From Thioalkalivibrio sp. ALJ3 (lineage in GTDB: Bacteria; Pseudomonadota; Gammaproteobacteria; Ectothiorhodospirales; Ectothiorhodospiraceae): a DNA stretch of 64,000 bases. The stretch's first letter is position 1. Each line of letters starts with the position of its first letter. The notes under the pieces were generated by a model. It was given only the letters and a program-made list of their open reading frames with translations, ran no database searches and was not told the DNA's origin. Shown here in pieces: positions 1-64,000 of the stretch. Both the position numbers and the translations under genes were made by a program. The stretch spans positions 62,001 through 126,000 of the forward strand of contig NZ_KB897908.1 in assembly GCF_000377205.1 (NCBI RefSeq), in the 5' to 3' direction.

Positions 1-1016
1 CCGCACTGGGGCAGATCGAACGCCAATTCGGCAAGGGCGCGGTGATGCGCATGGGCGATCAGCAGGCGGTGGACGTGCCGGCCATCTCCACGGGTTCCCT
101 AGCGCTGGATATCGCGCTGGGCATCGGTGGCGTGCCACGCGGGCGCGTGGTCGAGATCTACGGGCCGGAGTCCTCGGGCAAGACGACCCTGACCCTGCAG
201 GTGGTGGCCGAGGCACAGAAGGTGGGCGGCACCGCCGCGTTCGTGGATGCCGAGCACGCCCTGGACCCGACCTACGCCGAGAAGCTGGGCGTAAACGTCG
301 ACGATCTGCTGGTCTCGCAGCCGGATACCGGCGAGCAGGCGCTGGAGATCGCCGACATGCTGGTTCGCTCCGGTGCGGTGGACGTGGTGATCGTCGACTC
401 CGTGGCCGCGCTGACGCCCAAGGCGGAGATCGAGGGCGAGATGGGTGACTCCCACGTTGGCCTGCAGGCGCGGTTGATGTCGCAGGCCCTGCGCAAGCTG
501 ACCGCCAACATCAAGCGTTCGAACACGCTGGTCATCTTCATCAACCAGATCCGCATGAAGATCGGCGTGATGTTTGGCAGTCCCGAAACCACTACCGGCG
601 GCAACGCGCTCAAGTTCTACTCCTCCGTGCGCATGGATATCCGCCGCATCGGCGCGATCAAGAAGGGCGACGAGGTGATCGGCAACGAGACCCGCGTGAA
701 GGTCGTCAAGAACAAGATGGCGCCCCCGTTCAAGGAGGCGTACTTCGAGATCCTCTATGGCGAGGGTATCTCGCGCGTGGGCGAGATCATCGAGATGGGC
801 GTGAAGGAAGGCCTGATCGACAAGGCCGGCGCCTGGTACAGCTACAACGGCGAGCGTATCGGCCAGGGCAAGGAGAACGCCCGCCAGTACCTGAAGGACA
901 ACCCGCAGATCGCCGAGGAAGTCGAGAAGACCCTGCGCGAACGCCTGCTGCCGAAGCGCAACAAGGCCCCGGTAGAGGACGTGCCGGCCGATGCCTCGGT
1001 CGAGGAGCAAGGCTGA
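1..1016 (+). CDS. recA: RecA recombinase (5' end outside window)
   Basis: RecA coats single-stranded DNA, drives homologous strand exchange and triggers LexA cleavage in the SOS response. The reading frame is open from base 3, so the N-terminus lies before the window. The Walker A motif GPESSGKTT and the family stretches around [23 protein letters not shown] and INQIRMKIG are all present in order. The C-terminus ends in the usual acidic tail ([13 protein letters not shown]). Its last bases overlap the start of recX, a common arrangement in which the RecA inhibitor is translated together with RecA. The identity is very secure; only the missing start is uncertain. Confidence 0.98.
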
Positions 1017-1473
1017 TCCGGCCGACCCGGACGCCGCACTGGAGGCTGGGCTTCGGCTTCTGGTGCGGCGCGAGCATTCCGCGCTGGAGCTCGCGCGCAA
1101 GCTCGCCGAACGCGGTTTCGAGCGCGACGCAGTGGATGCCGCGCTCGAGCGTGCGCGCGAACTCGACTACCTGAGCGACACCCGTTACGCCGACTTCATC
1201 GCCCGCCACCGCACCGATCAGGGCTACGGCGAACAGCGCATCCGCGCCGAGCTCGCCCACAACGGCATCGGCAGCGATACCGTTAATGCCGCCATTGAAT
1301 CCCTGGAGGTCGACTGGACCGAGCAGGCCCGTGGCCAGCTCGAACGCCACTTCCGTCATCCCCCCGAGACCCGCGAGGACGAGGCCCGCATGCTCCGCCA
1401 CCTGGCCGGCCGCGGCTTCCCCGGTGGCGTCGCCCACCAGGCCCTCGCCGCCTGGAAAGACGGGACCCGGTAG
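991..1473 (+). CDS. recX: RecX regulatory protein
   Basis: RecX binds RecA filaments and limits their growth. The 160-residue product is mostly helical with the repeated three-helix pattern of the family: paired segments such as [20 protein letters not shown] and [17 protein letters not shown]. The ATG chosen overlaps the recA 3' end by 26 bases, which fits translational coupling. The stop codon lies in a GTAGGAC repeat that forms the edge of the downstream REP element, so the original C-terminus may have been altered by a few residues. Confidence 0.93.
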
Positions 1474-1483
1474 GACGTAGGAC

Positions 1484-1642
1484 GTAGGAGGCCAGCCCCC
1501 TGGCCGATGCGACGTTGATAATGCCCCATCGGCCAGAGGGCTGGCCTCCTACAGGGGTGGTGGCTTTGTCGTTGTAGGAGCGCAGCCCCTTGCGCGATGG
1601 GGCGTTGGCGGTGCCCCATCGGCCAGGGGGCTGGCCTCCTAC
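1484..1642. repeat. Two REP pairs (BIME) between recX and alaS
   Basis: Two inverted pairs at 1484-1552 and 1574-1642. Each outer edge reads GTAGGAG inward and CTCCTAC outward. Inner arms are either GGCCAG/CTGGCC or GCGCAG/CTGCGC hairpins. The left edge is preceded by two extra GTAGGAC copies from about 1470. The remaining bases to alaS (1643-1732) show no gene. Confidence 0.9.
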
Positions 1643-1732
1643 ATCATGGCCCGAAGGCGGGGGCGGCAATACGCGGGTTGGGGGCTTGCGTGATAGGATT
1701 CCGGTTTTGACCCCATATTCAATCGGAACCGC

Positions 1733-4342
1733 ATGAAAAGCGCCGACATTCGCCGGAGTTTCCTCGAATTCTTTGAAGGGCATGGCCATACGATCGTGCC
1801 CTCCAGCCCGCTCGTGCCGGGCAACGATCCCACGCTGCTGTTCACCAATGCGGGGATGGTGCAGTTCAAGGATGTGTTCCTCGGTCGCGAGAAGCGTTCG
1901 TACAACCGTGCGGTGTCCAGCCAGCGCTGCGTGCGGGCGGGCGGCAAGCACAACGACCTCGAGAACGTCGGTTACACCGCACGGCATCACACCTTCTTTG
2001 AGATGCTGGGCAACTTCAGCTTTGGCGACTACTTCAAGCGCGATGCGATCCACTACGCCTGGCAGTTCCTGACCGAGACCATCGGCCTGCCGCCGGAAAA
2101 GCTCTGGGTCACCGTCTACGAGACGGACGACGACGCCTACAACGTCTGGGCGAACGAGATTCAGGTTCCGGCCGAGCGAATCGTGCGTATTGGCGACAAG
2201 CCGGGCGGCGGTTCCGACAACTTCTGGCAGATGGGCGACACCGGCCCCTGCGGCCCCTGCACCGAGGTCTTCTACGACCACGGTCCGGAGGTGGAGGGCG
2301 GCCCGCCCGGTTCCCCGGACGAGGACGGCGACCGCTACATCGAGATCTGGAATCTGGTGTTCATGCAGTACGACCGCGATGCGGACGGCACGCTGAATCC
2401 GCTGCCGCGCCCGTCGGTGGATACCGGCATGGGCCTGGAGCGCCTGGCCGCGGTGCTGCAGGGCGTGCACTCCAACTACGAGATCGACCTGTTTCAGGAC
2501 CTGATCGCGGCCGCCGCGCGAGTGACCGGGGCGCAGGAGCAGGACTCCGCCTCGCTGCGCGTGATCGCCGACCACATCCGTTCCATCGCCTTCCTGATTA
2601 CCGACGGCGTGCTGCCGTCGAACGAAGGCCGCGGCTACGTGCTGCGCCGCATCATCCGCCGCGCCGCGCGCCACGGGTTCAAGATGGGTGCGCAGGATGC
2701 CTTCCTCTACCAGATGGTCGGCGACCTCGTGCGCGCGATGGGCGAGGCCTTCCCGGAGCTCGCCGAAGCTCAGGCCCGGGTCGAGAAGGTGCTGGAGAAG
2801 GAGGAACGCAAGTTCCTGGAGACGCTCGACAAGGGCATGAAGATCCTCGAGGACGACCTGCGCGATCTCGAGGGCAAGGTGATCCCGGGCGAGACCATCT
2901 TCCTGCTGTATGACACCTACGGCTTCCCGGTGGACCTGACCGGCGACATCGCGCGCGAGCGCGGCCTGGAACTGGACATGGAGGGCTTCGAGTCCGCGAT
3001 GGCGGATCAGCGCGCCCGTGCCCGCGCCGCGAGTCACTTCTCCATGGACGACGGCGGCCTGCCGCAGGTCGATCAGGAAACCGAATTCTCCGGCTACGAG
3101 ACCGTCGACGACGAGGGTCGCGTGGTCGCGCTGTACCAGAACGGCGAGCCGGTCGAGCGACTCGAGGTCGGCGCCGAGGGCCTGGTGGTACTGGACCGCA
3201 CGCCGTTCTACGGCGAGTCCGGTGGCCAGGTTGGCGATGTCGGCACGCTGAGCGGTTCCGGCGTGCGCTTTCAGGTCGCCGACACCCGCAAGCAGGGCGC
3301 GGCGCATATCCATGTCGGCCAGGTTCGCGCCGGCACGCTGGAGGTCGGCCAGAGGCTGCAGGCCGCGGTCGAAGGCCCACGCCGCGAGAACATCCGCCGT
3401 CACCATTCGGCGACGCACCTGCTGCACAAGGCCCTGCGCGATCAGCTGGGCGACCACGTGCAACAGAAGGGCTCGCTGGTGGATGCCGAGCGCCTGCGCT
3501 TCGACTTTACCCACATGGAGCCGCTGACCGACGAGCAACTGCGCGCCATCGAGGCCCAGGTGAACGCGGAGATTCTGGCCAACGAGGCCACCGATACCCG
3601 CGTGATGGACATCGAGTCGGCGATGGAGTCCGGCGCGGTCGCGCTGTTCGGCGAGAAGTACGGCGATCAGGTCCGGGTGCTGAAGATCGGCACCTCCGTG
3701 GAGCTGTGCGGCGGCACGCATGTGGACCGCACCGGTGACATCGGGTTGTTGCGCATCACCTCCGAGGGCGGGGTGGCCGCTGGTATCCGCCGTATCGAGG
3801 CGGTGGCCGGCGAGGTGGCGCTGCGCTGGGTTGACCAGCAGCTCGGCTATCTGGATGCGATCGCCGATCGCCTGCGCTCCGGGCGCGGCGAGGCGGCCGA
3901 CAAGGTCGCCCAGTTGCAGGAGCGCTCGCGCGAACTGGAGAAACAGATCGAACAGCTCAAGGGCAAGCTGGCCAGCCAGGCCGGCAGCGATCTGGCCTCG
4001 CAGGCGCAGGAGGTCGGCGGCGTGCAGGTGCTGGCCGCGAAGGTCGAGGGCGTGGAGCCCAAGGCCCTGCGCGACATGGTCGACCAGCTCAAGCAGAAGT
4101 TGGGGCAGGGTGTGGTGGTGCTGGGCACCGCGACCGGCGAGGGCAAGGTCAGCCTGGTGGCCGGCGTGACCAAGGCCGAGACCGACCGCTTCAAGGCTGG
4201 CGACCTGGTCGGTCACGTTGCCGCGCAGGTGGATGGCAAGGGTGGCGGTCGCCCGGACATGGCGATGGCCGGCGGCCAGAGCCCGGACAAGCTGGATGCC
4301 GCGCTCGCCTCGGTCGCCGACTGGGTACGCGAACGCGCCTGA
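1733..4342 (+). CDS. alaS: Alanyl-tRNA synthetase
   Basis: Charges tRNA-Ala with alanine and edits mischarged serine or glycine. At 869 residues it is the usual bacterial length. The N-terminal class II catalytic core is clear ([19 protein letters not shown] near residues 83-101). The editing domain carries HHSATHLLH near residue 556 and CGGTH with C659 and H663. The C-terminal C-Ala part follows a coiled coil rich in Glu/Lys/Gln near residues 720-760. It lies between recX and lysC as in many gammaproteobacteria. The ATG start matches the conserved N-terminus ([14 protein letters not shown]). Confidence 0.98.
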
Positions 4343-4497
4343 CGACGCCTCGTCATCGCGGGGCGCGCACCGCGGTGGCGACCCGTGTCCGGAACAGCCC
4401 TCGGCGCGTCTCGTGAAGGCCCGGGGGTTCTCGCAATAACGACCTGAATGATGTTTAATGCGCCGCCTTTCCGGGTGGCGGTGAATGGAATCGTGCA

Positions 4498-5742
4498 ATG
4501 GCGTTGCTGGTACTGAAATTCGGGGGCACCTCGGTGGGCACCACCGAGCGCATCCAGGCGGTCGCGGAGCGGGCTTTGAAGCTGCGCGAGGAGGGTCATC
4601 AAGTGGTGATCGTTGTCTCTGCGATGAGCGGCGAGACGGATCGCCTTCTGGGTCTCGCCCATGCGCTGAATCCACGAGCCGATGGCCGCGAGCTGGACGT
4701 GCTGTTGTCCACCGGCGAGCAGGTGACGATTGCCCTGCTGGCGATGTCGCTGGAGGCGCATGGTTGTCCCGCACGCTCCTATACCGGCGCCCAGGTCACG
4801 ATTCGCACCGACAGTGCGCACAACAAGGCGCGCATCCGCAGTATCGACGATGCCCGCGTGCGGGCGGATCTGCAGGCCGGCCGAGTCGTCGTTGTGGCCG
4901 GATTCCAGGGGGTGGACGAGCACGGCGCGATCACCACGCTGGGCCGCGGCGGGTCGGATACGACGGCCGTCGCGCTGGCCGCGGCACTCAAGGCCGATGA
5001 ATGCCGGATTTACACCGACGTCGATGGTGTGTACACCACGGATCCCCGCCTGGTGCCCCAGGCACGGCGGCTGCATAGCATTACCTTCGAGGAGATGCTG
5101 GAGATGGCGAGCCTCGGCTCGAAGGTGCTGCAGATCCGCGCGGTGGAATTTGCGGGCAAGTACAACGTCCCTCTTAGAGTGCTGTCCTCGTTCGAGGAAG
5201 GACCGGGGACCCTGATTACCACGGAGGAGGATGCGCAGGTGGAACAGGCGCTGGTTGCGGGTATCGCGTTCAATCAGAACGAGGCCCAGCTAACGGTTCA
5301 GGGCGTCCCCGATCAGCCGGGGGTCGCGCATCGTATCCTCGGGCCGATCGCGGACGCCAACATCGAAGTGGACATGATCGTGCAGAACGTGGGCGCGGAT
5401 CAGACCACCGACTTCACCTTCACGGTGCATCGCAACGACTACGACAAGGCGTTGGCGATTCTGCAGGATGCCTGCAGGGCACTGAATGCGCGCGAGGTTT
5501 CCGGAGATACGCACATTGTGAAGATCTCCGTGGTTGGTGTCGGCATGCGCTCGCATGCCGGGATCGCCAGCCAGATGTTCGAGGCACTCTCGCGCGAGAC
5601 GATCAACATCCGAATGATCTCCACTTCCGAGATCAAGATCTCGGTGGTTGTGGATGAGAAGTACCTCGAACTTGCTGTACGCGCCCTGCATGATGCCTTT
5701 GAACTTGAGCAGGAACCTGTCGGTCAACAGGAGGACGGTTAA
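4498..5742 (+). CDS. lysC: Aspartate kinase
   Basis: Phosphorylates aspartate, the first step toward lysine, threonine and methionine. The protein begins [14 protein letters not shown], the nucleotide-binding KFGGTS motif at residues 7-12, and continues with [12 protein letters not shown] and the substrate-loop region [13 protein letters not shown]. Two ACT domains fill the C-terminal part from about residue 265, so feedback inhibition by an end-product amino acid is expected. It is the single-domain type, not fused to homoserine dehydrogenase. The 155-base gap to alaS shows no gene. csrA follows 68 bases downstream. Confidence 0.97.
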
Positions 5743-5810
5743 GGATGACAAACCGTAAAACGGTTACCGGACGACCGACTGCGTCCGACACAGGCACTGC
5801 GGAGAAGAGC

Positions 5811-6059
5811 ATGCTCATTTTGACTCGACGTGTGGGCGAGACCCTCATGATCGGCGAGGACGTTTCCGTCACCGTCCTGGGGGTCAAGGGCAATCAGGTT
5901 CGTATCGGGATCAATGCGCCTCAGGACGTGGCGGTCCACCGCGAGGAGATCTTCCAGCGTATTCAGCGCGAATCCAGCGCGACCGGCGATGATCAGGGCT
6001 CGTCCGGCGGTGGGTCCGCCCCGGGAGGGAGTGTGGCGGCTTCCTCGCGCGACGACTGA
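5811..6059 (+). CDS. csrA: Carbon storage regulator CsrA
   Basis: RNA-binding dimer that represses or activates translation by binding GGA motifs in leaders. The canonical start [18 protein letters not shown] lies at 5811, behind the Shine-Dalgarno GGAGAAG; an upstream in-frame ATG at 5745 would add an unconserved 22-residue extension and is not preferred. The 82-residue product has the normal core of about 60 residues followed by a Gly/Ser-rich acidic tail of about 20. Position between lysC/alaS and tRNA-Ser matches the widespread gammaproteobacterial order. A strong terminator follows. Confidence 0.97.
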
Positions 6060-6071
6060 CCAAGCCTGTCA

Positions 6072-6108
6072 GGCCCGGCGGTTGCGGCAACCGCCGGGCC
6101 TTTTCTTT
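6072..6108 (+). terminator. Rho-independent terminator after csrA
   Basis: A GC-rich perfect stem (GGCCCGGCGGTT paired with AACCGCCGGGCC) with a short loop is followed by TTTTCTTT. It ends the lysC-csrA unit just before tRNA-Ser. Confidence 0.92.
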
Positions 6109-6143
6109 ATGGGCACAAGTCCGTATCCTGTGCCGCGCATTCC

Positions 6144-6234
6144 GGAGAGTTGGCCGAGTGGTCGAAGGCGCTCCCCTGCTAAGGGAGTATGGGTCAAAAG
6201 CCCATCGAGGGTTCGAATCCCTCACTCTCCGCCA
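6144..6234 (+). tRNA. tRNA-Ser (anticodon GCT)
   Basis: A 91-base class II tRNA with a long variable arm. The acceptor strands GGAGAGT and ACTCTCC pair, the anticodon loop holds GCT (reading AGC/AGU), and the T arm has GGTTCGAATCC. CCA is encoded. The last 19 bases are repeated twice downstream at 183-bp intervals. Confidence 0.97.
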
Positions 6235-6640
6235 GACCCAGCAAAGGGGCCCGAGAGGCCCCTTTCGCACGTATGGCCCCCGAGGTATCGAGATTCGAAC
6301 CCGAGACATAGAGAATGATGGTTCGACGGGTGACGCGCAGCGGCACCCGAACGTCGCCGCAGGCGACGGCCCGAAGGGCGAAGCGCAAAGCGCCGAGTAA
6401 TCCCTCACTCTCCGCCAGACCCAGCAAAGGGGCCCGAGAGGCCCCTTTCGCACGTATGGCCCCCGAGGTATCGGGATTCGAACCCGAGATATAGAAAATG
6501 GTGGTTCGACGGGTGACGCGTAGCGGCGCCCGAACGTCGCCGCAGGCGACGGCCCGAAGGGCGAGGCGCTAAGCGCCGAGTAATCCCTCACTCTCCGCCA
6601 GACCCAGCAAAGGGGCCCGAGAGGACCCTTTGGCGCATGG
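6216..6640. repeat. 183-bp tandem repeat seeded on the tRNA-Ser 3' end
   Basis: The sequence beginning at 6216 inside the tRNA T arm recurs at 6399 and 6582, so the period is 183 bp, with two complete copies and a partial third. Each copy carries the tRNA 3' end (AATCCCTCACTCTCCGCCA) and a hairpin terminator (AAAGGGGCC/GGCCCCTTT at 6243-6265 and 6426-6448; damaged in copy 3). The two full units also hold a T-arm-like block in reverse orientation (ATTCGAACCCGAGA) and a GTCGCCGCAGGCGAC palindrome. The copies differ at several bases, so duplication is not very recent. Confidence 0.93.
6243..6265 (+). terminator. Hairpin terminator after tRNA-Ser
   Basis: AAAGGGGCC and GGCCCCTTT form a nine-pair stem that starts eight bases after the tRNA CCA. 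It is repeated at 6426-6448 and, with a disrupting base, at 6609-6631. Confidence 0.8.
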
Positions 6641-6710
6641 CGCGCCTCCCTGGCAGTCTTTCGTGCGCAAGGCTTTCGGTGCGACTTTGTGACGTCGGTC
6701 TCCCGAATGA

Positions 6711-6739
6711 TTGGTAATTCTCCCATTTTCGTCTATGTT
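6711..6739 (+). promoter_or_regulatory. Sigma-70-like promoter for the Tat-peptide leader
   Basis: TTGGTA at 6711-6716 and TATGTT at 6734-6739 are separated by exactly 17 bases. Nothing else nearby has both boxes. Transcription from here would give a leader of about 250 bases before the Tat peptide gene. Confidence 0.6.
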
Positions 6740-6744
6740 ATGGG

Positions 6745-6991
6745 CCGGTCGGCCCCCATCCAGCCGTTTGGGTGGTGGCCTACTTGTGAGCGGGTACAGG
6801 GAAGCTCGGGCCTGGCAAGGGTCCGCGGTACCCCGGGAGGATGCGTTACGCCGCGATACTGGGGGCGGGCGACGGTTCTCCCGCGATCGTCATGGAGCCA
6901 TCGCCCTGGCATGGTTCCGGATTACAAGAACAACAAGGCGGTTGTCAGCCCCGCGTTTTCGCTTCCCCCGAAGGAACGGAGGACGACGCGT
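6745..6991 (+). ncRNA. Structured leader, possible cis-regulatory RNA
   Basis: About 245 bases without a convincing gene but with strong local pairing. GGCCCCCATCC (6751-6761) pairs with GGGTGGTGGCC (6770-6780) with one mismatch. GGAGCCAT (6894-6901) pairs with ATGGTTCC (6911-6918). GCGG/CCGC pairing spans the middle. The segment around TACAGGGAAGC and GATACTG has short resemblances to cobalamin riboswitch cores, but I see no B12-box, so no class is assigned. It may be a riboswitch, an attenuator or a separate small RNA. Confidence 0.35.
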
Positions 6992-7162
6992 ATGCATCGC
7001 AGGAATTTTCTCAAGGCCGGCATGGCCCTGTCGGCCGGATTGGTGGTGCCCGGAGCGGCGTCAGCGGTTACGCTCGGCGCAGAATTGCTCCAAAGCCTTC
7101 ACCAGCATGAGCCTGAAACGACCCGGTTTGGCGTGTTCCTGCGTCACGATCATCACCACTAG
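6992..7162 (+). CDS. 56-residue Tat-signal small protein
   Basis: Function unknown. The start ATG follows a strong Shine-Dalgarno (AAGGAACGGAGGA). The N-terminus MHRRNFLKAG is a textbook twin-arginine signal, followed by a hydrophobic stretch (MALSAGLVVPGAASA) with an AxA-type cleavage site. Only about 30 residues would remain after cleavage, ending in the histidine cluster RHDHHH, which could bind a metal. It may be a genuine small exported protein or the stub of a longer Tat substrate; no downstream frame continues it. The histidine-rich end and the downstream CxC-type ArsR regulator hint at metals, but this link is only an inference. Confidence 0.7.
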   Translation: MHRRNFLKAGMALSAGLVVPGAASAVTLGAELLQSLHQHEPETTRFGVFLRHDHHH

Positions 7163-7181
7163 ATGGTTTTGCTGAATACCC

Positions 7182-7215
7182 GCACGCACTGGGGCTCTTG
7201 GGTTCCCGTGCGTGC
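7182..7215 (+). terminator. Hairpin between the Tat peptide and arsR
   Basis: GCACGCAC pairs with GTGCGTGC across an 18-base loop, about 20 bases after the stop codon. The downstream stretch is only weakly T-rich, so it may be a weak terminator or a regulator site. Confidence 0.4.
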
Positions 7216-7272
7216 TAATCTTGCCTTTAATGGCCGACTTATGGTGGCCGGATCGGCCGAAGTGGATTTCCT

Positions 7273-7647
7273 ATGTCCCTGACCCCTACCGTGTTGTTCA
7301 GCCTACTGGCGGACGATACCCGACTGCGTTCACTGCTCCTGATTCACATCGAGCGCGAACTCTGCGTGTGCGAGCTGATGAGCGCACTGGAGGCCTCGCA
7401 ACCGAAAGTCTCGCGCCATCTGGCCGCATTGCGTCAACAGGGCGTGGTGACGACGCGGCGCGAAGGCAACTGGATCTACTATCGGTTGCACCCGAAGCTG
7501 CCGGACTGGGCCCGTGAGGTCCTGGCGTCGACGGCCGAGGCTTCGCGCATCGATGGCACACTCCGCGAGGATCATGCGCGCCTGCAGGCGATGTGGCGTG
7601 ATGCCGATCTGGGGCTGCCGGACTCTCGGCGCTCGTCGGAAACCTGA
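7273..7647 (+). CDS. ArsR-family metalloregulator
   Basis: A 124-residue winged-helix repressor. The helix-turn-helix is visible in LEASQPKVSRHLAALRQQGV, followed by the wing RREGNWIYYRLHP. The ELCVCEL motif near residues 34-40 is the cysteine pair that binds arsenite or antimonite in classical ArsR proteins. No arsenate reductase or efflux pump is adjacent, so the targets lie elsewhere or it regulates its neighbour. Its TGA stop directly abuts the stop of the converging maf gene, the two forming a TGATCA palindrome. Confidence 0.9.
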   Translation: MSLTPTVLFSLLADDTRLRSLLLIHIERELCVCELMSALEASQPKVSRHLAALRQQGVVTTRREGNWIYYRLHPKLPDWAREVLASTAEASRIDGTLREDHARLQAMWRDADLGLPDSRRSSET

Positions 7648-8253
7648 TCAGTGTTCCTCGGCGGGAGGCATGGCAATGCCTGCTTCCCGCAGCCACTGAC
7701 ACAGGCGGATCAGCGGCAGACCCACCAGGGCGGTGGGGTCCGCGCCCTCCATGCGCTCGAACAGGCTGACACCCAGCCCTTCCGACTTGAAACTGCCGGC
7801 ACAGTCCACGGGATTGTCCAGCGCCACATAGGCGCGAATCTCGGCATCTGACAGCGGGCGGAAGCTGACGATGTATTCAACGTCCGCCACCCGTGTCTTC
7901 CCGCTGGGGGCATCCAGCAGGCACAGCCCGGTGTGAAAGGTGACCGTGCCGCCGGACAGCGAGGCAAGCTGTTCGCGGGCGCGCTCGGCATTGCCCGGCT
8001 TGCCCAGGATGCGGCCCTGATGGCTGGCGCTTTGGTCGGATCCAATGATCAATGCGTCCGGGTGGATATCGGCAACTGCACGGGCCTTGGCCTCTGCGAG
8101 GCGCTGTACGAGGGCCGCCGCTTCTTCGTCCGGGAGTCGAGCCTCGTCAACCTGCGGGGCAGCGGTCGTGAACGGCAGATGCAGCCGCTGCAACAGCTGC
8201 GCGCGATAGGGCGAGGTGGAGGCGAGGACGATCTCGTGCATGGGGTTACCCAT
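7648..8253 (-). CDS. yceF: Maf/YceF nucleotide pyrophosphatase
   Basis: Maf-family hydrolases remove pyrophosphate from non-canonical nucleotides; the YceF branch prefers 7-methyl-GTP. The protein opens with IVLASTSPYRAQLL, the family's SxSPxR signature, and has GSDQSA in place of the ADT of the dTTPase branch, which favours the YceF subfamily. The ATG at 8253 overlaps the carboxyltransferase stop by eight bases; a second ATG at 8241 is equally close to family N-termini. It lies in the general neighbourhood of yceD-rpmF-plsX, as in many relatives, but is separated from yceD by the two carboxylase genes. Confidence 0.93.
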   Translation of the reverse strand: MGNPMHEIVLASTSPYRAQLLQRLHLPFTTAAPQVDEARLPDEEAAALVQRLAEAKARAVADIHPDALIIGSDQSASHQGRILGKPGNAERAREQLASLSGGTVTFHTGLCLLDAPSGKTRVADVEYIVSFRPLSDAEIRAYVALDNPVDCAGSFKSEGLGVSLFERMEGADPTALVGLPLIRLCQWLREAGIAMPPAEEH

Positions 8254-10072
8254 CGAGGGCGTCGATCTCGATCAGGGCATCGTCCGGGTTGGCGGCCGCA
8301 CCCTTGGCCACGTTTACTGCGCGCACTGTGCCGGCAATAGGCGCGGCGATTTCCGATTCCATCTTCATCGCCTCGATTACGAGTACGGGCTGTCCGGCCT
8401 CCACAACGTCACCCTCGGCCACCAGTACGTCGATGATGGTGCCGGGCATGGAGGTGGTGACATCGCCCGGGCGGGTGGCGCGCCGGGATCTTGTGCCTGC
8501 GCGCGGCGATTCGGCGCCACCGCCGCCGGCCGTGTCGATGGTATCGAGCGTCTCGATCAGAACCTCTTCCGGCATGCCGTCGACTGTGATGTACATCGGG
8601 CGCGTGTCCTCGCGATGGTGTCCACTGCCATTGACCCGGATGTGGTACGACTCCCCATGGAAGCTGACGTTGAATTCCACCGGTGCCGGGCAGCCGGCCT
8701 GGGTGCTGTCTGGTGGGTTCAACGGTTCCGGTTCAAGCGTGTCGTCGCGGCGTTGTTCGAGGAACGTCCGGCCTACCTCGGGAAACAGCGCGAAGGTCAG
8801 CACGTCCTCGGGCCCTTGGGCCAGGTCGCCGATCTCCCGGGTCAGATGGTCCATCTCCGGCTTCAACAGGTCCGCCGGGCGCACGTCAATGACCTCGGCG
8901 TTGCCGATTGCCTTGCGCTGGATCACGCGATTGATGGATCCCGGCGCGCGGCCGTAGTGTCCGGTCAGGTACTGCTTCACCTCGTTGGTGATGGTTTTGT
9001 AGCGCTCCCCGGCGAGGACGTTCATCACCGCCTGGGTGCCAACAATCTGCGAGGTCGGCGTGACCAGGGGCGGATAGCCGAGATCCTCGCGCACGCGCGG
9101 GATCTCCTCCAGCACGGCATCAAAGCGATCCAGCGCGTTCTGGTCGCGCAGCTGGTTGGCGAGGTTGGAGATCATGCCACCCGGTACCTGGTTCACCTGT
9201 ACTCGGGTATCGACGCCGGTGTACTCGCTCTCGAAGCGCCGGTACTTCTTGCGCACCTCGTGGAAATACAGCCCGATCTTCTGCAGGGCCACGAGATCCA
9301 GGCCCGTGTCGTGCTCGGTGCCGGACAACGCTGCGACCAGGCTCTCCGTGGGGGGGTGGCTGGTGCCCCCGGCGAAGGCGGAGATCGCCGTCTCGATGTG
9401 GCGGCAGCCGGCCTCGATCGCCTGCCAGTGACACAGCTCGGACAGACCCGAGGTGGCATGCGCATGCAGGTGGATGGGTACATCCAGCGCATCCACCAGC
9501 TCGGTAACCAGCTCACGGGTGGCCGCTGGAGTCAGCAGCCCGGCCATGTCCTTGATTGCGATGCTCTGTGCCCCCATGTCCACCAGCTCGCGGGCGAGGA
9601 CGACGAATTGCGCGGCGGAGTGTACCGGCCCGGTGGTGTAGCAGAGCGTGCCCTGGGCATGGCCACCGGCCTTGCGAGTGGCCTCGATCGCGGTGCGCAG
9701 GTTCCGTGCATCGTTCATCGCGTCGAAGATGCGGATGATGTCGATGCCGCCGGCCACGGACCGCTCGACGAAGGCGCGCACGACGTCATCCGCATAGTGG
9801 CGGTAGCCGAGCAGGTTCTGCCCACGCAGCAGCATTTGCAGCGGCGTGTTGGGCAGTGCGGCCTTGAGCTGGTGCAGGCGTTCCCATGGGTCTTCCTTGA
9901 GAAAACGCACGCAGGCGTCGAACGTGGCTCCACCCCAGGCCTCGAGGGAGTGAAAGCCGATCGCGTCCATCTGCTCGCAGATCGGCAGCATGTCCTCGGT
10001 GCGCATGCGCGTGGCGATCAGGCTCTGGTGGCCGTCGCGCAGAGTGACATCCGTTATGTGAACTCGGTCCAT
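8246..10072 (-). CDS. Carboxyltransferase-biotin carrier subunit (PycB/OadA type)
   Basis: Transfers the carboxyl group between carboxybiotin and a 2-oxo acid. The N-terminal HMGL-like domain starts VHITDVTLRDGHQSLIATRM, followed by the conserved carboxylase domain. The C-terminal biotinyl domain carries VIEAMKMESEI, where the lysine is biotinylated. The linker near residues 535-550 is Gly/Ala/Arg-rich. The next gene upstream on the same strand is a separate biotin carboxylase, so the pair most likely makes a two-subunit pyruvate carboxylase. An oxaloacetate decarboxylase is less likely because no membrane beta or gamma subunit is present. Confidence 0.92.
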   Translation of the reverse strand: MDRVHITDVTLRDGHQSLIATRMRTEDMLPICEQMDAIGFHSLEAWGGATFDACVRFLKEDPWERLHQLKAALPNTPLQMLLRGQNLLGYRHYADDVVRAFVERSVAGGIDIIRIFDAMNDARNLRTAIEATRKAGGHAQGTLCYTTGPVHSAAQFVVLARELVDMGAQSIAIKDMAGLLTPAATRELVTELVDALDVPIHLHAHATSGLSELCHWQAIEAGCRHIETAISAFAGGTSHPPTESLVAALSGTEHDTGLDLVALQKIGLYFHEVRKKYRRFESEYTGVDTRVQVNQVPGGMISNLANQLRDQNALDRFDAVLEEIPRVREDLGYPPLVTPTSQIVGTQAVMNVLAGERYKTITNEVKQYLTGHYGRAPGSINRVIQRKAIGNAEVIDVRPADLLKPEMDHLTREIGDLAQGPEDVLTFALFPEVGRTFLEQRRDDTLEPEPLNPPDSTQAGCPAPVEFNVSFHGESYHIRVNGSGHHREDTRPMYITVDGMPEEVLIETLDTIDTAGGGGAESPRAGTRSRRATRPGDVTTSMPGTIIDVLVAEGDVVEAGQPVLVIEAMKMESEIAAPIAGTVRAVNVAKGAAANPDDALIEIDALDG

Positions 10073-10105
10073 GGCTAGTCCGGTGGTCCGGGGGGCAATG
10101 TCTTG

Positions 10106-11524
10106 CTAAAGCCCGTGGTGGGCGGCGATTGCGGCCGCGATTGCGACGGCCATCTGGCGCTCGGAGCGCTTGGCCGGCAGATTGGTCAGTTCAGGGTGAT
10201 CTGCGATGAAGCCGGTATTGAAATCCGCGCGCCGAAAATCCGGGTGGTTCACGATTGCAAGATGGTAGGGGATGGTGGTCTTCACCCCGAACACGCCCAT
10301 GTCCCGCAGGGCACGATTGCTGCGTGCCAGCAGGTCGTCCCACTCCAGCGCCCAGCAGATCAGCTTGGCGCACATCGAGTCGTAGTGCGGCGGGATCTCG
10401 TAGCCGGTGTAGATCGCGCCGTCCGTGCGAACACCCGGGCCGCCGGGGGCAAAGTAGCGCGTAATGCGACCAAAGCTCGGCAGGAAGTCGTTGGTCGGAT
10501 CTTCCGCGTTGATGCGAAACTCCATGGCGAAGCCGCGTCGGGTGATCTGTGATTGCTCATAGCGCAGCGGTTCGCCACTGGCAATGCGCAACTGCTCCTG
10601 CACGATGTCCACGCCCGTGATCATCTCAGTAGCTGGATGTTCGACTTGAAGACGTGTGTTCATCTCCATGAAATAAAAAGTGTCATCGCCGTCCATCAGG
10701 AACTCGACGGTCCCGGCGTTCTGGTACCCGACCGTCTGCGCGGCCGTGACGGCCAGCGAGCCCAGGCGTTCGCGCTGGGCCTCGCACAATTGCGGCGAAG
10801 GGGCGATCTCGATCAGTTTCTGATGGCGCCGCTGCACGGAGCAGTCACGCTCGTACAGGTGAACGGCATTGCCATGCATATCCGCGAGGATCTGTACCTC
10901 GATGTGACGCGGGTTGACCACGGCTTTTTCCAGGAAGATCTCGGTGCTGCCGAACGCGCGTGTGGCCTCCGAGCGTACGCGGTCGAAGTTGTGCCTCAGG
11001 GCGTCCGGATCTTCGCACAGGCGGATGCCGCGCCCGCCGCCGCCACTGGTCGCCTTGAGCATCACGGGGTAGCCGATTGCCTCGGCGGCCTCCAGAGCGG
11101 CCTCCAGCGTCTCCAGGTTGCCCTCTGACCCTGGTGTGATCGGCACCCCGGCCTCGATCATGGCCTGCCGCGCGGCCACCTTGTCGCCCATGCGGCGAAT
11201 GACGCTGGCGTCCGGGCCGACCCAGATGAGCCCGCGCGCGGCGCAGGCGGCCGCGAAATCCGCATTCTCGGAGAGAAAACCGTATCCCGGGTGCACAGCG
11301 TCGCATCCGGCGGCCCGGGCGACGCTGAGCAGCCGGTGGATGCTCAGGTAGCCACCCATGCTGTCAGGACCGATGGCGTAGGCCTCGTCCGCTTTTTTTA
11401 CGTGCAGGGCGTGGCGGTCGGCGTCGGTATGCACCGCGACCGAGGTAATCCCCATCTCCGCGCAGGCCCGGGTCAGGCGCACGGCGATCTCGCCCCGGTT
11501 GGCTATGAGCAGCTTGCGGATCAA
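10106..11524 (-). CDS. Biotin carboxylase subunit (PycA/AccC-like)
   Basis: ATP-dependent carboxylation of biotin. The homologous part begins IRKLLIANRGEIAVRLTRAC, so a TTG at 11524 is taken as the start, giving 472 residues. The frame stays open upstream to 11644, but that extension would run into the yceD promoter. The ATP-grasp signature (KATSGGGGRGIR), HIEVQILAD and FMEMNTRLQVEHPATE are all visible. It lies 33 bases before its carboxyltransferase partner and is transcribed with it. A second, fatty-acid-specific AccC probably exists elsewhere. Confidence 0.92.
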   Translation of the reverse strand: MIRKLLIANRGEIAVRLTRACAEMGITSVAVHTDADRHALHVKKADEAYAIGPDSMGGYLSIHRLLSVARAAGCDAVHPGYGFLSENADFAAACAARGLIWVGPDASVIRRMGDKVAARQAMIEAGVPITPGSEGNLETLEAALEAAEAIGYPVMLKATSGGGGRGIRLCEDPDALRHNFDRVRSEATRAFGSTEIFLEKAVVNPRHIEVQILADMHGNAVHLYERDCSVQRRHQKLIEIAPSPQLCEAQRERLGSLAVTAAQTVGYQNAGTVEFLMDGDDTFYFMEMNTRLQVEHPATEMITGVDIVQEQLRIASGEPLRYEQSQITRRGFAMEFRINAEDPTNDFLPSFGRITRYFAPGGPGVRTDGAIYTGYEIPPHYDSMCAKLICWALEWDDLLARSNRALRDMGVFGVKTTIPYHLAIVNHPDFRRADFNTGFIADHPELTNLPAKRSERQMAVAIAAAIAAHHGL

Positions 11525-11600
11525 ACGGAAGGTCCCGGGAAGGTCAGTGACAGCCCGAGTATCGACATGCAGTCGAAGGGCTGCAAGTTTCTGTTTCGCT

Positions 11601-11630
11601 TTGACAGAATAGGTCTCGCACGCGTATATT
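11601..11630 (+). promoter_or_regulatory. Sigma-70 promoter for yceD-rpmF-plsX-fabH
   Basis: A perfect TTGACA at 11601-11606 and TATATT at 11625-11630, 18 bases apart, 26 bases before the yceD ATG. It lies within the in-frame extension of the divergent biotin carboxylase gene, which supports the shorter start of that gene. Confidence 0.85.
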
Positions 11631-11655
11631 CCGCGCCCTTGCACGAGAGTGTTCT

Positions 11656-12177
11656 ATGAGTCGTATTCCCGTATCTCTCGACCCGTGGCAGCCACGGGCC
11701 CGGCACCAGGAATTCGAAGGCGATTTGTCTGCGGAGGATCTGCCGCGCCTGCGGGACGAGGCGCTGGCCGAGCACACGCTATGGATTCATGTCCGTTTCG
11801 GGTTGGAGCGCGGCGCGCTGGACGAGATGCGGCTGACCGGAGTGATCACCGGCGAGCTGTGGCAGACCTGCCAGCGTTGTCTGCAACCGTTGGCCTGGGA
11901 ATTCCGGCTCGAGACCGATGCAGTGATCCTGCCGGCGGGCGGTTCCGTGGAAGGCCTGGGCGCGGACGAGGATATCCTCGAACTGGAGGACGATGGGCGG
12001 CTGCACCCGGCGGTCTGGGCCGAGGACGAGGTGCTGCTGGCCAGGCCGCTGGTGCCGCGCCACGCGGACTGCGAGCCTGCCGTGGAACCCGAATTTGTTC
12101 CCGGACAGCGCGAGGACAATCCGTTTGCGGTGCTCGAACAGCTAAAGGGCAGTTCGCGCAACGGCGACGACCGATAG
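11656..12177 (+). CDS. yceD: YceD, 23S rRNA accumulation protein (DUF177)
   Basis: A 173-residue acidic protein of the DUF177 family, which in E. coli is needed for normal 23S rRNA accumulation and is encoded next to rpmF. The conserved TCQRCLQPLAWEF cysteine motif near residues 74-86 and the C-terminal EDNPFAVLEQLK segment are present. It is the first gene after a strong promoter and is followed by rpmF. Confidence 0.92.
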   Translation: MSRIPVSLDPWQPRARHQEFEGDLSAEDLPRLRDEALAEHTLWIHVRFGLERGALDEMRLTGVITGELWQTCQRCLQPLAWEFRLETDAVILPAGGSVEGLGADEDILELEDDGRLHPAVWAEDEVLLARPLVPRHADCEPAVEPEFVPGQREDNPFAVLEQLKGSSRNGDDR

Positions 12178-12282
12178 ATTGGTGGAGTGGGGCGCCGCCC
12201 GGCTCGAAACGCTATACTTGCGCCCGTTTTTGATTCGGGCTAACCCCGCCCAGGCGGGATTTGATTAATCTGGAGATTCATC

Positions 12283-12480
12283 ATGGCTGTGCAACAACGC
12301 CGCAAAACCCGTTCCAAGCGCGACATGCGCCGTTCCCACGACGGGCTGAAGGGCGCGACCCTGTCCACCGATCCGACCACCGGAGAGGTCCATCGCCGGC
12401 ATCATGTGACCCCGGACGGGTTCTACCGTGGTCGCCAGGTGATCCAGCAGGACGTCGAAGTCGAAGACGACGAAGACTAA
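12283..12480 (+). CDS. rpmF: Ribosomal protein L32
   Basis: A 65-residue component of the large subunit. It starts [19 protein letters not shown] after the initiator Met and contains [16 protein letters not shown], typical of bacterial L32. It lacks the zinc-binding cysteines of some paralogues. The acidic tail EVEDDED is normal for proteobacteria. A good Shine-Dalgarno (GGAG) precedes the ATG. Confidence 0.97.
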
Positions 12481-12579
12481 GTTCGGCGTGATGACCTTGC
12501 TGGGGCCACGGCTGCGGCTGCACCGTGGCCTTTCCGCGTTTAACTGGACCCGTTCCTCGGGCCTGTCACAGGCGCGCGC

Positions 12580-13608
12580 ATGAGCCGCGAATTCACTATT
12601 GCGCTGGATGTGATGGGGGGCGATCACGGGGCCTCCGTGGTGCTGCCGGCCGCGCGTCGGGCGCTGAAGGTGGCCGACGACTTCCGTCTGCTGCTGGTGG
12701 GAGACGAAGCGACCATCGAGTCGGGGCTTGCAGGCTGGACGGCGGCCGAGCGCGAACGCGTGGAGATCGTGCATGCCAGCCAGGTGGTCGGCATGGAGGA
12801 ACCGCCGGCCGTCGCCCTGCGTACCAAACGCGACTCGTCGATGCGCGTCGCCATCGACCAGGTCAAGAAAGGTACCGCGCAGGCCTGCGTGTCGGCCGGT
12901 AACACCGGCGGGCTGATGGCCACCGCGCGCTATGTGCTGAAGACCCTGCCGGGGATCGATCGTCCGGCCATCGCGACCGCGCTGCCTTCCCTGTATGGCC
13001 ATACCCACATGCTGGATCTCGGCGCCAATGTGGATGTCGAGGCGGAGCACCTGTACCAGTTCGCGGTGATGGGCTCGGTGCTGGCGAATGCAGTAGACGG
13101 GCTCGAGGCCCCCAAGGTGGGGTTGCTCAATATCGGGTCGGAGGCCATCAAGGGTAACGATCGGGTACGCGAGGCGGGTCGCATGCTGGAGGAATCCAGC
13201 CTGAACTATGTCGGGTTCGTGGAGGGCAACGACGTCTACTGCAGTGATGTCGACGTGGTCGTCTGCGACGGCTTTGTTGGCAACGTCGCGCTGAAGGTCA
13301 GCGAGGGCGTGGCCAAGATGATTTCCACCAACATGAAGGCCGAGTTCCGCGCCTCGCTGTATTCGCGACTGGCCGGTCTGTTCGCACTGCCCGTGCTGCG
13401 CCGGTTGCGCCACCGCTTTGACCACCGGCGCTACAACGGGGCCTCGCTGCTGGGGTTGCAGGGCGTGGTGATCAAGAGCCATGGCAGTGCCGATGCCCTA
13501 GCATTCGAATACGCGATTCGCATTGCCCGGATCGAGGCCGAGGCAAACATCTCCAGCCGCATCGACAAGCAGCTGGAGCAGCTACTGGGGCAGGAGCACG
13601 CGCAGTGA
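12580..13608 (+). CDS. plsX: Phosphate acyltransferase PlsX
   Basis: Makes acyl-phosphate from acyl-ACP, feeding PlsY at the start of phospholipid synthesis. The 342 residues begin [20 protein letters not shown] and contain [12 protein letters not shown] and [16 protein letters not shown], all diagnostic. It lies between rpmF and fabH in the usual order. The stop overlaps the fabH GTG by four bases. Confidence 0.97.
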
Positions 13609-14567
13609 AGCATGCACGCATCAGCGGGACCGGGAGCTACCTGCCCGAGCGGATCCTGACCAACGCCGATCTCGAGGCCATGGTGGATACCTCGGACGCC
13701 TGGATCCAGGAGCGTACCGGGATTCGCGAGCGGCACATCGTGGCCGAGAACCAGGTGACCTCCGACCTGGCGCTGAAGGCCGCCGAGCGCGCGCTGGACG
13801 CCGCGGGCATCCGCCCCGCCGACCTGGACCTGATCATCGTCGCCACCACGACCCCGGACCAGATCTTCCCCAGCACCGCTTGCATCCTGCAGGCCAAGCT
13901 CGGGATCGGCGGCTGCCCGGCCTTCGACATACAGGCGGTGTGCTCCGGGTTTGTCTATGCCCTGGCCACGGCCGACCGCTTCATGCAGAGCGACGAAATC
14001 CGGCATGTGCTGGTCGTCGGGGCCGAGACGCTCTCGCGTATCACCGACTACACCGACCGCGGCAACTGTATCCTGTGGGGCGATGGTGCGGGCGCGGTGG
14101 TGCTTTCGCGTTCGCCGGATCCGGGCATCATCTCCACCCACCTGCACGCGGATGGCCACCACAAGGGCCTGCTGGAGGTCCCGGGCGGGGTCTCGCAGCC
14201 TGGCGACAACCCGGATCTCGAGTTTATCCGCATGGAAGGCCGCGCGGTCTTCCGTGTTGCGGTCAACACGCTCGACCAGATCGTTGACGAGACGCTCGAA
14301 TACAACGGGATCGAGAAGTCCGAGCTGGACTGGCTGGTCCCGCATCAGGCCAACATCCGCATCATCCAGGCCACGGCCAAGAAGCTGAACATGTCCATGG
14401 ATCACGTCGTGGTCACGGTCGACCAGCACGGCAACACTTCCGCCGCGTCGATCCCGCTGGCGCTGGATACCGCCGTGCGCGACGGGCGTATCAAGAAGGG
14501 CGACCTGATCCTGACCGAGGCCTTTGGCGGCGGCTTTACCTGGGGCTCCGCGCTGATCCGGATGTAG
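13605..14567 (+). CDS. fabH: Beta-ketoacyl-ACP synthase III
   Basis: Condenses acetyl-CoA with malonyl-ACP to start fatty acid synthesis. The catalytic cysteine lies in [14 protein letters not shown] near residue 112, His in VPHQANIR and Asn in [10 protein letters not shown]. The GTG start overlaps plsX (GTGA), indicating coupled translation. Unlike the usual cluster, fabD, fabG and acpP do not follow; a REP-like element and a CYTH gene come next. Confidence 0.97.
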
Positions 14568-14591
14568 CACGCGCCGCTTCGCGATTCCCCT

Positions 14592-14618
14592 CCTGTGGGA
14601 GCCTGCTTGCAGGCGAAG
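14592..14618. repeat. REP-like palindrome after fabH
   Basis: TGTGGGAGCCTGCTTGCAGGCGA contains a GCCTGC/GCAGGC stem. It resembles the common Pseudomonas-type REP rather than the GTAGGAG family of this window. A related copy in the other orientation lies near 43335-43360. Confidence 0.65.
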
Positions 14619-14671
14619 CCCCTGCCAAAGCCTGATACGAAGTGGTTCGCCGAAAGACGGGAGTCGACGAC

Positions 14672-15148
14672 ATGGGTCGCGAGATCGAACGCAAGTTTCT
14701 GCTGGCCAGTGATGCCTGGCGCGAGGCCGTGGTCCGCTCCCAGCGCATGCGCCAGGGCTACCTGTGCGGCAACGACCGCGCCTCGATCCGCGTGCGCGTG
14801 GACGAGGAGGGCGCGAACCTGAATATCAAGAGCGCGACCCTGGGTGTCGAACGCGACGAGTACCAGTACGCGATCCCGGTCGTCGAGGCCCACCGTCTGC
14901 TCGATACCCTCGCCGGCCCGCAGGTCGAGAAGACACGCTACTGGGTGGATGTCGACGGCTGGGAATACGAGATCGACGTGTTCGAGGGCGCCAATGCCGG
15001 CCTGATCGTGGCCGAGCTGGAATTGCCCGCGAGCGATGCCGACTTCCCGCGCCCCGAGTGGCTGGGTGCGGAGGTCTCGCACGACCCGCGCTACTACAAC
15101 ACCGAGCTGGCCCGGAACCCCTACCGCGACTGGCCCGATGCAAGCTGA
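14672..15148 (+). CDS. CYTH-domain triphosphatase
   Basis: The EIERKFLL motif at residues 4-11 is the hallmark of CYTH enzymes, which hydrolyse inorganic triphosphate or related substrates in a beta tunnel. Further tunnel residues appear in RASIRVRV, NLNIKSAT and AELELP. The ATG at 14672 follows a GGGAG ribosome site, and an upstream in-frame GTG at 14642 would only add an unconserved decapeptide. The 158-residue size fits the short bacterial tunnel metalloenzymes without a CHAD domain. The 3' end overlaps the next gene by 11 bases. Confidence 0.88.
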   Translation: MGREIERKFLLASDAWREAVVRSQRMRQGYLCGNDRASIRVRVDEEGANLNIKSATLGVERDEYQYAIPVVEAHRLLDTLAGPQVEKTRYWVDVDGWEYEIDVFEGANAGLIVAELELPASDADFPRPEWLGAEVSHDPRYYNTELARNPYRDWPDAS

Positions 15149-15776
15149 TTCCTTTCCCGTGTTCGATCCGGACTGCCGGCGCTGCCCGCGCCTGGCCGGT
15201 TTTCTGGAAGACGTGCGAGCGAAGCACCCGGACTACCATGCGGCGCCGGTCCCTTCGTTCGGCCCGCTGGATGCCCGCCTGCTGATCGTCGGACTCGCCC
15301 CGGGAATGCACGGGGCCAACGCCACGGGGCGCCCCTTCACCGGGGATTACGCCGGGGTGCTGCTCTACGAGACCCTGCACCACTACGGCTTTGCGACGGC
15401 CCCCGAGAGCGTGAACGCGGACGACGGGCTGCAACTGCTGGACTGCCGCATCACCAATGCCGTCAAGTGCCTGCCGCCGCAGAACAAGCCCACCACCGAG
15501 GAAATCCGCACCTGCAACGGTTTCCTGGCCTCCGAGATGGATACGATGCAGCCCCAAGTGATCCTCGCACTGGGCAAGATCGCCCATGACGCGGTCCTTC
15601 GGGCGCGTGGCTTGCCGTTATCGAGCCGGCGCTTTGCCCACGGCGCCGAGCATGACCTGGATGGCCTGCGTCTGGTCGATTCCTACCACTGCTCGCGCTA
15701 CAACACCCAGACCCGCCGCCTCACCCCGGCCATGTTCGGCGAACTGTTCGCCCGCATCCGTACTCATCTCAAGTAG
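15138..15776 (+). CDS. Uracil-DNA glycosylase, family 5-like
   Basis: Removes uracil or deaminated bases from DNA. The 212-residue product has the motif GLAPGMHGANATGRPFTGD typical of the UDGb group and a C-terminal DSYHCSRYNTQTRRLT motif. Four cysteines suitable for a 4Fe-4S cluster are spread as CxxC near residue 14 and two more near residues 97-120. The start ATG lies inside the end of the CYTH gene, so the two are probably cotranscribed. The family assignment is firm; base preference cannot be read from sequence. Confidence 0.9.
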   Translation: MQADSFPVFDPDCRRCPRLAGFLEDVRAKHPDYHAAPVPSFGPLDARLLIVGLAPGMHGANATGRPFTGDYAGVLLYETLHHYGFATAPESVNADDGLQLLDCRITNAVKCLPPQNKPTTEEIRTCNGFLASEMDTMQPQVILALGKIAHDAVLRARGLPLSSRRFAHGAEHDLDGLRLVDSYHCSRYNTQTRRLTPAMFGELFARIRTHLK

Positions 15777-15937
15777 AAAACCTGTGGCGGCCCGGCTGCC
15801 CGTGAGGGCGTGGCGCCCAATGTTGCGGGGTGCCAAAGTGCCAAGGGCGTTGAACGCCCACTGCTGATGTTTCCCACGCCCAGTTGCCGTACAGGTTTGG
15901 CTGACTCCTTTGGCCGTTCCGGTATCCTGAAGCTGTC

Positions 15938-17761
15938 ATGAGCGCGCCCGAAACCGGTTTCGATTCCAAGGCCTTCCTGAAGACGCTGACGCAGTCGCCC
16001 GGTGTCTATCAGATGCTGGATGCCAGCGGCGGCGTGCTGTATGTCGGCAAAGCGCGCAATCTCAGGAGTCGTGTGGCCAGCTACTTTCGCGGTTCGGACG
16101 ATCGCGGGCCGCGGATCCGGTCGATGGTGCGCCAGATCGCGGACATCCGTGTTGCGGTCACGCATACCGAGGCCGAAGCCCTGCTGCTCGAGGCCAACCT
16201 GATCAAGCGCCACCGGCCGCGCTACAACGTGCTGCTGCGCGACGACAAGAGCTACCCCTACATCTTCGTGTCCAGCCAGGAGTACCCGCGCCTGGGTTTT
16301 CACCGGGGCGCGAAAAAGAAAGGGGTGCGCTATTTCGGCCCGTACCCTTCAGCCGGGGCCGTGCGCGAGAGCCTGGCGCTGCTGCAGAAGCTGTTTCAGG
16401 TTCGCCAGTGCGAGGACAGCGTGTTCGCGCACCGTTCCCGGCCTTGTCTGCAGTATCAGATCGGGCGTTGTACGGCGCCCTGCGTGGGCTATATCACGCC
16501 CGAGGAGTATGCCCGCGACGTCGAGTCCTCCGTGCAGTTCCTGCAGGGCAAGAGCGAGGTGGTGATCGCCGACCTGATGCAGCGCATGGAGGCGGCCTCC
16601 GAACGCCTCGATTTCGAGCATGCGGCGCGACTGCGGGACCAGATCGCGCGGCTGCGTCAGATCTCCGAGCAGCAGTTTGTCTCCGGCGGCGAGGGTGACG
16701 CCGACGTGATTGCCCTGGCGCAGGAGGCGGGCGCGGTGGCCGTGGAGATCTTCTTCGTGCGCGGGGGGCAGAACCTGGGCAACCGCGAGCTGTTCCCGAA
16801 CGTGCCGGAGGCCACCGACACGTCCGAGATTATGGCGGCGGTGCTGGCGCAGTACTACGCCGAACGCGAACCGCCGGCGCGCGTGCTGCTGTCGCATGAG
16901 CCGGAAGGCGCGCCGGCGCTGGAGGCCTTCCTGATGGAGCGCCGCGACGGCCGCAAGGTCCAGCTCGCCTGGTCGTTGCGCGGGGATCGGGCGCGCTGGC
17001 TGGATATGGCACGGCGCAATGCCGAACTGGCCCTGAAGACCCGCATCGCCAGTCAGGCCGGACAGGCTGCGCGCCTGGACGCGCTCACCGCCGAACTGAA
17101 TCTGGAGAATCCCCCGAAGCGCATGGAGTGCTTCGACATCTCGCACACCGGCGGCGAGCGCACGGTCGCTTCTTGCGTGGTGTTCGGGCCAGAGGGGCCG
17201 ATCAAGTCCGACTACCGGCGGTTCAACATCGACGGGATCGAGCCCGGTGACGATTACGCCGCGATGCATCAGGCCCTGAGCCGGCGCTTCGCCCGCCTGA
17301 AGAAGGGGGAAGGGCAGGAGCCGGACATCCTGTTCATCGACGGCGGCAAGGGCCAGGTTACGCAGGCGCTCAATGTGCTGGCGGACCTCGGGCTGGATCA
17401 CATCCGTGTGATCGGCGTCGCCAAGGGCGAGGAACGCCGGCCGGGTATGGAAACGCTGATATTGAGCGGGGTGGAGGCCCCCTCTATACTCCCCGCGCAC
17501 TCGGGTGCGCTACACCTGATCCAGCAGATTCGCGACGAGGCGCACCGGTTCGCGATCACCGGGCACCGTGCGCGCCGGGCCAAGGCGCGCAAGGAATCGA
17601 CACTGGAGTCGATTCCGGGGCTGGGGCCGAAGCGCCGTAGCGCGTTGCTGCGCCACTTCGGGGGGCTGCGCGGGGTGGCACGCGCCGGCGTCGACGAGCT
17701 GTCCAAGGTGCCGGGCATCCACCGGCGGCTCGCGCAGGCGATCTACGACCAGTTTCACTAG
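15938..17761 (+). CDS. uvrC: UvrABC excinuclease subunit C
   Basis: Makes both incisions in nucleotide excision repair. The GIY-YIG domain starts SPGVYQMLDASGGVLYVGKA, a UvrB-binding UVR motif lies near residues 205-240, the RNase H-like endonuclease domain includes ECFDISHTGGE and FIDGGKGQ, and two helix-hairpin-helix motifs end the 607-residue protein. The TAG stop is formed with the first base of an inserted MITE. pgsA follows downstream, as in E. coli, but is now separated by the MITE. Confidence 0.97.
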   Translation: MSAPETGFDSKAFLKTLTQSPGVYQMLDASGGVLYVGKARNLRSRVASYFRGSDDRGPRIRSMVRQIADIRVAVTHTEAEALLLEANLIKRHRPRYNVLLRDDKSYPYIFVSSQEYPRLGFHRGAKKKGVRYFGPYPSAGAVRESLALLQKLFQVRQCEDSVFAHRSRPCLQYQIGRCTAPCVGYITPEEYARDVESSVQFLQGKSEVVIADLMQRMEAASERLDFEHAARLRDQIARLRQISEQQFVSGGEGDADVIALAQEAGAVAVEIFFVRGGQNLGNRELFPNVPEATDTSEIMAAVLAQYYAEREPPARVLLSHEPEGAPALEAFLMERRDGRKVQLAWSLRGDRARWLDMARRNAELALKTRIASQAGQAARLDALTAELNLENPPKRMECFDISHTGGERTVASCVVFGPEGPIKSDYRRFNIDGIEPGDDYAAMHQALSRRFARLKKGEGQEPDILFIDGGKGQVTQALNVLADLGLDHIRVIGVAKGEERRPGMETLILSGVEAPSILPAHSGALHLIQQIRDEAHRFAITGHRARRAKARKESTLESIPGLGPKRRSALLRHFGGLRGVARAGVDELSKVPGIHRRLAQAIYDQFH

Positions 17762-18028
17762 GGAAACACTGATTAATGTACACACTCGTGTTGGCACCCC
17801 AGGTTTTCCGAGACAAGGCGCGTCGTGCAGCGGGTAGTGGTTCTACCCGCAAGTGGCGCAACGCCGGATCGGGGAACCTGGGGTGCCAACCCCGAAGGGG
17901 CTCGGCCGCTTTGGCGTGGGAACGGCGTTGCGGTTCCCTTGTGCAGAATGACTGCACGGCAGTCGCCGCGCCTTGTTCGCACGCAAAAGCGACTCGAGCA
18001 CGAGCGTGTACATTAATCAGTGTTTCCC
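17761..18028. mobile_element. MITE copy 1 (268 bp) between uvrC and pgsA
   Basis: Perfect 23-bp terminal inverted repeats (GGGAAACACTGATTAATGTACAC at 17761-17783 and its complement at 18006-18028). No transposase is encoded. The interior shares blocks with the element at 32420, including TGCAGAATGACTGCA and a TCGGGGAACCTGGGGTGCC-like segment. The right end lies 16 bases before the pgsA ATG, so the element replaces any native promoter or ribosome-site context upstream of pgsA. Confidence 0.88.
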
Positions 18029-18044
18029 TTGGACTAACCAGCAG

Positions 18045-18596
18045 ATGATCCGTGAACTCCCCAACTGGCTGACCTGGTCGCGGATCGTGATGATCCCGCT
18101 GCTGATCGTTGTGTTCTATGCGTTGCCGATGCCCACGGCCGGCATCGTCGCGGCGATCATCTTCGCCCTCGCCGCGATCACGGACTGGGCGGACGGTTAT
18201 CTGGCACGGCGCTGGGAGGTGACCAGCCGCTTCGGTGCGTTCCTCGATCCGGTGGCGGACAAGCTGATCGTCGCGGCCGCGCTGGTTCTGGTGGTCGATC
18301 ACAACCCGGGTGTGGGTCTGGCGCTGGCGGCGGTCGTAATCATCGGGCGCGAGATCGCAATCTCGGCCCTGCGCGAGTGGATGGCCGAGGTCGGCGCCAG
18401 TGCGAAGGTGGCGGTGTCCTGGGTCGGCAAGGTCAAGACCACCGCCCAGATGGTGGCGATCTTCCTGCTCCTGTGGGCGGAGCCGGTCGCTGGGCTGCCG
18501 ACTTTCGCGATCGGTGTATGGCTGCTGTATCTGGCGGCCATCCTCACGCTGGTGTCGATGGTGCAGTACATGCTGGCGGCCGCGCGCGGACGCTGA
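18045..18596 (+). CDS. pgsA: CDP-diacylglycerol-glycerol-3-phosphate phosphatidyltransferase
   Basis: Makes phosphatidylglycerol phosphate in the inner membrane. The CDP-alcohol phosphotransferase motif is seen in DWADGYLARRWEVTSRFGAFLDPVADK, with the usual D-G-AR-G-D-D spacing. The start MIRELPNWLTWSR matches the family, so the in-frame extension into the MITE is not used. At 183 residues with about five membrane segments it has the normal size. The MITE lies immediately upstream. Confidence 0.95.
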   Translation: MIRELPNWLTWSRIVMIPLLIVVFYALPMPTAGIVAAIIFALAAITDWADGYLARRWEVTSRFGAFLDPVADKLIVAAALVLVVDHNPGVGLALAAVVIIGREIAISALREWMAEVGASAKVAVSWVGKVKTTAQMVAIFLLLWAEPVAGLPTFAIGVWLLYLAAILTLVSMVQYMLAAARGR

Positions 18597-18623
18597 TGTG
18601 GCGTGCCGGACCCGGGCAGACTA

Positions 18624-18651
18624 TTGACGTCCGCCTCTGGTACGGTAGAAT
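18624..18651 (+). promoter_or_regulatory. Promoter of the tRNA-Gly/tRNA-Cys pair
   Basis: TTGACG at 18624-18629 and TAGAAT at 18646-18651 with a 16-base spacer, ending 18 bases before tRNA-Gly. A GC-rich discriminator (ACGCGCCG) follows, as at stringently controlled stable RNA promoters. Confidence 0.8.
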
Positions 18652-18669
18652 ACGCGCCGTTAACGAAGA

Positions 18670-18745
18670 GCGGGAATAGCTCAGCTGGTAGAGCACAACC
18701 TTGCCAAGGTTGGGGTCGCGAGTTCGAATCTCGTTTCCCGCTCCA
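18670..18745 (+). tRNA. tRNA-Gly (anticodon GCC)
   Basis: A standard 76-base cloverleaf. GCGGGAA pairs with TTCCCGC, the anticodon loop TTGCCAA reads GGC/GGU, the T arm is GAGTTCGAATCTC and CCA is encoded. Confidence 0.97.
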
Positions 18746-18756
18746 ACAGATTCCTG

Positions 18757-18780
18757 AAACCCCGGTTCGGCCGGGGTTTT
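18757..18780 (+). terminator. Hairpin after tRNA-Gly
   Basis: AAACCCCGG and CCGGGGTTT flank a TTCGG loop, followed by TTCTGTTT. It lies between tRNA-Gly and tRNA-Cys, so it may allow partial readthrough or processing. Confidence 0.75.
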
Positions 18781-18832
18781 CTGTTTCGGCCTCCGCATGC
18801 TGCTTCTTGCGGGCCGGGACCCACCCGATACA

Positions 18833-18906
18833 GGCTGGGTGGCAGAGTGGTTATGCAGCGGACTGCAAATCCGTGTACGCCGGTTCGATTCCGACCCCAG
18901 CCTCCA
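18833..18906 (+). tRNA. tRNA-Cys (anticodon GCA)
   Basis: A 74-base tRNA with GGCTGGG paired to CCCAGCC, anticodon loop CTGCAAA, T arm CGGTTCGATTCCG and encoded CCA. Confidence 0.96.
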
Positions 18907-18925
18907 TCATTGCGCTTCGTGCCAG

Positions 18926-18955
18926 GGCCGCCTTCGGGCGGTCTTTTCTTTTTGG
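18926..18955 (+). terminator. Terminator after tRNA-Cys
   Basis: GGCCGCC, TTCG tetraloop and GGCGGTC are followed by TTTTCTTTTT, a classic intrinsic terminator. Confidence 0.9.
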
Positions 18956-19027
18956 TTTCCCCACTGTGCTGAAACCGGTATGAAAATTCTCGTCCCAGGA
19001 AGGGTTACAGGGTCTATGCTCTTCTGG

Positions 19028-19043
19028 GGAAACGTTCGTTTCC
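19028..19043. promoter_or_regulatory. Palindrome upstream of the glycerate permease gene
   Basis: GGAAAC-GTTC-GTTTCC lies 33 bases before the permease start. There is no T run after it, so an operator for a sugar-acid-responsive regulator is more likely than a terminator. Confidence 0.4.
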
Positions 19044-19075
19044 TTCAATAACCAAAACAAGATGGGGGACGCGAG

Positions 19076-20437
19076 ATGCTGATTATTGGCCTGATTATCG
19101 TCGTGGCGGCACTGGTGTTTGCTACCGTGAAGCTGCGGGTCCACCCGTTCCTCGCCCTGTTGTTGGCGGCCTTTGTGATGGCGTTGATCGGGGGTATTGC
19201 CCCGAAAGAGGCGATTAGCGTCATCAACGACGGCTTCGGCGGGACGCTCGGCTATATCGGGATCGTGATCGCGCTGGGCACGATCATCGGAGTGATCCTG
19301 GATCGCACCGGGGCGGCGATCGTGATGGCGGAGGCGATCATCCGCGCGCTGTCGGACCGTTTCCCCAACCTGACGGCTACGATCATCGGCTACATCGTGT
19401 CGATCCCGGTGTTCTGTGACTCCGGCTACGTAATCCTGAACTCCCTGAAGAATGCGCTGGCGAAGAAGGCCGGCGTGTCCCTGGTGGCGATGAGTGTCGC
19501 GCTGGCGACGGGTCTGTTCGCCACGCACAACTTCGTTCCGCCGACCCCGGGCCCGATCGCCGCGGCGAGCAACATCGGGATCGCCGATGCGCTGGGACTG
19601 GTGATCCTGTTCGGCCTCGTGGTGGCCGCGGTGGCGGCTGCGGTGGGCTGGCTCTGGGCGAGTCGCTATACCCATGCGAATGATGATGAACTGCTGGAGC
19701 CGGATCCGATCGAGGAGGCCACCGGCCAGGAGGTGAAGAAGCCGGAGCCCGATCTGACCCACCGTCCGACGACCCTGGCGGCATTCATGCCGATCCTGGC
19801 ACCGATCGTGCTGATCTCGATCGGCTCGATCGCGTCGCTGGCCACACGCGACGTCGACCCCGGCATGCTCGCGGCGGCGCTGATCTTCCTGGGTCAGCCG
19901 GTGGTCGCGCTGGCGATTGGCGTGGTGTTCGCCCTGCTGTTGGTCAAGGGTGACGACAAGCGAGGCCGTTTCCACCAGATGACGGTCGATGCGGTCCTGC
20001 TCGCGGCGCCAATCCTGTTGATTACCGGGGCGGGCGGCGCGTTTGGTTCGGTCCTGCAGGAGACCCCGATTGGTGATCAGCTCGGCGACATGCTGACGGG
20101 TCTTGGACTGGGGCTTCTGGTGCCGTTCCTGCTGGCGGCTGCGCTCAAGTCTGCCCAGGGCTCGTCGACGGTGGCACTGGTCGCGGCCTCCAGCATGGTG
20201 GCGCCGCTGCTGCCCGCGCTGGGACTGGATTCGGACATGGGCATGGTGCTGGCGGTGATGGCGGTGGGCGCCGGGGCGATGACCGTCTCTCACGCCAACG
20301 ACAGCTTCTTCTGGGTGGTCAGCCAGTTCAGCCGCATGAAGGTGTCGACCGCCTACAAGGCCTATACGACCGCCACGCTGTTGCAGGGTGTGAGCGCGAT
20401 GATCGTGATCTACCTGCTGGGGCTCGTCTTTGTCTGA
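19076..20437 (+). CDS. GntP-family sugar-acid/glycerate permease
   Basis: A 453-residue proton symporter with 12 or more hydrophobic segments. The family signatures are GFGGTLGYIGIVIALGTIIG, the region around SIPVFCDSGYVIL and the C-terminal SHANDSFFWVVSQF. GntP members carry gluconate, fructuronate, glycerate and related acids. The immediately coupled glycerate kinase gene makes glycerate the most likely substrate here. A strong GGGGGA ribosome site precedes the ATG. Confidence 0.9.
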   Translation: MLIIGLIIVVAALVFATVKLRVHPFLALLLAAFVMALIGGIAPKEAISVINDGFGGTLGYIGIVIALGTIIGVILDRTGAAIVMAEAIIRALSDRFPNLTATIIGYIVSIPVFCDSGYVILNSLKNALAKKAGVSLVAMSVALATGLFATHNFVPPTPGPIAAASNIGIADALGLVILFGLVVAAVAAAVGWLWASRYTHANDDELLEPDPIEEATGQEVKKPEPDLTHRPTTLAAFMPILAPIVLISIGSIASLATRDVDPGMLAAALIFLGQPVVALAIGVVFALLLVKGDDKRGRFHQMTVDAVLLAAPILLITGAGGAFGSVLQETPIGDQLGDMLTGLGLGLLVPFLLAAALKSAQGSSTVALVAASSMVAPLLPALGLDSDMGMVLAVMAVGAGAMTVSHANDSFFWVVSQFSRMKVSTAYKAYTTATLLQGVSAMIVIYLLGLVFV

Positions 20438-21572
20438 GCTGAGGCGGGTCGTGTTGTGTCCGGACAGCTTCAAGGGCAGTCTGGATGCGGAGGATGTGGC
20501 CCAGGCGATGGCTCGTGGCGTGCATGCCGCGAGTCCATCGACCCGTATCCGGGCCCTGCCGATGGCCGATGGTGGAGAAGGGACGGCGGAGCTGGTGAGC
20601 TACACGCTGGGATGGGCCTGGCATCTGTCCGATGTCCGTGACCCGCGCGGGCAGCATGTATCGGCGGGCTGGGGCTGCGACGACGTCACGCGGCGTGCGG
20701 TGATCGATGTGGCCTCTGCGTGTGGGCTGGGCCTGATACCCGAGGCCGAGCGAGATCCATGGAAGCTCGATACCCGTGGCGTGGGGCACCTGATCCTGGC
20801 AGCACTGGATGCGGGTGCCCGGCATGTGCTGATCGGACTCGGCGGTAGCGGCACGGTGGATGGTGGTGCCGGGATGCTGCACGCGCTGGGGGTTCGCTTC
20901 CGTGACCGCGAAGGGCGCGACCTGGATCCCGTTCCGGAGCGGCTGGAGGATGTGAAAAGTGCCGATTTTTCCGGTCTGGAGCCCCGTTTGTCGGGGCTTC
21001 GCATCACGGTGCTGAACGATGTCGACAATCCGTTGACGGGCAACCGGGGTGCGGCGGCGGTGTTCGGTCCGCAAAAAGGGCTGGCGGAGTCCGACGTCCG
21101 GCGCATGGATGCCTGCATGGAGCGCCTGGAACGCGCCATTGACGCGGCGGGGGAGCTGCGCCGCCCGGGCGCTATGCCCGGGGCGGGTGCCGCTGGAGGT
21201 CTGGGTTTCGCCCTGGCCTGTGTCCTGCGTGGACAGTCGCGTATGGGGGCGGTGTATCTGGCGGACATGATCGATCTCGATGCGGCGATTGCCGGCAGTG
21301 ATCTGGTCATCACGGGCGAGGGACAGGTCGATGGGCAGACCGTGCATGGCAAGGTCGTGGCCGAGGTGGTCCGGCGGGCACGGCGCTGCTGTGTGCCGGC
21401 CGTCGCCGTTGCCGGGTCCATCGACGCCACGCCAGAGGAACTCGAAGCGGTGGGACTCGCCGACGCACGCGCTCTTTGTGATGGCACGATCACGCTGGAA
21501 CAGGCCATGGACGAACCCGGGCGCTGGATCATGGAACGCACGCGTGAACTCGTGGAGGCGCGGTTGAGCTAA
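20430..21572 (+). CDS. Glycerate kinase (GlxK/GarK type)
   Basis: Phosphorylates glycerate, normally to 2-phosphoglycerate in this family. It begins with VVLCPDSFKGSLDAEDVAQAM and contains MADGGEGT, LIGLGGSGTVDGGAGML, GAAAVFGPQKG and ITGEGQVDGQT, all family landmarks. The most upstream plausible start is TTG at 20430, overlapping the permease stop by eight bases, so the two form a coupled uptake-and-activation unit. The product is 380 residues, the normal size. Confidence 0.94.
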   Translation: MSELRRVVLCPDSFKGSLDAEDVAQAMARGVHAASPSTRIRALPMADGGEGTAELVSYTLGWAWHLSDVRDPRGQHVSAGWGCDDVTRRAVIDVASACGLGLIPEAERDPWKLDTRGVGHLILAALDAGARHVLIGLGGSGTVDGGAGMLHALGVRFRDREGRDLDPVPERLEDVKSADFSGLEPRLSGLRITVLNDVDNPLTGNRGAAAVFGPQKGLAESDVRRMDACMERLERAIDAAGELRRPGAMPGAGAAGGLGFALACVLRGQSRMGAVYLADMIDLDAAIAGSDLVITGEGQVDGQTVHGKVVAEVVRRARRCCVPAVAVAGSIDATPEELEAVGLADARALCDGTITLEQAMDEPGRWIMERTRELVEARLS

Positions 21573-21648
21573 AGGACGGACGACTGACAGGGGTTCACGC
21601 TGTGGCCATTCATGGCACTATTCGGGGCCTGTCGCACAGGGGCGTGCA

Positions 21649-24234
21649 TTGATTTTCTTCAACGACATCAGCAGCTGTGTGTGGAGACCATGGCGAGCGT
21701 CGGCCATGGGCCTTCTGCTCGCCGCCACAATGTGCCTGTCGGTTGGGGTCAGCGCGGACGAGAACGTGCGCGTCGGGCTTTACGAGAATGTGCCCAAGGT
21801 CGGCACCGGCGACGACGGGGCGGCCGGTGGCGTGTTCGTGGAGCTTCTGGAGGCCATTGCCCGCCGCGAGCACTGGCAGGTGGAGTACGTCTCGTGCGAG
21901 TGGTCGGCCTGTCTGGATGCACTGGAAGCGGGCGAGATCGACCTGATGCCGGATGTCGCCCTGACTCCGGAACGTCGTGAAAGCCTTGCGTTCCATTCGA
22001 TTCCGGTGGTTCAGGCGTGGAGTCAGGTGCTGGCTCCCGTCAACTCGGGCCTGGACCGCATGGAGTCACTGGAAGGCCTCCGGCTGGCGGTGCTCGATGG
22101 TTCGGTTCAAAGCGATTATCTGCGCGAGTATGCGCGGAGCGAGGGTCTGGACTGGACACTCGTACTTCGTCCCGACATGCAATCCGTGCTGGGTGCAGTC
22201 ACCGCGGGCGAGGCCGACGTTGCGATCAGCAACAACTTTTATGGACGCCGTCACGCTCGTCAGCACATGCTGGTGGAAACGCCCATCACCTTTGACCAGG
22301 TCGGTCTCTATTTTGCGGCCGCGCCCGGGAGGCAGGCTGAGCGACTGGACGTCCTTGACGCCTATCTGCAGCGTTGGAAGGGTGAGGCCGGTTCGCCCTA
22401 TCACCAGGCGATGGAGCAGGCTCTGGAGCCGACGACCCTCGGGAGCGAGATTCCGGCGTGGGCGTGGCCGGCCCTGGCCGCCGCTGGGGGGAGCGCGCTT
22501 GTTCTGGCGCTGATGGCGCTTTGGCTGAGGCGCACGGTGCGCGCAAGGACGCATGATTTGCGCGAAGCCAACCAGCGGCTCGAGCATCTGCTGGAGAGTG
22601 GGCCCGTGGTGCTCTATCAACTCAATGCGCAGGATTTCAAACTCCTTTGGGTAAGTGGCAATTTCCAGCGCCTGTTCGGGTTCGATCCCGAGACCGCCCT
22701 GCAACCGGGCTGGTGGGAACAACAAGTGCACCCGGAGGACCGGCCGACCGCCCTGCGCGAGAATCGGCGTCTGCTCCAGGAACGTCATATGGTCCGTGAG
22801 CTACGGCTGTTCGATGGCTGGGGCAAGCTGCGCCATATCCGCGACGAGCTGCGGATCGTGCCTGGCAGAATCCAGGGGCAGGGCGGAGCCGAGGTGGTTG
22901 GCAGCTGGACGGACCTGACCGCCAGCATGGAACAAAAGGAAGCGTTGCGGCAGATGGCGCACTATGACTCGTGCACGGGGCTGCCCAATCGCGTATTGCT
23001 GCATGATCGTCTGGGACACACGCTGGAGCGGGCGCTGGCCGATGGCCAGGTTCGCTGGGTCGTGCTGATTGACCTTGACCGCTTTCGGAATGTCAACGAA
23101 ACCCTTGGAACATCCGCGGGAGACCGGGTGCTGGAGGCCATGGGCGAGCGGCTCGGGCGCCTGCTGGGGCCGCAGGATACCATTTCGCGTGTGGGTGCCG
23201 ACGAGTTCTGCCTGATCGTCGAGTCGCCACCGCTGGACACGGGTGCTGTCCCCTTCCTCGAGCGCTTGCTGGAGGTTCTGCGCGAGCCCAGTGCCGTTGG
23301 CGGACGCTCGCTGGTGACCACCGCGAGTGTGGGGATGGCGACGTTCCCCGAACATGGCACTACGCGCGACGAACTGCTGACAGCGGCGGAGATTGCGATG
23401 GCCGTGTCACGCAGCGTTGGTGGCGATACGTGGCATGTCTACGAACCGGGAATGGGAGCTCAGACCGAACATCGCCTGTTCCTGGAAAACGATTTGCGTA
23501 GCGCGGTCGCCAACAATGAATTGCTGCTCTACTTCCAGCCGCAGCGGGACATGCGGACGGGCCGACTGGTGGGTATGGAGGCGCTGGTGCGCTGGCGCCA
23601 CCCGCAAAGGGGAATGGTTTCGCCGGCGGAATTCATACCACTGGCGGAGGAGACCGGGATGATTCAGGCCATCGACCGTTGGGTGCTGAACGCGGCCTGT
23701 GCCCAACTGGCGCACTGGGACCAGGAAGGCCGCAAGATACCGACGGTGGCGGTGAATCTCTCGGCCCGGGAACTGCATGACGAGACTCTGGTGGCGGCGA
23801 TTCAGGAGATCCTGGCGCGTCATGCTCTGGAGCCCGGCCGGCTCGAGCTGGAATTGACCGAGACCATGATGATGGAGCAGCCGGAGCGGGCCCTGGCCGT
23901 TCTGCACCGCCTGGAGACCCTGGGTGTGACACTGGCCATGGATGACTTCGGTTCGGGCTACTCCAACCTGGCGCATCTGCGCCGGCTGCCGCTGCGGCGG
24001 TTGAAGATCGACCAGTCACTGGTCCGCGATATCGGCTACTCCCGCAATAACGAATCGATCATATGCGCGATCATTGCCCTGGCCGAGGCGCTGGGGCTGG
24101 ATCTGATCGCCGAGGGTGTGGAAGAGGCCGGACAGCAGGCCTTCCTGCTGGGCGAGGGCTGTCGTTTCGGGCAGGGTTATCTGCTGGGTCGTCCGGCACC
24201 GGCCGACAAGGCTCTGCAAGGTATTGACGCATAG
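21649..24234 (+). CDS. Periplasmic-sensor PAS-GGDEF-EAL protein
   Basis: A c-di-GMP enzyme anchored in the inner membrane. The start is TTG at 21649 with an AGGGG ribosome site; a GTG at 21679 is possible. Domains in order: signal/anchor to about residue 38; SBP_bac_3-type binding domain, about 40-265; membrane helix near 266-292; PAS about 305-425; GGDEF about 440-600 with the signature changed to GADEF (residues 516-520); EAL about 620-855 with intact EALVRW (E644), DDFGSGYSNL and AEGVEE. Phosphodiesterase activity looks likely, and the cyclase site may be weakened. A small solute in the periplasm is the probable signal. Confidence 0.9.
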   Translation: MIFFNDISSCVWRPWRASAMGLLLAATMCLSVGVSADENVRVGLYENVPKVGTGDDGAAGGVFVELLEAIARREHWQVEYVSCEWSACLDALEAGEIDLMPDVALTPERRESLAFHSIPVVQAWSQVLAPVNSGLDRMESLEGLRLAVLDGSVQSDYLREYARSEGLDWTLVLRPDMQSVLGAVTAGEADVAISNNFYGRRHARQHMLVETPITFDQVGLYFAAAPGRQAERLDVLDAYLQRWKGEAGSPYHQAMEQALEPTTLGSEIPAWAWPALAAAGGSALVLALMALWLRRTVRARTHDLREANQRLEHLLESGPVVLYQLNAQDFKLLWVSGNFQRLFGFDPETALQPGWWEQQVHPEDRPTALRENRRLLQERHMVRELRLFDGWGKLRHIRDELRIVPGRIQGQGGAEVVGSWTDLTASMEQKEALRQMAHYDSCTGLPNRVLLHDRLGHTLERALADGQVRWVVLIDLDRFRNVNETLGTSAGDRVLEAMGERLGRLLGPQDTISRVGADEFCLIVESPPLDTGAVPFLERLLEVLREPSAVGGRSLVTTASVGMATFPEHGTTRDELLTAAEIAMAVSRSVGGDTWHVYEPGMGAQTEHRLFLENDLRSAVANNELLLYFQPQRDMRTGRLVGMEALVRWRHPQRGMVSPAEFIPLAEETGMIQAIDRWVLNAACAQLAHWDQEGRKIPTVAVNLSARELHDETLVAAIQEILARHALEPGRLELELTETMMMEQPERALAVLHRLETLGVTLAMDDFGSGYSNLAHLRRLPLRRLKIDQSLVRDIGYSRNNESIICAIIALAEALGLDLIAEGVEEAGQQAFLLGEGCRFGQGYLLGRPAPADKALQGIDA

Positions 24235-24269
24235 CCTGCCGCGAGGGCGGGATGTGGCTGTAACCGGAC

Positions 24270-25880
24270 TCAGGATCGGACGGTGTGACGCCCGAAGTCC
24301 GATTCCTGTTGCAACAGGTCCGCGAGCGGGGAGGGATGGCCGAACAGGAAGCCCTGCATCATCGGGCAGCCGAGGCGGCGCAGATAGTTCTGTTGGGACG
24401 AGGTTTCCACGCCCTCCGCGATGATGTTCATCTGCAGGCCGCGCGCCATGGAAACAATCGCGTTGACAATGCAGGCCTCGCCCTCGGTGCAGATGGTGTG
24501 GGTAAAGCTACGGTCGATCTTCAGCGTGTGGACCGGGAGCTTCTGTAGATAGCTGAGAGACGAATAGCCGGTACCAAAGTCGTCCACAGCGACCTGGACC
24601 CCGGCCTCGCACAGGCGGTTCAGCTTGGCCACGGTGTCGTGGGTGTCGCTCATCAACAGGCTTTCGGTGATCTCGATCTCCAGCAACTCGGGAGGGAAGC
24701 CGGTCTCCACCAACAGGCCCAGGACGCCGTCGACAAAGTCATCACGCTCGATCAGAACCGGCGACAGATTTACCGCCAGGCGCAGATCCTTTACCCGTCG
24801 ATGGGCATCGCGGATGTCGCAGAGGGCGTTGCGCAGGGTGGCGCGATCCAGGTCGACAATCAGGCGTGTGTCCTCGGCTACCGGGATGAACTCGGCCGGC
24901 CCGAGCACGCCGCGATCGGGGTGATCCCAGCGAATCAGCGCCTCGACCCCCAGGAGCTGTCCCGTCTCGCCGTCGACCTGCGGCTGGTAGAGGATGTGGA
25001 ACTCTTCACGCTCAAGCGCCTTGCGCAGGTCCTGCTCAAGTTGCAGACGGTGGGGTGTGTTGCCGTGCATCTCCGGGGCGAACAGGCGGATGCCGTTCTT
25101 GCCCGTGTTCTTTTCGCGGTACATCGCGATGTCAGCGTGGCGGATCAGCGCTTCGAGCGTATCGCCCCCCTCGGGGTAGATGGCGATCCCGATGCTTGCC
25201 CCGACATACAGCTCGTGGTCCCCGCCCAGGTGAAACGGAGTGCTCAGGCTCTGCAGGATCTTTTCGGCGACCTCGACGGCCGCATTCTTGTCGCTGATCT
25301 CCGGTAGCAGCAGGGTGAATTCGTCACCGCCGAATCGCGACAGTGTGTCCCCCTTGCGGATGCAGCCGAGCAGGCGCTGGGCGACCGCCTGCAGCAGGCG
25401 GTCGCCGATGGTGTGGCCCAGTGAATCGTTGATTACCTTGAAGCGGTTGAGGTCGATGAACATCACTGCCAGCGGGTGACTGTGCCGTTGGGCCTGGGCG
25501 ATGGCCACGTCGACGCGGTCGCGGAACAGGGCACGGTTCGGCAGGCGGGTGAGCAGGTCATGGTAGGCCTGAAAATTGATAAAGGCCTCGGATTCCTTGC
25601 GGTCGGTGATGTCGCGAGCGGTCCCGTAGATCAGGGTCTCGCCCGTGTCGTCGCTGGCCGCCGTGGGCCAGACCGCGACCTCGAAATAGCGCCGGGTACG
25701 GGCCATTTCACGGGGTTTCAGCGCCAGTTCCACGGAGCGGATATGGGCATGGCTGCGTCCGGCCTGTTCGAAGAAATACTCCGCCTTTTCGTGGTCATCC
25801 GGCTCCACGAGGTCCAGCACACGGGTGTCCAGAAGGTCCTGGCGGGAGTAGCCAAGCAGTTCGTGTACGCGCGAATTCAC
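24270..25880 (-). CDS. PAS-GGDEF-EAL half of a frameshifted response regulator
   Basis: The 536-residue frame starts in the middle of a PAS domain (NSRVHELLGYSRQDLLDTRV). It then has a PAC motif (YGTARDITDRK), an intact cyclase signature FGGDEF near residue 184 and an intact phosphodiesterase domain (GVEALIRWDHP, DDFGTGYSSL, AEGVET). The missing PAS beginning is encoded in the next gene upstream in another frame. Adding one base at about 25911-25915 joins the two into one protein of about 706 residues. As it stands the GGDEF-EAL part could only be made by reinitiation at 25880 or frameshifting. Confidence 0.88.
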   Translation of the reverse strand: MNSRVHELLGYSRQDLLDTRVLDLVEPDDHEKAEYFFEQAGRSHAHIRSVELALKPREMARTRRYFEVAVWPTAASDDTGETLIYGTARDITDRKESEAFINFQAYHDLLTRLPNRALFRDRVDVAIAQAQRHSHPLAVMFIDLNRFKVINDSLGHTIGDRLLQAVAQRLLGCIRKGDTLSRFGGDEFTLLLPEISDKNAAVEVAEKILQSLSTPFHLGGDHELYVGASIGIAIYPEGGDTLEALIRHADIAMYREKNTGKNGIRLFAPEMHGNTPHRLQLEQDLRKALEREEFHILYQPQVDGETGQLLGVEALIRWDHPDRGVLGPAEFIPVAEDTRLIVDLDRATLRNALCDIRDAHRRVKDLRLAVNLSPVLIERDDFVDGVLGLLVETGFPPELLEIEITESLLMSDTHDTVAKLNRLCEAGVQVAVDDFGTGYSSLSYLQKLPVHTLKIDRSFTHTICTEGEACIVNAIVSMARGLQMNIIAEGVETSSQQNYLRRLGCPMMQGFLFGHPSPLADLLQQESDFGRHTVRS

Positions 25881-26389
25881 GAAACGAAAACGCCCTTCGC
25901 GGTCCAGGATGAAACGATGTCCGGGGAGTTGTTCACGATCAGCCGGTGCAGGCGCTCGGAACGCTCCAGGCGCGTGCGCATGTTGCGGTTGGCGTCTTCG
26001 AGTTCTTTCTTGTGCAGGGCATTGCGCACGGTCGCCAGCAGCTCGTCCGGCTGGTACGGCTTTTTCAGATAATCGGAGGCGCCTTCACGCAGGGCCCCGG
26101 CGACATCGTCAACCGAGGTGTTGCCGCTGATCACAACGACCGGGACCGCGAGGCCGGCGGCCTGTATGAAACGCAGGACATCCCGTCCCCCCAGTTCCGG
26201 CATGCAAAGGTCGAGCAGCAGGAGATCGGGCGGGTCGCGTCGGAGGATCTCGATGGCGGCCCCTCCGCCCGGGGCGGTTTCCACCGTGAACGTTTGTAGC
26301 TCCAGCAGCTGGCGCACGCTGTCGAGGAGGCGGGCGTCGTCGTCGACGACGAGAATGCGCGGCGATTTGGTCTGGCCGGATTCGGTCAT
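25877..26389 (-). CDS. Response-regulator receiver half of a frameshifted gene
   Basis: A CheY-like receiver domain at residues about 10-130 with acidic pair VVDDD, phospho-acceptor in LLLLDLCMPELGG, VVISGN and KKPYQPDE. A coiled-coil linker follows (residues 125-150), then the start of a PAS domain, SERLHRLIVNNSPDIV. After that the frame turns into an unrelated tail (SSWTAKGVFVS) and stops. It lies 39 bases behind the HDOD histidine kinase gene, its likely phosphodonor. See the paired entry for the downstream half. Confidence 0.88.
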   Translation of the reverse strand: MTESGQTKSPRILVVDDDARLLDSVRQLLELQTFTVETAPGGGAAIEILRRDPPDLLLLDLCMPELGGRDVLRFIQAAGLAVPVVVISGNTSVDDVAGALREGASDYLKKPYQPDELLATVRNALHKKELEDANRNMRTRLERSERLHRLIVNNSPDIVSSWTAKGVFVS

Positions 26390-26428
26390 GGGTGGCTCCC
26401 GCCGTAGGCTCGCATCATCGTTTGCGGA

Positions 26429-28555
26429 CTATCCCTGTCCCGTTCCGACCTCTCCCGCTTCGGTTTCGCGATGCGGAAGACGAATTTCGAACCGCGTTCC
26501 TTCGCGGTCACTGTCGCAGTGGATGTGGGCGCCGATCTCGTCCGCCAGGCGGCGGACAATGCTCAGGCCCAGTCCTGCATGACTTGCGCCTTTTTGTGAC
26601 TTGACCGGGCGATAGTGCGCCGCGCGAACCTCCTCGGGAAGCCCCGGGCCATCATCTGCGACAACCAGGGTTACCACGCGTTGTCCGTGAAGGTCCTCGG
26701 GGTCCCGGGTCTGCAAGCGAATGCAGCCTCCGGACTCGAGTGCCTCGGCGGCGTTCTTGAGCAAGTTGGTCAGTATCTGGCGTACATGGTCGCTGGGGAC
26801 GGACAGGGGCGGGTCGCCGGGTGCCAGGTCGAGCTCCATGCGGATCCCGCGCGTGCGGCAAAGCGAATGATCCACGATCTCGGCCACGTCCTGGACCAGG
26901 CGATTCAACGTTGCCGTCGGCCCCGTGATGTCCCGGTTGGGGTCTTGCAGCCGCAGCAGGATGCGTCCGACGCGATCGATCTCTTCCTTGATCAGGGCCA
27001 GCTCGTGGTTGGCTTCGTGTTCCTCGCCCAGCTTCGCGTTCAGTACGCCCAGATAGTTCTGAATGATGCTGAGCGGGTTGCCCGCTTCGTGCAGCGTCTC
27101 GCGGATTCGCTGCTGAGTCGCTTGGTCGCTGCGCCTTCGCTCAAGCGGTTCCACGTGTGGGGTGTCGGGCGCCACAAGCGCACGCGCAATCTCGCGCGCC
27201 AGCGCCCGAATGAACTCGCTGCGCTCTTCGAGCGCCTGTGCCCGCGCCGTGTCCAGCCCGAGTATCAGTACGCCTGCCGGAGGTGCCTGGCGATCGGCCA
27301 GCAGGGGAAAGGCCCAGAGGATCTCGGCCTCGCATAACCGAAACAGTTGCTGATCGATTACCGGAGCCGCCGTCTCGGTGGCGAGTTCGTGGCGGCGCAT
27401 CTCGCGTTCCAGCAGGGTGTCGGTCACGAGGCTCCGTCCGGGGAGCAGGGGCAGTGTGAAGTCGGGTTCGTCTTCTTCGTCGAGCCATGCGGAAACCGAC
27501 ATGCCATCGGTGTCCGTCAGGAAAATCAGGCTACGCTCGAGGCCCAGCGTGAGGAACAGGGTTCGTTGGGCGGCCCGGGCCCGCTCGTGTGGGCCCTCGG
27601 TGCGGAGCATCTCGCCCGTTAGCCGTTCCAGCTCGGTCAGGTCGCGTACGCGCATCCCCAATGCCTCGCGCGCGGCCTGATCGGGATCGGTCTCGTCGCC
27701 TTGTGCCGGGTCCGGCCTCGAATCCAGCTCGATCCCGAGCGACCCCGCCACCCGCTCGACGTCGTCTTCGATCCGCTTGCGCAGCTCTCGCGTCAAGCCC
27801 TCGTTGAGGCCAAACAGGTCATGTGCTGCAGCGAGCGCCGGGTCGCTCAAGTCATCGGGGTCTTCGCAGCCAAGACGGTGGGCGAGATGAGTGACCTTGA
27901 CCAGATGGTGTGCATCGCGTACCTGGTCGGTGGGCTCCAGATGGAAGCGTACGGCATCGGCGACAAAGCCATTCAGACCCCACTGGCCCAGGCGCTGGGC
28001 AGCAAGCTCCGCATGGTGCTGACCGTAGGTTTCGCGTTCACGGTCCACCAGCTCGCGATCATTGGCACTGCCCTCGAGCACCGGCCAGTAACTGGCCTCG
28101 TCGGTGGCCAGGCGCATCAGCTTGCCGAGGTCGACCAGTAATCCCGCCAGGTAGGCGTCTTCGGGCCGTGGGTAGCGTGTGAGCGAGGCGAGGACCTGGC
28201 CGAGCATCGCAGTGGTCAGGGCCTGGCGCCAGATGATCCGCAGTGCACTGCGATGCCGGGGCTGGTAGTGTCCGAAAAGTTGCTGAATCGCAGCGGTCAG
28301 CGCCAGGCTGCGCACGGTGTCCAGCCCGAGGCTGAACAGGGCGCGGTCAATGGTGCGGCACGGCGAGCCGCGGTAATAGAAGGGGGAGTTGGCTGCGGCC
28401 AGGAGTCGGCTGGTCATGCCCGTGTCGCGAAGAATGGCCCGGCTCAGGGCCTCGAAATCGGCCTCGCCTGCCTGGCTGGCATCCAGAACGGAAATCAGAG
28501 CCTGGGGGAGGCTGGGAATCGTCTCCGTTTCCGTTGCCGTATACGCCGTGGCCAT
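26429..28555 (-). CDS. HDOD-domain sensor histidine kinase
   Basis: A soluble 708-residue protein. The ATG at 28555 has an excellent ribosome site (GGGGAGGAGC); the longer open frame to 29473 is antisense to the MinD-like gene and not used. Domains: HDOD about residues 15-270, with the HD-related segments SLPQALISVL and AGLLVDLGKLM; a GAF-like middle domain about 320-460; HisKA-like helix with RIRETLHEAGNPLS, placing phospho-His at residue 489; ATPase domain about 560-700 with NLLKNAAEAL, ADDGPGLP and HAGLGLSIV. The adjacent response regulator is its likely partner, giving an HDOD kinase to c-di-GMP pathway. Confidence 0.9.
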   Translation of the reverse strand: MATAYTATETETIPSLPQALISVLDASQAGEADFEALSRAILRDTGMTSRLLAAANSPFYYRGSPCRTIDRALFSLGLDTVRSLALTAAIQQLFGHYQPRHRSALRIIWRQALTTAMLGQVLASLTRYPRPEDAYLAGLLVDLGKLMRLATDEASYWPVLEGSANDRELVDRERETYGQHHAELAAQRLGQWGLNGFVADAVRFHLEPTDQVRDAHHLVKVTHLAHRLGCEDPDDLSDPALAAAHDLFGLNEGLTRELRKRIEDDVERVAGSLGIELDSRPDPAQGDETDPDQAAREALGMRVRDLTELERLTGEMLRTEGPHERARAAQRTLFLTLGLERSLIFLTDTDGMSVSAWLDEEDEPDFTLPLLPGRSLVTDTLLEREMRRHELATETAAPVIDQQLFRLCEAEILWAFPLLADRQAPPAGVLILGLDTARAQALEERSEFIRALAREIARALVAPDTPHVEPLERRRSDQATQQRIRETLHEAGNPLSIIQNYLGVLNAKLGEEHEANHELALIKEEIDRVGRILLRLQDPNRDITGPTATLNRLVQDVAEIVDHSLCRTRGIRMELDLAPGDPPLSVPSDHVRQILTNLLKNAAEALESGGCIRLQTRDPEDLHGQRVVTLVVADDGPGLPEEVRAAHYRPVKSQKGASHAGLGLSIVRRLADEIGAHIHCDSDREGTRFEIRLPHRETEAGEVGTGQG

Positions 28556-28670
28556 GCTCCTCCCCGGGGACCTGAGACGGTGCCCTTCAATTTCCCCGAT
28601 CCGTGGCCGGTCCGCCGCGTGGTCCACCGCGCCGCAAAGGCCTTCTGGTTCCTGACTATACTGCTCGGAC

Positions 28671-28699
28671 TTGCCTTGTGCCAGCGATTCCGTTAGATC
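28671..28699 (+). promoter_or_regulatory. Possible promoter of the MinD/FlhG-like gene
   Basis: TTGCCT at 28671-28676 and TAGATC at 28694-28699 are 17 bases apart in the divergent region between the histidine kinase and the ATPase gene. Both boxes deviate from consensus. Confidence 0.35.
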
Positions 28700-28750
28700 A
28701 AGTGTGAGGTGTCCGTGAGGCCGTTCGAGAGGCAGGAGGCTTTGAAGCCC

Positions 28751-30193
28751 ATGAATCACCCGGAGTCCGACAGTAACCGTACGCCGATATCGATACCCCG
28801 CGTGCTCGCGGTCACCAGTGGCAAGGGAGGGGTGGGCAAGTCCAGTATCGCGGTCAACCTGGGGATCACGCTGGCCCGGGCCGGACGCAGGGTATGTGTC
28901 CTGGATGCGGATACTGGGCTGGCAAACGTCAATATCCTGCTGGGGCTGCACCCACAAAAGGGGTTGGCGGACGTCTTGGCCGGGGAATGCCCGATCGAGG
29001 ACATCCTGCTCGATGGGCCATACGGGATGAAGATCATCCCCGGGGCTTCGGGTATCCGCGATTGCGTGGAGCTGTCGGCTGCGCGGCAGCGGCGGCTGGT
29101 GACCGAGCTGGCGCGGATCGAGCAGCATTTCGATGATCTGATCCTGGATACCGCCGCGGGGATTGGCGACACCACGCTGGACTTCGTCGCGGCCGGGCAT
29201 CAGGCGCTGCTGGTGATCACGCCGGAGCCGACGTCGCTCACCGACGCCTTCTCGTTGCTGAAAGTCGCGCTGCGCCGGCATCCGGTGGATTGCCAGGTGG
29301 TCGTGAACATGGTGGCCGATATCAGCGAGGCGCGTGCCGTTTATCAGCGCTTCAGCGGCGCGGTGGAAAAGTACCTGGGGATCTCGGTGGGCTTTCTCGG
29401 CTTTATCCAGCGCGATGAAAGCCTGCGGGCGGCCGTGACCTTGCAGCACCCCGTGGCGATGTTCTCGGAGCATGATCCGTCGGTGCGCCCGTTTCAGCGG
29501 CTTGCACAGGCCCTGAACGAGCTGCCCTGGGATTCCTCGAACCGCTCGTCGTTCAGCCGCTTCTGGTTTCGTCAGCTGTTGCGTGCGCCCAGGCCGGAAG
29601 AGCCCGCGGATGCGGATTCCGGGGCCGCTGCAACGGCATCGGAGCAGTTACCCGCGGAACCGGACTCCACTCCGCCTGTGGACGCGCCGGTATCGGGATC
29701 CCGCAATAGCGTGAAGGAACGATTCGAGGCCTTGCGTAAGGAGTTTCGCAGTCTGGCAAGCGAGCTCGACGAGCCGTGTGCAATGGCCGAATGGATCCAG
29801 GCACTGGAAGCCGACTACCGTGATCGTTTTGGCATCCCCGCGGTGGATCCCGAGGCCCTGATCGAGTGGATCATTCAGCATCCCGGCACCTGTGAAGGCG
29901 TGCTGGCCCGTATCCACGAGCGTCTGGATCGCCAAGGAAGCGACGAATCGGGAGACGGGGGTGTTGTCCAGGAGGGGCCTGCAACCGATAACGTCGTAAC
30001 GCCGGATTTTGGCCGATATGGCCCGCTGGCGGTCAGTGAACGAAAAACGCCGAACACGAAACCCGATGCCGTACACCGCGTGGACGTGGCCGTCTTCGGG
30101 TCTCAGCAGGCTTTGCTGGAGTGGTTGCGCGATTCGCGGGCCGAAGGCCAGCTACTGATCGAGCAACTGGAGCGACGCGGGGACGGCGACTAG
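28751..30193 (+). CDS. MinD/FlhG-like ParA ATPase with C-terminal extension
   Basis: A deviant Walker A motif ([15 protein letters not shown]) lies at residues about 21-35, with [14 protein letters not shown] and [11 protein letters not shown], placing it with the FlhG/FleN/YlxH branch of MinD-type ATPases that control flagellum number. The ATG at 28751 has an upstream AGGAGG; a GTG at 28709 would add 14 residues. The normal family length is about 280-300 residues. Here about 190 more follow: a Pro/Ala/Asp-rich linker, a helical block ([20 protein letters not shown]), another variable linker and a short C-terminal helix. No flagellar gene is adjacent; the neighbours are sensor and c-di-GMP proteins. 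Confidence 0.85.
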
Positions 30194-30223
30194 CCCAGCG
30201 TCTCCCCCGGCGGGGGCCCTGGA

Positions 30224-30400
30224 CTACTTCGGCCCGAGGAGCAGCCAGGCGATCAGGCCCAACACCGGCAGGAACAGCAGGATCAGAATCCACAGTAGCT
30301 TGACCACAGGCCCCGCCGGACTCTGTGCGGTACGGACGATGGCCCAGATCACGATGATCAGCCAGATCAGACCGAGAATTCCGGTGACTTCGATACCCAT
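30224..30400 (-). CDS. Small PLDc_N-type two-helix membrane protein
   Basis: A 58-residue protein with a strong ribosome site (AAGGAGC). Two hydrophobic segments, [15 protein letters not shown] and [20 protein letters not shown], flank the short loop [12 protein letters not shown], and it ends LLLGPK. This is the pattern of the phospholipase D nuclease N-terminal (PLDc_N) small membrane proteins. Function is unknown. It converges on the MinD-like gene with a 30-base gap. Confidence 0.8.
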
Positions 30401-30554
30401 GGGGTGCTCCTTGTCGACGTACGCGGGTGCGTCGTTTCCGTTGAGCGTATCACCGTGGCACGAGGGATGGGGTCACGGCCAACCCGCAAGTGGTGGAGTG
30501 TGCCCCCGATCGCCGAACCGACTATGCTGCGGAACTTTCTCGGGCCAGCGATCG

Positions 30555-31016
30555 ATGAGCATGAAGATATGGGTAGACGCGGACGCCTGTCCCGCGGTGA
30601 TCAAGGAGATCCTGTTCCGGGCGGCCAAGCGCACCCAGGTACCGCTGACGCTGGTGGCCAACCAGCCCCTGCGGACGCCGCCCTCGAAGTGGATCGACTC
30701 CCTTCAGGTCGGCGCCGGCTTTGACGTGGCGGACAACGAGATCGTGCGGCGGCTGGAGGCGGGTGACCTGGTGATCACCGCTGATATACCGCTGGCCGCC
30801 GAGGCCATCGCCAAGGGCGCCCAGGCGCTGAATCCGCGCGGCGAACTGTATACCGAGGGCACGATACGCGAGCGCCTGAGCATGCGTGATTTCATGGAGA
30901 CCCTGCGTTCCAGTGGTGTGGATACGGGCGGCCCGGCGGCGTTCAGCCAGGCCGATCGCCAGGCCTTTGCCAACCAGCTCGACCGCCTGCTGACGCGTCA
31001 GGCGAAAACTCGTTAG
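30555..31016 (+). CDS. yaiI: YaiI/YqxD family protein (DUF188)
   Basis: A PIN-like nuclease-fold protein of unknown function. The start [20 protein letters not shown] and later [29 protein letters not shown] and [12 protein letters not shown] are close to the E. coli YaiI pattern. ATG 30561 is an alternative start two codons later. The open frame upstream to 30300 runs opposite to the small membrane protein and is not used. It converges with the PNPOx-like gene; only a MITE remnant separates them. Confidence 0.93.
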
Positions 31017-31039
31017 CTGATCAATCAGTGTTTCCCTAG
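31017..31039. mobile_element. MITE remnant (solo terminal repeat)
   Basis: CTGATCAATCAGTGTTTCCCTAG contains the outer 14 bases of the MITE terminal repeat (GGGAAACACTGATT on the minus strand) joined to CAATCAG/CTGAT, as if the interior had been deleted. It lies between the yaiI stop and the last codons of the converging gene. Confidence 0.7.
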
Positions 31040-31573
31040 CGGCGTGTCCAGTCCATCGATACTGACCGCGTTCTTCTCCTCCCAGTAGCGTTTCAGGCCT
31101 TCCGGGCCCTTGCGTTCGCTCCACTCGGTCAATGTGGCGCGTGGCCGGAGCTCGCCCTCGGGGACGCCAAACCCACAGGAGGTCTGGATGCGGTGGATCT
31201 CGACATCGACGATCTGACGCGTCCCCGGATGTTCCGGAAAGGCACTGTTCAGTGCGTCCCAGTCAGCGTCGGACGGGAGCACGCTCCTGCCCTGGCCGTA
31301 CAGCCGCAAAATCTTCGGTTTTCCGGAAAAGGCGCAGAACATCAGCGTGATGCGGCCGTTTTCGGCCAGATGAGCGGAGGTTTCGTTGCCCGAGCCTGTC
31401 AGGTCCAGATAGGCCACCCGATGAGGACCGAGAACGCGCAGGGTGTCCAGTCCCTTGGGGGACAGGTTTACGTGCCCGTCGGCTGCGAGGGGTGCCGACC
31501 CCACGAAGTACACCGGCTGTTCATGGATAAAGGTGGTGAGCCGTTCATCCAGCTCGGGAAAGGTCTTGGCCAT
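31025..31573 (-). CDS. Pyridoxamine 5'-phosphate oxidase-related protein
   Basis: A 182-residue split-barrel flavin-binding protein. Typical segments are QPVYFVGSAPLAADGHVNLSP, YLDLTGSGNETSAHL and GRITLMFCAF, as in general-stress PNPOx-like proteins. Substrate is unknown. The final codons GGG AAA CAC TGA, encoding Gly-Lys-His-stop, lie inside the MITE terminal repeat, so the native C-terminus was probably longer or different. Confidence 0.9.
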   Translation of the reverse strand: MAKTFPELDERLTTFIHEQPVYFVGSAPLAADGHVNLSPKGLDTLRVLGPHRVAYLDLTGSGNETSAHLAENGRITLMFCAFSGKPKILRLYGQGRSVLPSDADWDALNSAFPEHPGTRQIVDVEIHRIQTSCGFGVPEGELRPRATLTEWSERKGPEGLKRYWEEKNAVSIDGLDTPLGKH

Positions 31574-31670
31574 CGCATTACCGCTTGCGGCAGGGTGAAT
31601 CGGGACGTCGAAAGCGTGTTTCGATACCCTCGGTAGATTACTACAAGGTTAGTTCTGTCCGGAGATGCTC

Positions 31671-32036
31671 ATGACGACTCTGCTACGCCCCCTGTCCCTG
31701 GTTCCTTTGCTGGTACTCGGTCTTTCCGCCTGTGGGGGCGGGGAGCGCGTCTCGGAGGTGACTCTGGCCCAGCTCGCAGGGGCGGCTGCCGAGTTCAACG
31801 GCGAACTGGTGCAGACCGAAGGTGTGGTCAAGCGTTTCGACGAGGATCCCGAGCGCTACCACTACTGGCTGGAGGACGAGGATGTAAACCGCGTGGCGGT
31901 CGAGCCGCACGAAGAGGTATCGGACCGGCTGGGTGAACACATCCGCGTGGTTGGACGCTTCAGTTACCACCCGGAGGAAGGGCGACTGATCGAGATCGAT
32001 CCGGCCGCAACGGCGGCGCTGGACGCCAATCACTGA
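31671..32036 (+). CDS. Small lipoprotein, OB-fold-like
   Basis: The 121-residue product has a lipoprotein signal peptide (MTTLLRPLSLVPLLVLGLSAC) with lipobox LSAC, so it should be acylated at Cys21 and held at a membrane. The mature part is short, acidic and beta-rich (GELVQTEGVVKRFDED, EHIRVVGRFSYHPEEGRLIEID), similar in pattern to small OB-fold modules. ATG 31671 sits six bases after GGAG; the ATG two codons upstream overlaps that site. Function is not recognised. A Rieske protein gene follows at 57 bases. Confidence 0.8.
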   Translation: MTTLLRPLSLVPLLVLGLSACGGGERVSEVTLAQLAGAAAEFNGELVQTEGVVKRFDEDPERYHYWLEDEDVNRVAVEPHEEVSDRLGEHIRVVGRFSYHPEEGRLIEIDPAATAALDANH

Positions 32037-32093
32037 CATGGGGAGCGTGGGCCCGGAAATGACACAACCGACTCGGAAATCTTCGGGGGAACG

Positions 32094-32420
32094 ATGAGCG
32101 ACTGGATCGACGTGGCACCGGCGGACAGTATCGAGGACGGCGACCACCGCCTGGTGGAGACGGCGGGGACCGAGGTCGCGATCTTCAACCTGGCTGGCGA
32201 GTTCTACGCGGTGGAAAACCTCTGTACGCATGAGGAGGTGCCCATCGCCGATGGCGAACTGGATGATGACGACTGCATCACCTGTCCGTTACACGAGGCC
32301 CAGTTCTGCCTGCGCACCGGCGAGGTCATGGAGCCTCCGGCGGAAGACCCCCTGACCCGCTTCCCCACCCGTGTGCATGACGGCATGGTGCAGGTGGGTT
32401 CCGAGCCGCTGGACGACTAG
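32094..32420 (+). CDS. Rieske 2Fe-2S ferredoxin-like protein
   Basis: A 108-residue soluble Rieske protein. Cluster ligands are visible in CTHEE (residues 44-46) and CPLHEAQF, the C-x-H ... C-x-x-H spacing of oxygenase-type Rieske ferredoxins. It could donate electrons to an oxygenase or serve iron-sulfur biogenesis, but no partner is adjacent. The TAG stop overlaps the first base of MITE copy 2. Confidence 0.9.
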   Translation: MSDWIDVAPADSIEDGDHRLVETAGTEVAIFNLAGEFYAVENLCTHEEVPIADGELDDDDCITCPLHEAQFCLRTGEVMEPPAEDPLTRFPTRVHDGMVQVGSEPLDD

Positions 32421-32732
32421 GGAGACGCTGATTTAATCGCGCGTCCGCGCTCAAGTCGCTTTTGCGTGGGAACAAGGCGCGGTGACGGCCGTGCAGTCAT
32501 TCTGCACAAAGGAGCCGCAACGCCGTTCCCGCGCCCGTTTTTGATCAACAACGGGCGGCCGAGCCCCTGCTTTCAATGGCTTGTGGGGTTGGTGCCCCCT
32601 GTTCCCCGATCCTGCGTTGCGCCCCGAATCAATCAGCAACGGGCGGGTAGAACCACTACCCGCTGCACAACGCGCCTTGTCTCGGAAAACAGGGGGCACC
32701 AACGCGGACGTGCGATTCAATCAGCGTCTCCC
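32420..32732. mobile_element. MITE copy 2 (313 bp)
   Basis: Terminal repeats of about 31 bp with a few mismatches (GGGAGACGCTGATTTAATCG at 32420 and its near complement ending at 32732), flanked by CTAG on both sides. The interior matches copy 1 in inverse orientation (GTGCAGTCATTCTGCAC, GGTGCCCCCTGTTCCCCGATC) and has extra segments including two AACGGGCGG blocks. No coding capacity. Confidence 0.85.
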
Positions 32733-32866
32733 TAGGTGACCCATTTCCACACCCGTTCGCGGCGAAAAACGGAAATTGTAGCTGTTATACCGCTTCCCGA
32801 TCTGTACACTAGCTGCCTAACACCGGGCTAACGGCCGCGTCGCGGCCGGTCGCGAAGGCGGAACGC
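32733..32866. other. Intergenic region before the DUF1631 gene
   Basis: About 130 bases with an AT-richer stretch (GAAATTGTAGCTGTTATACC and CTGTACACT) that probably contains the promoter, but no box pair with good spacing is evident. Confidence 0.3.
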
Positions 32867-34969
32867 ATGGCGGGATCGGACTCGAAGGAACGAGGTCAGT
32901 ACCACGACGATACGGCGATCTGGAGTGGTCTGTCGGGGCTGTCCGAGGTTCAGCGCGCAGAACTGGCGGGGGGCATCGCCCCGCGCGTGGTCGATCACCT
33001 GGACCAATGCATGGGTTGGGTCGCGTCCGAGTGGGATGCCGGCCGGGCCTGGGGGGAACACGCGGGCGATGCGGTCGAGTGGGCCAACCAGCTTCAGGCG
33101 TACCAGTACGTGCTGCGACGGGAGTTCGAAGAGGCCCTTGAGCGCGATCTGCGTACTACCACCTATCCGCCCCAGTACGATTTCTCCGGGACGCGCTATG
33201 CGGGGAATGACTCCGGTCTGCAAATCCTCGACGACTACCAGAGTACTCGGCGTTCCTTGCGTCACAAGCTCGAAGGCGTGATCCGCGAGCACAATCGCTA
33301 TTCGTACTACATGTTCCAGCAGGCCGCGCGTGAGGAACATCGTTTCGAGCATCCGGGCTGGGCGCCGTGGTCACCGCTGCACTGGTACGAACGCCTGATC
33401 GAGGCGGCGGAGCGCCAGTTTGGCCGTACGGCGATGACCCTGGACCTGATGCGTGCCTATGTGCAGTGCATGGGCCGTACCGGGGCCCCGATGCTGGCAT
33501 TCGTGGTGGAAACCATTGACGAGTGCGGTCTGGTCAAGGAGCCGCCGCGAAACCCGGAGACACAGACAGCGGAGAGCGTGCCCCAACAACGTGCGAGCTG
33601 GGCCCAGTACACCGCGACCAGTAAACCGAAAAGCCCGGCGCACTCTTCCGACGATGGCGATATGGCGGCGCTGGGCCTGGGAGCCGCGGCTACTGCCGGG
33701 TCGCGCGAAATGCCGACGCCGGATGCCGATCCTGCCGCCTGGGCCCAATGGGCGCGGGGAATGGTCCAGGCGCAGGGCATGCCTGCCAGTTCGCCCCATG
33801 CGGTCGGCGTGCCGGAAGGGGGCGGGGCTGTTCCGGGTGCCGGTGGTGCACGCACCGATCCGGAGTCCGCGGACTTTTCGCGCGAATCGCTGACGCCGTT
33901 CATCCTCGATCTGCTGCAGGGGATGTTCGATCACATCTTTCGGCAGGTCGGGTTCAACTCGCGCGTGCGGGCGGCCATCGCGGACATGCAGTTTTCGCTG
34001 GCGCGCGTGGTGATCCGGGATCTCGCCTTCTTCCGCGATCGCTCGCACCCGCTCCGGTTGTGGATCGGCAGCCTGATCAATACCGGTGTGCGCGTCAGCC
34101 CCGATGACCAGGCCGAGGGCAACGAAGCGATCGAGGCCTATCTGCAGCACATCCAGGACTCGGTGAATCGGCTGCGCCACGAGGCCGACAGCATGGATCG
34201 CGACGCCGCGCAGGCCCTGCTGGACGACTGGCTGGCGGCGATCGAGGAGGAGGATGCGCGCTGGCAGGATCAGCAGGACCTCCACATCGATCCGTTGCGT
34301 CAGGAAGAGCGCTCCGCGCGCGCCCGGCGCAGCCTGACGATCTGCGTACTGGAGACGGGTGCGGAGCTTCCGGAGCGCTCGGCCGAGCAGATCGCCGAGG
34401 CTTGGGAAGATCTGCTGGCCGCCGATGGTGACGCGGCCGAGCAACTGGACCAGACGGTGAAGGACGTGGCCAAGGCGATCTGTAATCGGGCGACCCCGCA
34501 GGAGGTCAACCCGATGGTGCAACGCATCGTCGCGACCGCGCGCGACGCCGGTGTTACCGAAGAACGCGTGAAGGCCGTGGTGCAGCACCTTGGGCAGGCG
34601 CACCTGCAACGGATCCGGGCCTCCGGGGACGAGCCCCGCTTCGATCCGCAGGAACGTATCCGGGCGCGCCGTTCCGTGCGCTTCGAGGACGACGACCCAG
34701 ACCTGCTGGCGGACCAGGACGATACCTATGTGTTCGAGGCGACGCGTATTCGTATCGGTGACTGGTTCGAGTTTGCCGACAAGGCCACGGGCGAGGCACA
34801 GCGTATGGCGCTGGTCTGGCGTGGCGAAGCGACGCGGCGCTTTCTGTTCCTGTCGCTGGACGGCGTGACCAGCCGTCGCCACAGCCTGCAGGGTGTGGCG
34901 CACGAAATGCGCGAAGGTCGGATGCGCGCGCTACCGCGCGATAACCCACTGGACGCCATGATCCGCTAG
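32867..34969 (+). CDS. DUF1631 family protein
   Basis: A large (700-residue) protein of the DUF1631 family found in many proteobacteria; some databases label it thymidine phosphorylase-like, without good support. The N-terminal third is helical. A low-complexity Ala/Gly/Pro linker spans about residues 240-335. The C-terminal half contains the family block TPFILDLLQGMFDHIFRQVG and LRLWIGSLINTGVRVSPDD. The last 120 residues (RRSVRFEDDD ... ATRIRIGDWFEF) look like a beta-rich, PilZ-like module. Its TAG stop shares a CTAG with the stop of the converging phosphatase gene. Confidence 0.8.
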   Translation: MAGSDSKERGQYHDDTAIWSGLSGLSEVQRAELAGGIAPRVVDHLDQCMGWVASEWDAGRAWGEHAGDAVEWANQLQAYQYVLRREFEEALERDLRTTTYPPQYDFSGTRYAGNDSGLQILDDYQSTRRSLRHKLEGVIREHNRYSYYMFQQAAREEHRFEHPGWAPWSPLHWYERLIEAAERQFGRTAMTLDLMRAYVQCMGRTGAPMLAFVVETIDECGLVKEPPRNPETQTAESVPQQRASWAQYTATSKPKSPAHSSDDGDMAALGLGAAATAGSREMPTPDADPAAWAQWARGMVQAQGMPASSPHAVGVPEGGGAVPGAGGARTDPESADFSRESLTPFILDLLQGMFDHIFRQVGFNSRVRAAIADMQFSLARVVIRDLAFFRDRSHPLRLWIGSLINTGVRVSPDDQAEGNEAIEAYLQHIQDSVNRLRHEADSMDRDAAQALLDDWLAAIEEEDARWQDQQDLHIDPLRQEERSARARRSLTICVLETGAELPERSAEQIAEAWEDLLAADGDAAEQLDQTVKDVAKAICNRATPQEVNPMVQRIVATARDAGVTEERVKAVVQHLGQAHLQRIRASGDEPRFDPQERIRARRSVRFEDDDPDLLADQDDTYVFEATRIRIGDWFEFADKATGEAQRMALVWRGEATRRFLFLSLDGVTSRRHSLQGVAHEMREGRMRALPRDNPLDAMIR

Positions 34970-36939
34970 CGCCGATCGGCCGGGGCATCTCCCTGGCAGG
35001 CCTCCCTGTCCCCTGGGCAGTAACGTAGCGCCAGCACGGTAATGTCATCCGCCTGTGTGGCGCCGCCGGCGAAATTCGCGACGGATTCCAGTATCGCATC
35101 GACCTGCTGTCGCGCCGGGCGCGCGGCAATTTCACCAAACAGTGTGAACAGCCGCTGTTCGTCGTAGAGACTCTGCGCCGCATCCGCCGCCTCTGTGACC
35201 CCGTCGGTGTACAGCAGCAAGGAATCGCCGGGTGCCAGCTGGACGGTGTGCACCGGGTACTCCATGTCTTCCATCGCTCCCAGGACCAGCCCCGGCGGCA
35301 GCCTCAGCCAGTCGTACGCGCCATCAGCGCGGCGGATCAGCGGCGGGTTGTGGCCCGCGTTGGCAAAGTGGACCTCGCCAGTGCCCAGATCCAGCACCCC
35401 GCACAGATAGGTTACGAACATGCCGTTTTCGTTGTTCAGACACAGCTCGTTATTGACTCGGGTCAGGATCTCGCCGGGATCGCGCGGGTCCTGCTCGGCG
35501 ATGCCCTTGACCAGAGTCTTGGTCACAGCCATGAACAGCGCGGCCGGCACGCCCTTGTCGGAGACATCGCCGACGGCAAAGAACAGGGCGTTGTGCTCGC
35601 GCAGGGGGAAGAAGTCGTACAGGTCACCGCCGACCTCCTTGGCCGGTATCAGGCGCGCCGCGAGATCGATGCCCACGTCCAGGTCGGACAGGTCGAGCCG
35701 CTTGGGCAGGAAGCTCATCTGGATGTTGCGTGCGATCTTCAGCTCGCTTTCCATGCGCTCCTTGGCGGCGGTGGTCGCGGTCAAGTCATTGATGTAGTCC
35801 TTCAGCGACAGGCGCATTTCGTCCAGTGAATGGGCGAGCTGGCCCACCTCGTCGCCGGTGCGGATCGCTGGCAGCGGGCGCTCCAGGTTTCCGCGGGCGA
35901 TCTCGCCGGCGCTGGTTGCCAGGCCCTTCAATGGCCGTGTAATCCCGCGCGATATGCCGATGATGGTGCCGAGCAGAATGAAAAAGCCGATTGCGGCGAT
36001 GATCAGCACCCAGTGCATCACCCGCAGGATGTCCCCAAACAGCTCGCGTTCGGGGATGATCACGCCCACTGCCCAGTTCGTCTCGGGCAGGCGCACATGG
36101 TAGAGCCGTGCCGGCTCATCCAGGAGTGCTTTCGGAACGCGCGTGAATCCTTCGTCGGTACGCTGGATGTGTCGGCCCAGCTCGCGCAAATCCGGTTCAC
36201 CGAGTGTCTCGGCCAGACTGAACAGGCTCTCGCGCATGATCCAGTCGCGCTGCGGGTAGGTGATAAACCGGGTGCGCGGGCTGACCAGAAAGGCGAAGCC
36301 GGTGTCAAAAATCTCCACTTCGTCGACCCGCTCGGTCAAAGCCGGCAGTTCGATGTCCATGGTGACGATGCCGCGCAGTTTGTCCGTATCGTCGGGGTCG
36401 AAGAAAGGGCGCGAGTGGGTGGTGATCAGCCGGTTCGGGTCGGCGGCCGAGGGGAACGGTTCGGTCCAGAAGCCGCTACGCGTGAGTGCCGAGATCTGGT
36501 ACCAGTCCCGAGTGAAGTAGTCGAAGTCGTCGCCGCCCAGTTTCATCCGCGCGACGCCATCCGGCGTCTCGTAGGAAAACGGGCCGTAGTAGCGCTCGTC
36601 GGGGTCGGCGGCATAGGGCTCGTAGGTGACGGCGGCGCCCTGTACGGCATCGGACTGGAGGGTCACGTCATCCAGCACCGGGAACAGGCCATCGGGCCGG
36701 ATCTGTCCCGAGTTCAGGGCGCTGGCGAGGCCCTGGGCCGACCCGGCCACCTCGTTCAGCGACGAACGGATGCGGTTGGCCGTCGCGTGAGTCAGCTCGC
36801 GTGCCTGGTCCTCGGCGTGCTCCAGCATGATGTCACGCACCAGAAAATACAGCGCGCCGGAGGAAACGAAAAAGATCGAGCCGGTCGTCAGCAGGGTGAC
36901 CAGCGCCAGGCGGACCGCGAGGCTCTTACGGCCGTTCAT
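34966..36939 (-). CDS. Cache-HAMP-SpoIIE (PP2C) phosphatase
   Basis: A membrane-bound Ser/Thr phosphatase of 657 residues. Two membrane helices (near 9-34 and 306-330) bracket a periplasmic Cache domain with GFAFLVSPRTRFITYP. A HAMP domain follows (SRGITRPLKGLATSAGEIARGN), then a short coiled coil and the RsbU/SpoIIE domain (AARLIPAKEVGGDLYDFF, AVGDVSDKGVPAALFMA, LLYTDGVTEAAD, GGATQADDITVLAL) with metal-binding aspartates. Such proteins usually dephosphorylate an anti-sigma antagonist, but none is encoded here. Its start lies inside the end of the upstream binding-protein gene, so the two are coupled. Confidence 0.93.
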   Translation of the reverse strand: MNGRKSLAVRLALVTLLTTGSIFFVSSGALYFLVRDIMLEHAEDQARELTHATANRIRSSLNEVAGSAQGLASALNSGQIRPDGLFPVLDDVTLQSDAVQGAAVTYEPYAADPDERYYGPFSYETPDGVARMKLGGDDFDYFTRDWYQISALTRSGFWTEPFPSAADPNRLITTHSRPFFDPDDTDKLRGIVTMDIELPALTERVDEVEIFDTGFAFLVSPRTRFITYPQRDWIMRESLFSLAETLGEPDLRELGRHIQRTDEGFTRVPKALLDEPARLYHVRLPETNWAVGVIIPERELFGDILRVMHWVLIIAAIGFFILLGTIIGISRGITRPLKGLATSAGEIARGNLERPLPAIRTGDEVGQLAHSLDEMRLSLKDYINDLTATTAAKERMESELKIARNIQMSFLPKRLDLSDLDVGIDLAARLIPAKEVGGDLYDFFPLREHNALFFAVGDVSDKGVPAALFMAVTKTLVKGIAEQDPRDPGEILTRVNNELCLNNENGMFVTYLCGVLDLGTGEVHFANAGHNPPLIRRADGAYDWLRLPPGLVLGAMEDMEYPVHTVQLAPGDSLLLYTDGVTEAADAAQSLYDEQRLFTLFGEIAARPARQQVDAILESVANFAGGATQADDITVLALRYCPGDREACQGDAPADRR

Positions 36940-37951
36940 GCATCACGTCCCGGTGAAACTGTTCGTACGGCACGGGCTCCCATTCCAGGTGCCCCAGGTT
37001 GCGCATCAGACTGACGGCCAGCTGGTAGTCCTGCCGGTTCAGGCGCGGCCCCCGCAGGGTCTCGTCTTTCAGGTACAGCGGCCGTAACGCCTCCAGCATC
37101 AGACGCTGGTGGGCGCGGTTGGTCGGCTCCCCGGCGCGGATGATGCGATCCATCACCGCGTCCAGCGCAGCATCCGGATGGGCAAATGCGTGCTCCCAAC
37201 CGCGCAGGGAAACCTCGACAAACGAGCGGATGGCGTCGGGATGTTCGCGCAGCGTCGATTCCAGGACGTAGATGCCGTCTTCGGCCAGGCCTACGCCGTG
37301 ATCTTCCAGCGGCATGATGTCGATTTCGTCCGGGTCCAGACCGGATAGATACAGGTCCACCAACTCGTTGTACCGCGTTGCCATTGCCGCCGTGACGGCA
37401 CCGGTGCGCAATGCAGCCATCGTTGCTCCCTGGTCGACCGTATCGGGCGCTACCCCGTAGGTGCGGAACAAGGCCTCCGGCTGGAGGCTAAAGCTGGCCC
37501 AGCGCGAGACGCGCCGTCCGTCGAGATCCTCCGGTACCATGATCCCGGATTCCGCCAGGGACACCAGCACCAGCGAGGAGTCCTGGATCAGTTGTGCTAC
37601 GTTGACCACGTCCACGCCCTGTTCGCGGAGTTCCAGTGCCTGCGTGAGGTAGAGCAGAGCCACATCGGCCTCTCCGTTGGCCAGTGTGGCGGGGGCGGGG
37701 TGCTCCGCGCCGTGCGGGAGGATTTCCAGCTCCACCCCGGCGTTCTGGTACCACCCCATGTCCTTGGCAAGGTAAAAGCCGGCGAACTGCGCCTGGGGTA
37801 CCCAGTGGGGTTGAAAGCGCAGGGTCTGCGTGCCGGCCATTGCGGTGCTGGTGAAAAGGAGCAGGGCCGCCACCAGGGCAACGGCGCGGCACCGGGGGAG
37901 GCGGAAGCCATTGGCCGCCGGATTGGGGAATCGTGCGTATGCAGCGTCCAT
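36926..37951 (-). CDS. NMT1/THI5-type periplasmic binding protein
   Basis: A 341-residue exported solute-binding protein. The preferred ATG at 37951 gives a signal peptide (hydrophobic AVALVAALLLFTSTAMA) ending near residue 41. The mature part starts LRFQPHWVPQAQFAGFYLAKDMGWY, the signature of NMT1-like binding proteins for thiamine precursors, taurine or similar compounds. No ABC permease or ATPase is nearby. Instead the gene overlaps the Cache-HAMP-SpoIIE phosphatase by 14 bases, so it may deliver a ligand signal to that sensor rather than act in transport. Confidence 0.88.
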   Translation of the reverse strand: MDAAYARFPNPAANGFRLPRCRAVALVAALLLFTSTAMAGTQTLRFQPHWVPQAQFAGFYLAKDMGWYQNAGVELEILPHGAEHPAPATLANGEADVALLYLTQALELREQGVDVVNVAQLIQDSSLVLVSLAESGIMVPEDLDGRRVSRWASFSLQPEALFRTYGVAPDTVDQGATMAALRTGAVTAAMATRYNELVDLYLSGLDPDEIDIMPLEDHGVGLAEDGIYVLESTLREHPDAIRSFVEVSLRGWEHAFAHPDAALDAVMDRIIRAGEPTNRAHQRLMLEALRPLYLKDETLRGPRLNRQDYQLAVSLMRNLGHLEWEPVPYEQFHRDVMHERP

Positions 37952-38072
37952 GGAGAAGGGGCAGGCCGTGACGGTCTTAGACGGCGACAGCATACCGGGG
38001 TGTCCCGGTGGGCGCACCCGGGCGCGCGCCGGGCGTCAGACGGGCGTTATACGGGAGTGGTGGTATCGGGGA

Positions 38073-40349
38073 ATGCTGGGAGAGTGGCGTTCGCGTGTCG
38101 CGTGTGGGTTAGGGGTTATGTGGATGGCCTTGGCACTGGCAGTCCTCGCGCCGTTAACCGCCGTTGCATCCTCGTCCCCGTCCGCAGCCGATATCGGTAC
38201 CCCGATCCCGATCACGCAACAATCGGCACCGGACGTGCTGCGCTCTGGCTGGTTCGAGCGTCCCCCGTATCAGGCCGATTCCGACAGCGCGTCCCGGGGA
38301 TCCCCGACCGGGCTCGACGTGCTGGTCGCGCAGGAGGCGCTGGCCGGTGTCGGGCATGGCGCCGAGTTCGTACCGCTTGCCTGGAGCGAGCAGCTCACCG
38401 CATTGCGCCACGGTGCGATCGACTTTGTCGTCGGTACCTATCTCGAGCCCGGGCGCCTCGACTATGCGCATTATTCGCGGCCTTACCGCCAGGAACGGAA
38501 CGCCCTCTATGTGCGCGCCGGCGAGCGCGGTGATTACGTGTTCGAGGACCGCACGGCCCTGGTCCGTGCGGTACGGGACGGAGACTTCCGGCTGGGTGTG
38601 ACCACGGGCTATGCCTACGCCTCCAGCGAGCTGGCCGATCTGGTCGCGGATCCGGGGGAGGACGCGCGCCTGTACCCCGCCGCCGGTGACGAGGCCCACA
38701 TCCAGGCGCTGGTTGAGGGCCGGATTGATGGCTTTGTCGCGGATCCCGTGATTGTGGATCTGCTGCTGGCACGAACGGATCGCGCCCGTCTGATTCAGGT
38801 GCATCCCCTGGACCTGGGCGCCGTTGGCGTGCGCGTGATGTTCTCCCGCGCCACGGTCCCCGAGTCCTTCGTCGAGCAGTTCAACTCGCAGTTGCAGGCA
38901 CTGGAGGACAGCCGCCGGATTGTCGCGCTGGAAGTCGAGCATGTGCTGCCCGCGTTTCTCTCAATGGCCACCAGCGAGACCTGGTTCAATACGCTCACCC
39001 TGCTGGGGATCCTCGCGTTTTCCGCCTCCGGGCTGATCCTCGCCCGGCGCGAACGCTACAACCTGTTCGGTGCCCTGGTCCTGGCCTCGCTGCCGGCCAT
39101 CGGTGGCGGCGTGCTGCGCGATCTGCTGCTGGGCCGCGACCCGATCTTCATCTTCGAGACGCCGGAGTTCCTGCTGGTCCCGATTGTTGTCGTGGGAGTC
39201 GGCTTCGTGTTGTACAAGCTGCATGACCATGTGCTGGTGCGCTGGCATGTCGTCCAGGAACTTCTGGCGCGGCAGCGGAAGGGATTGGGCGGGCGCGTCG
39301 TGGGGAATCTGCAGCGTGGACTGGATGCCTGGGCAGTGGCCTCGTTCACCGTGATCGGGGTCGGGGTGGCGGTCGAGTCGCAGGCCAGCCCGTTGTGGCT
39401 CTGGGGCCCGGTAATGGCCGTGGTGACCGCCTCGTTCGGCGTGATCATGCGCGATGTGGTGCGCTCGGACTTCAATATCGACATGCTCAAGCGCGACTCC
39501 TTCGCCGAGATCTCGGTCCTGGGCGGCATTCTCTATTCGCTGATCCTGCTCTGGCCCCCGGTGGAGCTGAGCCTCGGGTTTATCCTGATCGCGACGCATG
39601 CGGTGATCGTGCTGCTGTTCCTGGCGCGTCTTGGAGTTCTCTACTGGGGTCGTCCCAACCCGTTGCAGATGGGTGACCCGCATACCCTGCCCGAACGGCG
39701 TCTGGATGCACTGGTACGCCGCGAAACCGAGGCCTGGTCGAGCCTGACTTCCTACCTCACCGAGGATGCCGAGGGGCGAGCTCGCCCGGCCGAGCCCGGG
39801 GAGCTGGAACGCCTGCACAAGGATTTCGAATACCTGCTGCAGCCGGTGTTGGCCGAGTTGGACCGGCTGGCGGGCGAGCCCCTGCTGGAGGCCGCCGCGC
39901 GCCGGCACGAGGCCCTGCGTGACCGCTTTCGGCTGGTCGCGCGTCTGGAGCAGCAGATGTATGACCACCTGCGTGAGACCGCGACCGACGCCGAAACCGC
40001 GGCCGACGAGATGGCGCGGGCCCTGGAAGGGCGCGTTCTCGAGGCCCTGCGCGGTCTGCTGGATACCGCGACCATGGCCGTGAGTTCCACGGACCACGAC
40101 GACCTGGCATGGCTGCGCGACATGACGGCCAATCAGCGCAGCCGCTTCGATGCCCTGCGTGCCCGCTACCTCGACCCCGATCATTTCCAGCCCGGGAGTG
40201 CACTGGATCGCGTGCTGCAGCGAACGCACCGCGTCGAACGCATGCTCTGGATGCTGGCGGAGTACGCGGAGCGAAGGCTCGAACCGACGCCGAGCCCGGT
40301 ACAGCGTGATCGGCGCGCACTCCAGAAACGCTTTTTGCGCGCCGACTGA
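38073..40349 (+). CDS. Binding-domain/TRIC-channel fusion protein
   Basis: A 758-residue protein of unusual architecture. Residues 1-33 are a signal peptide. About 50-290 form an SBP_bac_3 amino-acid-binding-type domain (GWFERPPYQ, LDVLVAQEAL, LRHGAIDFVVGTYLEPGRLDYAHYS). About 303-522 contain membrane helices in two repeats matching the TRIC/UPF0126 (YadS) fold, with the first-repeat motif IGGGVLRDLLLG and the second-repeat counterpart ASFGVIMRDVVR. About 530-758 are cytoplasmic, highly charged and helical, with a PhoU-like look. This suggests a ligand-gated cation or small-molecule channel. It is divergent from the NMT1-type binding protein/phosphatase pair. ATG 38073 is chosen because it gives a clean signal peptide. 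Confidence 0.85.
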   Translation: MLGEWRSRVACGLGVMWMALALAVLAPLTAVASSSPSAADIGTPIPITQQSAPDVLRSGWFERPPYQADSDSASRGSPTGLDVLVAQEALAGVGHGAEFVPLAWSEQLTALRHGAIDFVVGTYLEPGRLDYAHYSRPYRQERNALYVRAGERGDYVFEDRTALVRAVRDGDFRLGVTTGYAYASSELADLVADPGEDARLYPAAGDEAHIQALVEGRIDGFVADPVIVDLLLARTDRARLIQVHPLDLGAVGVRVMFSRATVPESFVEQFNSQLQALEDSRRIVALEVEHVLPAFLSMATSETWFNTLTLLGILAFSASGLILARRERYNLFGALVLASLPAIGGGVLRDLLLGRDPIFIFETPEFLLVPIVVVGVGFVLYKLHDHVLVRWHVVQELLARQRKGLGGRVVGNLQRGLDAWAVASFTVIGVGVAVESQASPLWLWGPVMAVVTASFGVIMRDVVRSDFNIDMLKRDSFAEISVLGGILYSLILLWPPVELSLGFILIATHAVIVLLFLARLGVLYWGRPNPLQMGDPHTLPERRLDALVRRETEAWSSLTSYLTEDAEGRARPAEPGELERLHKDFEYLLQPVLAELDRLAGEPLLEAAARRHEALRDRFRLVARLEQQMYDHLRETATDAETAADEMARALEGRVLEALRGLLDTATMAVSSTDHDDLAWLRDMTANQRSRFDALRARYLDPDHFQPGSALDRVLQRTHRVERMLWMLAEYAERRLEPTPSPVQRDRRALQKRFLRAD

Positions 40350-40367
40350 CCGTCGTCTGCCCGTGAT

Positions 40368-41033
40368 TTACGGGGTTGCGACCAACTGGCGGGTGCGCAG
40401 ATGCGTGGCCCCGACCACCGCAGCTGGCACCAGTAGCAGGTTCACCAGGGGCACCATCGCCAGCAGGGTCGTCCCGGCGCCGAACGCGAGGGTTTGCAGC
40501 CGGCGCGCCCGCAGGCGCTGGCGCACTGCATGGAATGCCAGGCCGTCGTTGGCCAGCGGAACCTCCATGAACTCCACCGCCAGGACCCAGCTGCCATAGA
40601 GGAACCAGGCTGCGGGCGCGAGCAGGTTGAGCCCGGGCACGAAGGTGATGATCAGCACCGGGATCAGCAGCAGGGCGTAATACCCGAGCTTGCGCGCAGC
40701 GGTGGCAAGCGCATGTACGAACTCCCCGGTCAGCGAGCGGGGCTCCGCCTGGGGCGGGTGGCCCAGTCCTTCTGCCGTGCGGTAAGCAAGCGGCCCGGAA
40801 AAGGGGCTGGCCACGATCGCGGCCAGGGCCACGGCGGAAATCCCGATCACCAGCAGCAGGAACAGGGCGAACAGCGGCCATAGCAGCCAGGCCAGCCAGT
40901 CCCAGGCCTGCGGCAGCCAGGCGGCCAGCAGAGCGTCAAAGCCCACGGCGGCGGCCGCGACCAGGGCGCCCACCAGCACAATGTTGATGATCAGCGGAAT
41001 GATCACGAGCCCGCGCAGGGCGGGTTCGTGCAC
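40368..41033 (-). CDS. cysZ: CysZ-like membrane protein (EI24 family)
   Basis: CysZ mediates sulfate entry for cysteine synthesis. The order of segments, ALRGLVIIPLIINIVL, VASPFSGPLAYRTAEGLG, PVLIITFVPGLNLLAPAAWFLYGSW and GAGTTLLAMVPLVNLLLVPAAVVGAT, matches CysZ. The GTG at 41033 gives 221 residues, about 30 fewer than usual. The frame upstream encodes PLYAFLAPFRGLTR, which also resembles the CysZ N-terminus but has no standard start codon before the preceding gene's stop, so the true start is uncertain. Confidence 0.85.
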   Translation of the reverse strand: MHEPALRGLVIIPLIINIVLVGALVAAAAVGFDALLAAWLPQAWDWLAWLLWPLFALFLLLVIGISAVALAAIVASPFSGPLAYRTAEGLGHPPQAEPRSLTGEFVHALATAARKLGYYALLLIPVLIITFVPGLNLLAPAAWFLYGSWVLAVEFMEVPLANDGLAFHAVRQRLRARRLQTLAFGAGTTLLAMVPLVNLLLVPAAVVGATHLRTRQLVATP

Positions 41034-41098
41034 GCGTGTCAGGCCCCGGAACGGGGCGAGGAACGCGTAAAGCGGCGAGAGAGGCCTTGCCCGCTGAT

Positions 41099-41308
41099 TC
41101 AGCGGCGGGCCCCGAACAGCGTCAGGACCAGGCCGACCACCGCCATGATCCCGCCGCCAATCAGATACATGCGGGTCTCGTCGGTGTAGCGCCCAGTGAA
41201 GGTTTCGTGCAACTCCTCACCCAGGCTGTCCGTTGCGTTGTACCCCATCACCAGCAGGATGACGCCACCCACCAGCAGGGCGATTCCGAGAATACGACTC
41301 CAGTGCAT
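41099..41308 (-). CDS. DUF3185-type small membrane protein
   Basis: A 69-residue protein with two membrane helices: ILGIALLVGGVILLVMGY at the start and MYLIGGGIMAVVGLVLTLFG at the end. A charged loop with LGEELHETFTGRYTDETR lies between. This is the DUF3185 pattern. The ATG follows AAGGACG. Function unknown. Its stop overlaps the possible upstream extension of cysZ. Confidence 0.82.
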   Translation of the reverse strand: MHWSRILGIALLVGGVILLVMGYNATDSLGEELHETFTGRYTDETRMYLIGGGIMAVVGLVLTLFGARR

Positions 41309-41434
41309 GTTTGCGTCCTTTTGTTGTTGTGGTGCTTTGCCTGAATGTAGCACTGATATCCGGCGCTGGCGGTGACGTATCCCGAGAAACGCCAGTTTCC
41401 CTGTCCGGCGCCCTGTCGCGCAGGGGTGTCCCGC

Positions 41435-41542
41435 GTAGGAGGCCAGCCCTCTGGCCGATGGGCTTGTCCGGCGTTGTATCGCGCAGGGGGCTGCGCTCCT
41501 ACAGGGGGTGTCTTGCGTAGGAGGCCCGCCCTCTGGCCGATC
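41435..41542. repeat. REP cluster before the FGGY kinase stop
   Basis: A GGCCAG-type arm at 41435, a GCGCAG-type arm ending at 41502, and a single GGCCCG/CTGGCC arm at 41517-41542. It lies about a dozen bases downstream of the kinase gene's 3' end. Confidence 0.88.
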
Positions 41543-41553
41543 GCCGTTGGCCC

Positions 41554-42852
41554 TCAGCGAGAAGGCGAGAAAGCCTCCAGATCCATGCCGATGCGCGCCA
41601 GGCGTGCGGCACCGTGTGCGGCGTCGTCGTTGTCTGCGGCCATCACCGGGATATCCAGGATGCGCTCGCGGATGCGCGTCCATGTGGGGTTCGCGGCCCC
41701 GCCACCGAGCGTGATGATGCGCTCCACGCGTGGAGCCCCGAGCTCCGTCAGACGCCGGTAGCCGTCGCGCTCGATGCGCGCGATCCCCTCGAACAGCCCC
41801 TGGAGAAAGCGCGCGTCTTCATCCGGGCGTGGCGTAAGGCGGGGTTCCAGTTCCGGATCACTGACCGGAAAGCGCTCGCCCCGTCGGGGCAGAGGCAGGT
41901 AATCGAGACCCGTGTCCGTATCCGGATCCATTTGCTCACTGAGTCGCTGTAGCGTGTCGTCGTCAAAGTGCTGGCGCAGTACCGCGCCGCCGCTGTTGGA
42001 GGCACCGCCGATCAGCCATTGGCCGAACAGGTGATGGCTGTAAATGCCCAGCTCGGGGGCAAACACGGGCTCCGACGAGAGCTGCTTGATCACCATGGTC
42101 GAACCCAGGCTGGTGACGCCGGTGCGGTCGTCCTCCACGCCGGAGGCGAGAAAGCCGGCGATGCTGTCGGTGGTCCCGGCAATCACCCGCGAGGCCGGGT
42201 TCAGGCCCAGGTGCTGCGCCATTTCCGGGGCGACCGGCCCCAGGTTCGTTCCCGCCGGTACAACCTCCGGCAGCAGATTGGCATCGGTGGTCAGGATGTC
42301 CTCCAGCCAGTCGGGCCAACCGTGCCAGAGGGCGTCATAGCCGAGCTTCAGGGCGTTGTTCTCATCCATCACGTCGAAGCGTCCGCGCAGGCGCCCGGCG
42401 ATCCAGTCGGCCTGATGCAGCACGCGGCGCACGCCGGAGAGGCTCTCGTGGCGGCGCACCCACAGCAGCTTCGCCGCCGAGGAGCTGGGGCTGTGCACGG
42501 CCGACCCGCTGGGCGCGACCCCGGCGAGGATCGCAGTCATGTCGATGGCGCGGGCGTCGTTGTACATCATCGCCGGGCGTACCGGCCGGCCGTCGGCATC
42601 CAGGAACAACAGCGTGGCAGAGGTGCCGTCCACCGCGATCGCCACGGGCTCGCCCTTCAGGTGTTCCGCGGCCTCGCGCAGCAGGTCGCGCACCAGGGTC
42701 CACCACTGGGCAGGGTCCTGTTCCGCGATGCCGTCGCCGTCGGCTTCCGGTTCCGGGAGATCCCGTGAGGCGGAGTACACCCGTGCGCCGTCCGGGTCCA
42801 CCAGCGCCAGGCGGATGCCGGAAGTCCCCAGGTCGAGGCCAATCGCGTGCAT
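41554..42852 (-). CDS. FGGY-family carbohydrate kinase
   Basis: A 432-residue sugar kinase. It begins with the phosphate-binding IGLDLGTSGIRLALVD and contains VAIAVDGTSATLLFLDADG, the second half beginning GTTDSIAGFLASG and TSLGSTMVIK, and the FGGY-like nucleotide segment IITLGGGAANPTWTRIRERIL. The pattern resembles the short ribulokinase/xylulokinase branch of cyanobacteria and plants more than E. coli XylB. No sugar transporter or isomerase is adjacent, so the substrate cannot be fixed. Confidence 0.87.
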   Translation of the reverse strand: MHAIGLDLGTSGIRLALVDPDGARVYSASRDLPEPEADGDGIAEQDPAQWWTLVRDLLREAAEHLKGEPVAIAVDGTSATLLFLDADGRPVRPAMMYNDARAIDMTAILAGVAPSGSAVHSPSSSAAKLLWVRRHESLSGVRRVLHQADWIAGRLRGRFDVMDENNALKLGYDALWHGWPDWLEDILTTDANLLPEVVPAGTNLGPVAPEMAQHLGLNPASRVIAGTTDSIAGFLASGVEDDRTGVTSLGSTMVIKQLSSEPVFAPELGIYSHHLFGQWLIGGASNSGGAVLRQHFDDDTLQRLSEQMDPDTDTGLDYLPLPRRGERFPVSDPELEPRLTPRPDEDARFLQGLFEGIARIERDGYRRLTELGAPRVERIITLGGGAANPTWTRIRERILDIPVMAADNDDAAHGAARLARIGMDLEAFSPSR

Positions 42853-42861
42853 GGAACTCGG

Positions 42862-43284
42862 CTAGAGACCCGAATGCAGCGGGCTGCGTCCCGGAGGCGG
42901 AAGCGTGACCCGCTCCGGTGGGGTCCAGCCGGGCTGGCGGTGTTCGGCCACGACCGAGGTGTAGATACCGCCGCGCACGTTGAAGTACGAGGTCAGGCGC
43001 ATGAAGCGCGGCTCGGTTGCCGCGACCAGATCCGCCAGGATCTGGTTGGTCACGGCCTCGTGAAAGGCCCCCTCGTCACGGAACGACCACATATAGTTCT
43101 TCAGCGACTTCAGCTCCACGCACTTGTGGTCGGCCACGTACTCCAGGTGCAGTTCCGCGAAGTCGGGCTGGCCGGTGGCCGGACACAGGCAGGTGAACTC
43201 CGGGATGCGGATATAGATCGCGAAATCGTTCTCCGGCGCCGGGTTGTCGAAGGTCTCCAGAGTCTTGCTCGGCTGGCTGGGCAT
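42862..43284 (-). CDS. queF: 7-cyano-7-deazaguanine reductase QueF
   Basis: Reduces preQ0 to preQ1 for queuosine synthesis, using NADPH. The 140-residue unimodular type is recognised by [16 protein letters not shown], whose second cysteine is the nucleophile, followed by [20 protein letters not shown], which holds the substrate-contact region. It lies nine bases upstream of the kinase on the same strand. Confidence 0.96.
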
Positions 43285-43332
43285 CTACGTTTCTCGTTTC
43301 CGAATGAATGGTCCCGCCTGCGGACGGGCACA

Positions 43333-43360
43333 CCTGCAAGCAGGCTTTCACAGGCGTTAT
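43333..43360. repeat. REP-like palindrome before smc
   Basis: CACCTGCAAGCAGGCTTTCACAGG, the inverse orientation of the element after fabH, with a CCTGC/GCAGG stem. Confidence 0.55.
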
Positions 43361-43448
43361 GTTGTGATGGTGAACGGGACGGTCACGTTACCGGCACAAG
43401 CGTGTACCATTCTACCCCCGAGTGTCCTGACCGCGGATTACGCCGAAC

Positions 43449-46400
43449 GTGCGACTCGCCCGAATCAAGCTGGCCGGCTTCAAGTCCTTCGTCGACCCGA
43501 CGACGCTGGTGCTGCCCGGAAACCGGGTGGGCATCGTCGGGCCGAACGGCTGCGGCAAGTCGAACACCATCGACGCCGTGCGCTGGGTGATGGGCGAGTC
43601 CTCGGCCAAGCACCTGCGCGGCGACTCCAGCGAGGACGTGATCTTCAACGGCTCCTCCAGCCGCAAGCCGGTCGGGCAGGCCTCGATCGAGCTGATTTTC
43701 GACAACTCCGATGGCCGCCTGGGCGGCGAGTACAGCGCCTACGGCGAGATCGCCGTGCGCCGGGCGCTGACGCGTGACGGCCAGTCCAAGTACTTCCTCA
43801 ACGGCCAGCGTGCCCGCAAACGCGACGTGGTGGACCTGTTCCTGGGCACCGGCCTCGGCCCGCGCAGCTACGCGATCATCGAGCAGGGCATGATCGCGCG
43901 CCTGATCGACGCGCGCCCCGAGGAACTGCGGGTCTATCTCGAGGAGGCCGCCGGCATCTCCAAGTACAAGGAGCGCCGACGCGAAACCGAGAACCGCGTG
44001 CGTCACACCCGCGAGAACCTCGAGCGCCTGGACGACGTGCGCGACGAAGTCGCCAAGCAGGCCGAACGCCTCAATCGCCAGGCCGCCACGGCCGAGCAGT
44101 ACCAGACCCTCGCCGCCGAGCGGCGGCAGAAACGCGCCGAGGCGATCCTGCTGCGTCTGCGTGCGCAGGAACAGGAACTGGAGGCGAGCCGGCGTCGATT
44201 GCAGGAGGCCGAGACCCAGTTGGCCGGCATGCAGTCGGAGGCGCAAAAGGTGCGCACCGAAACCGAACAACAACGCCAGACGCGCGTAGACCTGGAGGCG
44301 GCCACCACCGAGGCGCAGTCCGCCTACTACGACCGCGCGGCCGAAGTCTCGCGCCTGGAACAGTCGATCCGCCATGCGGAGGACGAACTGGCCCGCGAGC
44401 GTGCCGAGCTGCAGCAGCTGGAACAGCGTCTGCAGACGGCCGGCGAGGCGTTTGCGGCACTGGAGCAGCGCATTGCCCAGGCCGAACACGAGCGCGACCA
44501 GCGCCAGCACGAGGCAGAGACCGCGGAGGCCGAGCGCGAACGGCTGGAGGCTGCGGCGGAGCAGGCCGAAACGGAATTTCAGGCCGCGCGCGAGGCCCAG
44601 TCCGAGTGGGAGCGCGCCCTGGCCGAGCCGCGCCAGAATGCGCAGCTCGCGCGTTCGCGCATGGATCACGCCGAGCACCAGCTCGCGCGCCTTGAGCAGC
44701 GCCGCGAACGCCTCGACGCCGAGCGCGCGGCCCTGCCGCAGACCCATCCCGGCGAGGAGGCCGAACGGCTGCAGGGCGAGCGCGATGCCCTGGCCGAGCG
44801 CCTGGAGCAGCTGCGTCAGCAGCGCGAGCAGCAACAGGAACAACTGAACCAGCTCAACGAGGCCCGCCGCGAAGCCCGCGACGCCCTGCACCAGGCCGAG
44901 CGCGAGGCGCGCGAGGTCGCGGGGCGTCTGGCGGGGCTGGAGCACTTCGCCGGCGAGGACGACCCCGCCCAGACGCGCGAGCGCCGCGAGGCCTGGGCGC
45001 GCGAACAGGGGCTGGACCTCTCGCGGCCCCTGGTGCAGCAGCTGGAGGTCGACGACGGCTGGGATACGGCCGTGGAGCTGGTGCTGGGGGCCTGGCTGGA
45101 GGCTGCCGTGCTGGACGCACCCGAGGCTACGCAAGACTGGCCAGATGCCGCGCTGCGTCTGGTGAGTACGCAGACGGATGCCGGCGCGGCGATCTCGGAC
45201 GACTCGCTCGCCGTCCGCGTGCGCGGCTCCGCGGCCGTGACGCAGTGGCTGTCACGCATTCACTGTGCGCAGGATCTGGACGAGGCTCGGCGCCGCGTTG
45301 CGAGCCTCGCACCGGACGAGAGCGTGATCACGCCCGACGGTACCTGGATGGGGCCGGGGTGGGTCGCCCACCGCACGCTGGAAGGCGGTGCCTCCGGCGC
45401 GGTCGCGCGGGTGCGCCTGGCGCGCGAGCTGCGCGAACAGGAAGAGCAGCTGCAGGGTCAGATCGAGCAGCACCAGGCCACCCTGGCGGAACGGGGCGAG
45501 GCCATCGATGCCGCACAGGCCGAGCGCGATCGGCTGGATGCCCAGCTGCGTGAGCAGCAGGGCGAGATCGACGAACGCGACCGGCGGATCCAGCGTCTGC
45601 GCGATCAGGCCCGGCAGCTGGAACAGCAGCAGGCGCGGATCGATCGCGAGGCGGGCGAGCTGGAAGAAGAAACGGTTCGCGCACGGGAGCAGTTCGAGAC
45701 CGCCCAGCAGGAGCGCAACCAGGCCCTCGCCACGCTGGAAACACTGGAGGCCGACCGCGGAACGCTGGAGAGTCGGCTGGAGGCCGCGCGCGACGCCCAT
45801 AGTCAGGCCCGCGATGCGGTGCGTGAGGCGCGCGATGTCTCTGGGCGGGCGCGGATGGCGGAGCAGGAGGCGCGCCATCGGCTGGAGCGCGAGCAAAGCG
45901 AACGCGAACGTCTGGAACGCCAGCGCGCGGAGGATCGCGAGCGCCTGGAGAAGCTGCAGCAGGGCCTGGCCGGGCGCGAGGGGCCGCTGGAGCAATGGCG
46001 CGGAGATCTGCAGGCTGCCGCGGAGCAGCGCCAGCAGGCAGAAGAACGGCTGACCCGGGCGCGCGCGGATCTCGAGGCCTGCGATGCGCGGCTGCGCGAG
46101 CTGGCCACGCAGGCCGGCGAGCTGGACAGCCGTGTCGAGGCACAGCGTTCCACCTGCGAGGAGCTGCGCCTGGACCAGCGCGAACGCTCGGTGCAGATCG
46201 AACAGTTGAAGAGTCAATTTCAGGAGTCGGGGTTCGAGGCCGGGCCGCTGGCGGAGGGGCTCGCGGAGGATGCGACCGTCCCGGCCTGGGAGCAGGCGAT
46301 TGCGGAGCTCGACCGCAAGATCGAACGCCTGGGACCGATCAACCTGGCGGCGATCGACGAGGCGCGCAGCCTGGAGGAACGTTCACGCTATCTCGAAGAG

Positions 46401-46943
46401 CAGCATGCCGATCTGATCGAGGCGCTGGAGACGCTGGAGGCGGCGATGCACCGCATCGACCGCGAGACGCGCCAGCTGTTCAAGCAGACCTTCGATCAGG
46501 TGAACGCCGGGCTGGGGCAGAAATTCCAGCGCCTGTTCGGCGGCGGCGAGGCGCGCCTGGAGATGACCGGCGACGACCTGCTGGATACCGGCGTGAACAT
46601 CATGGCCCGCCCGCCGGGCAAGCGGCTTTCCACCATCCATCTAATGTCCGGAGGCGAGAAGGCGCTCACAGCATCGGCGCTGGTGTTCGCTATCTTTGAG
46701 TTGAATCCGGCACCCTTCTGCATGCTGGACGAGGTGGATGCGCCGCTCGACGAGGCCAACGTCGGGCGCTTCTGCGAGCTGCTTCAGGACATGTCCGAGC
46801 AGATCCAGTTCATCTTCATCACCCATAACAAGGCCACGATGGCGATGGCGGAACAGCTGATCGGCGTTACCATGCACGAACCGGGGGTCTCGCGTCTGGT
46901 GAGCGTGGACATCGACGAGGCCGTGGAACTGGCCGAGGCCTGA
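43449..46943 (+). CDS. smc: Chromosome partition protein SMC
   Basis: Organises and segregates the chromosome as a long coiled-coil ATPase dimer. The GTG start gives MRLARIKLAGFKSFVDP. Walker A GPNGCGKSN lies near residues 32-40. Very long Glu/Gln/Arg-rich coiled coils flank the hinge at about 490-660. The C-terminal ABC signature (LMSGGEKALTASAL) and Walker B (FCMLDEVDAPLDEANV) are intact. At 1164 residues it is full-length. It is an SMC-type protein, not MukB. zipA and ligA follow in the common order. Confidence 0.98.
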   Translation: MRLARIKLAGFKSFVDPTTLVLPGNRVGIVGPNGCGKSNTIDAVRWVMGESSAKHLRGDSSEDVIFNGSSSRKPVGQASIELIFDNSDGRLGGEYSAYGEIAVRRALTRDGQSKYFLNGQRARKRDVVDLFLGTGLGPRSYAIIEQGMIARLIDARPEELRVYLEEAAGISKYKERRRETENRVRHTRENLERLDDVRDEVAKQAERLNRQAATAEQYQTLAAERRQKRAEAILLRLRAQEQELEASRRRLQEAETQLAGMQSEAQKVRTETEQQRQTRVDLEAATTEAQSAYYDRAAEVSRLEQSIRHAEDELARERAELQQLEQRLQTAGEAFAALEQRIAQAEHERDQRQHEAETAEAERERLEAAAEQAETEFQAAREAQSEWERALAEPRQNAQLARSRMDHAEHQLARLEQRRERLDAERAALPQTHPGEEAERLQGERDALAERLEQLRQQREQQQEQLNQLNEARREARDALHQAEREAREVAGRLAGLEHFAGEDDPAQTRERREAWAREQGLDLSRPLVQQLEVDDGWDTAVELVLGAWLEAAVLDAPEATQDWPDAALRLVSTQTDAGAAISDDSLAVRVRGSAAVTQWLSRIHCAQDLDEARRRVASLAPDESVITPDGTWMGPGWVAHRTLEGGASGAVARVRLARELREQEEQLQGQIEQHQATLAERGEAIDAAQAERDRLDAQLREQQGEIDERDRRIQRLRDQARQLEQQQARIDREAGELEEETVRAREQFETAQQERNQALATLETLEADRGTLESRLEAARDAHSQARDAVREARDVSGRARMAEQEARHRLEREQSERERLERQRAEDRERLEKLQQGLAGREGPLEQWRGDLQAAAEQRQQAEERLTRARADLEACDARLRELATQAGELDSRVEAQRSTCEELRLDQRERSVQIEQLKSQFQESGFEAGPLAEGLAEDATVPAWEQAIAELDRKIERLGPINLAAIDEARSLEERSRYLEEQHADLIEALETLEAAMHRIDRETRQLFKQTFDQVNAGLGQKFQRLFGGGEARLEMTGDDLLDTGVNIMARPPGKRLSTIHLMSGGEKALTASALVFAIFELNPAPFCMLDEVDAPLDEANVGRFCELLQDMSEQIQFIFITHNKATMAMAEQLIGVTMHEPGVSRLVSVDIDEAVELAEA

Positions 46944-46996
46944 GCGGTTCCGTCCGAATTCGCGCGGCCGTACAACACGTAATGACGAGGTATTGA

Positions 46997-50440
<3,444 letters not shown>

Positions 50441-50625
50441 AGGGGGTGTAGCGATGGCCTGGGGCGCTGGATGGATGCATTTTCATCAGGGGTTGCTTAT
50501 GCTTCGCGCGCCGCGATGGAGTGCGGCGGGCGCCAGGGTCCGGCACTTGATGTAGTGTGGTCGGGCTGGGTTTTGTCGACAGGGCTTGAGGCCACGATCA
50601 GGATGCCGGACGGGCACATCACACT

Positions 50626-52542
50626 ATGTTGAACCGTGGGCTGGAACGTCTGCTGAGGCTGCCGCGCGGCAAGAAGCGCTGGCTGATGATTGCGGCCGAT
50701 GCAGTCATGCTGCCACTCGCGCTGTGGTCGGGTTTCATGATCCGCCTGGCCGAGCCGTTCCCTCCGGTCATGCAGCAGGCCTGGTGGCTTTTCCCCTTGA
50801 TCGTGATCGTGGGGATCCCGTTGTTTGCCCGTCTGGGCCTGTACCGTGCCGTCGTGCGTTTCATGGGGTCACGCGCTATCTGGGCGGTAGGGTCCGGGGT
50901 CGTGGTGCTGGCGATGGTCATATGGGCGTCCGTCGCGATTGCCCAGCTGGAGGGGTTCCCGCGCTCGGTACCGATCAACTTCGCCATTGTGGCCTTTCTC
51001 TATGTCGGTGGCAGCCGCTTCCTGGTGCGAGCCTGGTATCGCTCGGTCGTGGATGTTGCACAAGGGGCCGAGCCAGTTGTGGTCTATGGCGCCGGCGAGG
51101 CAGGGGTCCAGCTCCTGTCGGCGCTCAAGGCGGGCGGCCGCTTCCGCATTGTGGCGTTCGTGGATGAAGATCGAGCGCTGCAGGGTAGTTCGATCGACGG
51201 GGTACCGGTTCATTCTCCGGAGCAACTGTCCGGCGTGGTGGATCGGTTCGGTGTGGGGCGTTTGTTGCTCGCGCTTCCCTCGGCCACCCGCAACGAGCGT
51301 CGGCACATCCTGGAAAGGCTGGAACACCTGCCCCTGTATGTTCAGTCCGTGCCGTCGATGGAGGCGGTCGTCTCTGGACAGGCCAGCCTGGAACAGCTGG
51401 AAGATATCGATGTGGCGGATCTGCTCGGTCGAGATCCGGTCCCGCCCGAGCCCGAGTTGCTGCAGCGCAGTATTCGGGGCCGTGTCGTCATGGTCACGGG
51501 CGCCGGCGGCTCCATTGGCTCCGAGCTGTGCCGCCGCATCGTGCTGGAGGAACCCGCCGCACTGGTGCTCTATGAACGCAACGAGTTCGCGCTCTACAGC
51601 ATTGAACGCGAGCTGCTGGAGCGATCGGTGCCGTCTGGCCGGATGCCCGCGATTCACGCCATTCTCGGGTCCGTTGCCAATCCACGCAGGGTTTCCGCCG
51701 TATTGAGCGAATACGGGGTGCAAACGCTTTATCACGCCGCCGCCTACAAGCACGTGCCGATCGTGGAAGCCAATCTGATCGAAGGCGTGCGGAACAATGT
51801 GTTCGGCACGGCCATCCTCGCGGATGCTGCCATCGAAGCCGGGGTCGAGCGCTTCATCCTGATCTCCACCGACAAGGCCGTCAGGCCTACGAACGTAATG
51901 GGCGCGACCAAGCGCATGGCCGAAATGGTCCTGCAGGACCGCGCCCGCGAGAAGCGCGACACCATCTTCAGTATGGTGCGCTTTGGCAACGTTCTGGGCT
52001 CCTCGGGCTCGGTGGTGCCGTTGTTCCATCAGCAGATCCGCGATGGCGGTCCGGTCACCGTTACCCATCCCGAAATCACTCGCTATTTCATGTCGATCCC
52101 GGAAGCGGCCGAGCTGGTGATTCAGGCCGGGGCGATGGCCCAGGGGGGCGAGGTCTACGTGCTGGATATGGGCGAACCCGTACGTATTGTCGACCTGGCA
52201 CGTCGAATGATCCGGCTGCACGGACGTCAGGTGAAGGAAGACGGCTACCCCGAAGACGGCATCGAGATCGTGTTTACCGGATTGCGTCCCGGCGAGAAGC
52301 TCTACGAGGAGCTGCTGATCGGCGACAATGTGGAAGCTACCGTGCACCCGCGGATCATGCGTGCTCGCGAGGACTGTGTTGCCCCTGCCGATGTTCGCGC
52401 CGCGCTCGCACAACTCGACCAAGCGGACCGCGAAATGGATACCGAACAAGCCTGCACAACGCTCCGTGGCGTCGTACACGAGTACTCACCAGCGGAGCAT
52501 TCCCCGCAGACGCTCGAACGTATGGGCTTGCCATCGGGGTGA
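50626..52542 (+). CDS. Membrane nucleotide-sugar 4,6-dehydratase (CapD/PglF/WbpM-like)
   Basis: Makes a 4-keto-6-deoxy sugar nucleotide for polysaccharide synthesis. Four membrane helices fill residues 15-135. A CoA-binding-like Rossmann domain follows (VVVYGAGEAGVQLL). The short-chain dehydratase domain starts VMVTGAGGSIGSELCRRI near residue 288 and has the family's ISTDKAVRPTNVMGATKRMAE active-site region. The 638 residues are typical. It opens the exopolysaccharide region. Confidence 0.93.
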   Translation: MLNRGLERLLRLPRGKKRWLMIAADAVMLPLALWSGFMIRLAEPFPPVMQQAWWLFPLIVIVGIPLFARLGLYRAVVRFMGSRAIWAVGSGVVVLAMVIWASVAIAQLEGFPRSVPINFAIVAFLYVGGSRFLVRAWYRSVVDVAQGAEPVVVYGAGEAGVQLLSALKAGGRFRIVAFVDEDRALQGSSIDGVPVHSPEQLSGVVDRFGVGRLLLALPSATRNERRHILERLEHLPLYVQSVPSMEAVVSGQASLEQLEDIDVADLLGRDPVPPEPELLQRSIRGRVVMVTGAGGSIGSELCRRIVLEEPAALVLYERNEFALYSIERELLERSVPSGRMPAIHAILGSVANPRRVSAVLSEYGVQTLYHAAAYKHVPIVEANLIEGVRNNVFGTAILADAAIEAGVERFILISTDKAVRPTNVMGATKRMAEMVLQDRAREKRDTIFSMVRFGNVLGSSGSVVPLFHQQIRDGGPVTVTHPEITRYFMSIPEAAELVIQAGAMAQGGEVYVLDMGEPVRIVDLARRMIRLHGRQVKEDGYPEDGIEIVFTGLRPGEKLYEELLIGDNVEATVHPRIMRAREDCVAPADVRAALAQLDQADREMDTEQACTTLRGVVHEYSPAEHSPQTLERMGLPSG

Positions 52543-52570
52543 GCAACGGGGCCAACTTTCGCATGCGGGC

Positions 52571-52618
52571 TTGCAGCGTGCCGGGTGCCGTGCTGGAATC
52601 GCCGTTCATTGAATGAAC
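52571..52618 (+). promoter_or_regulatory. Promoter and palindromic operator of the EPS regulator gene
   Basis: TTGCAG at 52571-52576 and TGGAAT at 52594-52599 have a 17-base spacer. A perfect inverted repeat, GTTCATT-G-AATGAAC (52604-52618), lies at the expected transcription start. It is a good candidate for autoregulation by the MarR-type protein encoded next. Confidence 0.5.
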
Positions 52619-52662
52619 AGCCAACCGCGTGCTGCCCCCCGCGCAGCCGAAATTGCGACTCC

Positions 52663-52995
52663 ATGCCTTCCGACGAACTTCATTTCAAACTCCTGCGCTT
52701 GCTGGAGGAAGACCCCACGCGATCGCAGCGCGCTCTGGCGCGCGAGCTGGGTATTTCCGTCGGGGGGACCAATCACGCCCTCCGGGCGCTGCTCGCGCGT
52801 GGCTGGGTCAAGGCGCAGAATTTCACGCGCAGCGGTAACAAACGCGGATATCTGTATAAGCTCACCCCGAGCGGCGTGAGCGAAAAGGCACGACTGGCCT
52901 ATTACTTCCTGCAACGTAAACGCGCGGAACACGAGGCCTTGATGGCCGAGATCGAACAGCTGCGGGCCGAGGTGGGGCGCCAGGAACGTGACTGA
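52663..52995 (+). CDS. MarR-type EPS-associated transcriptional regulator
   Basis: A 110-residue winged-helix protein. The helix-turn-helix is RSQRALARELGISVGGTNHALRALLARGWV, the wing FTRSGNKRGYLYKLTPSGV, and the C-terminal helix KRAEHEALMAEIEQLRAEVG is a dimerisation coiled coil. It matches the pattern of the MarR-like regulators found in exopolysaccharide clusters. The ATG at 52663 gives the conserved start; the frame open upstream is not needed. Confidence 0.88.
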   Translation: MPSDELHFKLLRLLEEDPTRSQRALARELGISVGGTNHALRALLARGWVKAQNFTRSGNKRGYLYKLTPSGVSEKARLAYYFLQRKRAEHEALMAEIEQLRAEVGRQERD

Positions 52996-53120
52996 AGCCA
53001 CGGTCGTTCAGCGGGGAACGCGCACCGTGCACGACACGCCATCGCCAGGCACCGGTATTCTGCGCGCGCTAACCCAGCGAGTCGGTTAGGAGAAGCCCGA
53101 CCGCCCCGCGGGCTGTCACT

Positions 53121-53280
53121 GTAGGAGCGCAGCCCTCTGCGCGATGGGGTGCTGGACAGGCCCCATCGGCCAGAGGGCTGGCCTCCTACAGGGGGGGATG
53201 CCTCTGCGGATGTAGGAGCGCAGCCCCCTGCGCGATGGGGTGTTGGACAGGCCCTATCGGCCAGGGGGCTGGCCTCCTAC
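53121..53280. repeat. Two REP pairs before ugd
   Basis: GCGCAG-type left arms paired with GGCCAG-type right arms at 53121-53190 and 53211-53280. The intergenic stretch (52996-53392) holds nothing else recognisable. Confidence 0.9.
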
Positions 53281-53392
53281 GGTTTCGGGGCCAGAGGGCG
53301 GATCCTCGCCGATACGGTACCGGCCAGCCGCAAACGGTGGCTAACCTCAACCAATGCGCACATCAACAAACAGGAATGACAAGGAATTCGGG

Positions 53393-54559
53393 ATGAAGAT
53401 CGCAGTTGCCGGTACCGGCTATGTAGGCCTTTCCAATGCGGTGTTGCTGGCGCAGCACCACGAGGTGGTGGCGCTGGATGTGGTGCCCGAGAAGGTCGAG
53501 CAGATCAACCGCAAGGAATCGCCGATCATCGACGCCGAGATCCAGGATTTCCTGCAGAACCGATCCCTCAACCTGACCGCCACGCTCGACAAGCAGCAGG
53601 CCTACGAGGGGGCGGACTTCATCGTTGTCGCCACGCCCACGGACTACGACCCGCAGACCAACTACTTCAACACCAACACGGTCGAGTCCGTGATCCGCGA
53701 TGTGCTGGCGATCAACCCGCACGCCACCATGGTGATCAAGTCCACCGTGCCGGTCGGCTACACGCGCGAGATCAAGGCGCAAATGGAGACCGACAACATC
53801 CTGTTCTCGCCGGAGTTCCTGCGCGAGGGCCGGGCGCTGTACGACAACCTGCACCCCTCCCGCATTATCGTCGGTGAACAATCCGAGCGGGCCGAGACCT
53901 TCGCCAACCTCCTGGCCGAGGGTGCGATCGACGACGACATCCCGATGCTGTTCACCAACTCCACCGAGGCCGAGGCGATCAAGCTGTTCGCCAACACCTA
54001 TCTGGCCATGCGGGTGGCGTACTTCAACGAGCTGGACACCTATGCCGAGACCCATGGCCTGGACACCCGCCAGATCATTGACGGCGTATGTCTGGACCCG
54101 CGCATCGGCAGCCACTACAACAACCCGTCGTTCGGCTACGGGGGCTACTGCCTGCCGAAGGACACCAAGCAGCTGCTGGCCAACTACGACGAAGTCCCCA
54201 ACAACATCATCGGGGCCATCGTGGACGCCAATCGTACCCGCAAAGACTTCGTGGCCGACGCGATCATTCGCCGCAATCCCAAGATCGTCGGTGTCTACCG
54301 GCTGGTGATGAAGAGCGGCTCCGACAACTTCCGCGCCTCCGCCATCCAAGGCGTGATGAAACGCATCAAGGCCAAGGGCATCGAGGTGGTCGTCTACGAG
54401 CCGGAGCTCCCGGACGAGGAGTTCTATCGCTCCCGTGTTATCCGCGACCTCGAAGAGTTCAAGCGCATGAGCGACGTGATCGTCGCCAACCGCATCACCG
54501 ACGACATCCGCGACCAGACCGACAAGATCTACACCCGCGACCTCTTCGGCAGCGACTAA
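53393..54559 (+). CDS. ugd: UDP-glucose 6-dehydrogenase
   Basis: Oxidises UDP-glucose to UDP-glucuronate for polysaccharides. The NAD site [19 protein letters not shown] starts at residue 3. [12 protein letters not shown] and the catalytic cysteine in [14 protein letters not shown] (C253) follow. The 388-residue protein is of the short enterobacterial Ugd type. It is flanked by REP clusters. Confidence 0.95.
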
Positions 54560-54582
54560 CCCTTCTACACACCAACACCCCT

Positions 54583-54742
54583 GTAGGAGGCCAGCCCCCT
54601 GGCCGATCGGGGGTGTCGGACAGGCCTAATCGGCCAGAGGCTGGCCTCCTACGGATCTTGGGCCTTCCCGCCTGTAGGAGCGTAGCCCCCTGCGCGATGG
54701 GGTGTATCTCGGGCCCGATCGGCCAGGGGGCTGGCCTCCTAC
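54583..54742. repeat. Two REP pairs between ugd and the wzz-like gene
   Basis: Inverted pairs of the GTAGGAG family, the first with both arms GGCCAG-like (one shortened), the second GCGCAG/GGCCAG. They separate convergent genes and could act as bidirectional terminators. Confidence 0.88.
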
Positions 54743-54770
54743 GGTGATGGGCCGTTGGCTGGAGGGCGAT

Positions 54771-55886
54771 TTAATTGTTTTCCGTAGCCCTGACGTTCGC
54801 CAGAAACTCTCGGAAAAAGGCGCCAAACACGCCCAACATCAGTCCCAGTACCACAGAAAGCGCAATGATCAGACCCCGGCGGTCTTCAGCCGGAGAGGCC
54901 GACATCACGGCGATCTCGCCGATTTCCAGGTTGGAGTAACGCTCGATGGCTGGTTCATGTTGCAGGCGCGCAGATTCGAACCAGTCTCGGTCCAGCGCGC
55001 GAGCGAAGGGAATCTCCTGCAGCGCCATGGTCTTGCGTTCCACCTTTTGCTGCAGTTCTTCGCGCGAGGCCGGAATAGTGACCTCAATTTCTTCTTGCAG
55101 GTGCTGAGAGCGCTCCATCAGTGCTGCACGGGTGGTCTGTCGTTCGACACGCACGTTGGCCGGCAGGTCACCACCGAGACCAGCAAGGTCGTCGAGTAGC
55201 AACTGAACCTCCGACCGTTGTTCGCCCAGCAACTCCTCTCGTGCTGCGAGGCGCTCCAGTTGGCGCTCTGCGGAGTCCAGCGCCAGGCCAAGCTCCTGCT
55301 CCTCTCGGTCGAGGGATGCCTGGCGGAATTCGTGCTGCCGCTGCAGCGCCATCCATTTACCCTCGAGTTCCTGGCGTGCCACGGCAATACGTTGCGCTGC
55401 CCGAGCCTGCAGGTTGTCCGCAACTCGGGCGTGCAATGCCTCCACCGACGAGGCACGTTCTTTGGGAGCCAGAGTCGACAGCGTCACCAACGGCATTTCT
55501 CCCAGTCTCTCCAGGGAGGCCGAGAGCCCGCGTACGTCGTGTTCGCTGGCCAACTCTGCGATGGCCGCGTCAACCAACTGAAGTTCCGTTTCTTCGCGCA
55601 GGGCCGCCACGTCCACCAGGGCCTTGCCCTCGATATCCGCTGGCAGGGTAATCCACGTGTCGAACGCATAGCGCGGCGTCTGCATCAAGGCATACATCAC
55701 GCCTGCCAGCAGTACGGCGAGCGCAATCCCGATCAACCACCATTTGCGCTGCTCCAGCACCTTCCACAAGTCGATCAGACTGATCTCGTCGTCGTAGGGA
55801 CGGGAGAGCATCTTGTCGCGCTCTGGCGGCGACGAGGGTGTGCTGGTCTTGTGGTCGTTCGCAGCCATCGAGCGGTCTCGGGTCAT
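54771..55886 (-). CDS. Wzz/chain-length determinant-like protein
   Basis: A polysaccharide co-polymerase of 371 residues. A cytoplasmic N-terminus with EISLIDLWKVLEQRKWW leads into a first membrane helix near 50-70 and a long periplasmic coiled coil rich in Glu/Arg/Gln. A second helix (GLIIALSVVLGLMLGVFGAF) ends the protein, preceded by a short SPAEDRR segment. No C-terminal tyrosine kinase is fused. It would set chain length for the polymer made by this region. Confidence 0.88.
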   Translation of the reverse strand: MTRDRSMAANDHKTSTPSSPPERDKMLSRPYDDEISLIDLWKVLEQRKWWLIGIALAVLLAGVMYALMQTPRYAFDTWITLPADIEGKALVDVAALREETELQLVDAAIAELASEHDVRGLSASLERLGEMPLVTLSTLAPKERASSVEALHARVADNLQARAAQRIAVARQELEGKWMALQRQHEFRQASLDREEQELGLALDSAERQLERLAAREELLGEQRSEVQLLLDDLAGLGGDLPANVRVERQTTRAALMERSQHLQEEIEVTIPASREELQQKVERKTMALQEIPFARALDRDWFESARLQHEPAIERYSNLEIGEIAVMSASPAEDRRGLIIALSVVLGLMLGVFGAFFREFLANVRATENN

Positions 55887-56039
55887 TGTTCAAGCGCACG
55901 CATTGTCCGGATTTAGTCGAATAAAGGGAATCCGGCCAATGGACGGACGTTAGTTCCGTCTCAGAAAACGCCCGAGCTTGGCATTTGCCCATCCTGCGTG
56001 TGCGTGGTCAAATTCGCATCCACCCCCGAGCATCCCCCT

Positions 56040-56278
56040 GTAGGAGGCCAGCCCCCCTGAGCGATGGGGCGTTGGTGATGCCCCAATCGGCCAGGGGGCT
56101 GGCCTCCTACAGAAGGCGAGGCGACGACGGATGACGGAGTGGAATGGGTCACGCCGTACGGCGGCACGCGGGCGGGCGACGCGCACCGCGGTGGCATGTA
56201 CGTACCTGTAGGAGCGCAGCCCTCTGCGCGATGGGGTGTTGGTGATGCCCCAATCGGCCAGAAGGCTGGCCTCCTACA
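56040..56278. repeat. 168-bp tandem duplication of a REP pair plus a sat 5' end
   Basis: REP pairs at 56040-56110 and 56208-56278 are each followed by closely similar bases running into a sat start. The downstream copy leads into the functional gene at 56306. The rest of the intergenic stretch (55887-56039) is gene-free. Confidence 0.85.
56111..56165 (+). pseudogene. Relic 5' end of a second sat gene
   Basis: From GTG 56139 the frame reads V-E-W-V-T-P-Y-G-G, which matches the functional start M-E-L-I-T-P-Y-G-D at 56306 despite several base differences. The upstream leader (GCGAGGCGACGACGGATGACGGA) also matches the functional one. Similarity ends after about nine codons. It is a decayed fragment rather than an expressed gene. 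Confidence 0.7.
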
Positions 56279-56305
56279 GAACGCGAAACGAGAACGGATG
56301 ACGGA

Positions 56306-58021
56306 ATGGAATTGATTACGCCTTATGGCGATGTGCTCTGCGAGCGCTATGTGGACGAGGCGACGGCCCGCGAATTGAGGGAAGCGGCGCGGGATATGCC
56401 CTCCTGGGACCTGACCCTGCGCCAGCAGTGTGACGCAGAGCTGCTGCTGAATGGGGGTTTCTCCCCGCTGACGGGCTTCATGGGCCCGGCGGACTACGAC
56501 GGCGTGCTCGAGAACATGCGCCTGGCCGACGGCACGCTGTGGCCGATGCCGATCGCGCTGGATGTGACCGAAGCCTTCGCCGCGCAGGTGGAGGAGGGCA
56601 GCCGCATCGCCCTGCGCGATGACGAGGGTATGCTCGTCGCGGTGATGGACGTGGAGCATCGCTGGACGCCCGATCGCACTCGCGAGGCGGAACAGGTATT
56701 TGGCACTCGCGATACCGTGCACCCGGGCGTCAACGAGCTGTTGCATCGCACGGGCCCCGTCTATCTGGGCGGCACGCTGCATGGTCTCGAGGCCCCGGTC
56801 CACCACGACTTTCGCAACTACCGCTACAGCCCGAGAGAGCTGCGCGAATACTTCCAGAAGCTCGGCTGGAGCCGCGTAGTCGCCTTCCAGACGCGTAACC
56901 CCATGCACCGCGCCCAGGTGGAGCTCACCCGGCGCGCCGTGCGCCAGACCGAGGCCAACCTGCTGATTCATCCGGTAGTGGGCGTGACCGCCCCGGGCGA
57001 CGTGGATCATTACGCCCGCGTGCGCTGTTACGAGCATGTGCTGCGTCAGGCCCCGGAGCAGACCACCCAGCTGAGCCTCTTGCCGCTGGCGATGCGCATG
57101 GGCGGCCCGCGTGAGGCCCTGTGGCACGCGATCATCCGCCGCAACTACGGCTGCACGCACATGATCGTCGGCCGCGACCATGCCAGCCCCGATGCAGGCC
57201 CGGACGAGCAGGCCTTCTACGGCCCCTATGAGGCACAGGAACTGATTCAGCACCATGCCGACGAGATCGGCATCGAAATGGTCCCTTTCCAGGCCATGAC
57301 CTACGTGCAGGATCGGGCGGACTTCGTGCCGGCCGACGAGGTGCGCGAGGGCGAACACACCCTCAGCCTCCCCAGCTCGGAATTCCGCCGCCGCCTGCGC
57401 GAAGGTCTGGAGATCCCGGAATGGTTCTCCTACCCGGAGGTAGTGCAGGAGCTTCGCCGCAGCTTCCCGCCGCGCGACCGCCAGGGCTTCACCGTGTTCT
57501 TCACCGGCCTGTCCGGTTCAGGCAAGTCCACCATGGCCAACGCCCTGCGGGTCAAGCTGATGGAACTGGGCGGGCGCGCCGTCACGCTGCTGGATGGCGA
57601 TATCGTGCGCAAGGAGCTCTCCAGCGAGCTCGGCTTCTCCAGGGAGCACCGCGACATCAACGTCCAGCGCATCGGCTTTGTTGCCAGCGAGATCACCAAG
57701 AATGGCGGCTGCGCCATCTGCGCACCCATCGCGCCGTACACCGACATGCGCCGCCGCGTGCGCGAACGCATCGAGCGGGTAGGGGGCTTTATCGAAGTCC
57801 ACGTCGCCACGCCCCTGGACACCTGCGAGGCCCGCGACCGCAAGGGCCTCTACGCCAAGGCCCGCGCCGGTATCATCAAGGAATTCACCGGCATCGACGA
57901 CCCCTACCAGGAGCCGCAAAACCCCGAGCTGCGCCTCGACACCCGCGAGATGACTCCGGACGAAGCCGCCCACCGCATTCTGCTCAAGCTGGAGGCCATG
58001 GGGTTCATCCGTAACCCTTAG
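56306..58021 (+). CDS. Bifunctional ATP sulfurylase/APS kinase
   Basis: Makes adenylylsulfate from sulfate and ATP, then PAPS. Sat domain, residues about 1-390: LNGGFSPLTGFM, the nucleotide-binding QTRNPMHRAQ and IVGRDHASP. CysC domain, about 395-571: P-loop FFTGLSGSGKST near residue 400, LDGDIVRKEL, DINVQRIGFVA and GLYAKARAG. The fused Sat-CysC order is known from several bacteria. In this exopolysaccharide context PAPS may feed a sulfotransferase, although general sulfate assimilation is equally possible. Confidence 0.94.
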   Translation: MELITPYGDVLCERYVDEATARELREAARDMPSWDLTLRQQCDAELLLNGGFSPLTGFMGPADYDGVLENMRLADGTLWPMPIALDVTEAFAAQVEEGSRIALRDDEGMLVAVMDVEHRWTPDRTREAEQVFGTRDTVHPGVNELLHRTGPVYLGGTLHGLEAPVHHDFRNYRYSPRELREYFQKLGWSRVVAFQTRNPMHRAQVELTRRAVRQTEANLLIHPVVGVTAPGDVDHYARVRCYEHVLRQAPEQTTQLSLLPLAMRMGGPREALWHAIIRRNYGCTHMIVGRDHASPDAGPDEQAFYGPYEAQELIQHHADEIGIEMVPFQAMTYVQDRADFVPADEVREGEHTLSLPSSEFRRRLREGLEIPEWFSYPEVVQELRRSFPPRDRQGFTVFFTGLSGSGKSTMANALRVKLMELGGRAVTLLDGDIVRKELSSELGFSREHRDINVQRIGFVASEITKNGGCAICAPIAPYTDMRRRVRERIERVGGFIEVHVATPLDTCEARDRKGLYAKARAGIIKEFTGIDDPYQEPQNPELRLDTREMTPDEAAHRILLKLEAMGFIRNP

Positions 58022-58026
58022 CGCAC

Positions 58027-58052
58027 GATCGGCCAGGGGGCTGGCCTCCTAC
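58027..58052. repeat. Single REP arm after sat-cysC
   Basis: GATCGGCCAGGGGGCTGGCCTCCTAC, one GGCCAG-type arm without a partner, starting six bases after the stop. Confidence 0.8.
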
Positions 58053-58134
58053 AGGGGGCACAAGGAGCGTTCGCCAATCTGCCGCATCGATGCTAAATTC
58101 GTAAAACGAACCATCGATCGATCAAGGTGCTGTA

Positions 58135-58341
58135 ATGGAAGCCCTCACCATCTCTCCGAAATATCAGGTCGTCATCCCCAAGGCGGTACGCGAGGCGCTG
58201 CATCTTCGTGCGGGCCAGAAGGTTCAGATTGTCGCGTACGACGACCGCATCGAACTGATTCCCGAACGGCGTATGAGCGAGATGCGGGGGTTCCTCAAGG
58301 GCATTGCCCCAGACATCCCGCGCGACGGAGACCGCGTGTGA
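58135..58341 (+). CDS. AbrB/MazE-like (VapB) antitoxin
   Basis: A 68-residue swapped-hairpin DNA-binding protein: LTISPKYQVVIPKAVREALHL is the AbrB-type fold, and the C-terminal half (MRGFLKGIAPDIPRDGDR) would wrap the toxin. The stop overlaps the toxin's GTG by four bases, and the pair is likely autoregulated. A TATA-like stretch (CTAAATTCGTAAAACGA) lies upstream. Confidence 0.92.
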   Translation: MEALTISPKYQVVIPKAVREALHLRAGQKVQIVAYDDRIELIPERRMSEMRGFLKGIAPDIPRDGDRV

Positions 58342-58718
58342 ACGTGGTCGATTCGTCCGCGTGGCTGGAATACTTTGCCGACGGCCCCAATGCCGATGTG
58401 TTTGCAGATGCAATCGAGACCACGGCAGAACTGATCGTGCCCACAATCAGCCTCTACGAAGTCTTCAAACGGGTACTCCAGCAACGAGGCGAGGCGGCGG
58501 CCCTGCAGGCCGCCGCACTGATGCAGCAGGGCGAACTCGTCGAACTCACGGGGCCTTTGGCGCTGTCCGCCGCCAGCCTTGGCAACCAGCACCGTCTCCC
58601 GCTCGCCGACAGCATTATCTACGCCACCGCGCGCGCCCATCAGGCCGATCTCTGGACCCAGGACGCGGATTTCGACGGGCTTCCGGCCGTTCACTACATC
58701 CCGAGGCATCCCCTGTAG
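58338..58718 (+). CDS. vapC: PIN-domain (VapC-like) toxin
   Basis: A 126-residue RNase toxin. The PIN acidic residues appear in NVVDSSAWLEYF, SLYEVFKRV, LADSIIYATA and TQDADFDGL. The GTG start overlaps the antitoxin stop. The stop TAG is provided by the GTAGGAG edge of a REP arm, and the last residues (RHPL) may be influenced by it. Confidence 0.92.
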   Translation: MNVVDSSAWLEYFADGPNADVFADAIETTAELIVPTISLYEVFKRVLQQRGEAAALQAAALMQQGELVELTGPLALSAASLGNQHRLPLADSIIYATARAHQADLWTQDADFDGLPAVHYIPRHPL

Positions 58719-58830
58719 GAGGCCAGCCCTCTGGCCGATGGGGTGTTGGACATATCCAATCGGCCAGGGGGCTGGCCTCCTACGATGGGTCCCGGGCATC
58801 CTGTAGGAGCGCAGCCCCCTGCGCGATGGG
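58715..58830. repeat. REP pair plus single arm before the RAYT gene
   Basis: A GGCCAG/GGCCAG pair at 58715-58783 and a lone GCGCAG arm at 58803-58830. The transposase gene follows 115 bases later. Confidence 0.9.
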
Positions 58831-58945
58831 AAGCCAGACAAAGCCCCAACGACCAGAACCTGGTTCATGGCCAGCCGAAGAGAACACCAGACAACCCCCA
58901 CCCGCCCCTCGGCGAACACACCAATCCGACAACGGGAGCGATGCC

Positions 58946-59389
58946 ATGGATGGCAAACCTCACGCTCAGGCCCTGCGCCGTGGCCGCTATTCCGAGCCCG
59001 GGCGCATCTACCTCATCACCACCGTCACGCGGGATCGCACACCGGTGTTCCGCGATTTCACCGCCGCCCGTGCACTGGTCGCTACGCTGCGCCACGCGCA
59101 ATCGCTCGGGCATGCGGATACGCTGGCGTATGTGGTGATGCCCGATCATCTGCACTGGCTGATGACGCTCGGCGACAACATGTCCCTGTCCACCGTCGTG
59201 CGGTCGGTCAAGGCAGTCACCGCCCGCAGGCTCGGGCGAGCGCTCTGGCAGCCCGGGTTCCACGATCACGCGGTACGCCGCGAAGAAGACCTGACGGCGC
59301 TGGCCCGCTATATCGCCGCCAATCCCTTGCGTGCCGGTTTGGTGCGCAACCTGGGTGACTATCCTCACTGGGACGCGATCTGGCTTTGA
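58946..59389 (+). CDS. REP-associated tyrosine transposase (RAYT)
   Basis: A 147-residue HUH/Y1-type single-strand nuclease of the TnpA-REP group. It has YLITTVTRDRTPVF, the HxH motif in VMPDHLHWLM (H68, H70), and the catalytic tyrosine in LARYIAANPLRAGLV (Y122). The ATG sits behind a GGGAG site. RAYTs are thought to bind and spread REP sequences; here the gene is flanked on both sides by the same GTAGGAG family, which strongly suggests it is the family's mobiliser. It is a single-copy domesticated gene type and not an insertion sequence with its own inverted ends. Confidence 0.93.
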   Translation: MDGKPHAQALRRGRYSEPGRIYLITTVTRDRTPVFRDFTAARALVATLRHAQSLGHADTLAYVVMPDHLHWLMTLGDNMSLSTVVRSVKAVTARRLGRALWQPGFHDHAVRREEDLTALARYIAANPLRAGLVRNLGDYPHWDAIWL

Positions 59390-59413
59390 TCGGTGGGGTT
59401 GCGCCGAACGCCC

Positions 59414-59611
59414 AATCGGCCAGAGGGCTGGCCTCCTACACGGGGGTCGGGTTGCTGTAGGAGCGCAGCCCTGTGCGCGATGGGGTGGTGGTGATGCCCC
59501 GATCGGCCAGGGGGCTGGCCTCCTACAGGGGGTGTTCGATTGTTGTAGGAGCGCAGCCCCCTGCGCGATGCGGCGCCGGGTATACCCCCAATCGGCCCGA
59601 GGCCGCCCCCT
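59414..59611. repeat. REP cluster downstream of the RAYT gene
   Basis: A single arm at 59414-59439, a full pair at 59457-59526, and a GCGCAG arm at 59545 with a decayed partner ending near 59611. This fills most of the 297-base gap to the next gene. Confidence 0.9.
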
Positions 59612-59633
59612 GCATCGTGGTGCTTATCCTGGG

Positions 59634-59662
59634 TATAATCTAGTCTAGTCAATTAAACTAAG
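59634..59662 (+). promoter_or_regulatory. Promoter/operator of the Phd-PIN pair
   Basis: A consensus TATAAT at 59634-59639 is followed by an AT-rich, partly symmetric stretch (CTAGTCTAGTCAATTAAACTA) that contrasts sharply with the GC-rich surroundings. It is the likely autoregulatory site. No good -35 box is seen. Confidence 0.55.
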
Positions 59663-59686
59663 TCGGATACCGGTGCGAGGGCAGAC

Positions 59687-59947
59687 ATGAACGAGACGGT
59701 AAACATCCATGAGGCCAAGACGCATTTGTCCCGCCTGCTGGACAAGGTTAGCCGGGGCGAGCCGGTGGTGATCGCTCGGGCCGGCAAGCCGATTGCCCGC
59801 CTTACGCGTGTCGAGGCCCCGGTACCGGCTGTGGCCAGCCGCGTCGGTTTCCTCAAAGGGCAGGTGAGTGTGCCGGACGACTTCGAACGGATGGGCGAGG
59901 AGGCCATTGTCGAGGCGTTCGAGGGCGACGATGCATCTCCTTCTTGA
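59687..59947 (+). CDS. Phd/YefM-type antitoxin
   Basis: An 86-residue protein with the Phd signature VNIHEAKTHLSRLLDKVSRGEPVVIARAGKPIARL. The C-terminal tail (ERMGEEAIVEAFEG) would neutralise the toxin. It overlaps the PIN gene by 17 bases, and the pair is probably autoregulated through the AT-rich site upstream. Confidence 0.93.
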   Translation: MNETVNIHEAKTHLSRLLDKVSRGEPVVIARAGKPIARLTRVEAPVPAVASRVGFLKGQVSVPDDFERMGEEAIVEAFEGDDASPS

Positions 59948-60317
59948 TACGCACATCCTCCTGTGGGCGGCTGCCGATTCCCCACGGCTGCCTTCCGAGG
60001 CGCGCGAGCTAATCCTCAACCCTGAGTATGACCTCGCGTACAGTGCCGCCAGCCTGTGGGAAGTCACCATCAAGAGGGGCCTCGGGCGTAGCGACTTCGT
60101 CGTCGAGCCAGCTGTCCTGCGACGGGAGCTTCGCGAGCACGGCTATACGGAACTACCCATCGACGGGACCCATGCGCTGGCGGTGGGCCACTTGCCGGAG
60201 ATCCACAAGGACCCGTTCGACCGGATCCTGATTGCCCAGGCCGAGTCCGAAGGCTACCTCCTGCTCACCAGCGACACCCGCCTGGCCCAGTACCCAGGCC
60301 CCATCCGCCTGGTGTAA
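59931..60317 (+). CDS. vapC: PIN-domain toxin of the Phd pair
   Basis: A 128-residue PIN protein: LLLDTHILLWAAAD, AASLWEVTIK, KDPFDRILIAQA and LTSDTRLAQY carry the acidic residues. This LDTHILLW subclass is typically paired with Phd-like antitoxins, as here. The ATG lies inside the antitoxin gene. Confidence 0.93.
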   Translation: MHLLLDTHILLWAAADSPRLPSEARELILNPEYDLAYSAASLWEVTIKRGLGRSDFVVEPAVLRRELREHGYTELPIDGTHALAVGHLPEIHKDPFDRILIAQAESEGYLLLTSDTRLAQYPGPIRLV

Positions 60318-60340
60318 GCGACAACCCGTCACCCTCTGCT

Positions 60341-60410
60341 GTAGGAGCGCAGCCCTCTGCGCGATGGGGCGGTGGTGATGTCCCAATCGGCCAGGGGGCT
60401 GGCCTCCTAC
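60341..60410. repeat. REP pair upstream of the third toxin-antitoxin pair
   Basis: GCGCAG-type left arm and GGCCAG-type right arm. The right edge CTCCTAC ends six bases before the TATAAT of the next operon, so REP bases form that promoter's -35 region. Confidence 0.9.
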
Positions 60411-60416
60411 AGGTGC

Positions 60417-60441
60417 TATAATCGGTACTCAAATCGGTACT
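60417..60441 (+). promoter_or_regulatory. Promoter and direct-repeat operator of the third TA pair
   Basis: TATAAT at 60417-60422 overlaps the first of two exact ATCGGTACT repeats (60421-60429 and 60433-60441) spaced by three bases. The ribosome site GGAGGG follows directly. The repeats are the probable antitoxin-binding operator. Confidence 0.65.
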
Positions 60442-60450
60442 GGAGGGTGT

Positions 60451-60726
60451 ATGGAGAATGTGATTTCGGCGCAGGAGATCAAGCGGCGCGGCATTAGCGC
60501 GGTGGATCGGGCGCTGGAGAAGGGGCCGGTGCACGTGATCCAGCGCAATCGTCCGCGTTACGTGATCCTGAGCGAGGAGTCCTACCAGCGTTTGGCGGCG
60601 GGCGTAGAGGCCCGGGGGCACCTGTGGCACCGGTTGCTGGAAGACGATGCAACGCCGGCTGCACCCCGAAGCCGGGAGGATCTGGACCGTGAATTGCAAT
60701 CGGAGCGCGAAGGCTGGTCCGATTGA
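60451..60726 (+). CDS. Antitoxin, Phd/RelB-like
   Basis: A 91-residue protein with a Phd-like N-terminus (ISAQEIKRRGISAVDRALEKG, VHVIQRNRPRYVILSEESYQRL) and an acidic helical C-terminal part. TGATG overlap with the next gene indicates coupled translation with the PIN toxin. Confidence 0.88.
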   Translation: MENVISAQEIKRRGISAVDRALEKGPVHVIQRNRPRYVILSEESYQRLAAGVEARGHLWHRLLEDDATPAAPRSREDLDRELQSEREGWSD

Positions 60727-61139
60727 TGCTGGCATTCCTGGATGCCAGTGCCATCATCTATCTCCTGGAGGGCGATACTCGTACCCGAGAGGCGGTTCGC
60801 CAGGTGCTCAGAAATCTGGAGCAGAGCGACGGCCCTCCGGCGCTGGTGGTCTCCGCCTTGAGCCGCCTGGAATGCCGCGTGCGCCCGCTGCGCGAATCGA
60901 ACACCCCGGTTCTTGAACAACTGGATGCATTTTTCGACGACCCGGGGTTGTCGGTCGTTGCGCTGGATACGGCCATTCTGGACAAAGCGACGGAACTGCG
61001 TGCTCACCATGGACTGCGCACACCCGACGCCATTCAGGCAGCATCCCTGCTCGCAGTCGACCCGCAAGGCGCCTTCGTGACGGGCGATGGCGACTTTGAA
61101 AAGGTACCCGGCCTGCACGTCCACCGGATTCCCCGTTGA
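60726..61139 (+). CDS. vapC: PIN-domain toxin of the third pair
   Basis: A 137-residue PIN protein. Acidic residues lie in LAFLDASAIIYLLEGD, VSALSRLECRV, LRTPDAIQAASLL and VTGDGDFEKV. ATG 60726 overlaps the antitoxin TGA; a TTG one codon earlier is possible. Confidence 0.92.
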   Translation: MLAFLDASAIIYLLEGDTRTREAVRQVLRNLEQSDGPPALVVSALSRLECRVRPLRESNTPVLEQLDAFFDDPGLSVVALDTAILDKATELRAHHGLRTPDAIQAASLLAVDPQGAFVTGDGDFEKVPGLHVHRIPR

Positions 61140-61177
61140 CCCGTAAACGCCCCTACGGCCGCATCCCGACCGAAAAT

Positions 61178-61354
61178 GTAGGAGGCCAGCCCCCTGGCCG
61201 ATTTGGGCGTTGGACAGGCCCCATCGGCCAGAGCGCCAGCCACCACCAATGCCGCGCCACCCCCCAAACCTTGAGCCCAACCCCCCAACCATGCTCCAAT
61301 CCGCGTTCAACCACTGAACGCACCACCCTGTAGGAGGCCAGCCCCCTGGCCGAT
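61178..61354. repeat. Decayed REP pair and single REP arm
   Basis: A degraded pair at 61178-61242 and a lone GGCCAG arm at 61330-61354, separated by C-rich low-complexity sequence with no gene. Similar C-rich sequence continues to 61460. Confidence 0.75.
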
Positions 61355-61460
61355 CACCCTTGAGCCAAGCAGCCAACCTCCTGCAGAGCAACACCCCAAC
61401 GGAACCCAACCCCAGTGACCCCCGGCCCCACCACCCCCTGCGCCCAGCAACAATCCCCCT

Positions 61461-61703
61461 GTAGGAGCGCAGCCCCCTGCGCGATACGGTGTGTCCAGGG
61501 CCCAATCGGCCAGAGGGCTGGCCTCCTACGCAAGACGCCCCCTGTAGGAGCGCAGCCCCCTGCGCGATGGGGCGTGTCCAGGGCCCTCTCGGCCAGAGGG
61601 CTGGCCTCCTACGCATCTCGGGCCCAGTCCCCCTGTAGGAGCGCAGGCCCCTGCGCGATGGGGTGTGTGCAGGGCCCAATCGGCCAGAGGGCTGGCCTCC
61701 TAC
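61461..61703. repeat. Three REP pairs before the ABC transporter
   Basis: Pairs at 61461-61529, 61544-61612 and 61635-61703, each with GCGCAG (or GCGCAGGCC) left arm and GGCCAG right arm. Their spacers share the GTGTCCAGGGCCC or GTGTGCAGGGCCC core, so they arose by tandem duplication. Confidence 0.92.
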
Positions 61704-61734
61704 AGGAAAAGGCTCGCCAACGGAGCCTTGCCTG

Positions 61735-63489
61735 ATGAACACCTGGCGCAAAGCCCTGGCCCTTCTCACCCCCAGGGAAAAGCGCCGCGGCGGGCTCGTG
61801 CTCGGTATGGTCATCGTCATGGCCGTGCTGGAAACCGCCGGTGTCGCCTCGGTCATGCCGTTTCTGAGCGTGCTGGGCAACCCCGAAGTGGTGCAGACCA
61901 ACACGGTGCTCAACGCCCTCTACGATGGCCTCGGTTTTACCTCGGTGGATGCCTTCATCTTCGCGCTGGGCGCGGCCGCCTTCGGGCTGATCCTGTTCTC
62001 TGCCTGCTTCCGCTCGCTCACGCATTACGTGATGAATCGCTTCATCGAGACGCGTCGTCACAGCATCGGCAAGCGGCTGCTGGAAACCTACCTGCGCCAG
62101 CCCTACGCGTTCTTTCTCGATCGCCACAGTGGCGACATGGCCAAGAACATCCTCTCCGAGGTGGACCAGCTCGTACAGAATGTCTTTCGGCCCGGGATGC
62201 AGATGGTCGCCTACAGCGTCGTGCTTCTCGCACTGGTCATCCTGTTGGTGGTGGTCGACCCCTGGCTGGCGTTAGGTGTGGCGGTGGTCATCGGCGGGAT
62301 GTACGCACTCATCTTTGGCAGTGTGCGCGGCCTGCTCGGTAGGGTGGGGCGCGATCGAGCACGCGCCAACCAGGAACGCTTCACTGCCGCCAGCGAGGCC
62401 CTGGGCGGTATCAAGGACATCAAACTGCTCGGCCGCGAGCGCGCCTACCTGTCCCGGTTCGACGGCCCCTCCAGCCGTCAGGCTCGTCACCAAGCCACGA
62501 ACCAGACGCTCAGCGAAGTCCCCAAGTTCATCATCGAGGCTGTCGGATTCGGTGGTGTGATCGCGCTTGCGCTGGTGCTGCTGGCCACCCAGGGTGGCAC
62601 GGACAGCAATGCTCTGGGCGACATCCTGCCGATTCTTGGGCTTTATGCCTTTGCCGGTTACCGACTGCTCCCCGCCGCTCAGTACATCTACAAGGGCTTC
62701 GCCAAATTACGGTTCGGTGGGGCGGCCGTGGACAATGCGTACAACGACCTTTGCCAGGGGGAGGCATTGGCCGAGCTCTATAAACGGGCCCCGGAGCCTC
62801 TGGTCCCACAGCAGATGATTGCTCTGCAAAACATCCACTACACGTACCCGAACGCCGAGCACCCGGCGTTGAAGGGCATCAATCTGGAAATCCCGGTGGG
62901 CACGTCCGTGGGGATCGTCGGTACGTCCGGCTCCGGCAAAACCACGCTGGTCGACGTACTCCTGGGGCTTTTGCGGCCCACTGAGGGGGCGATCGTGGTG
63001 GATGATCAGCCCATCACTGCCGACAATCTGCGCGCGTGGCAGCAGGCGCTGGGCTACGTGCCACAGAACATTTTCCTTACTGATTCCAGCGTGGCCGAGA
63101 ACATCGCGCTGGGTGTCCCTGCCGATCAGATCGACCATGAACAGGTCGAGCGATGCGCCCGTATGGCTCAGGTACACGACTTCATTGTGGGTGAGATGCC
63201 GCAGGGCTACGCCACCTTGGTCGGCGAGCGCGGAGTTCGGCTTTCAGGCGGCCAATTGCAGCGAATCGGCATAGCGCGCGCCCTTTACCACGACCCGCCC
63301 GTACTGGTGTTCGACGAGGCCACAAGCGCCCTGGATACCGAGACTGAGGCGGCACTCATGCAGGCCGTCGAGCGGCTCGCTGCAACCAAGACGCTCATCC
63401 TGATCGCGCATCGTTTGTCCACTGTAGAAAAGTGCAGTCAGGTTGTCTCCTTGTCGTCTGGACACTCAGACGTGCGGACACGGTTGTGA
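61735..63489 (+). CDS. ABC transporter/flippase (PglK/MsbA-like)
   Basis: A 584-residue half-transporter with a six-helix membrane domain (about residues 20-320) fused to an ATPase domain. Walker A is VGTSGSGKTT near residue 398, signature LSGGQLQRIGIARAL, Walker B VLVFDEATSALD and switch AHRLSTVEKC. In this region it is most likely a flippase for lipid-linked sugars or a glycan exporter. The ATG at 61735 follows GGAG; the open frame upstream is REP-derived. Confidence 0.9.
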   Translation: MNTWRKALALLTPREKRRGGLVLGMVIVMAVLETAGVASVMPFLSVLGNPEVVQTNTVLNALYDGLGFTSVDAFIFALGAAAFGLILFSACFRSLTHYVMNRFIETRRHSIGKRLLETYLRQPYAFFLDRHSGDMAKNILSEVDQLVQNVFRPGMQMVAYSVVLLALVILLVVVDPWLALGVAVVIGGMYALIFGSVRGLLGRVGRDRARANQERFTAASEALGGIKDIKLLGRERAYLSRFDGPSSRQARHQATNQTLSEVPKFIIEAVGFGGVIALALVLLATQGGTDSNALGDILPILGLYAFAGYRLLPAAQYIYKGFAKLRFGGAAVDNAYNDLCQGEALAELYKRAPEPLVPQQMIALQNIHYTYPNAEHPALKGINLEIPVGTSVGIVGTSGSGKTTLVDVLLGLLRPTEGAIVVDDQPITADNLRAWQQALGYVPQNIFLTDSSVAENIALGVPADQIDHEQVERCARMAQVHDFIVGEMPQGYATLVGERGVRLSGGQLQRIGIARALYHDPPVLVFDEATSALDTETEAALMQAVERLAATKTLILIAHRLSTVEKCSQVVSLSSGHSDVRTRL

Positions 63490-63526
63490 CAGATCAATCC
63501 ATCCAGCGCATCGGGCTTGCGTGAGC

Positions 63527-64000
63527 ATGCCTTCAAAGCCGCTCCTGGTGGAGTTCATCGGCCTGCCGGGAGCGGGCAAGTCCACGATTTGCCGCGCACT
63601 GGCCGAGCAGGCGGGTTCTGGATCGGATGTGCATGTGCCTTCGATCCAGCGAAGCTTGCTGGATCGAATGCTGCGCCGGTCCCGAATGGACTATATCGCT
63701 TCCATGGGGCACTTGAAGACGACCTTCCGAAGGCATCCGTATGTAGCCAATGGAACATTGCGAATGTACCTGGACGGCCTTCGACAGACCGAGCGGGATC
63801 GGCGTATCCAGCGTATGCGGCGCAACGCACTGGTGAGGGATTTGGTCCGGCATCTGACACTGCAAAGTCGGTCGGCCGGGGGTGTTTACGTAATGGATGA
63901 AGGCGTTGCCCAAAGGGGCGTGAGTGCGCTGCTTTCCGGTGTTTCGGGCAGGGTGATCATGCATCACTACGCCAACATGCCCCTCGCAGATGTTTACGTG
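63527..64000 (+). CDS. P-loop NTPase, truncated by the window edge
   Basis: At least 158 residues are encoded and the frame is open at the last base. It starts MPSKPLLVEFIGLPGAGKST, with a Walker A motif at residues about 12-19; a GTG at 63521 is an alternative start. The body is Arg-rich with helices such as RDRRIQRMRRNALVRDLVRHL, and GGVYVMDEGVAQRGV could contain a Walker B-like aspartate. It looks like a small kinase-type P-loop protein sometimes found in polysaccharide loci; its substrate is unknown. It lies 37 bases behind the ABC transporter. Confidence 0.75.
   Translation, partial: MPSKPLLVEFIGLPGAGKSTICRALAEQAGSGSDVHVPSIQRSLLDRMLRRSRMDYIASMGHLKTTFRRHPYVANGTLRMYLDGLRQTERDRRIQRMRRNALVRDLVRHLTLQSRSAGGVYVMDEGVAQRGVSALLSGVSGRVIMHHYANMPLADVYV

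Follow-up and report, generated by a model that had tools for sequence, protein, structure and literature searches.

Some soda-lake bacteria encode a real, conserved protein in which an amino-acid-binding-type domain, a TRIC-type membrane core and a PhoU-like tail are joined in one chain. Here we describe its gene from Thioalkalivibrio sp. ALJ3, in a window (the whole stretch of DNA that was analysed) of 64,000 nucleotides. The gene for this three-domain chain is inherited together with genes for a phosphatase, an NMT1-type binding protein and a STAS/HATPase_c_2 pair. Because it is inherited with this phosphatase-based signalling module, the product may well be under control at both membrane faces, as a possible transporter or channel. 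The reading that we prefer, tentatively and at somewhat less than an even chance, is a small-amino-acid permease or channel that its periplasmic domain loads or licenses and that the module sets from the inside. The fuller form of it, a TRIC permease or channel controlled at two faces, by an amino acid in the periplasmic clamshell and by a phosphatase-STAS-HATPase circuit acting on the PhoU-fold tail, should be regarded as unlikely.

Table 1. Positions in the window of the fusion gene, its parts and the two genes that form a unit with it
Feature	Position	Strand	Remarks
SBP_bac_3 - TRIC/Gly_transporter - PhoU-like fusion gene	38073..40349	+	758 aa as read; start uncertain
Periplasmic family-3 binding domain	38223..38933	+	residues ~51-287
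R128 of binding domain	38454-38456	+	aligns with AncQR Arg
D224 of binding domain	38742-38744	+	aligns with AncQR Asp
Linker, binding domain to TM1	38934..38981	+	residues ~288-303; length constant in five aligned copies
TRIC core	38970..39647	+	residues ~300-525; about 25 extra residues between repeats
V457, TM5 kink position in C-terminal repeat	39441-39443	+	Gly in stand-alone TRICs
F477, cytoplasmic-lock tyrosine position	39501-39503	+	Tyr in stand-alone TRICs
Predicted PhoU-fold tail	39690..40292	+	residues ~540-740; homologous to Na/Pi-type transporter tails
NMT1/THI5-like periplasmic binding protein, 363 aa	36926..38017	-	divergent neighbour of fusion; part of unit
Cache-HAMP-SpoIIE (PP2C-type) phosphatase, 657 aa	34966..36939	-	14-base overlap with NMT1 gene; part of unit

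Translation of the forward strand gave 758 stop-free codons across the whole of the fusion gene, in agreement with the single 758-residue protein of a preliminary description of this DNA. The start at 38073 is uncertain, because no ATG stands there in three relatives of about 90% identity, and starts at 38118 or 38124 are possible. Pfam searches of the protein returned Gly_transporter (PF03458) over two stretches, with E 3.1e-24 and 85.1 bits (cut-off 23.5), and SBP_bac_3 (PF00497) with E 2.6e-10 and 40.6 bits (cut-off 26.4); NCBIfam gave sub-threshold matches to the same kinds of domain and nothing above threshold. Both repeats exceed the curated cut-off, placing the protein in TRIC/UPF0126 at the domain level; it is a PF03458 member by domain, yet neither a canonical TRIC channel nor an ionotropic glutamate receptor. 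The full-length AlphaFold model, built from a five-row alignment, had a mean pLDDT of 58, with about 37 in the TRIC part. Solved TRICs have seven transmembrane helices and a cytoplasmic C-terminal end, according to the available part of PMC5477506. The topology of the fusion is consistent with theirs, which would place the binding domain in the periplasm and the PhoU-like tail in the cytoplasm; the protein is probably located in the inner membrane and, by the same analogy, trimeric.

The same order of domains occurs in 7 of 30 Thioalkalivibrio genomes, at 61-90% identity and under purifying selection, and the check for this order in other genomes that had been suggested with the preliminary description was thereby answered positively. 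The near relatives are Thioalkalivibrio ALJ21, ALJ7, AKL19 and a MAG. Identity to the window's protein is 90, 68, 62 and 61% in the five-copy alignment and about 90% in G392 and G393. In all four comparisons made by part, the TRIC core was the most conserved (81-98%, with 57-86% for the binding domain and 56-89% for the tail). Against the 90%-identical copy, dN/dS was 0.28 for the binding domain, 0.05 for the TRIC core and 0.15 for the tail; over four pairs the ranges were 0.17-0.46, 0.05-0.18 and 0.10-0.33, respectively, with dS near saturation in the most distant pair. A sequencing or assembly artefact joining two genes near 38960-38990, the refutation foreseen in the preliminary description, was ruled out, as seven genomes share the same fusion and the linker is gap-free in the five aligned copies.

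PF03458 was found in 11 of the 30 genus genomes: the seven with the fusion, two with a complete stand-alone gene (G015, G395), G005, where the gene is cut by a contig end, and G019, with a partial match in a 161-residue frame. None of the 30 holds both the fusion and a stand-alone gene. The family is present in 227 of 398 phylum genomes. Among 369 class genomes, tblastn (E up to 1e-6) recovered the full fusion from one, that of the window. A scan of contigs with two narrow peptide patterns gave four fusion loci, all of them in Thioalkalivibrio; within this partial coverage, no fusion was seen outside the genus. The fusion is rare in the samples searched, a statement that applies to those samples only. 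Frames of over 400 aa among the matches listed (G131, G603, G430) were judged by eye to be ordinary TRICs behind a shadow frame, and four long frames from the class tblastn (G108, G284, G211, G189) were likewise ordinary TRICs by eye.

Residues 59-227 of the fusion align with solved family-3 binding proteins (phmmer), and the structure predicted for residues 50-287 can be superposed on ligand cores of the arginine, glutamine and GluR0 types, with Z 12.2-14.6 among the best 50 matches. The domain matches 6ggp with Z 14.6 and rmsd 2.6 over 194 aligned residues, and the GluR0 ligand core 1ii5 with Z 13.2 and rmsd 4.6 over 202, which upholds the clamshell likeness to ionotropic glutamate receptors drawn in the preliminary description. 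The sensors BvgS and EvgS are also among its structural neighbours. In LAO, R77 and D161 are the pair that holds the amino-acid backbone; R128 and D224 of the fusion are invariant across the five aligned copies and match the ligand-holding Arg/Asp pair of the relatives. With a Pfam match, a family-3 fold and a predicted backbone-holding Arg and Asp, the segment appears to be a true SBP_bac_3 domain, as had been proposed. The short, conserved linker fits a mechanical coupling of this domain to TM1.

The two-repeat TRIC/UPF0126 core of the preliminary description was also recovered, and five solved TRIC sequences align with it, e.g. 5h36 (2.9e-14) and 5wuc (3.3e-12) by phmmer. Residues were counted in 37 stand-alone TRICs, mostly picked by similarity to the fusion, and seven fusions, after removal of eight duplicate or cut copies (the fusions L092, L110 and L097-L100, and the partial stand-alone L013 and L057). 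Positions were mapped to SaTRIC through F20, GGG48-50, D99, F106, R139, D140 and Y155, with the numbering given in the accessible part of PMC5477506. The TM2 glycines GGG344-346 and the pairs R349 D350 and R460 D461 are kept in all seven fusions, and the first repeat retains the TRIC motif, with N330 replacing an invariant Asp. In the C-terminal repeat, all seven fusions carry A421 and A449 for Gly, V422 for Leu, V457 for Gly (SaTRIC Gly136) and F477 for Tyr (SaTRIC Tyr155), at positions where 37 of 37 stand-alone TRICs are invariant. Five of the six substitutions at invariant positions fall in this repeat, and three of them replace glycine by a larger residue. The lock residues D418, R460 and D461 are retained. 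In SaTRIC, the cytoplasmic side is closed by a lock in the C-terminal repeat and TM5 is kinked at Gly136 (PMC5477506, in extract).

Judged by its residues, the core keeps two marks of a canonical conducting prokaryotic TRIC, the TM2 glycines and the R-D pairs, and lacks two others, the TM5 glycine and the lock tyrosine. Both repeats of the preliminary description are present, the second without its kink glycine. SaTRIC and CpTRIC (PF03458) share with the fusion the two Pfam repeats, TM2 GGG, R-D pairs in both repeats, the phenylalanines F316/F425 and the lock Asp D418 (fusion numbering); the fusion differs from them in its N-terminal binding domain, the ~25 inter-repeat residues, the PhoU-like tail and the replaced TM5 glycine and lock tyrosine. 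The changes in the C-terminal repeat would be compatible with altered gating or with loss of conduction.

These residues bear on the possibility of a ligand-gated cation channel, in which an amino acid closes the clamshell, TM1 is pulled and a K+-conducting TRIC pore opens, as in GluR0 with a pore of another family. The GluR0 core among the structural neighbours, the single-channel currents of a prokaryotic TRIC in KCl bilayers (PMC5477506, part of the text), the gap-free linker and the retained lock residues are all in keeping with such a channel. It is nevertheless quite unlikely, given V457 and F477 at positions invariant in the stand-alone proteins, the glycine-to-alanine changes at 421 and 449, the transporter and signalling contexts of the tail and of the neighbouring genes, and the genetic resemblance of UPF0126 relatives to glycine transporters (PMC12173739, in the portion available). 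Of the ligand-controlled permeation put forward in the preliminary description, the domain content, order and topology stand, and the replacement of the TM5 kink glycine and the lock tyrosine weakens the reading as a simple ligand-gated channel. GluR0 and other prokaryotic glutamate receptors resemble the fusion in carrying a periplasmic family-3-like ligand core and a membrane core on one chain. There, the ligand domain comes in two sections that lie on either side of two transmembrane helices (PMC2950845, in extract), whereas in the fusion the ligand domain is whole and N-terminal, not split around two helices, and the membrane core is a TRIC, not a K+-channel pore.

The same substitutions would also suit a transceptor or sensor, whose non-conducting TRIC core relays the signal of the binding domain to the tail, which in turn titrates STAS, HATPase or phosphatase. 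The signalling module is constantly linked to the fusion, and family-3 domains are found on sensors (the neighbours BvgS and EvgS; L019). We consider this reading rather improbable, since the TRIC core is the best conserved and most strongly constrained part of the chain, its TM2 glycines and both R-D pairs are intact, and every other protein found with the tail is a Na/Pi-type transporter.

Over residues 580-739, the fusion is similar to the C-terminal end of a Na_Pi_cotrans protein of 556 residues encoded elsewhere in the same genome (E about 1e-11). Because the binding domain filled the fold search of the whole model, the tail was modelled alone, which gave a pLDDT of 86 and six long helices with a short last one. 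VIA ranks 1-7 (Z 15.1-17.9, 183-200 residues aligned) comprised six PhoU or PhoU-like proteins and one titled hypothetical protein (1sum); the next matches, at Z 11.9-14.7, were plant ALMT channels, one C. difficile membrane protein and two PhoU-like proteins, and others reached 9.1 or less. Foldseek ranks 1-12 were titled PhoU or PhoU-like with weak E-values (best 0.024, none at 0.001), so that the assignment of the fold is based on the VIA Z-scores. The PhoU family PF01895 was absent among the Pfam families at E up to 1 for 14 tail members, which is why the tail is called only a PhoU-like fold; hmmsearch of the tail profile against the PDB gave weak matches only, and no PhoU. On the model, the tail has a predicted PhoU fold and is homologous to the tails of Na/Pi-type transporters (PF02690). 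The long charged cytoplasmic helical domain of the preliminary description is indeed helical and, by TRIC topology, would lie inside; its identity is corrected to a PhoU-fold tail (Z 15-18). Na/Pi-type transporters resemble the fusion in their homologous cytoplasmic tail and, in some other genera, in having phosphatase/NMT1 or STAS/HATPase neighbours, and the fusion departs from them in that a TRIC core replaces Na_Pi_cotrans and a binding domain is added.

The fusion gene is divergent from the NMT1-like gene, followed by the Cache-HAMP-SpoIIE phosphatase gene, in all seven fusion genomes. Of the 30 genus genomes, eight have the NMT1 gene and the same eight have the SpoIIE gene, namely these seven and G020, which has no fusion and where the NMT1 gene abuts CysZ. 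Since G020 has the module but no fusion, the module must also serve some other purpose. Eight genus genomes possess CysZ without the unit, and the site was read in five of them (G002, G004, G008, G021 and G022): DUF1631 and CysZ are adjacent there, at the place of the window's unit. This site is likewise empty in G024 and G010, whose unit is located at another place, with transposase-like genes in its vicinity; the three genes therefore stay together at two or more chromosomal places. Phosphatase/partner-switching context did not figure in the preliminary description.

In G024 and G010, STAS and HATPase_c_2 genes come after the phosphatase gene and adjoin it. Orthologues of the two are found in the same 7 of 30 genomes, which are the eight with the NMT1 and SpoIIE pair minus the 66%-complete G018, and they are present in 6 of the 7 fusion genomes; in the window's genome they lie on another contig. 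Fisher's test gave p 4e-6 each for STAS with the phosphatase and for the fusion with the NMT1 and SpoIIE pair, on counts that ignore shared ancestry. The parts of a partner-switching gene set (SpoIIE-type phosphatase, STAS and HATPase_c_2) occur together in the same genome. The co-inheritance of these three resembles RsbU/SpoIIE-RsbV-RsbW, the archetypes of which control sigma factors (PMC10120452, in the part available); the module differs in that its linked client appears to be a membrane protein.

Searched with a profile of fusion and Na/Pi tails, 369 class genomes gave the tail in five. Leaving the window's genome aside, the matches are five genes from four genomes; of these genes, L129, L130, L131 and L132 carry Pfam Na_Pi_cotrans and the fifth, L133 in G337, has a 30% match to the Na/Pi protein. 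Within the genus, a tail-type Na/Pi gene is present in 9 of 30 genomes, i.e. in all eight with the NMT1 and SpoIIE genes and in G006; the tail match itself was confirmed in seven of the nine, and G392 and G393 were counted by score and frame length. The tail-bearing Na/Pi gene of G130 has orthologues of NMT1 and SpoIIE (51 and 64%) next to it. In G103, a Cache-SpoIIE phosphatase with a different Cache domain, dCache_2, shares a run of genes with HATPase_c_2, STAS and the tail-bearing Na/Pi gene, with no NMT1 match near the latter. In G041, GPP34, STAS and HATPase_c_2 follow one of two tail-bearing Na/Pi copies. By eye, the stretches read around the second G041 copy and the G337 gene (L130 and L133, two of the five outside genes) showed no such neighbours. 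The element common to the window's gene and the Na/Pi loci outside the genus is the tail.

Such loci have to be weighed against the view that the neighbours are incidental and the fusion is a glycine permease assisted by its binding domain, with a PhoU-like tail of a generic kind, and is functionally unconnected to the phosphatase module. In the Thioalkalivibrio stretches read (L107, L108, L112, L113), no module adjoins the tail-bearing Na/Pi gene; L107, L108 and L113, together with L130 and L133, agree with that view, as does G020. We hold it to be very doubtful, because the linkage of the unit is preserved at two or more chromosomal sites and because three genomes from outside the genus have a phosphatase and/or STAS/HATPase next to a tail-bearing transporter.

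In the reading that we prefer, the periplasmic domain would capture an alpha-amino acid through R128 and D224, and closure of the clamshell would be relayed via the short linker to TM1, so that the TRIC core of the same chain is loaded or licensed. On the inside, the PhoU-like tail would hold the altered C-terminal repeat, which in SaTRIC forms the cytoplasmic gate, and serve as the docking point for the partner-switching module. The phosphatase, controlled through Cache and NMT1, would dephosphorylate STAS and so alter how much free HATPase or STAS the tail can meet, whereupon the permease would open or close; a module of this sort would also act on Na/Pi-type transporters with a related tail. 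We infer each of these steps (flux through the TRIC core, ligand capture, transfer or licensing via the linker, and control of the tail by the module). A binding domain feeding a non-ABC membrane core is an idea shared with TRAP transporters (PMC8276074, in extract); the binding domain of the fusion is, unlike theirs, covalently attached and of family 3, and no TRAP membrane or binding subunit family matched the fusion in Pfam at E up to 0.01, where only PF03458 and PF00497 appeared.

Three lines of evidence favour a regulated transporter or transceptor over a channel of the GluR0 kind: the C-terminal repeat is altered, the tail is otherwise found on Na/Pi transporters, and UPF0126 genes are important for glycine use. 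Glycine is our best guess as substrate, because UPF0126 genes matter for its use in 11 bacteria (PMC12173739, same portion) and because T. versutus (Thioalkalivibrio) makes the osmolyte glycine betaine by methylation of glycine (PMC9062515, in the part available). The glycine need is known for T. versutus, a different organism from the window's strain. R128 and D224, and the residues of the amino-acid motif that the Cache domain of the phosphatase keeps, also fit an amino acid as the ligand. Against the preferred reading, the replaced invariant residues of the C-terminal repeat could equally mean that nothing is transported; the separate contig of STAS/HATPase in the window's genome, the module without fusion in G020 and the tail-bearing Na/Pi genes without module in Thioalkalivibrio, L130 and L133 also speak against it, as do the dCache_2 phosphatase of G103 with no NMT1 match near it, the absence of a Pfam PhoU match for the tail and the Phe at the first Cache tyrosine of the window's phosphatase.

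If the fuller form, with control at two faces, holds true, the fusion would be a first ligand-controlled TRIC, as far as our searches show, and partner switching would here have a transporter, not a sigma factor, for its client, the same tail being present on Na/Pi-type transporters. Among the literature matches listed, which covered few subscription papers, none joined SBP_bac_3 with UPF0126 or dealt with a ligand-controlled TRIC, and none, judged by title and start of abstract, concerned partner switching of a PhoU-tailed transporter. TRIC/UPF0126 proteins are K+ channels according to structural work and glycine transporters according to genetics; the fusion makes this dispute directly testable, as a single protein allows ligand binding to be followed together with the fluxes of ions and amino acids. 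The recurring pairing of the PhoU-like tail with a phosphatase, STAS or HATPase suggests an unrecognised regulation of bacterial transporters, testable in at least two transporter families.

The Cache domain of the window's phosphatase keeps the R-x-W-Y spacing and, by reading of the alignment, the Asp of the amino-acid motif described in the accessible part of PMC10104139; the first Tyr of the motif is Phe.

In the Thioalkalivibrio genome G020, the fusion gene (SBP_bac_3, TRIC/Gly_transporter and PhoU-like tail) is absent, while its two companions in the unit, the NMT1-like binding protein and SpoIIE phosphatase genes, are present and CysZ immediately adjoins the former. This arrangement is either a natural deletion or the pre-insertion state. 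Around the unit in two further Thioalkalivibrio genomes, the transposase-like genes are of the IS200 type and of an HTH type with an IS481-like part.

In G001 and the window's genome, the gene for a Na/Pi-type transporter bearing a tail homologous to that of the fusion adjoins an SNF-family (sodium:neurotransmitter symporter) gene, identified with Pfam in the first and by visual inspection in the second. In G006 the flanks of the tail-bearing gene hold a large PAS-GAF-GGDEF-EAL-CZB sensor and a further binding protein of the NMT1-like kind; outside the genus, downstream of one such Na/Pi gene in G041 come GPP34, STAS, HATPase_c_2, ABC_sub_bind and another STAS.

A further large protein encoded in the window carries a family-3 binding domain and is probably a sensor; the window also has two small overlapping genes that by eye resemble an antitoxin and a PIN-domain toxin.

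Coordinates of the features described
Feature	Genome	Location
NMT1-like and SpoIIE genes, fusion absent	G020	L105 (C45) 7810-9660
Transposase-like genes in vicinity of unit	G024 and G010	L084 2209-2901; L114 1-557
SNF-family and tail-bearing Na/Pi-type genes	G001	L107 4441-7626
SNF-family and tail-bearing Na/Pi-type genes	Window's genome	L113 (C8) 87-3349
Tail-bearing Na/Pi gene and flanks	G006	L109 (C4) 3211-9487
Tail-bearing Na/Pi gene and following genes	G041	L131 (C33) 6403-11948
Large family-3 binding-domain protein	Window's genome	Window 21649-24234 (search match, contig C4 83769-84035)
Antitoxin-like and PIN-domain toxin-like genes	Window's genome	Window 60451-61139
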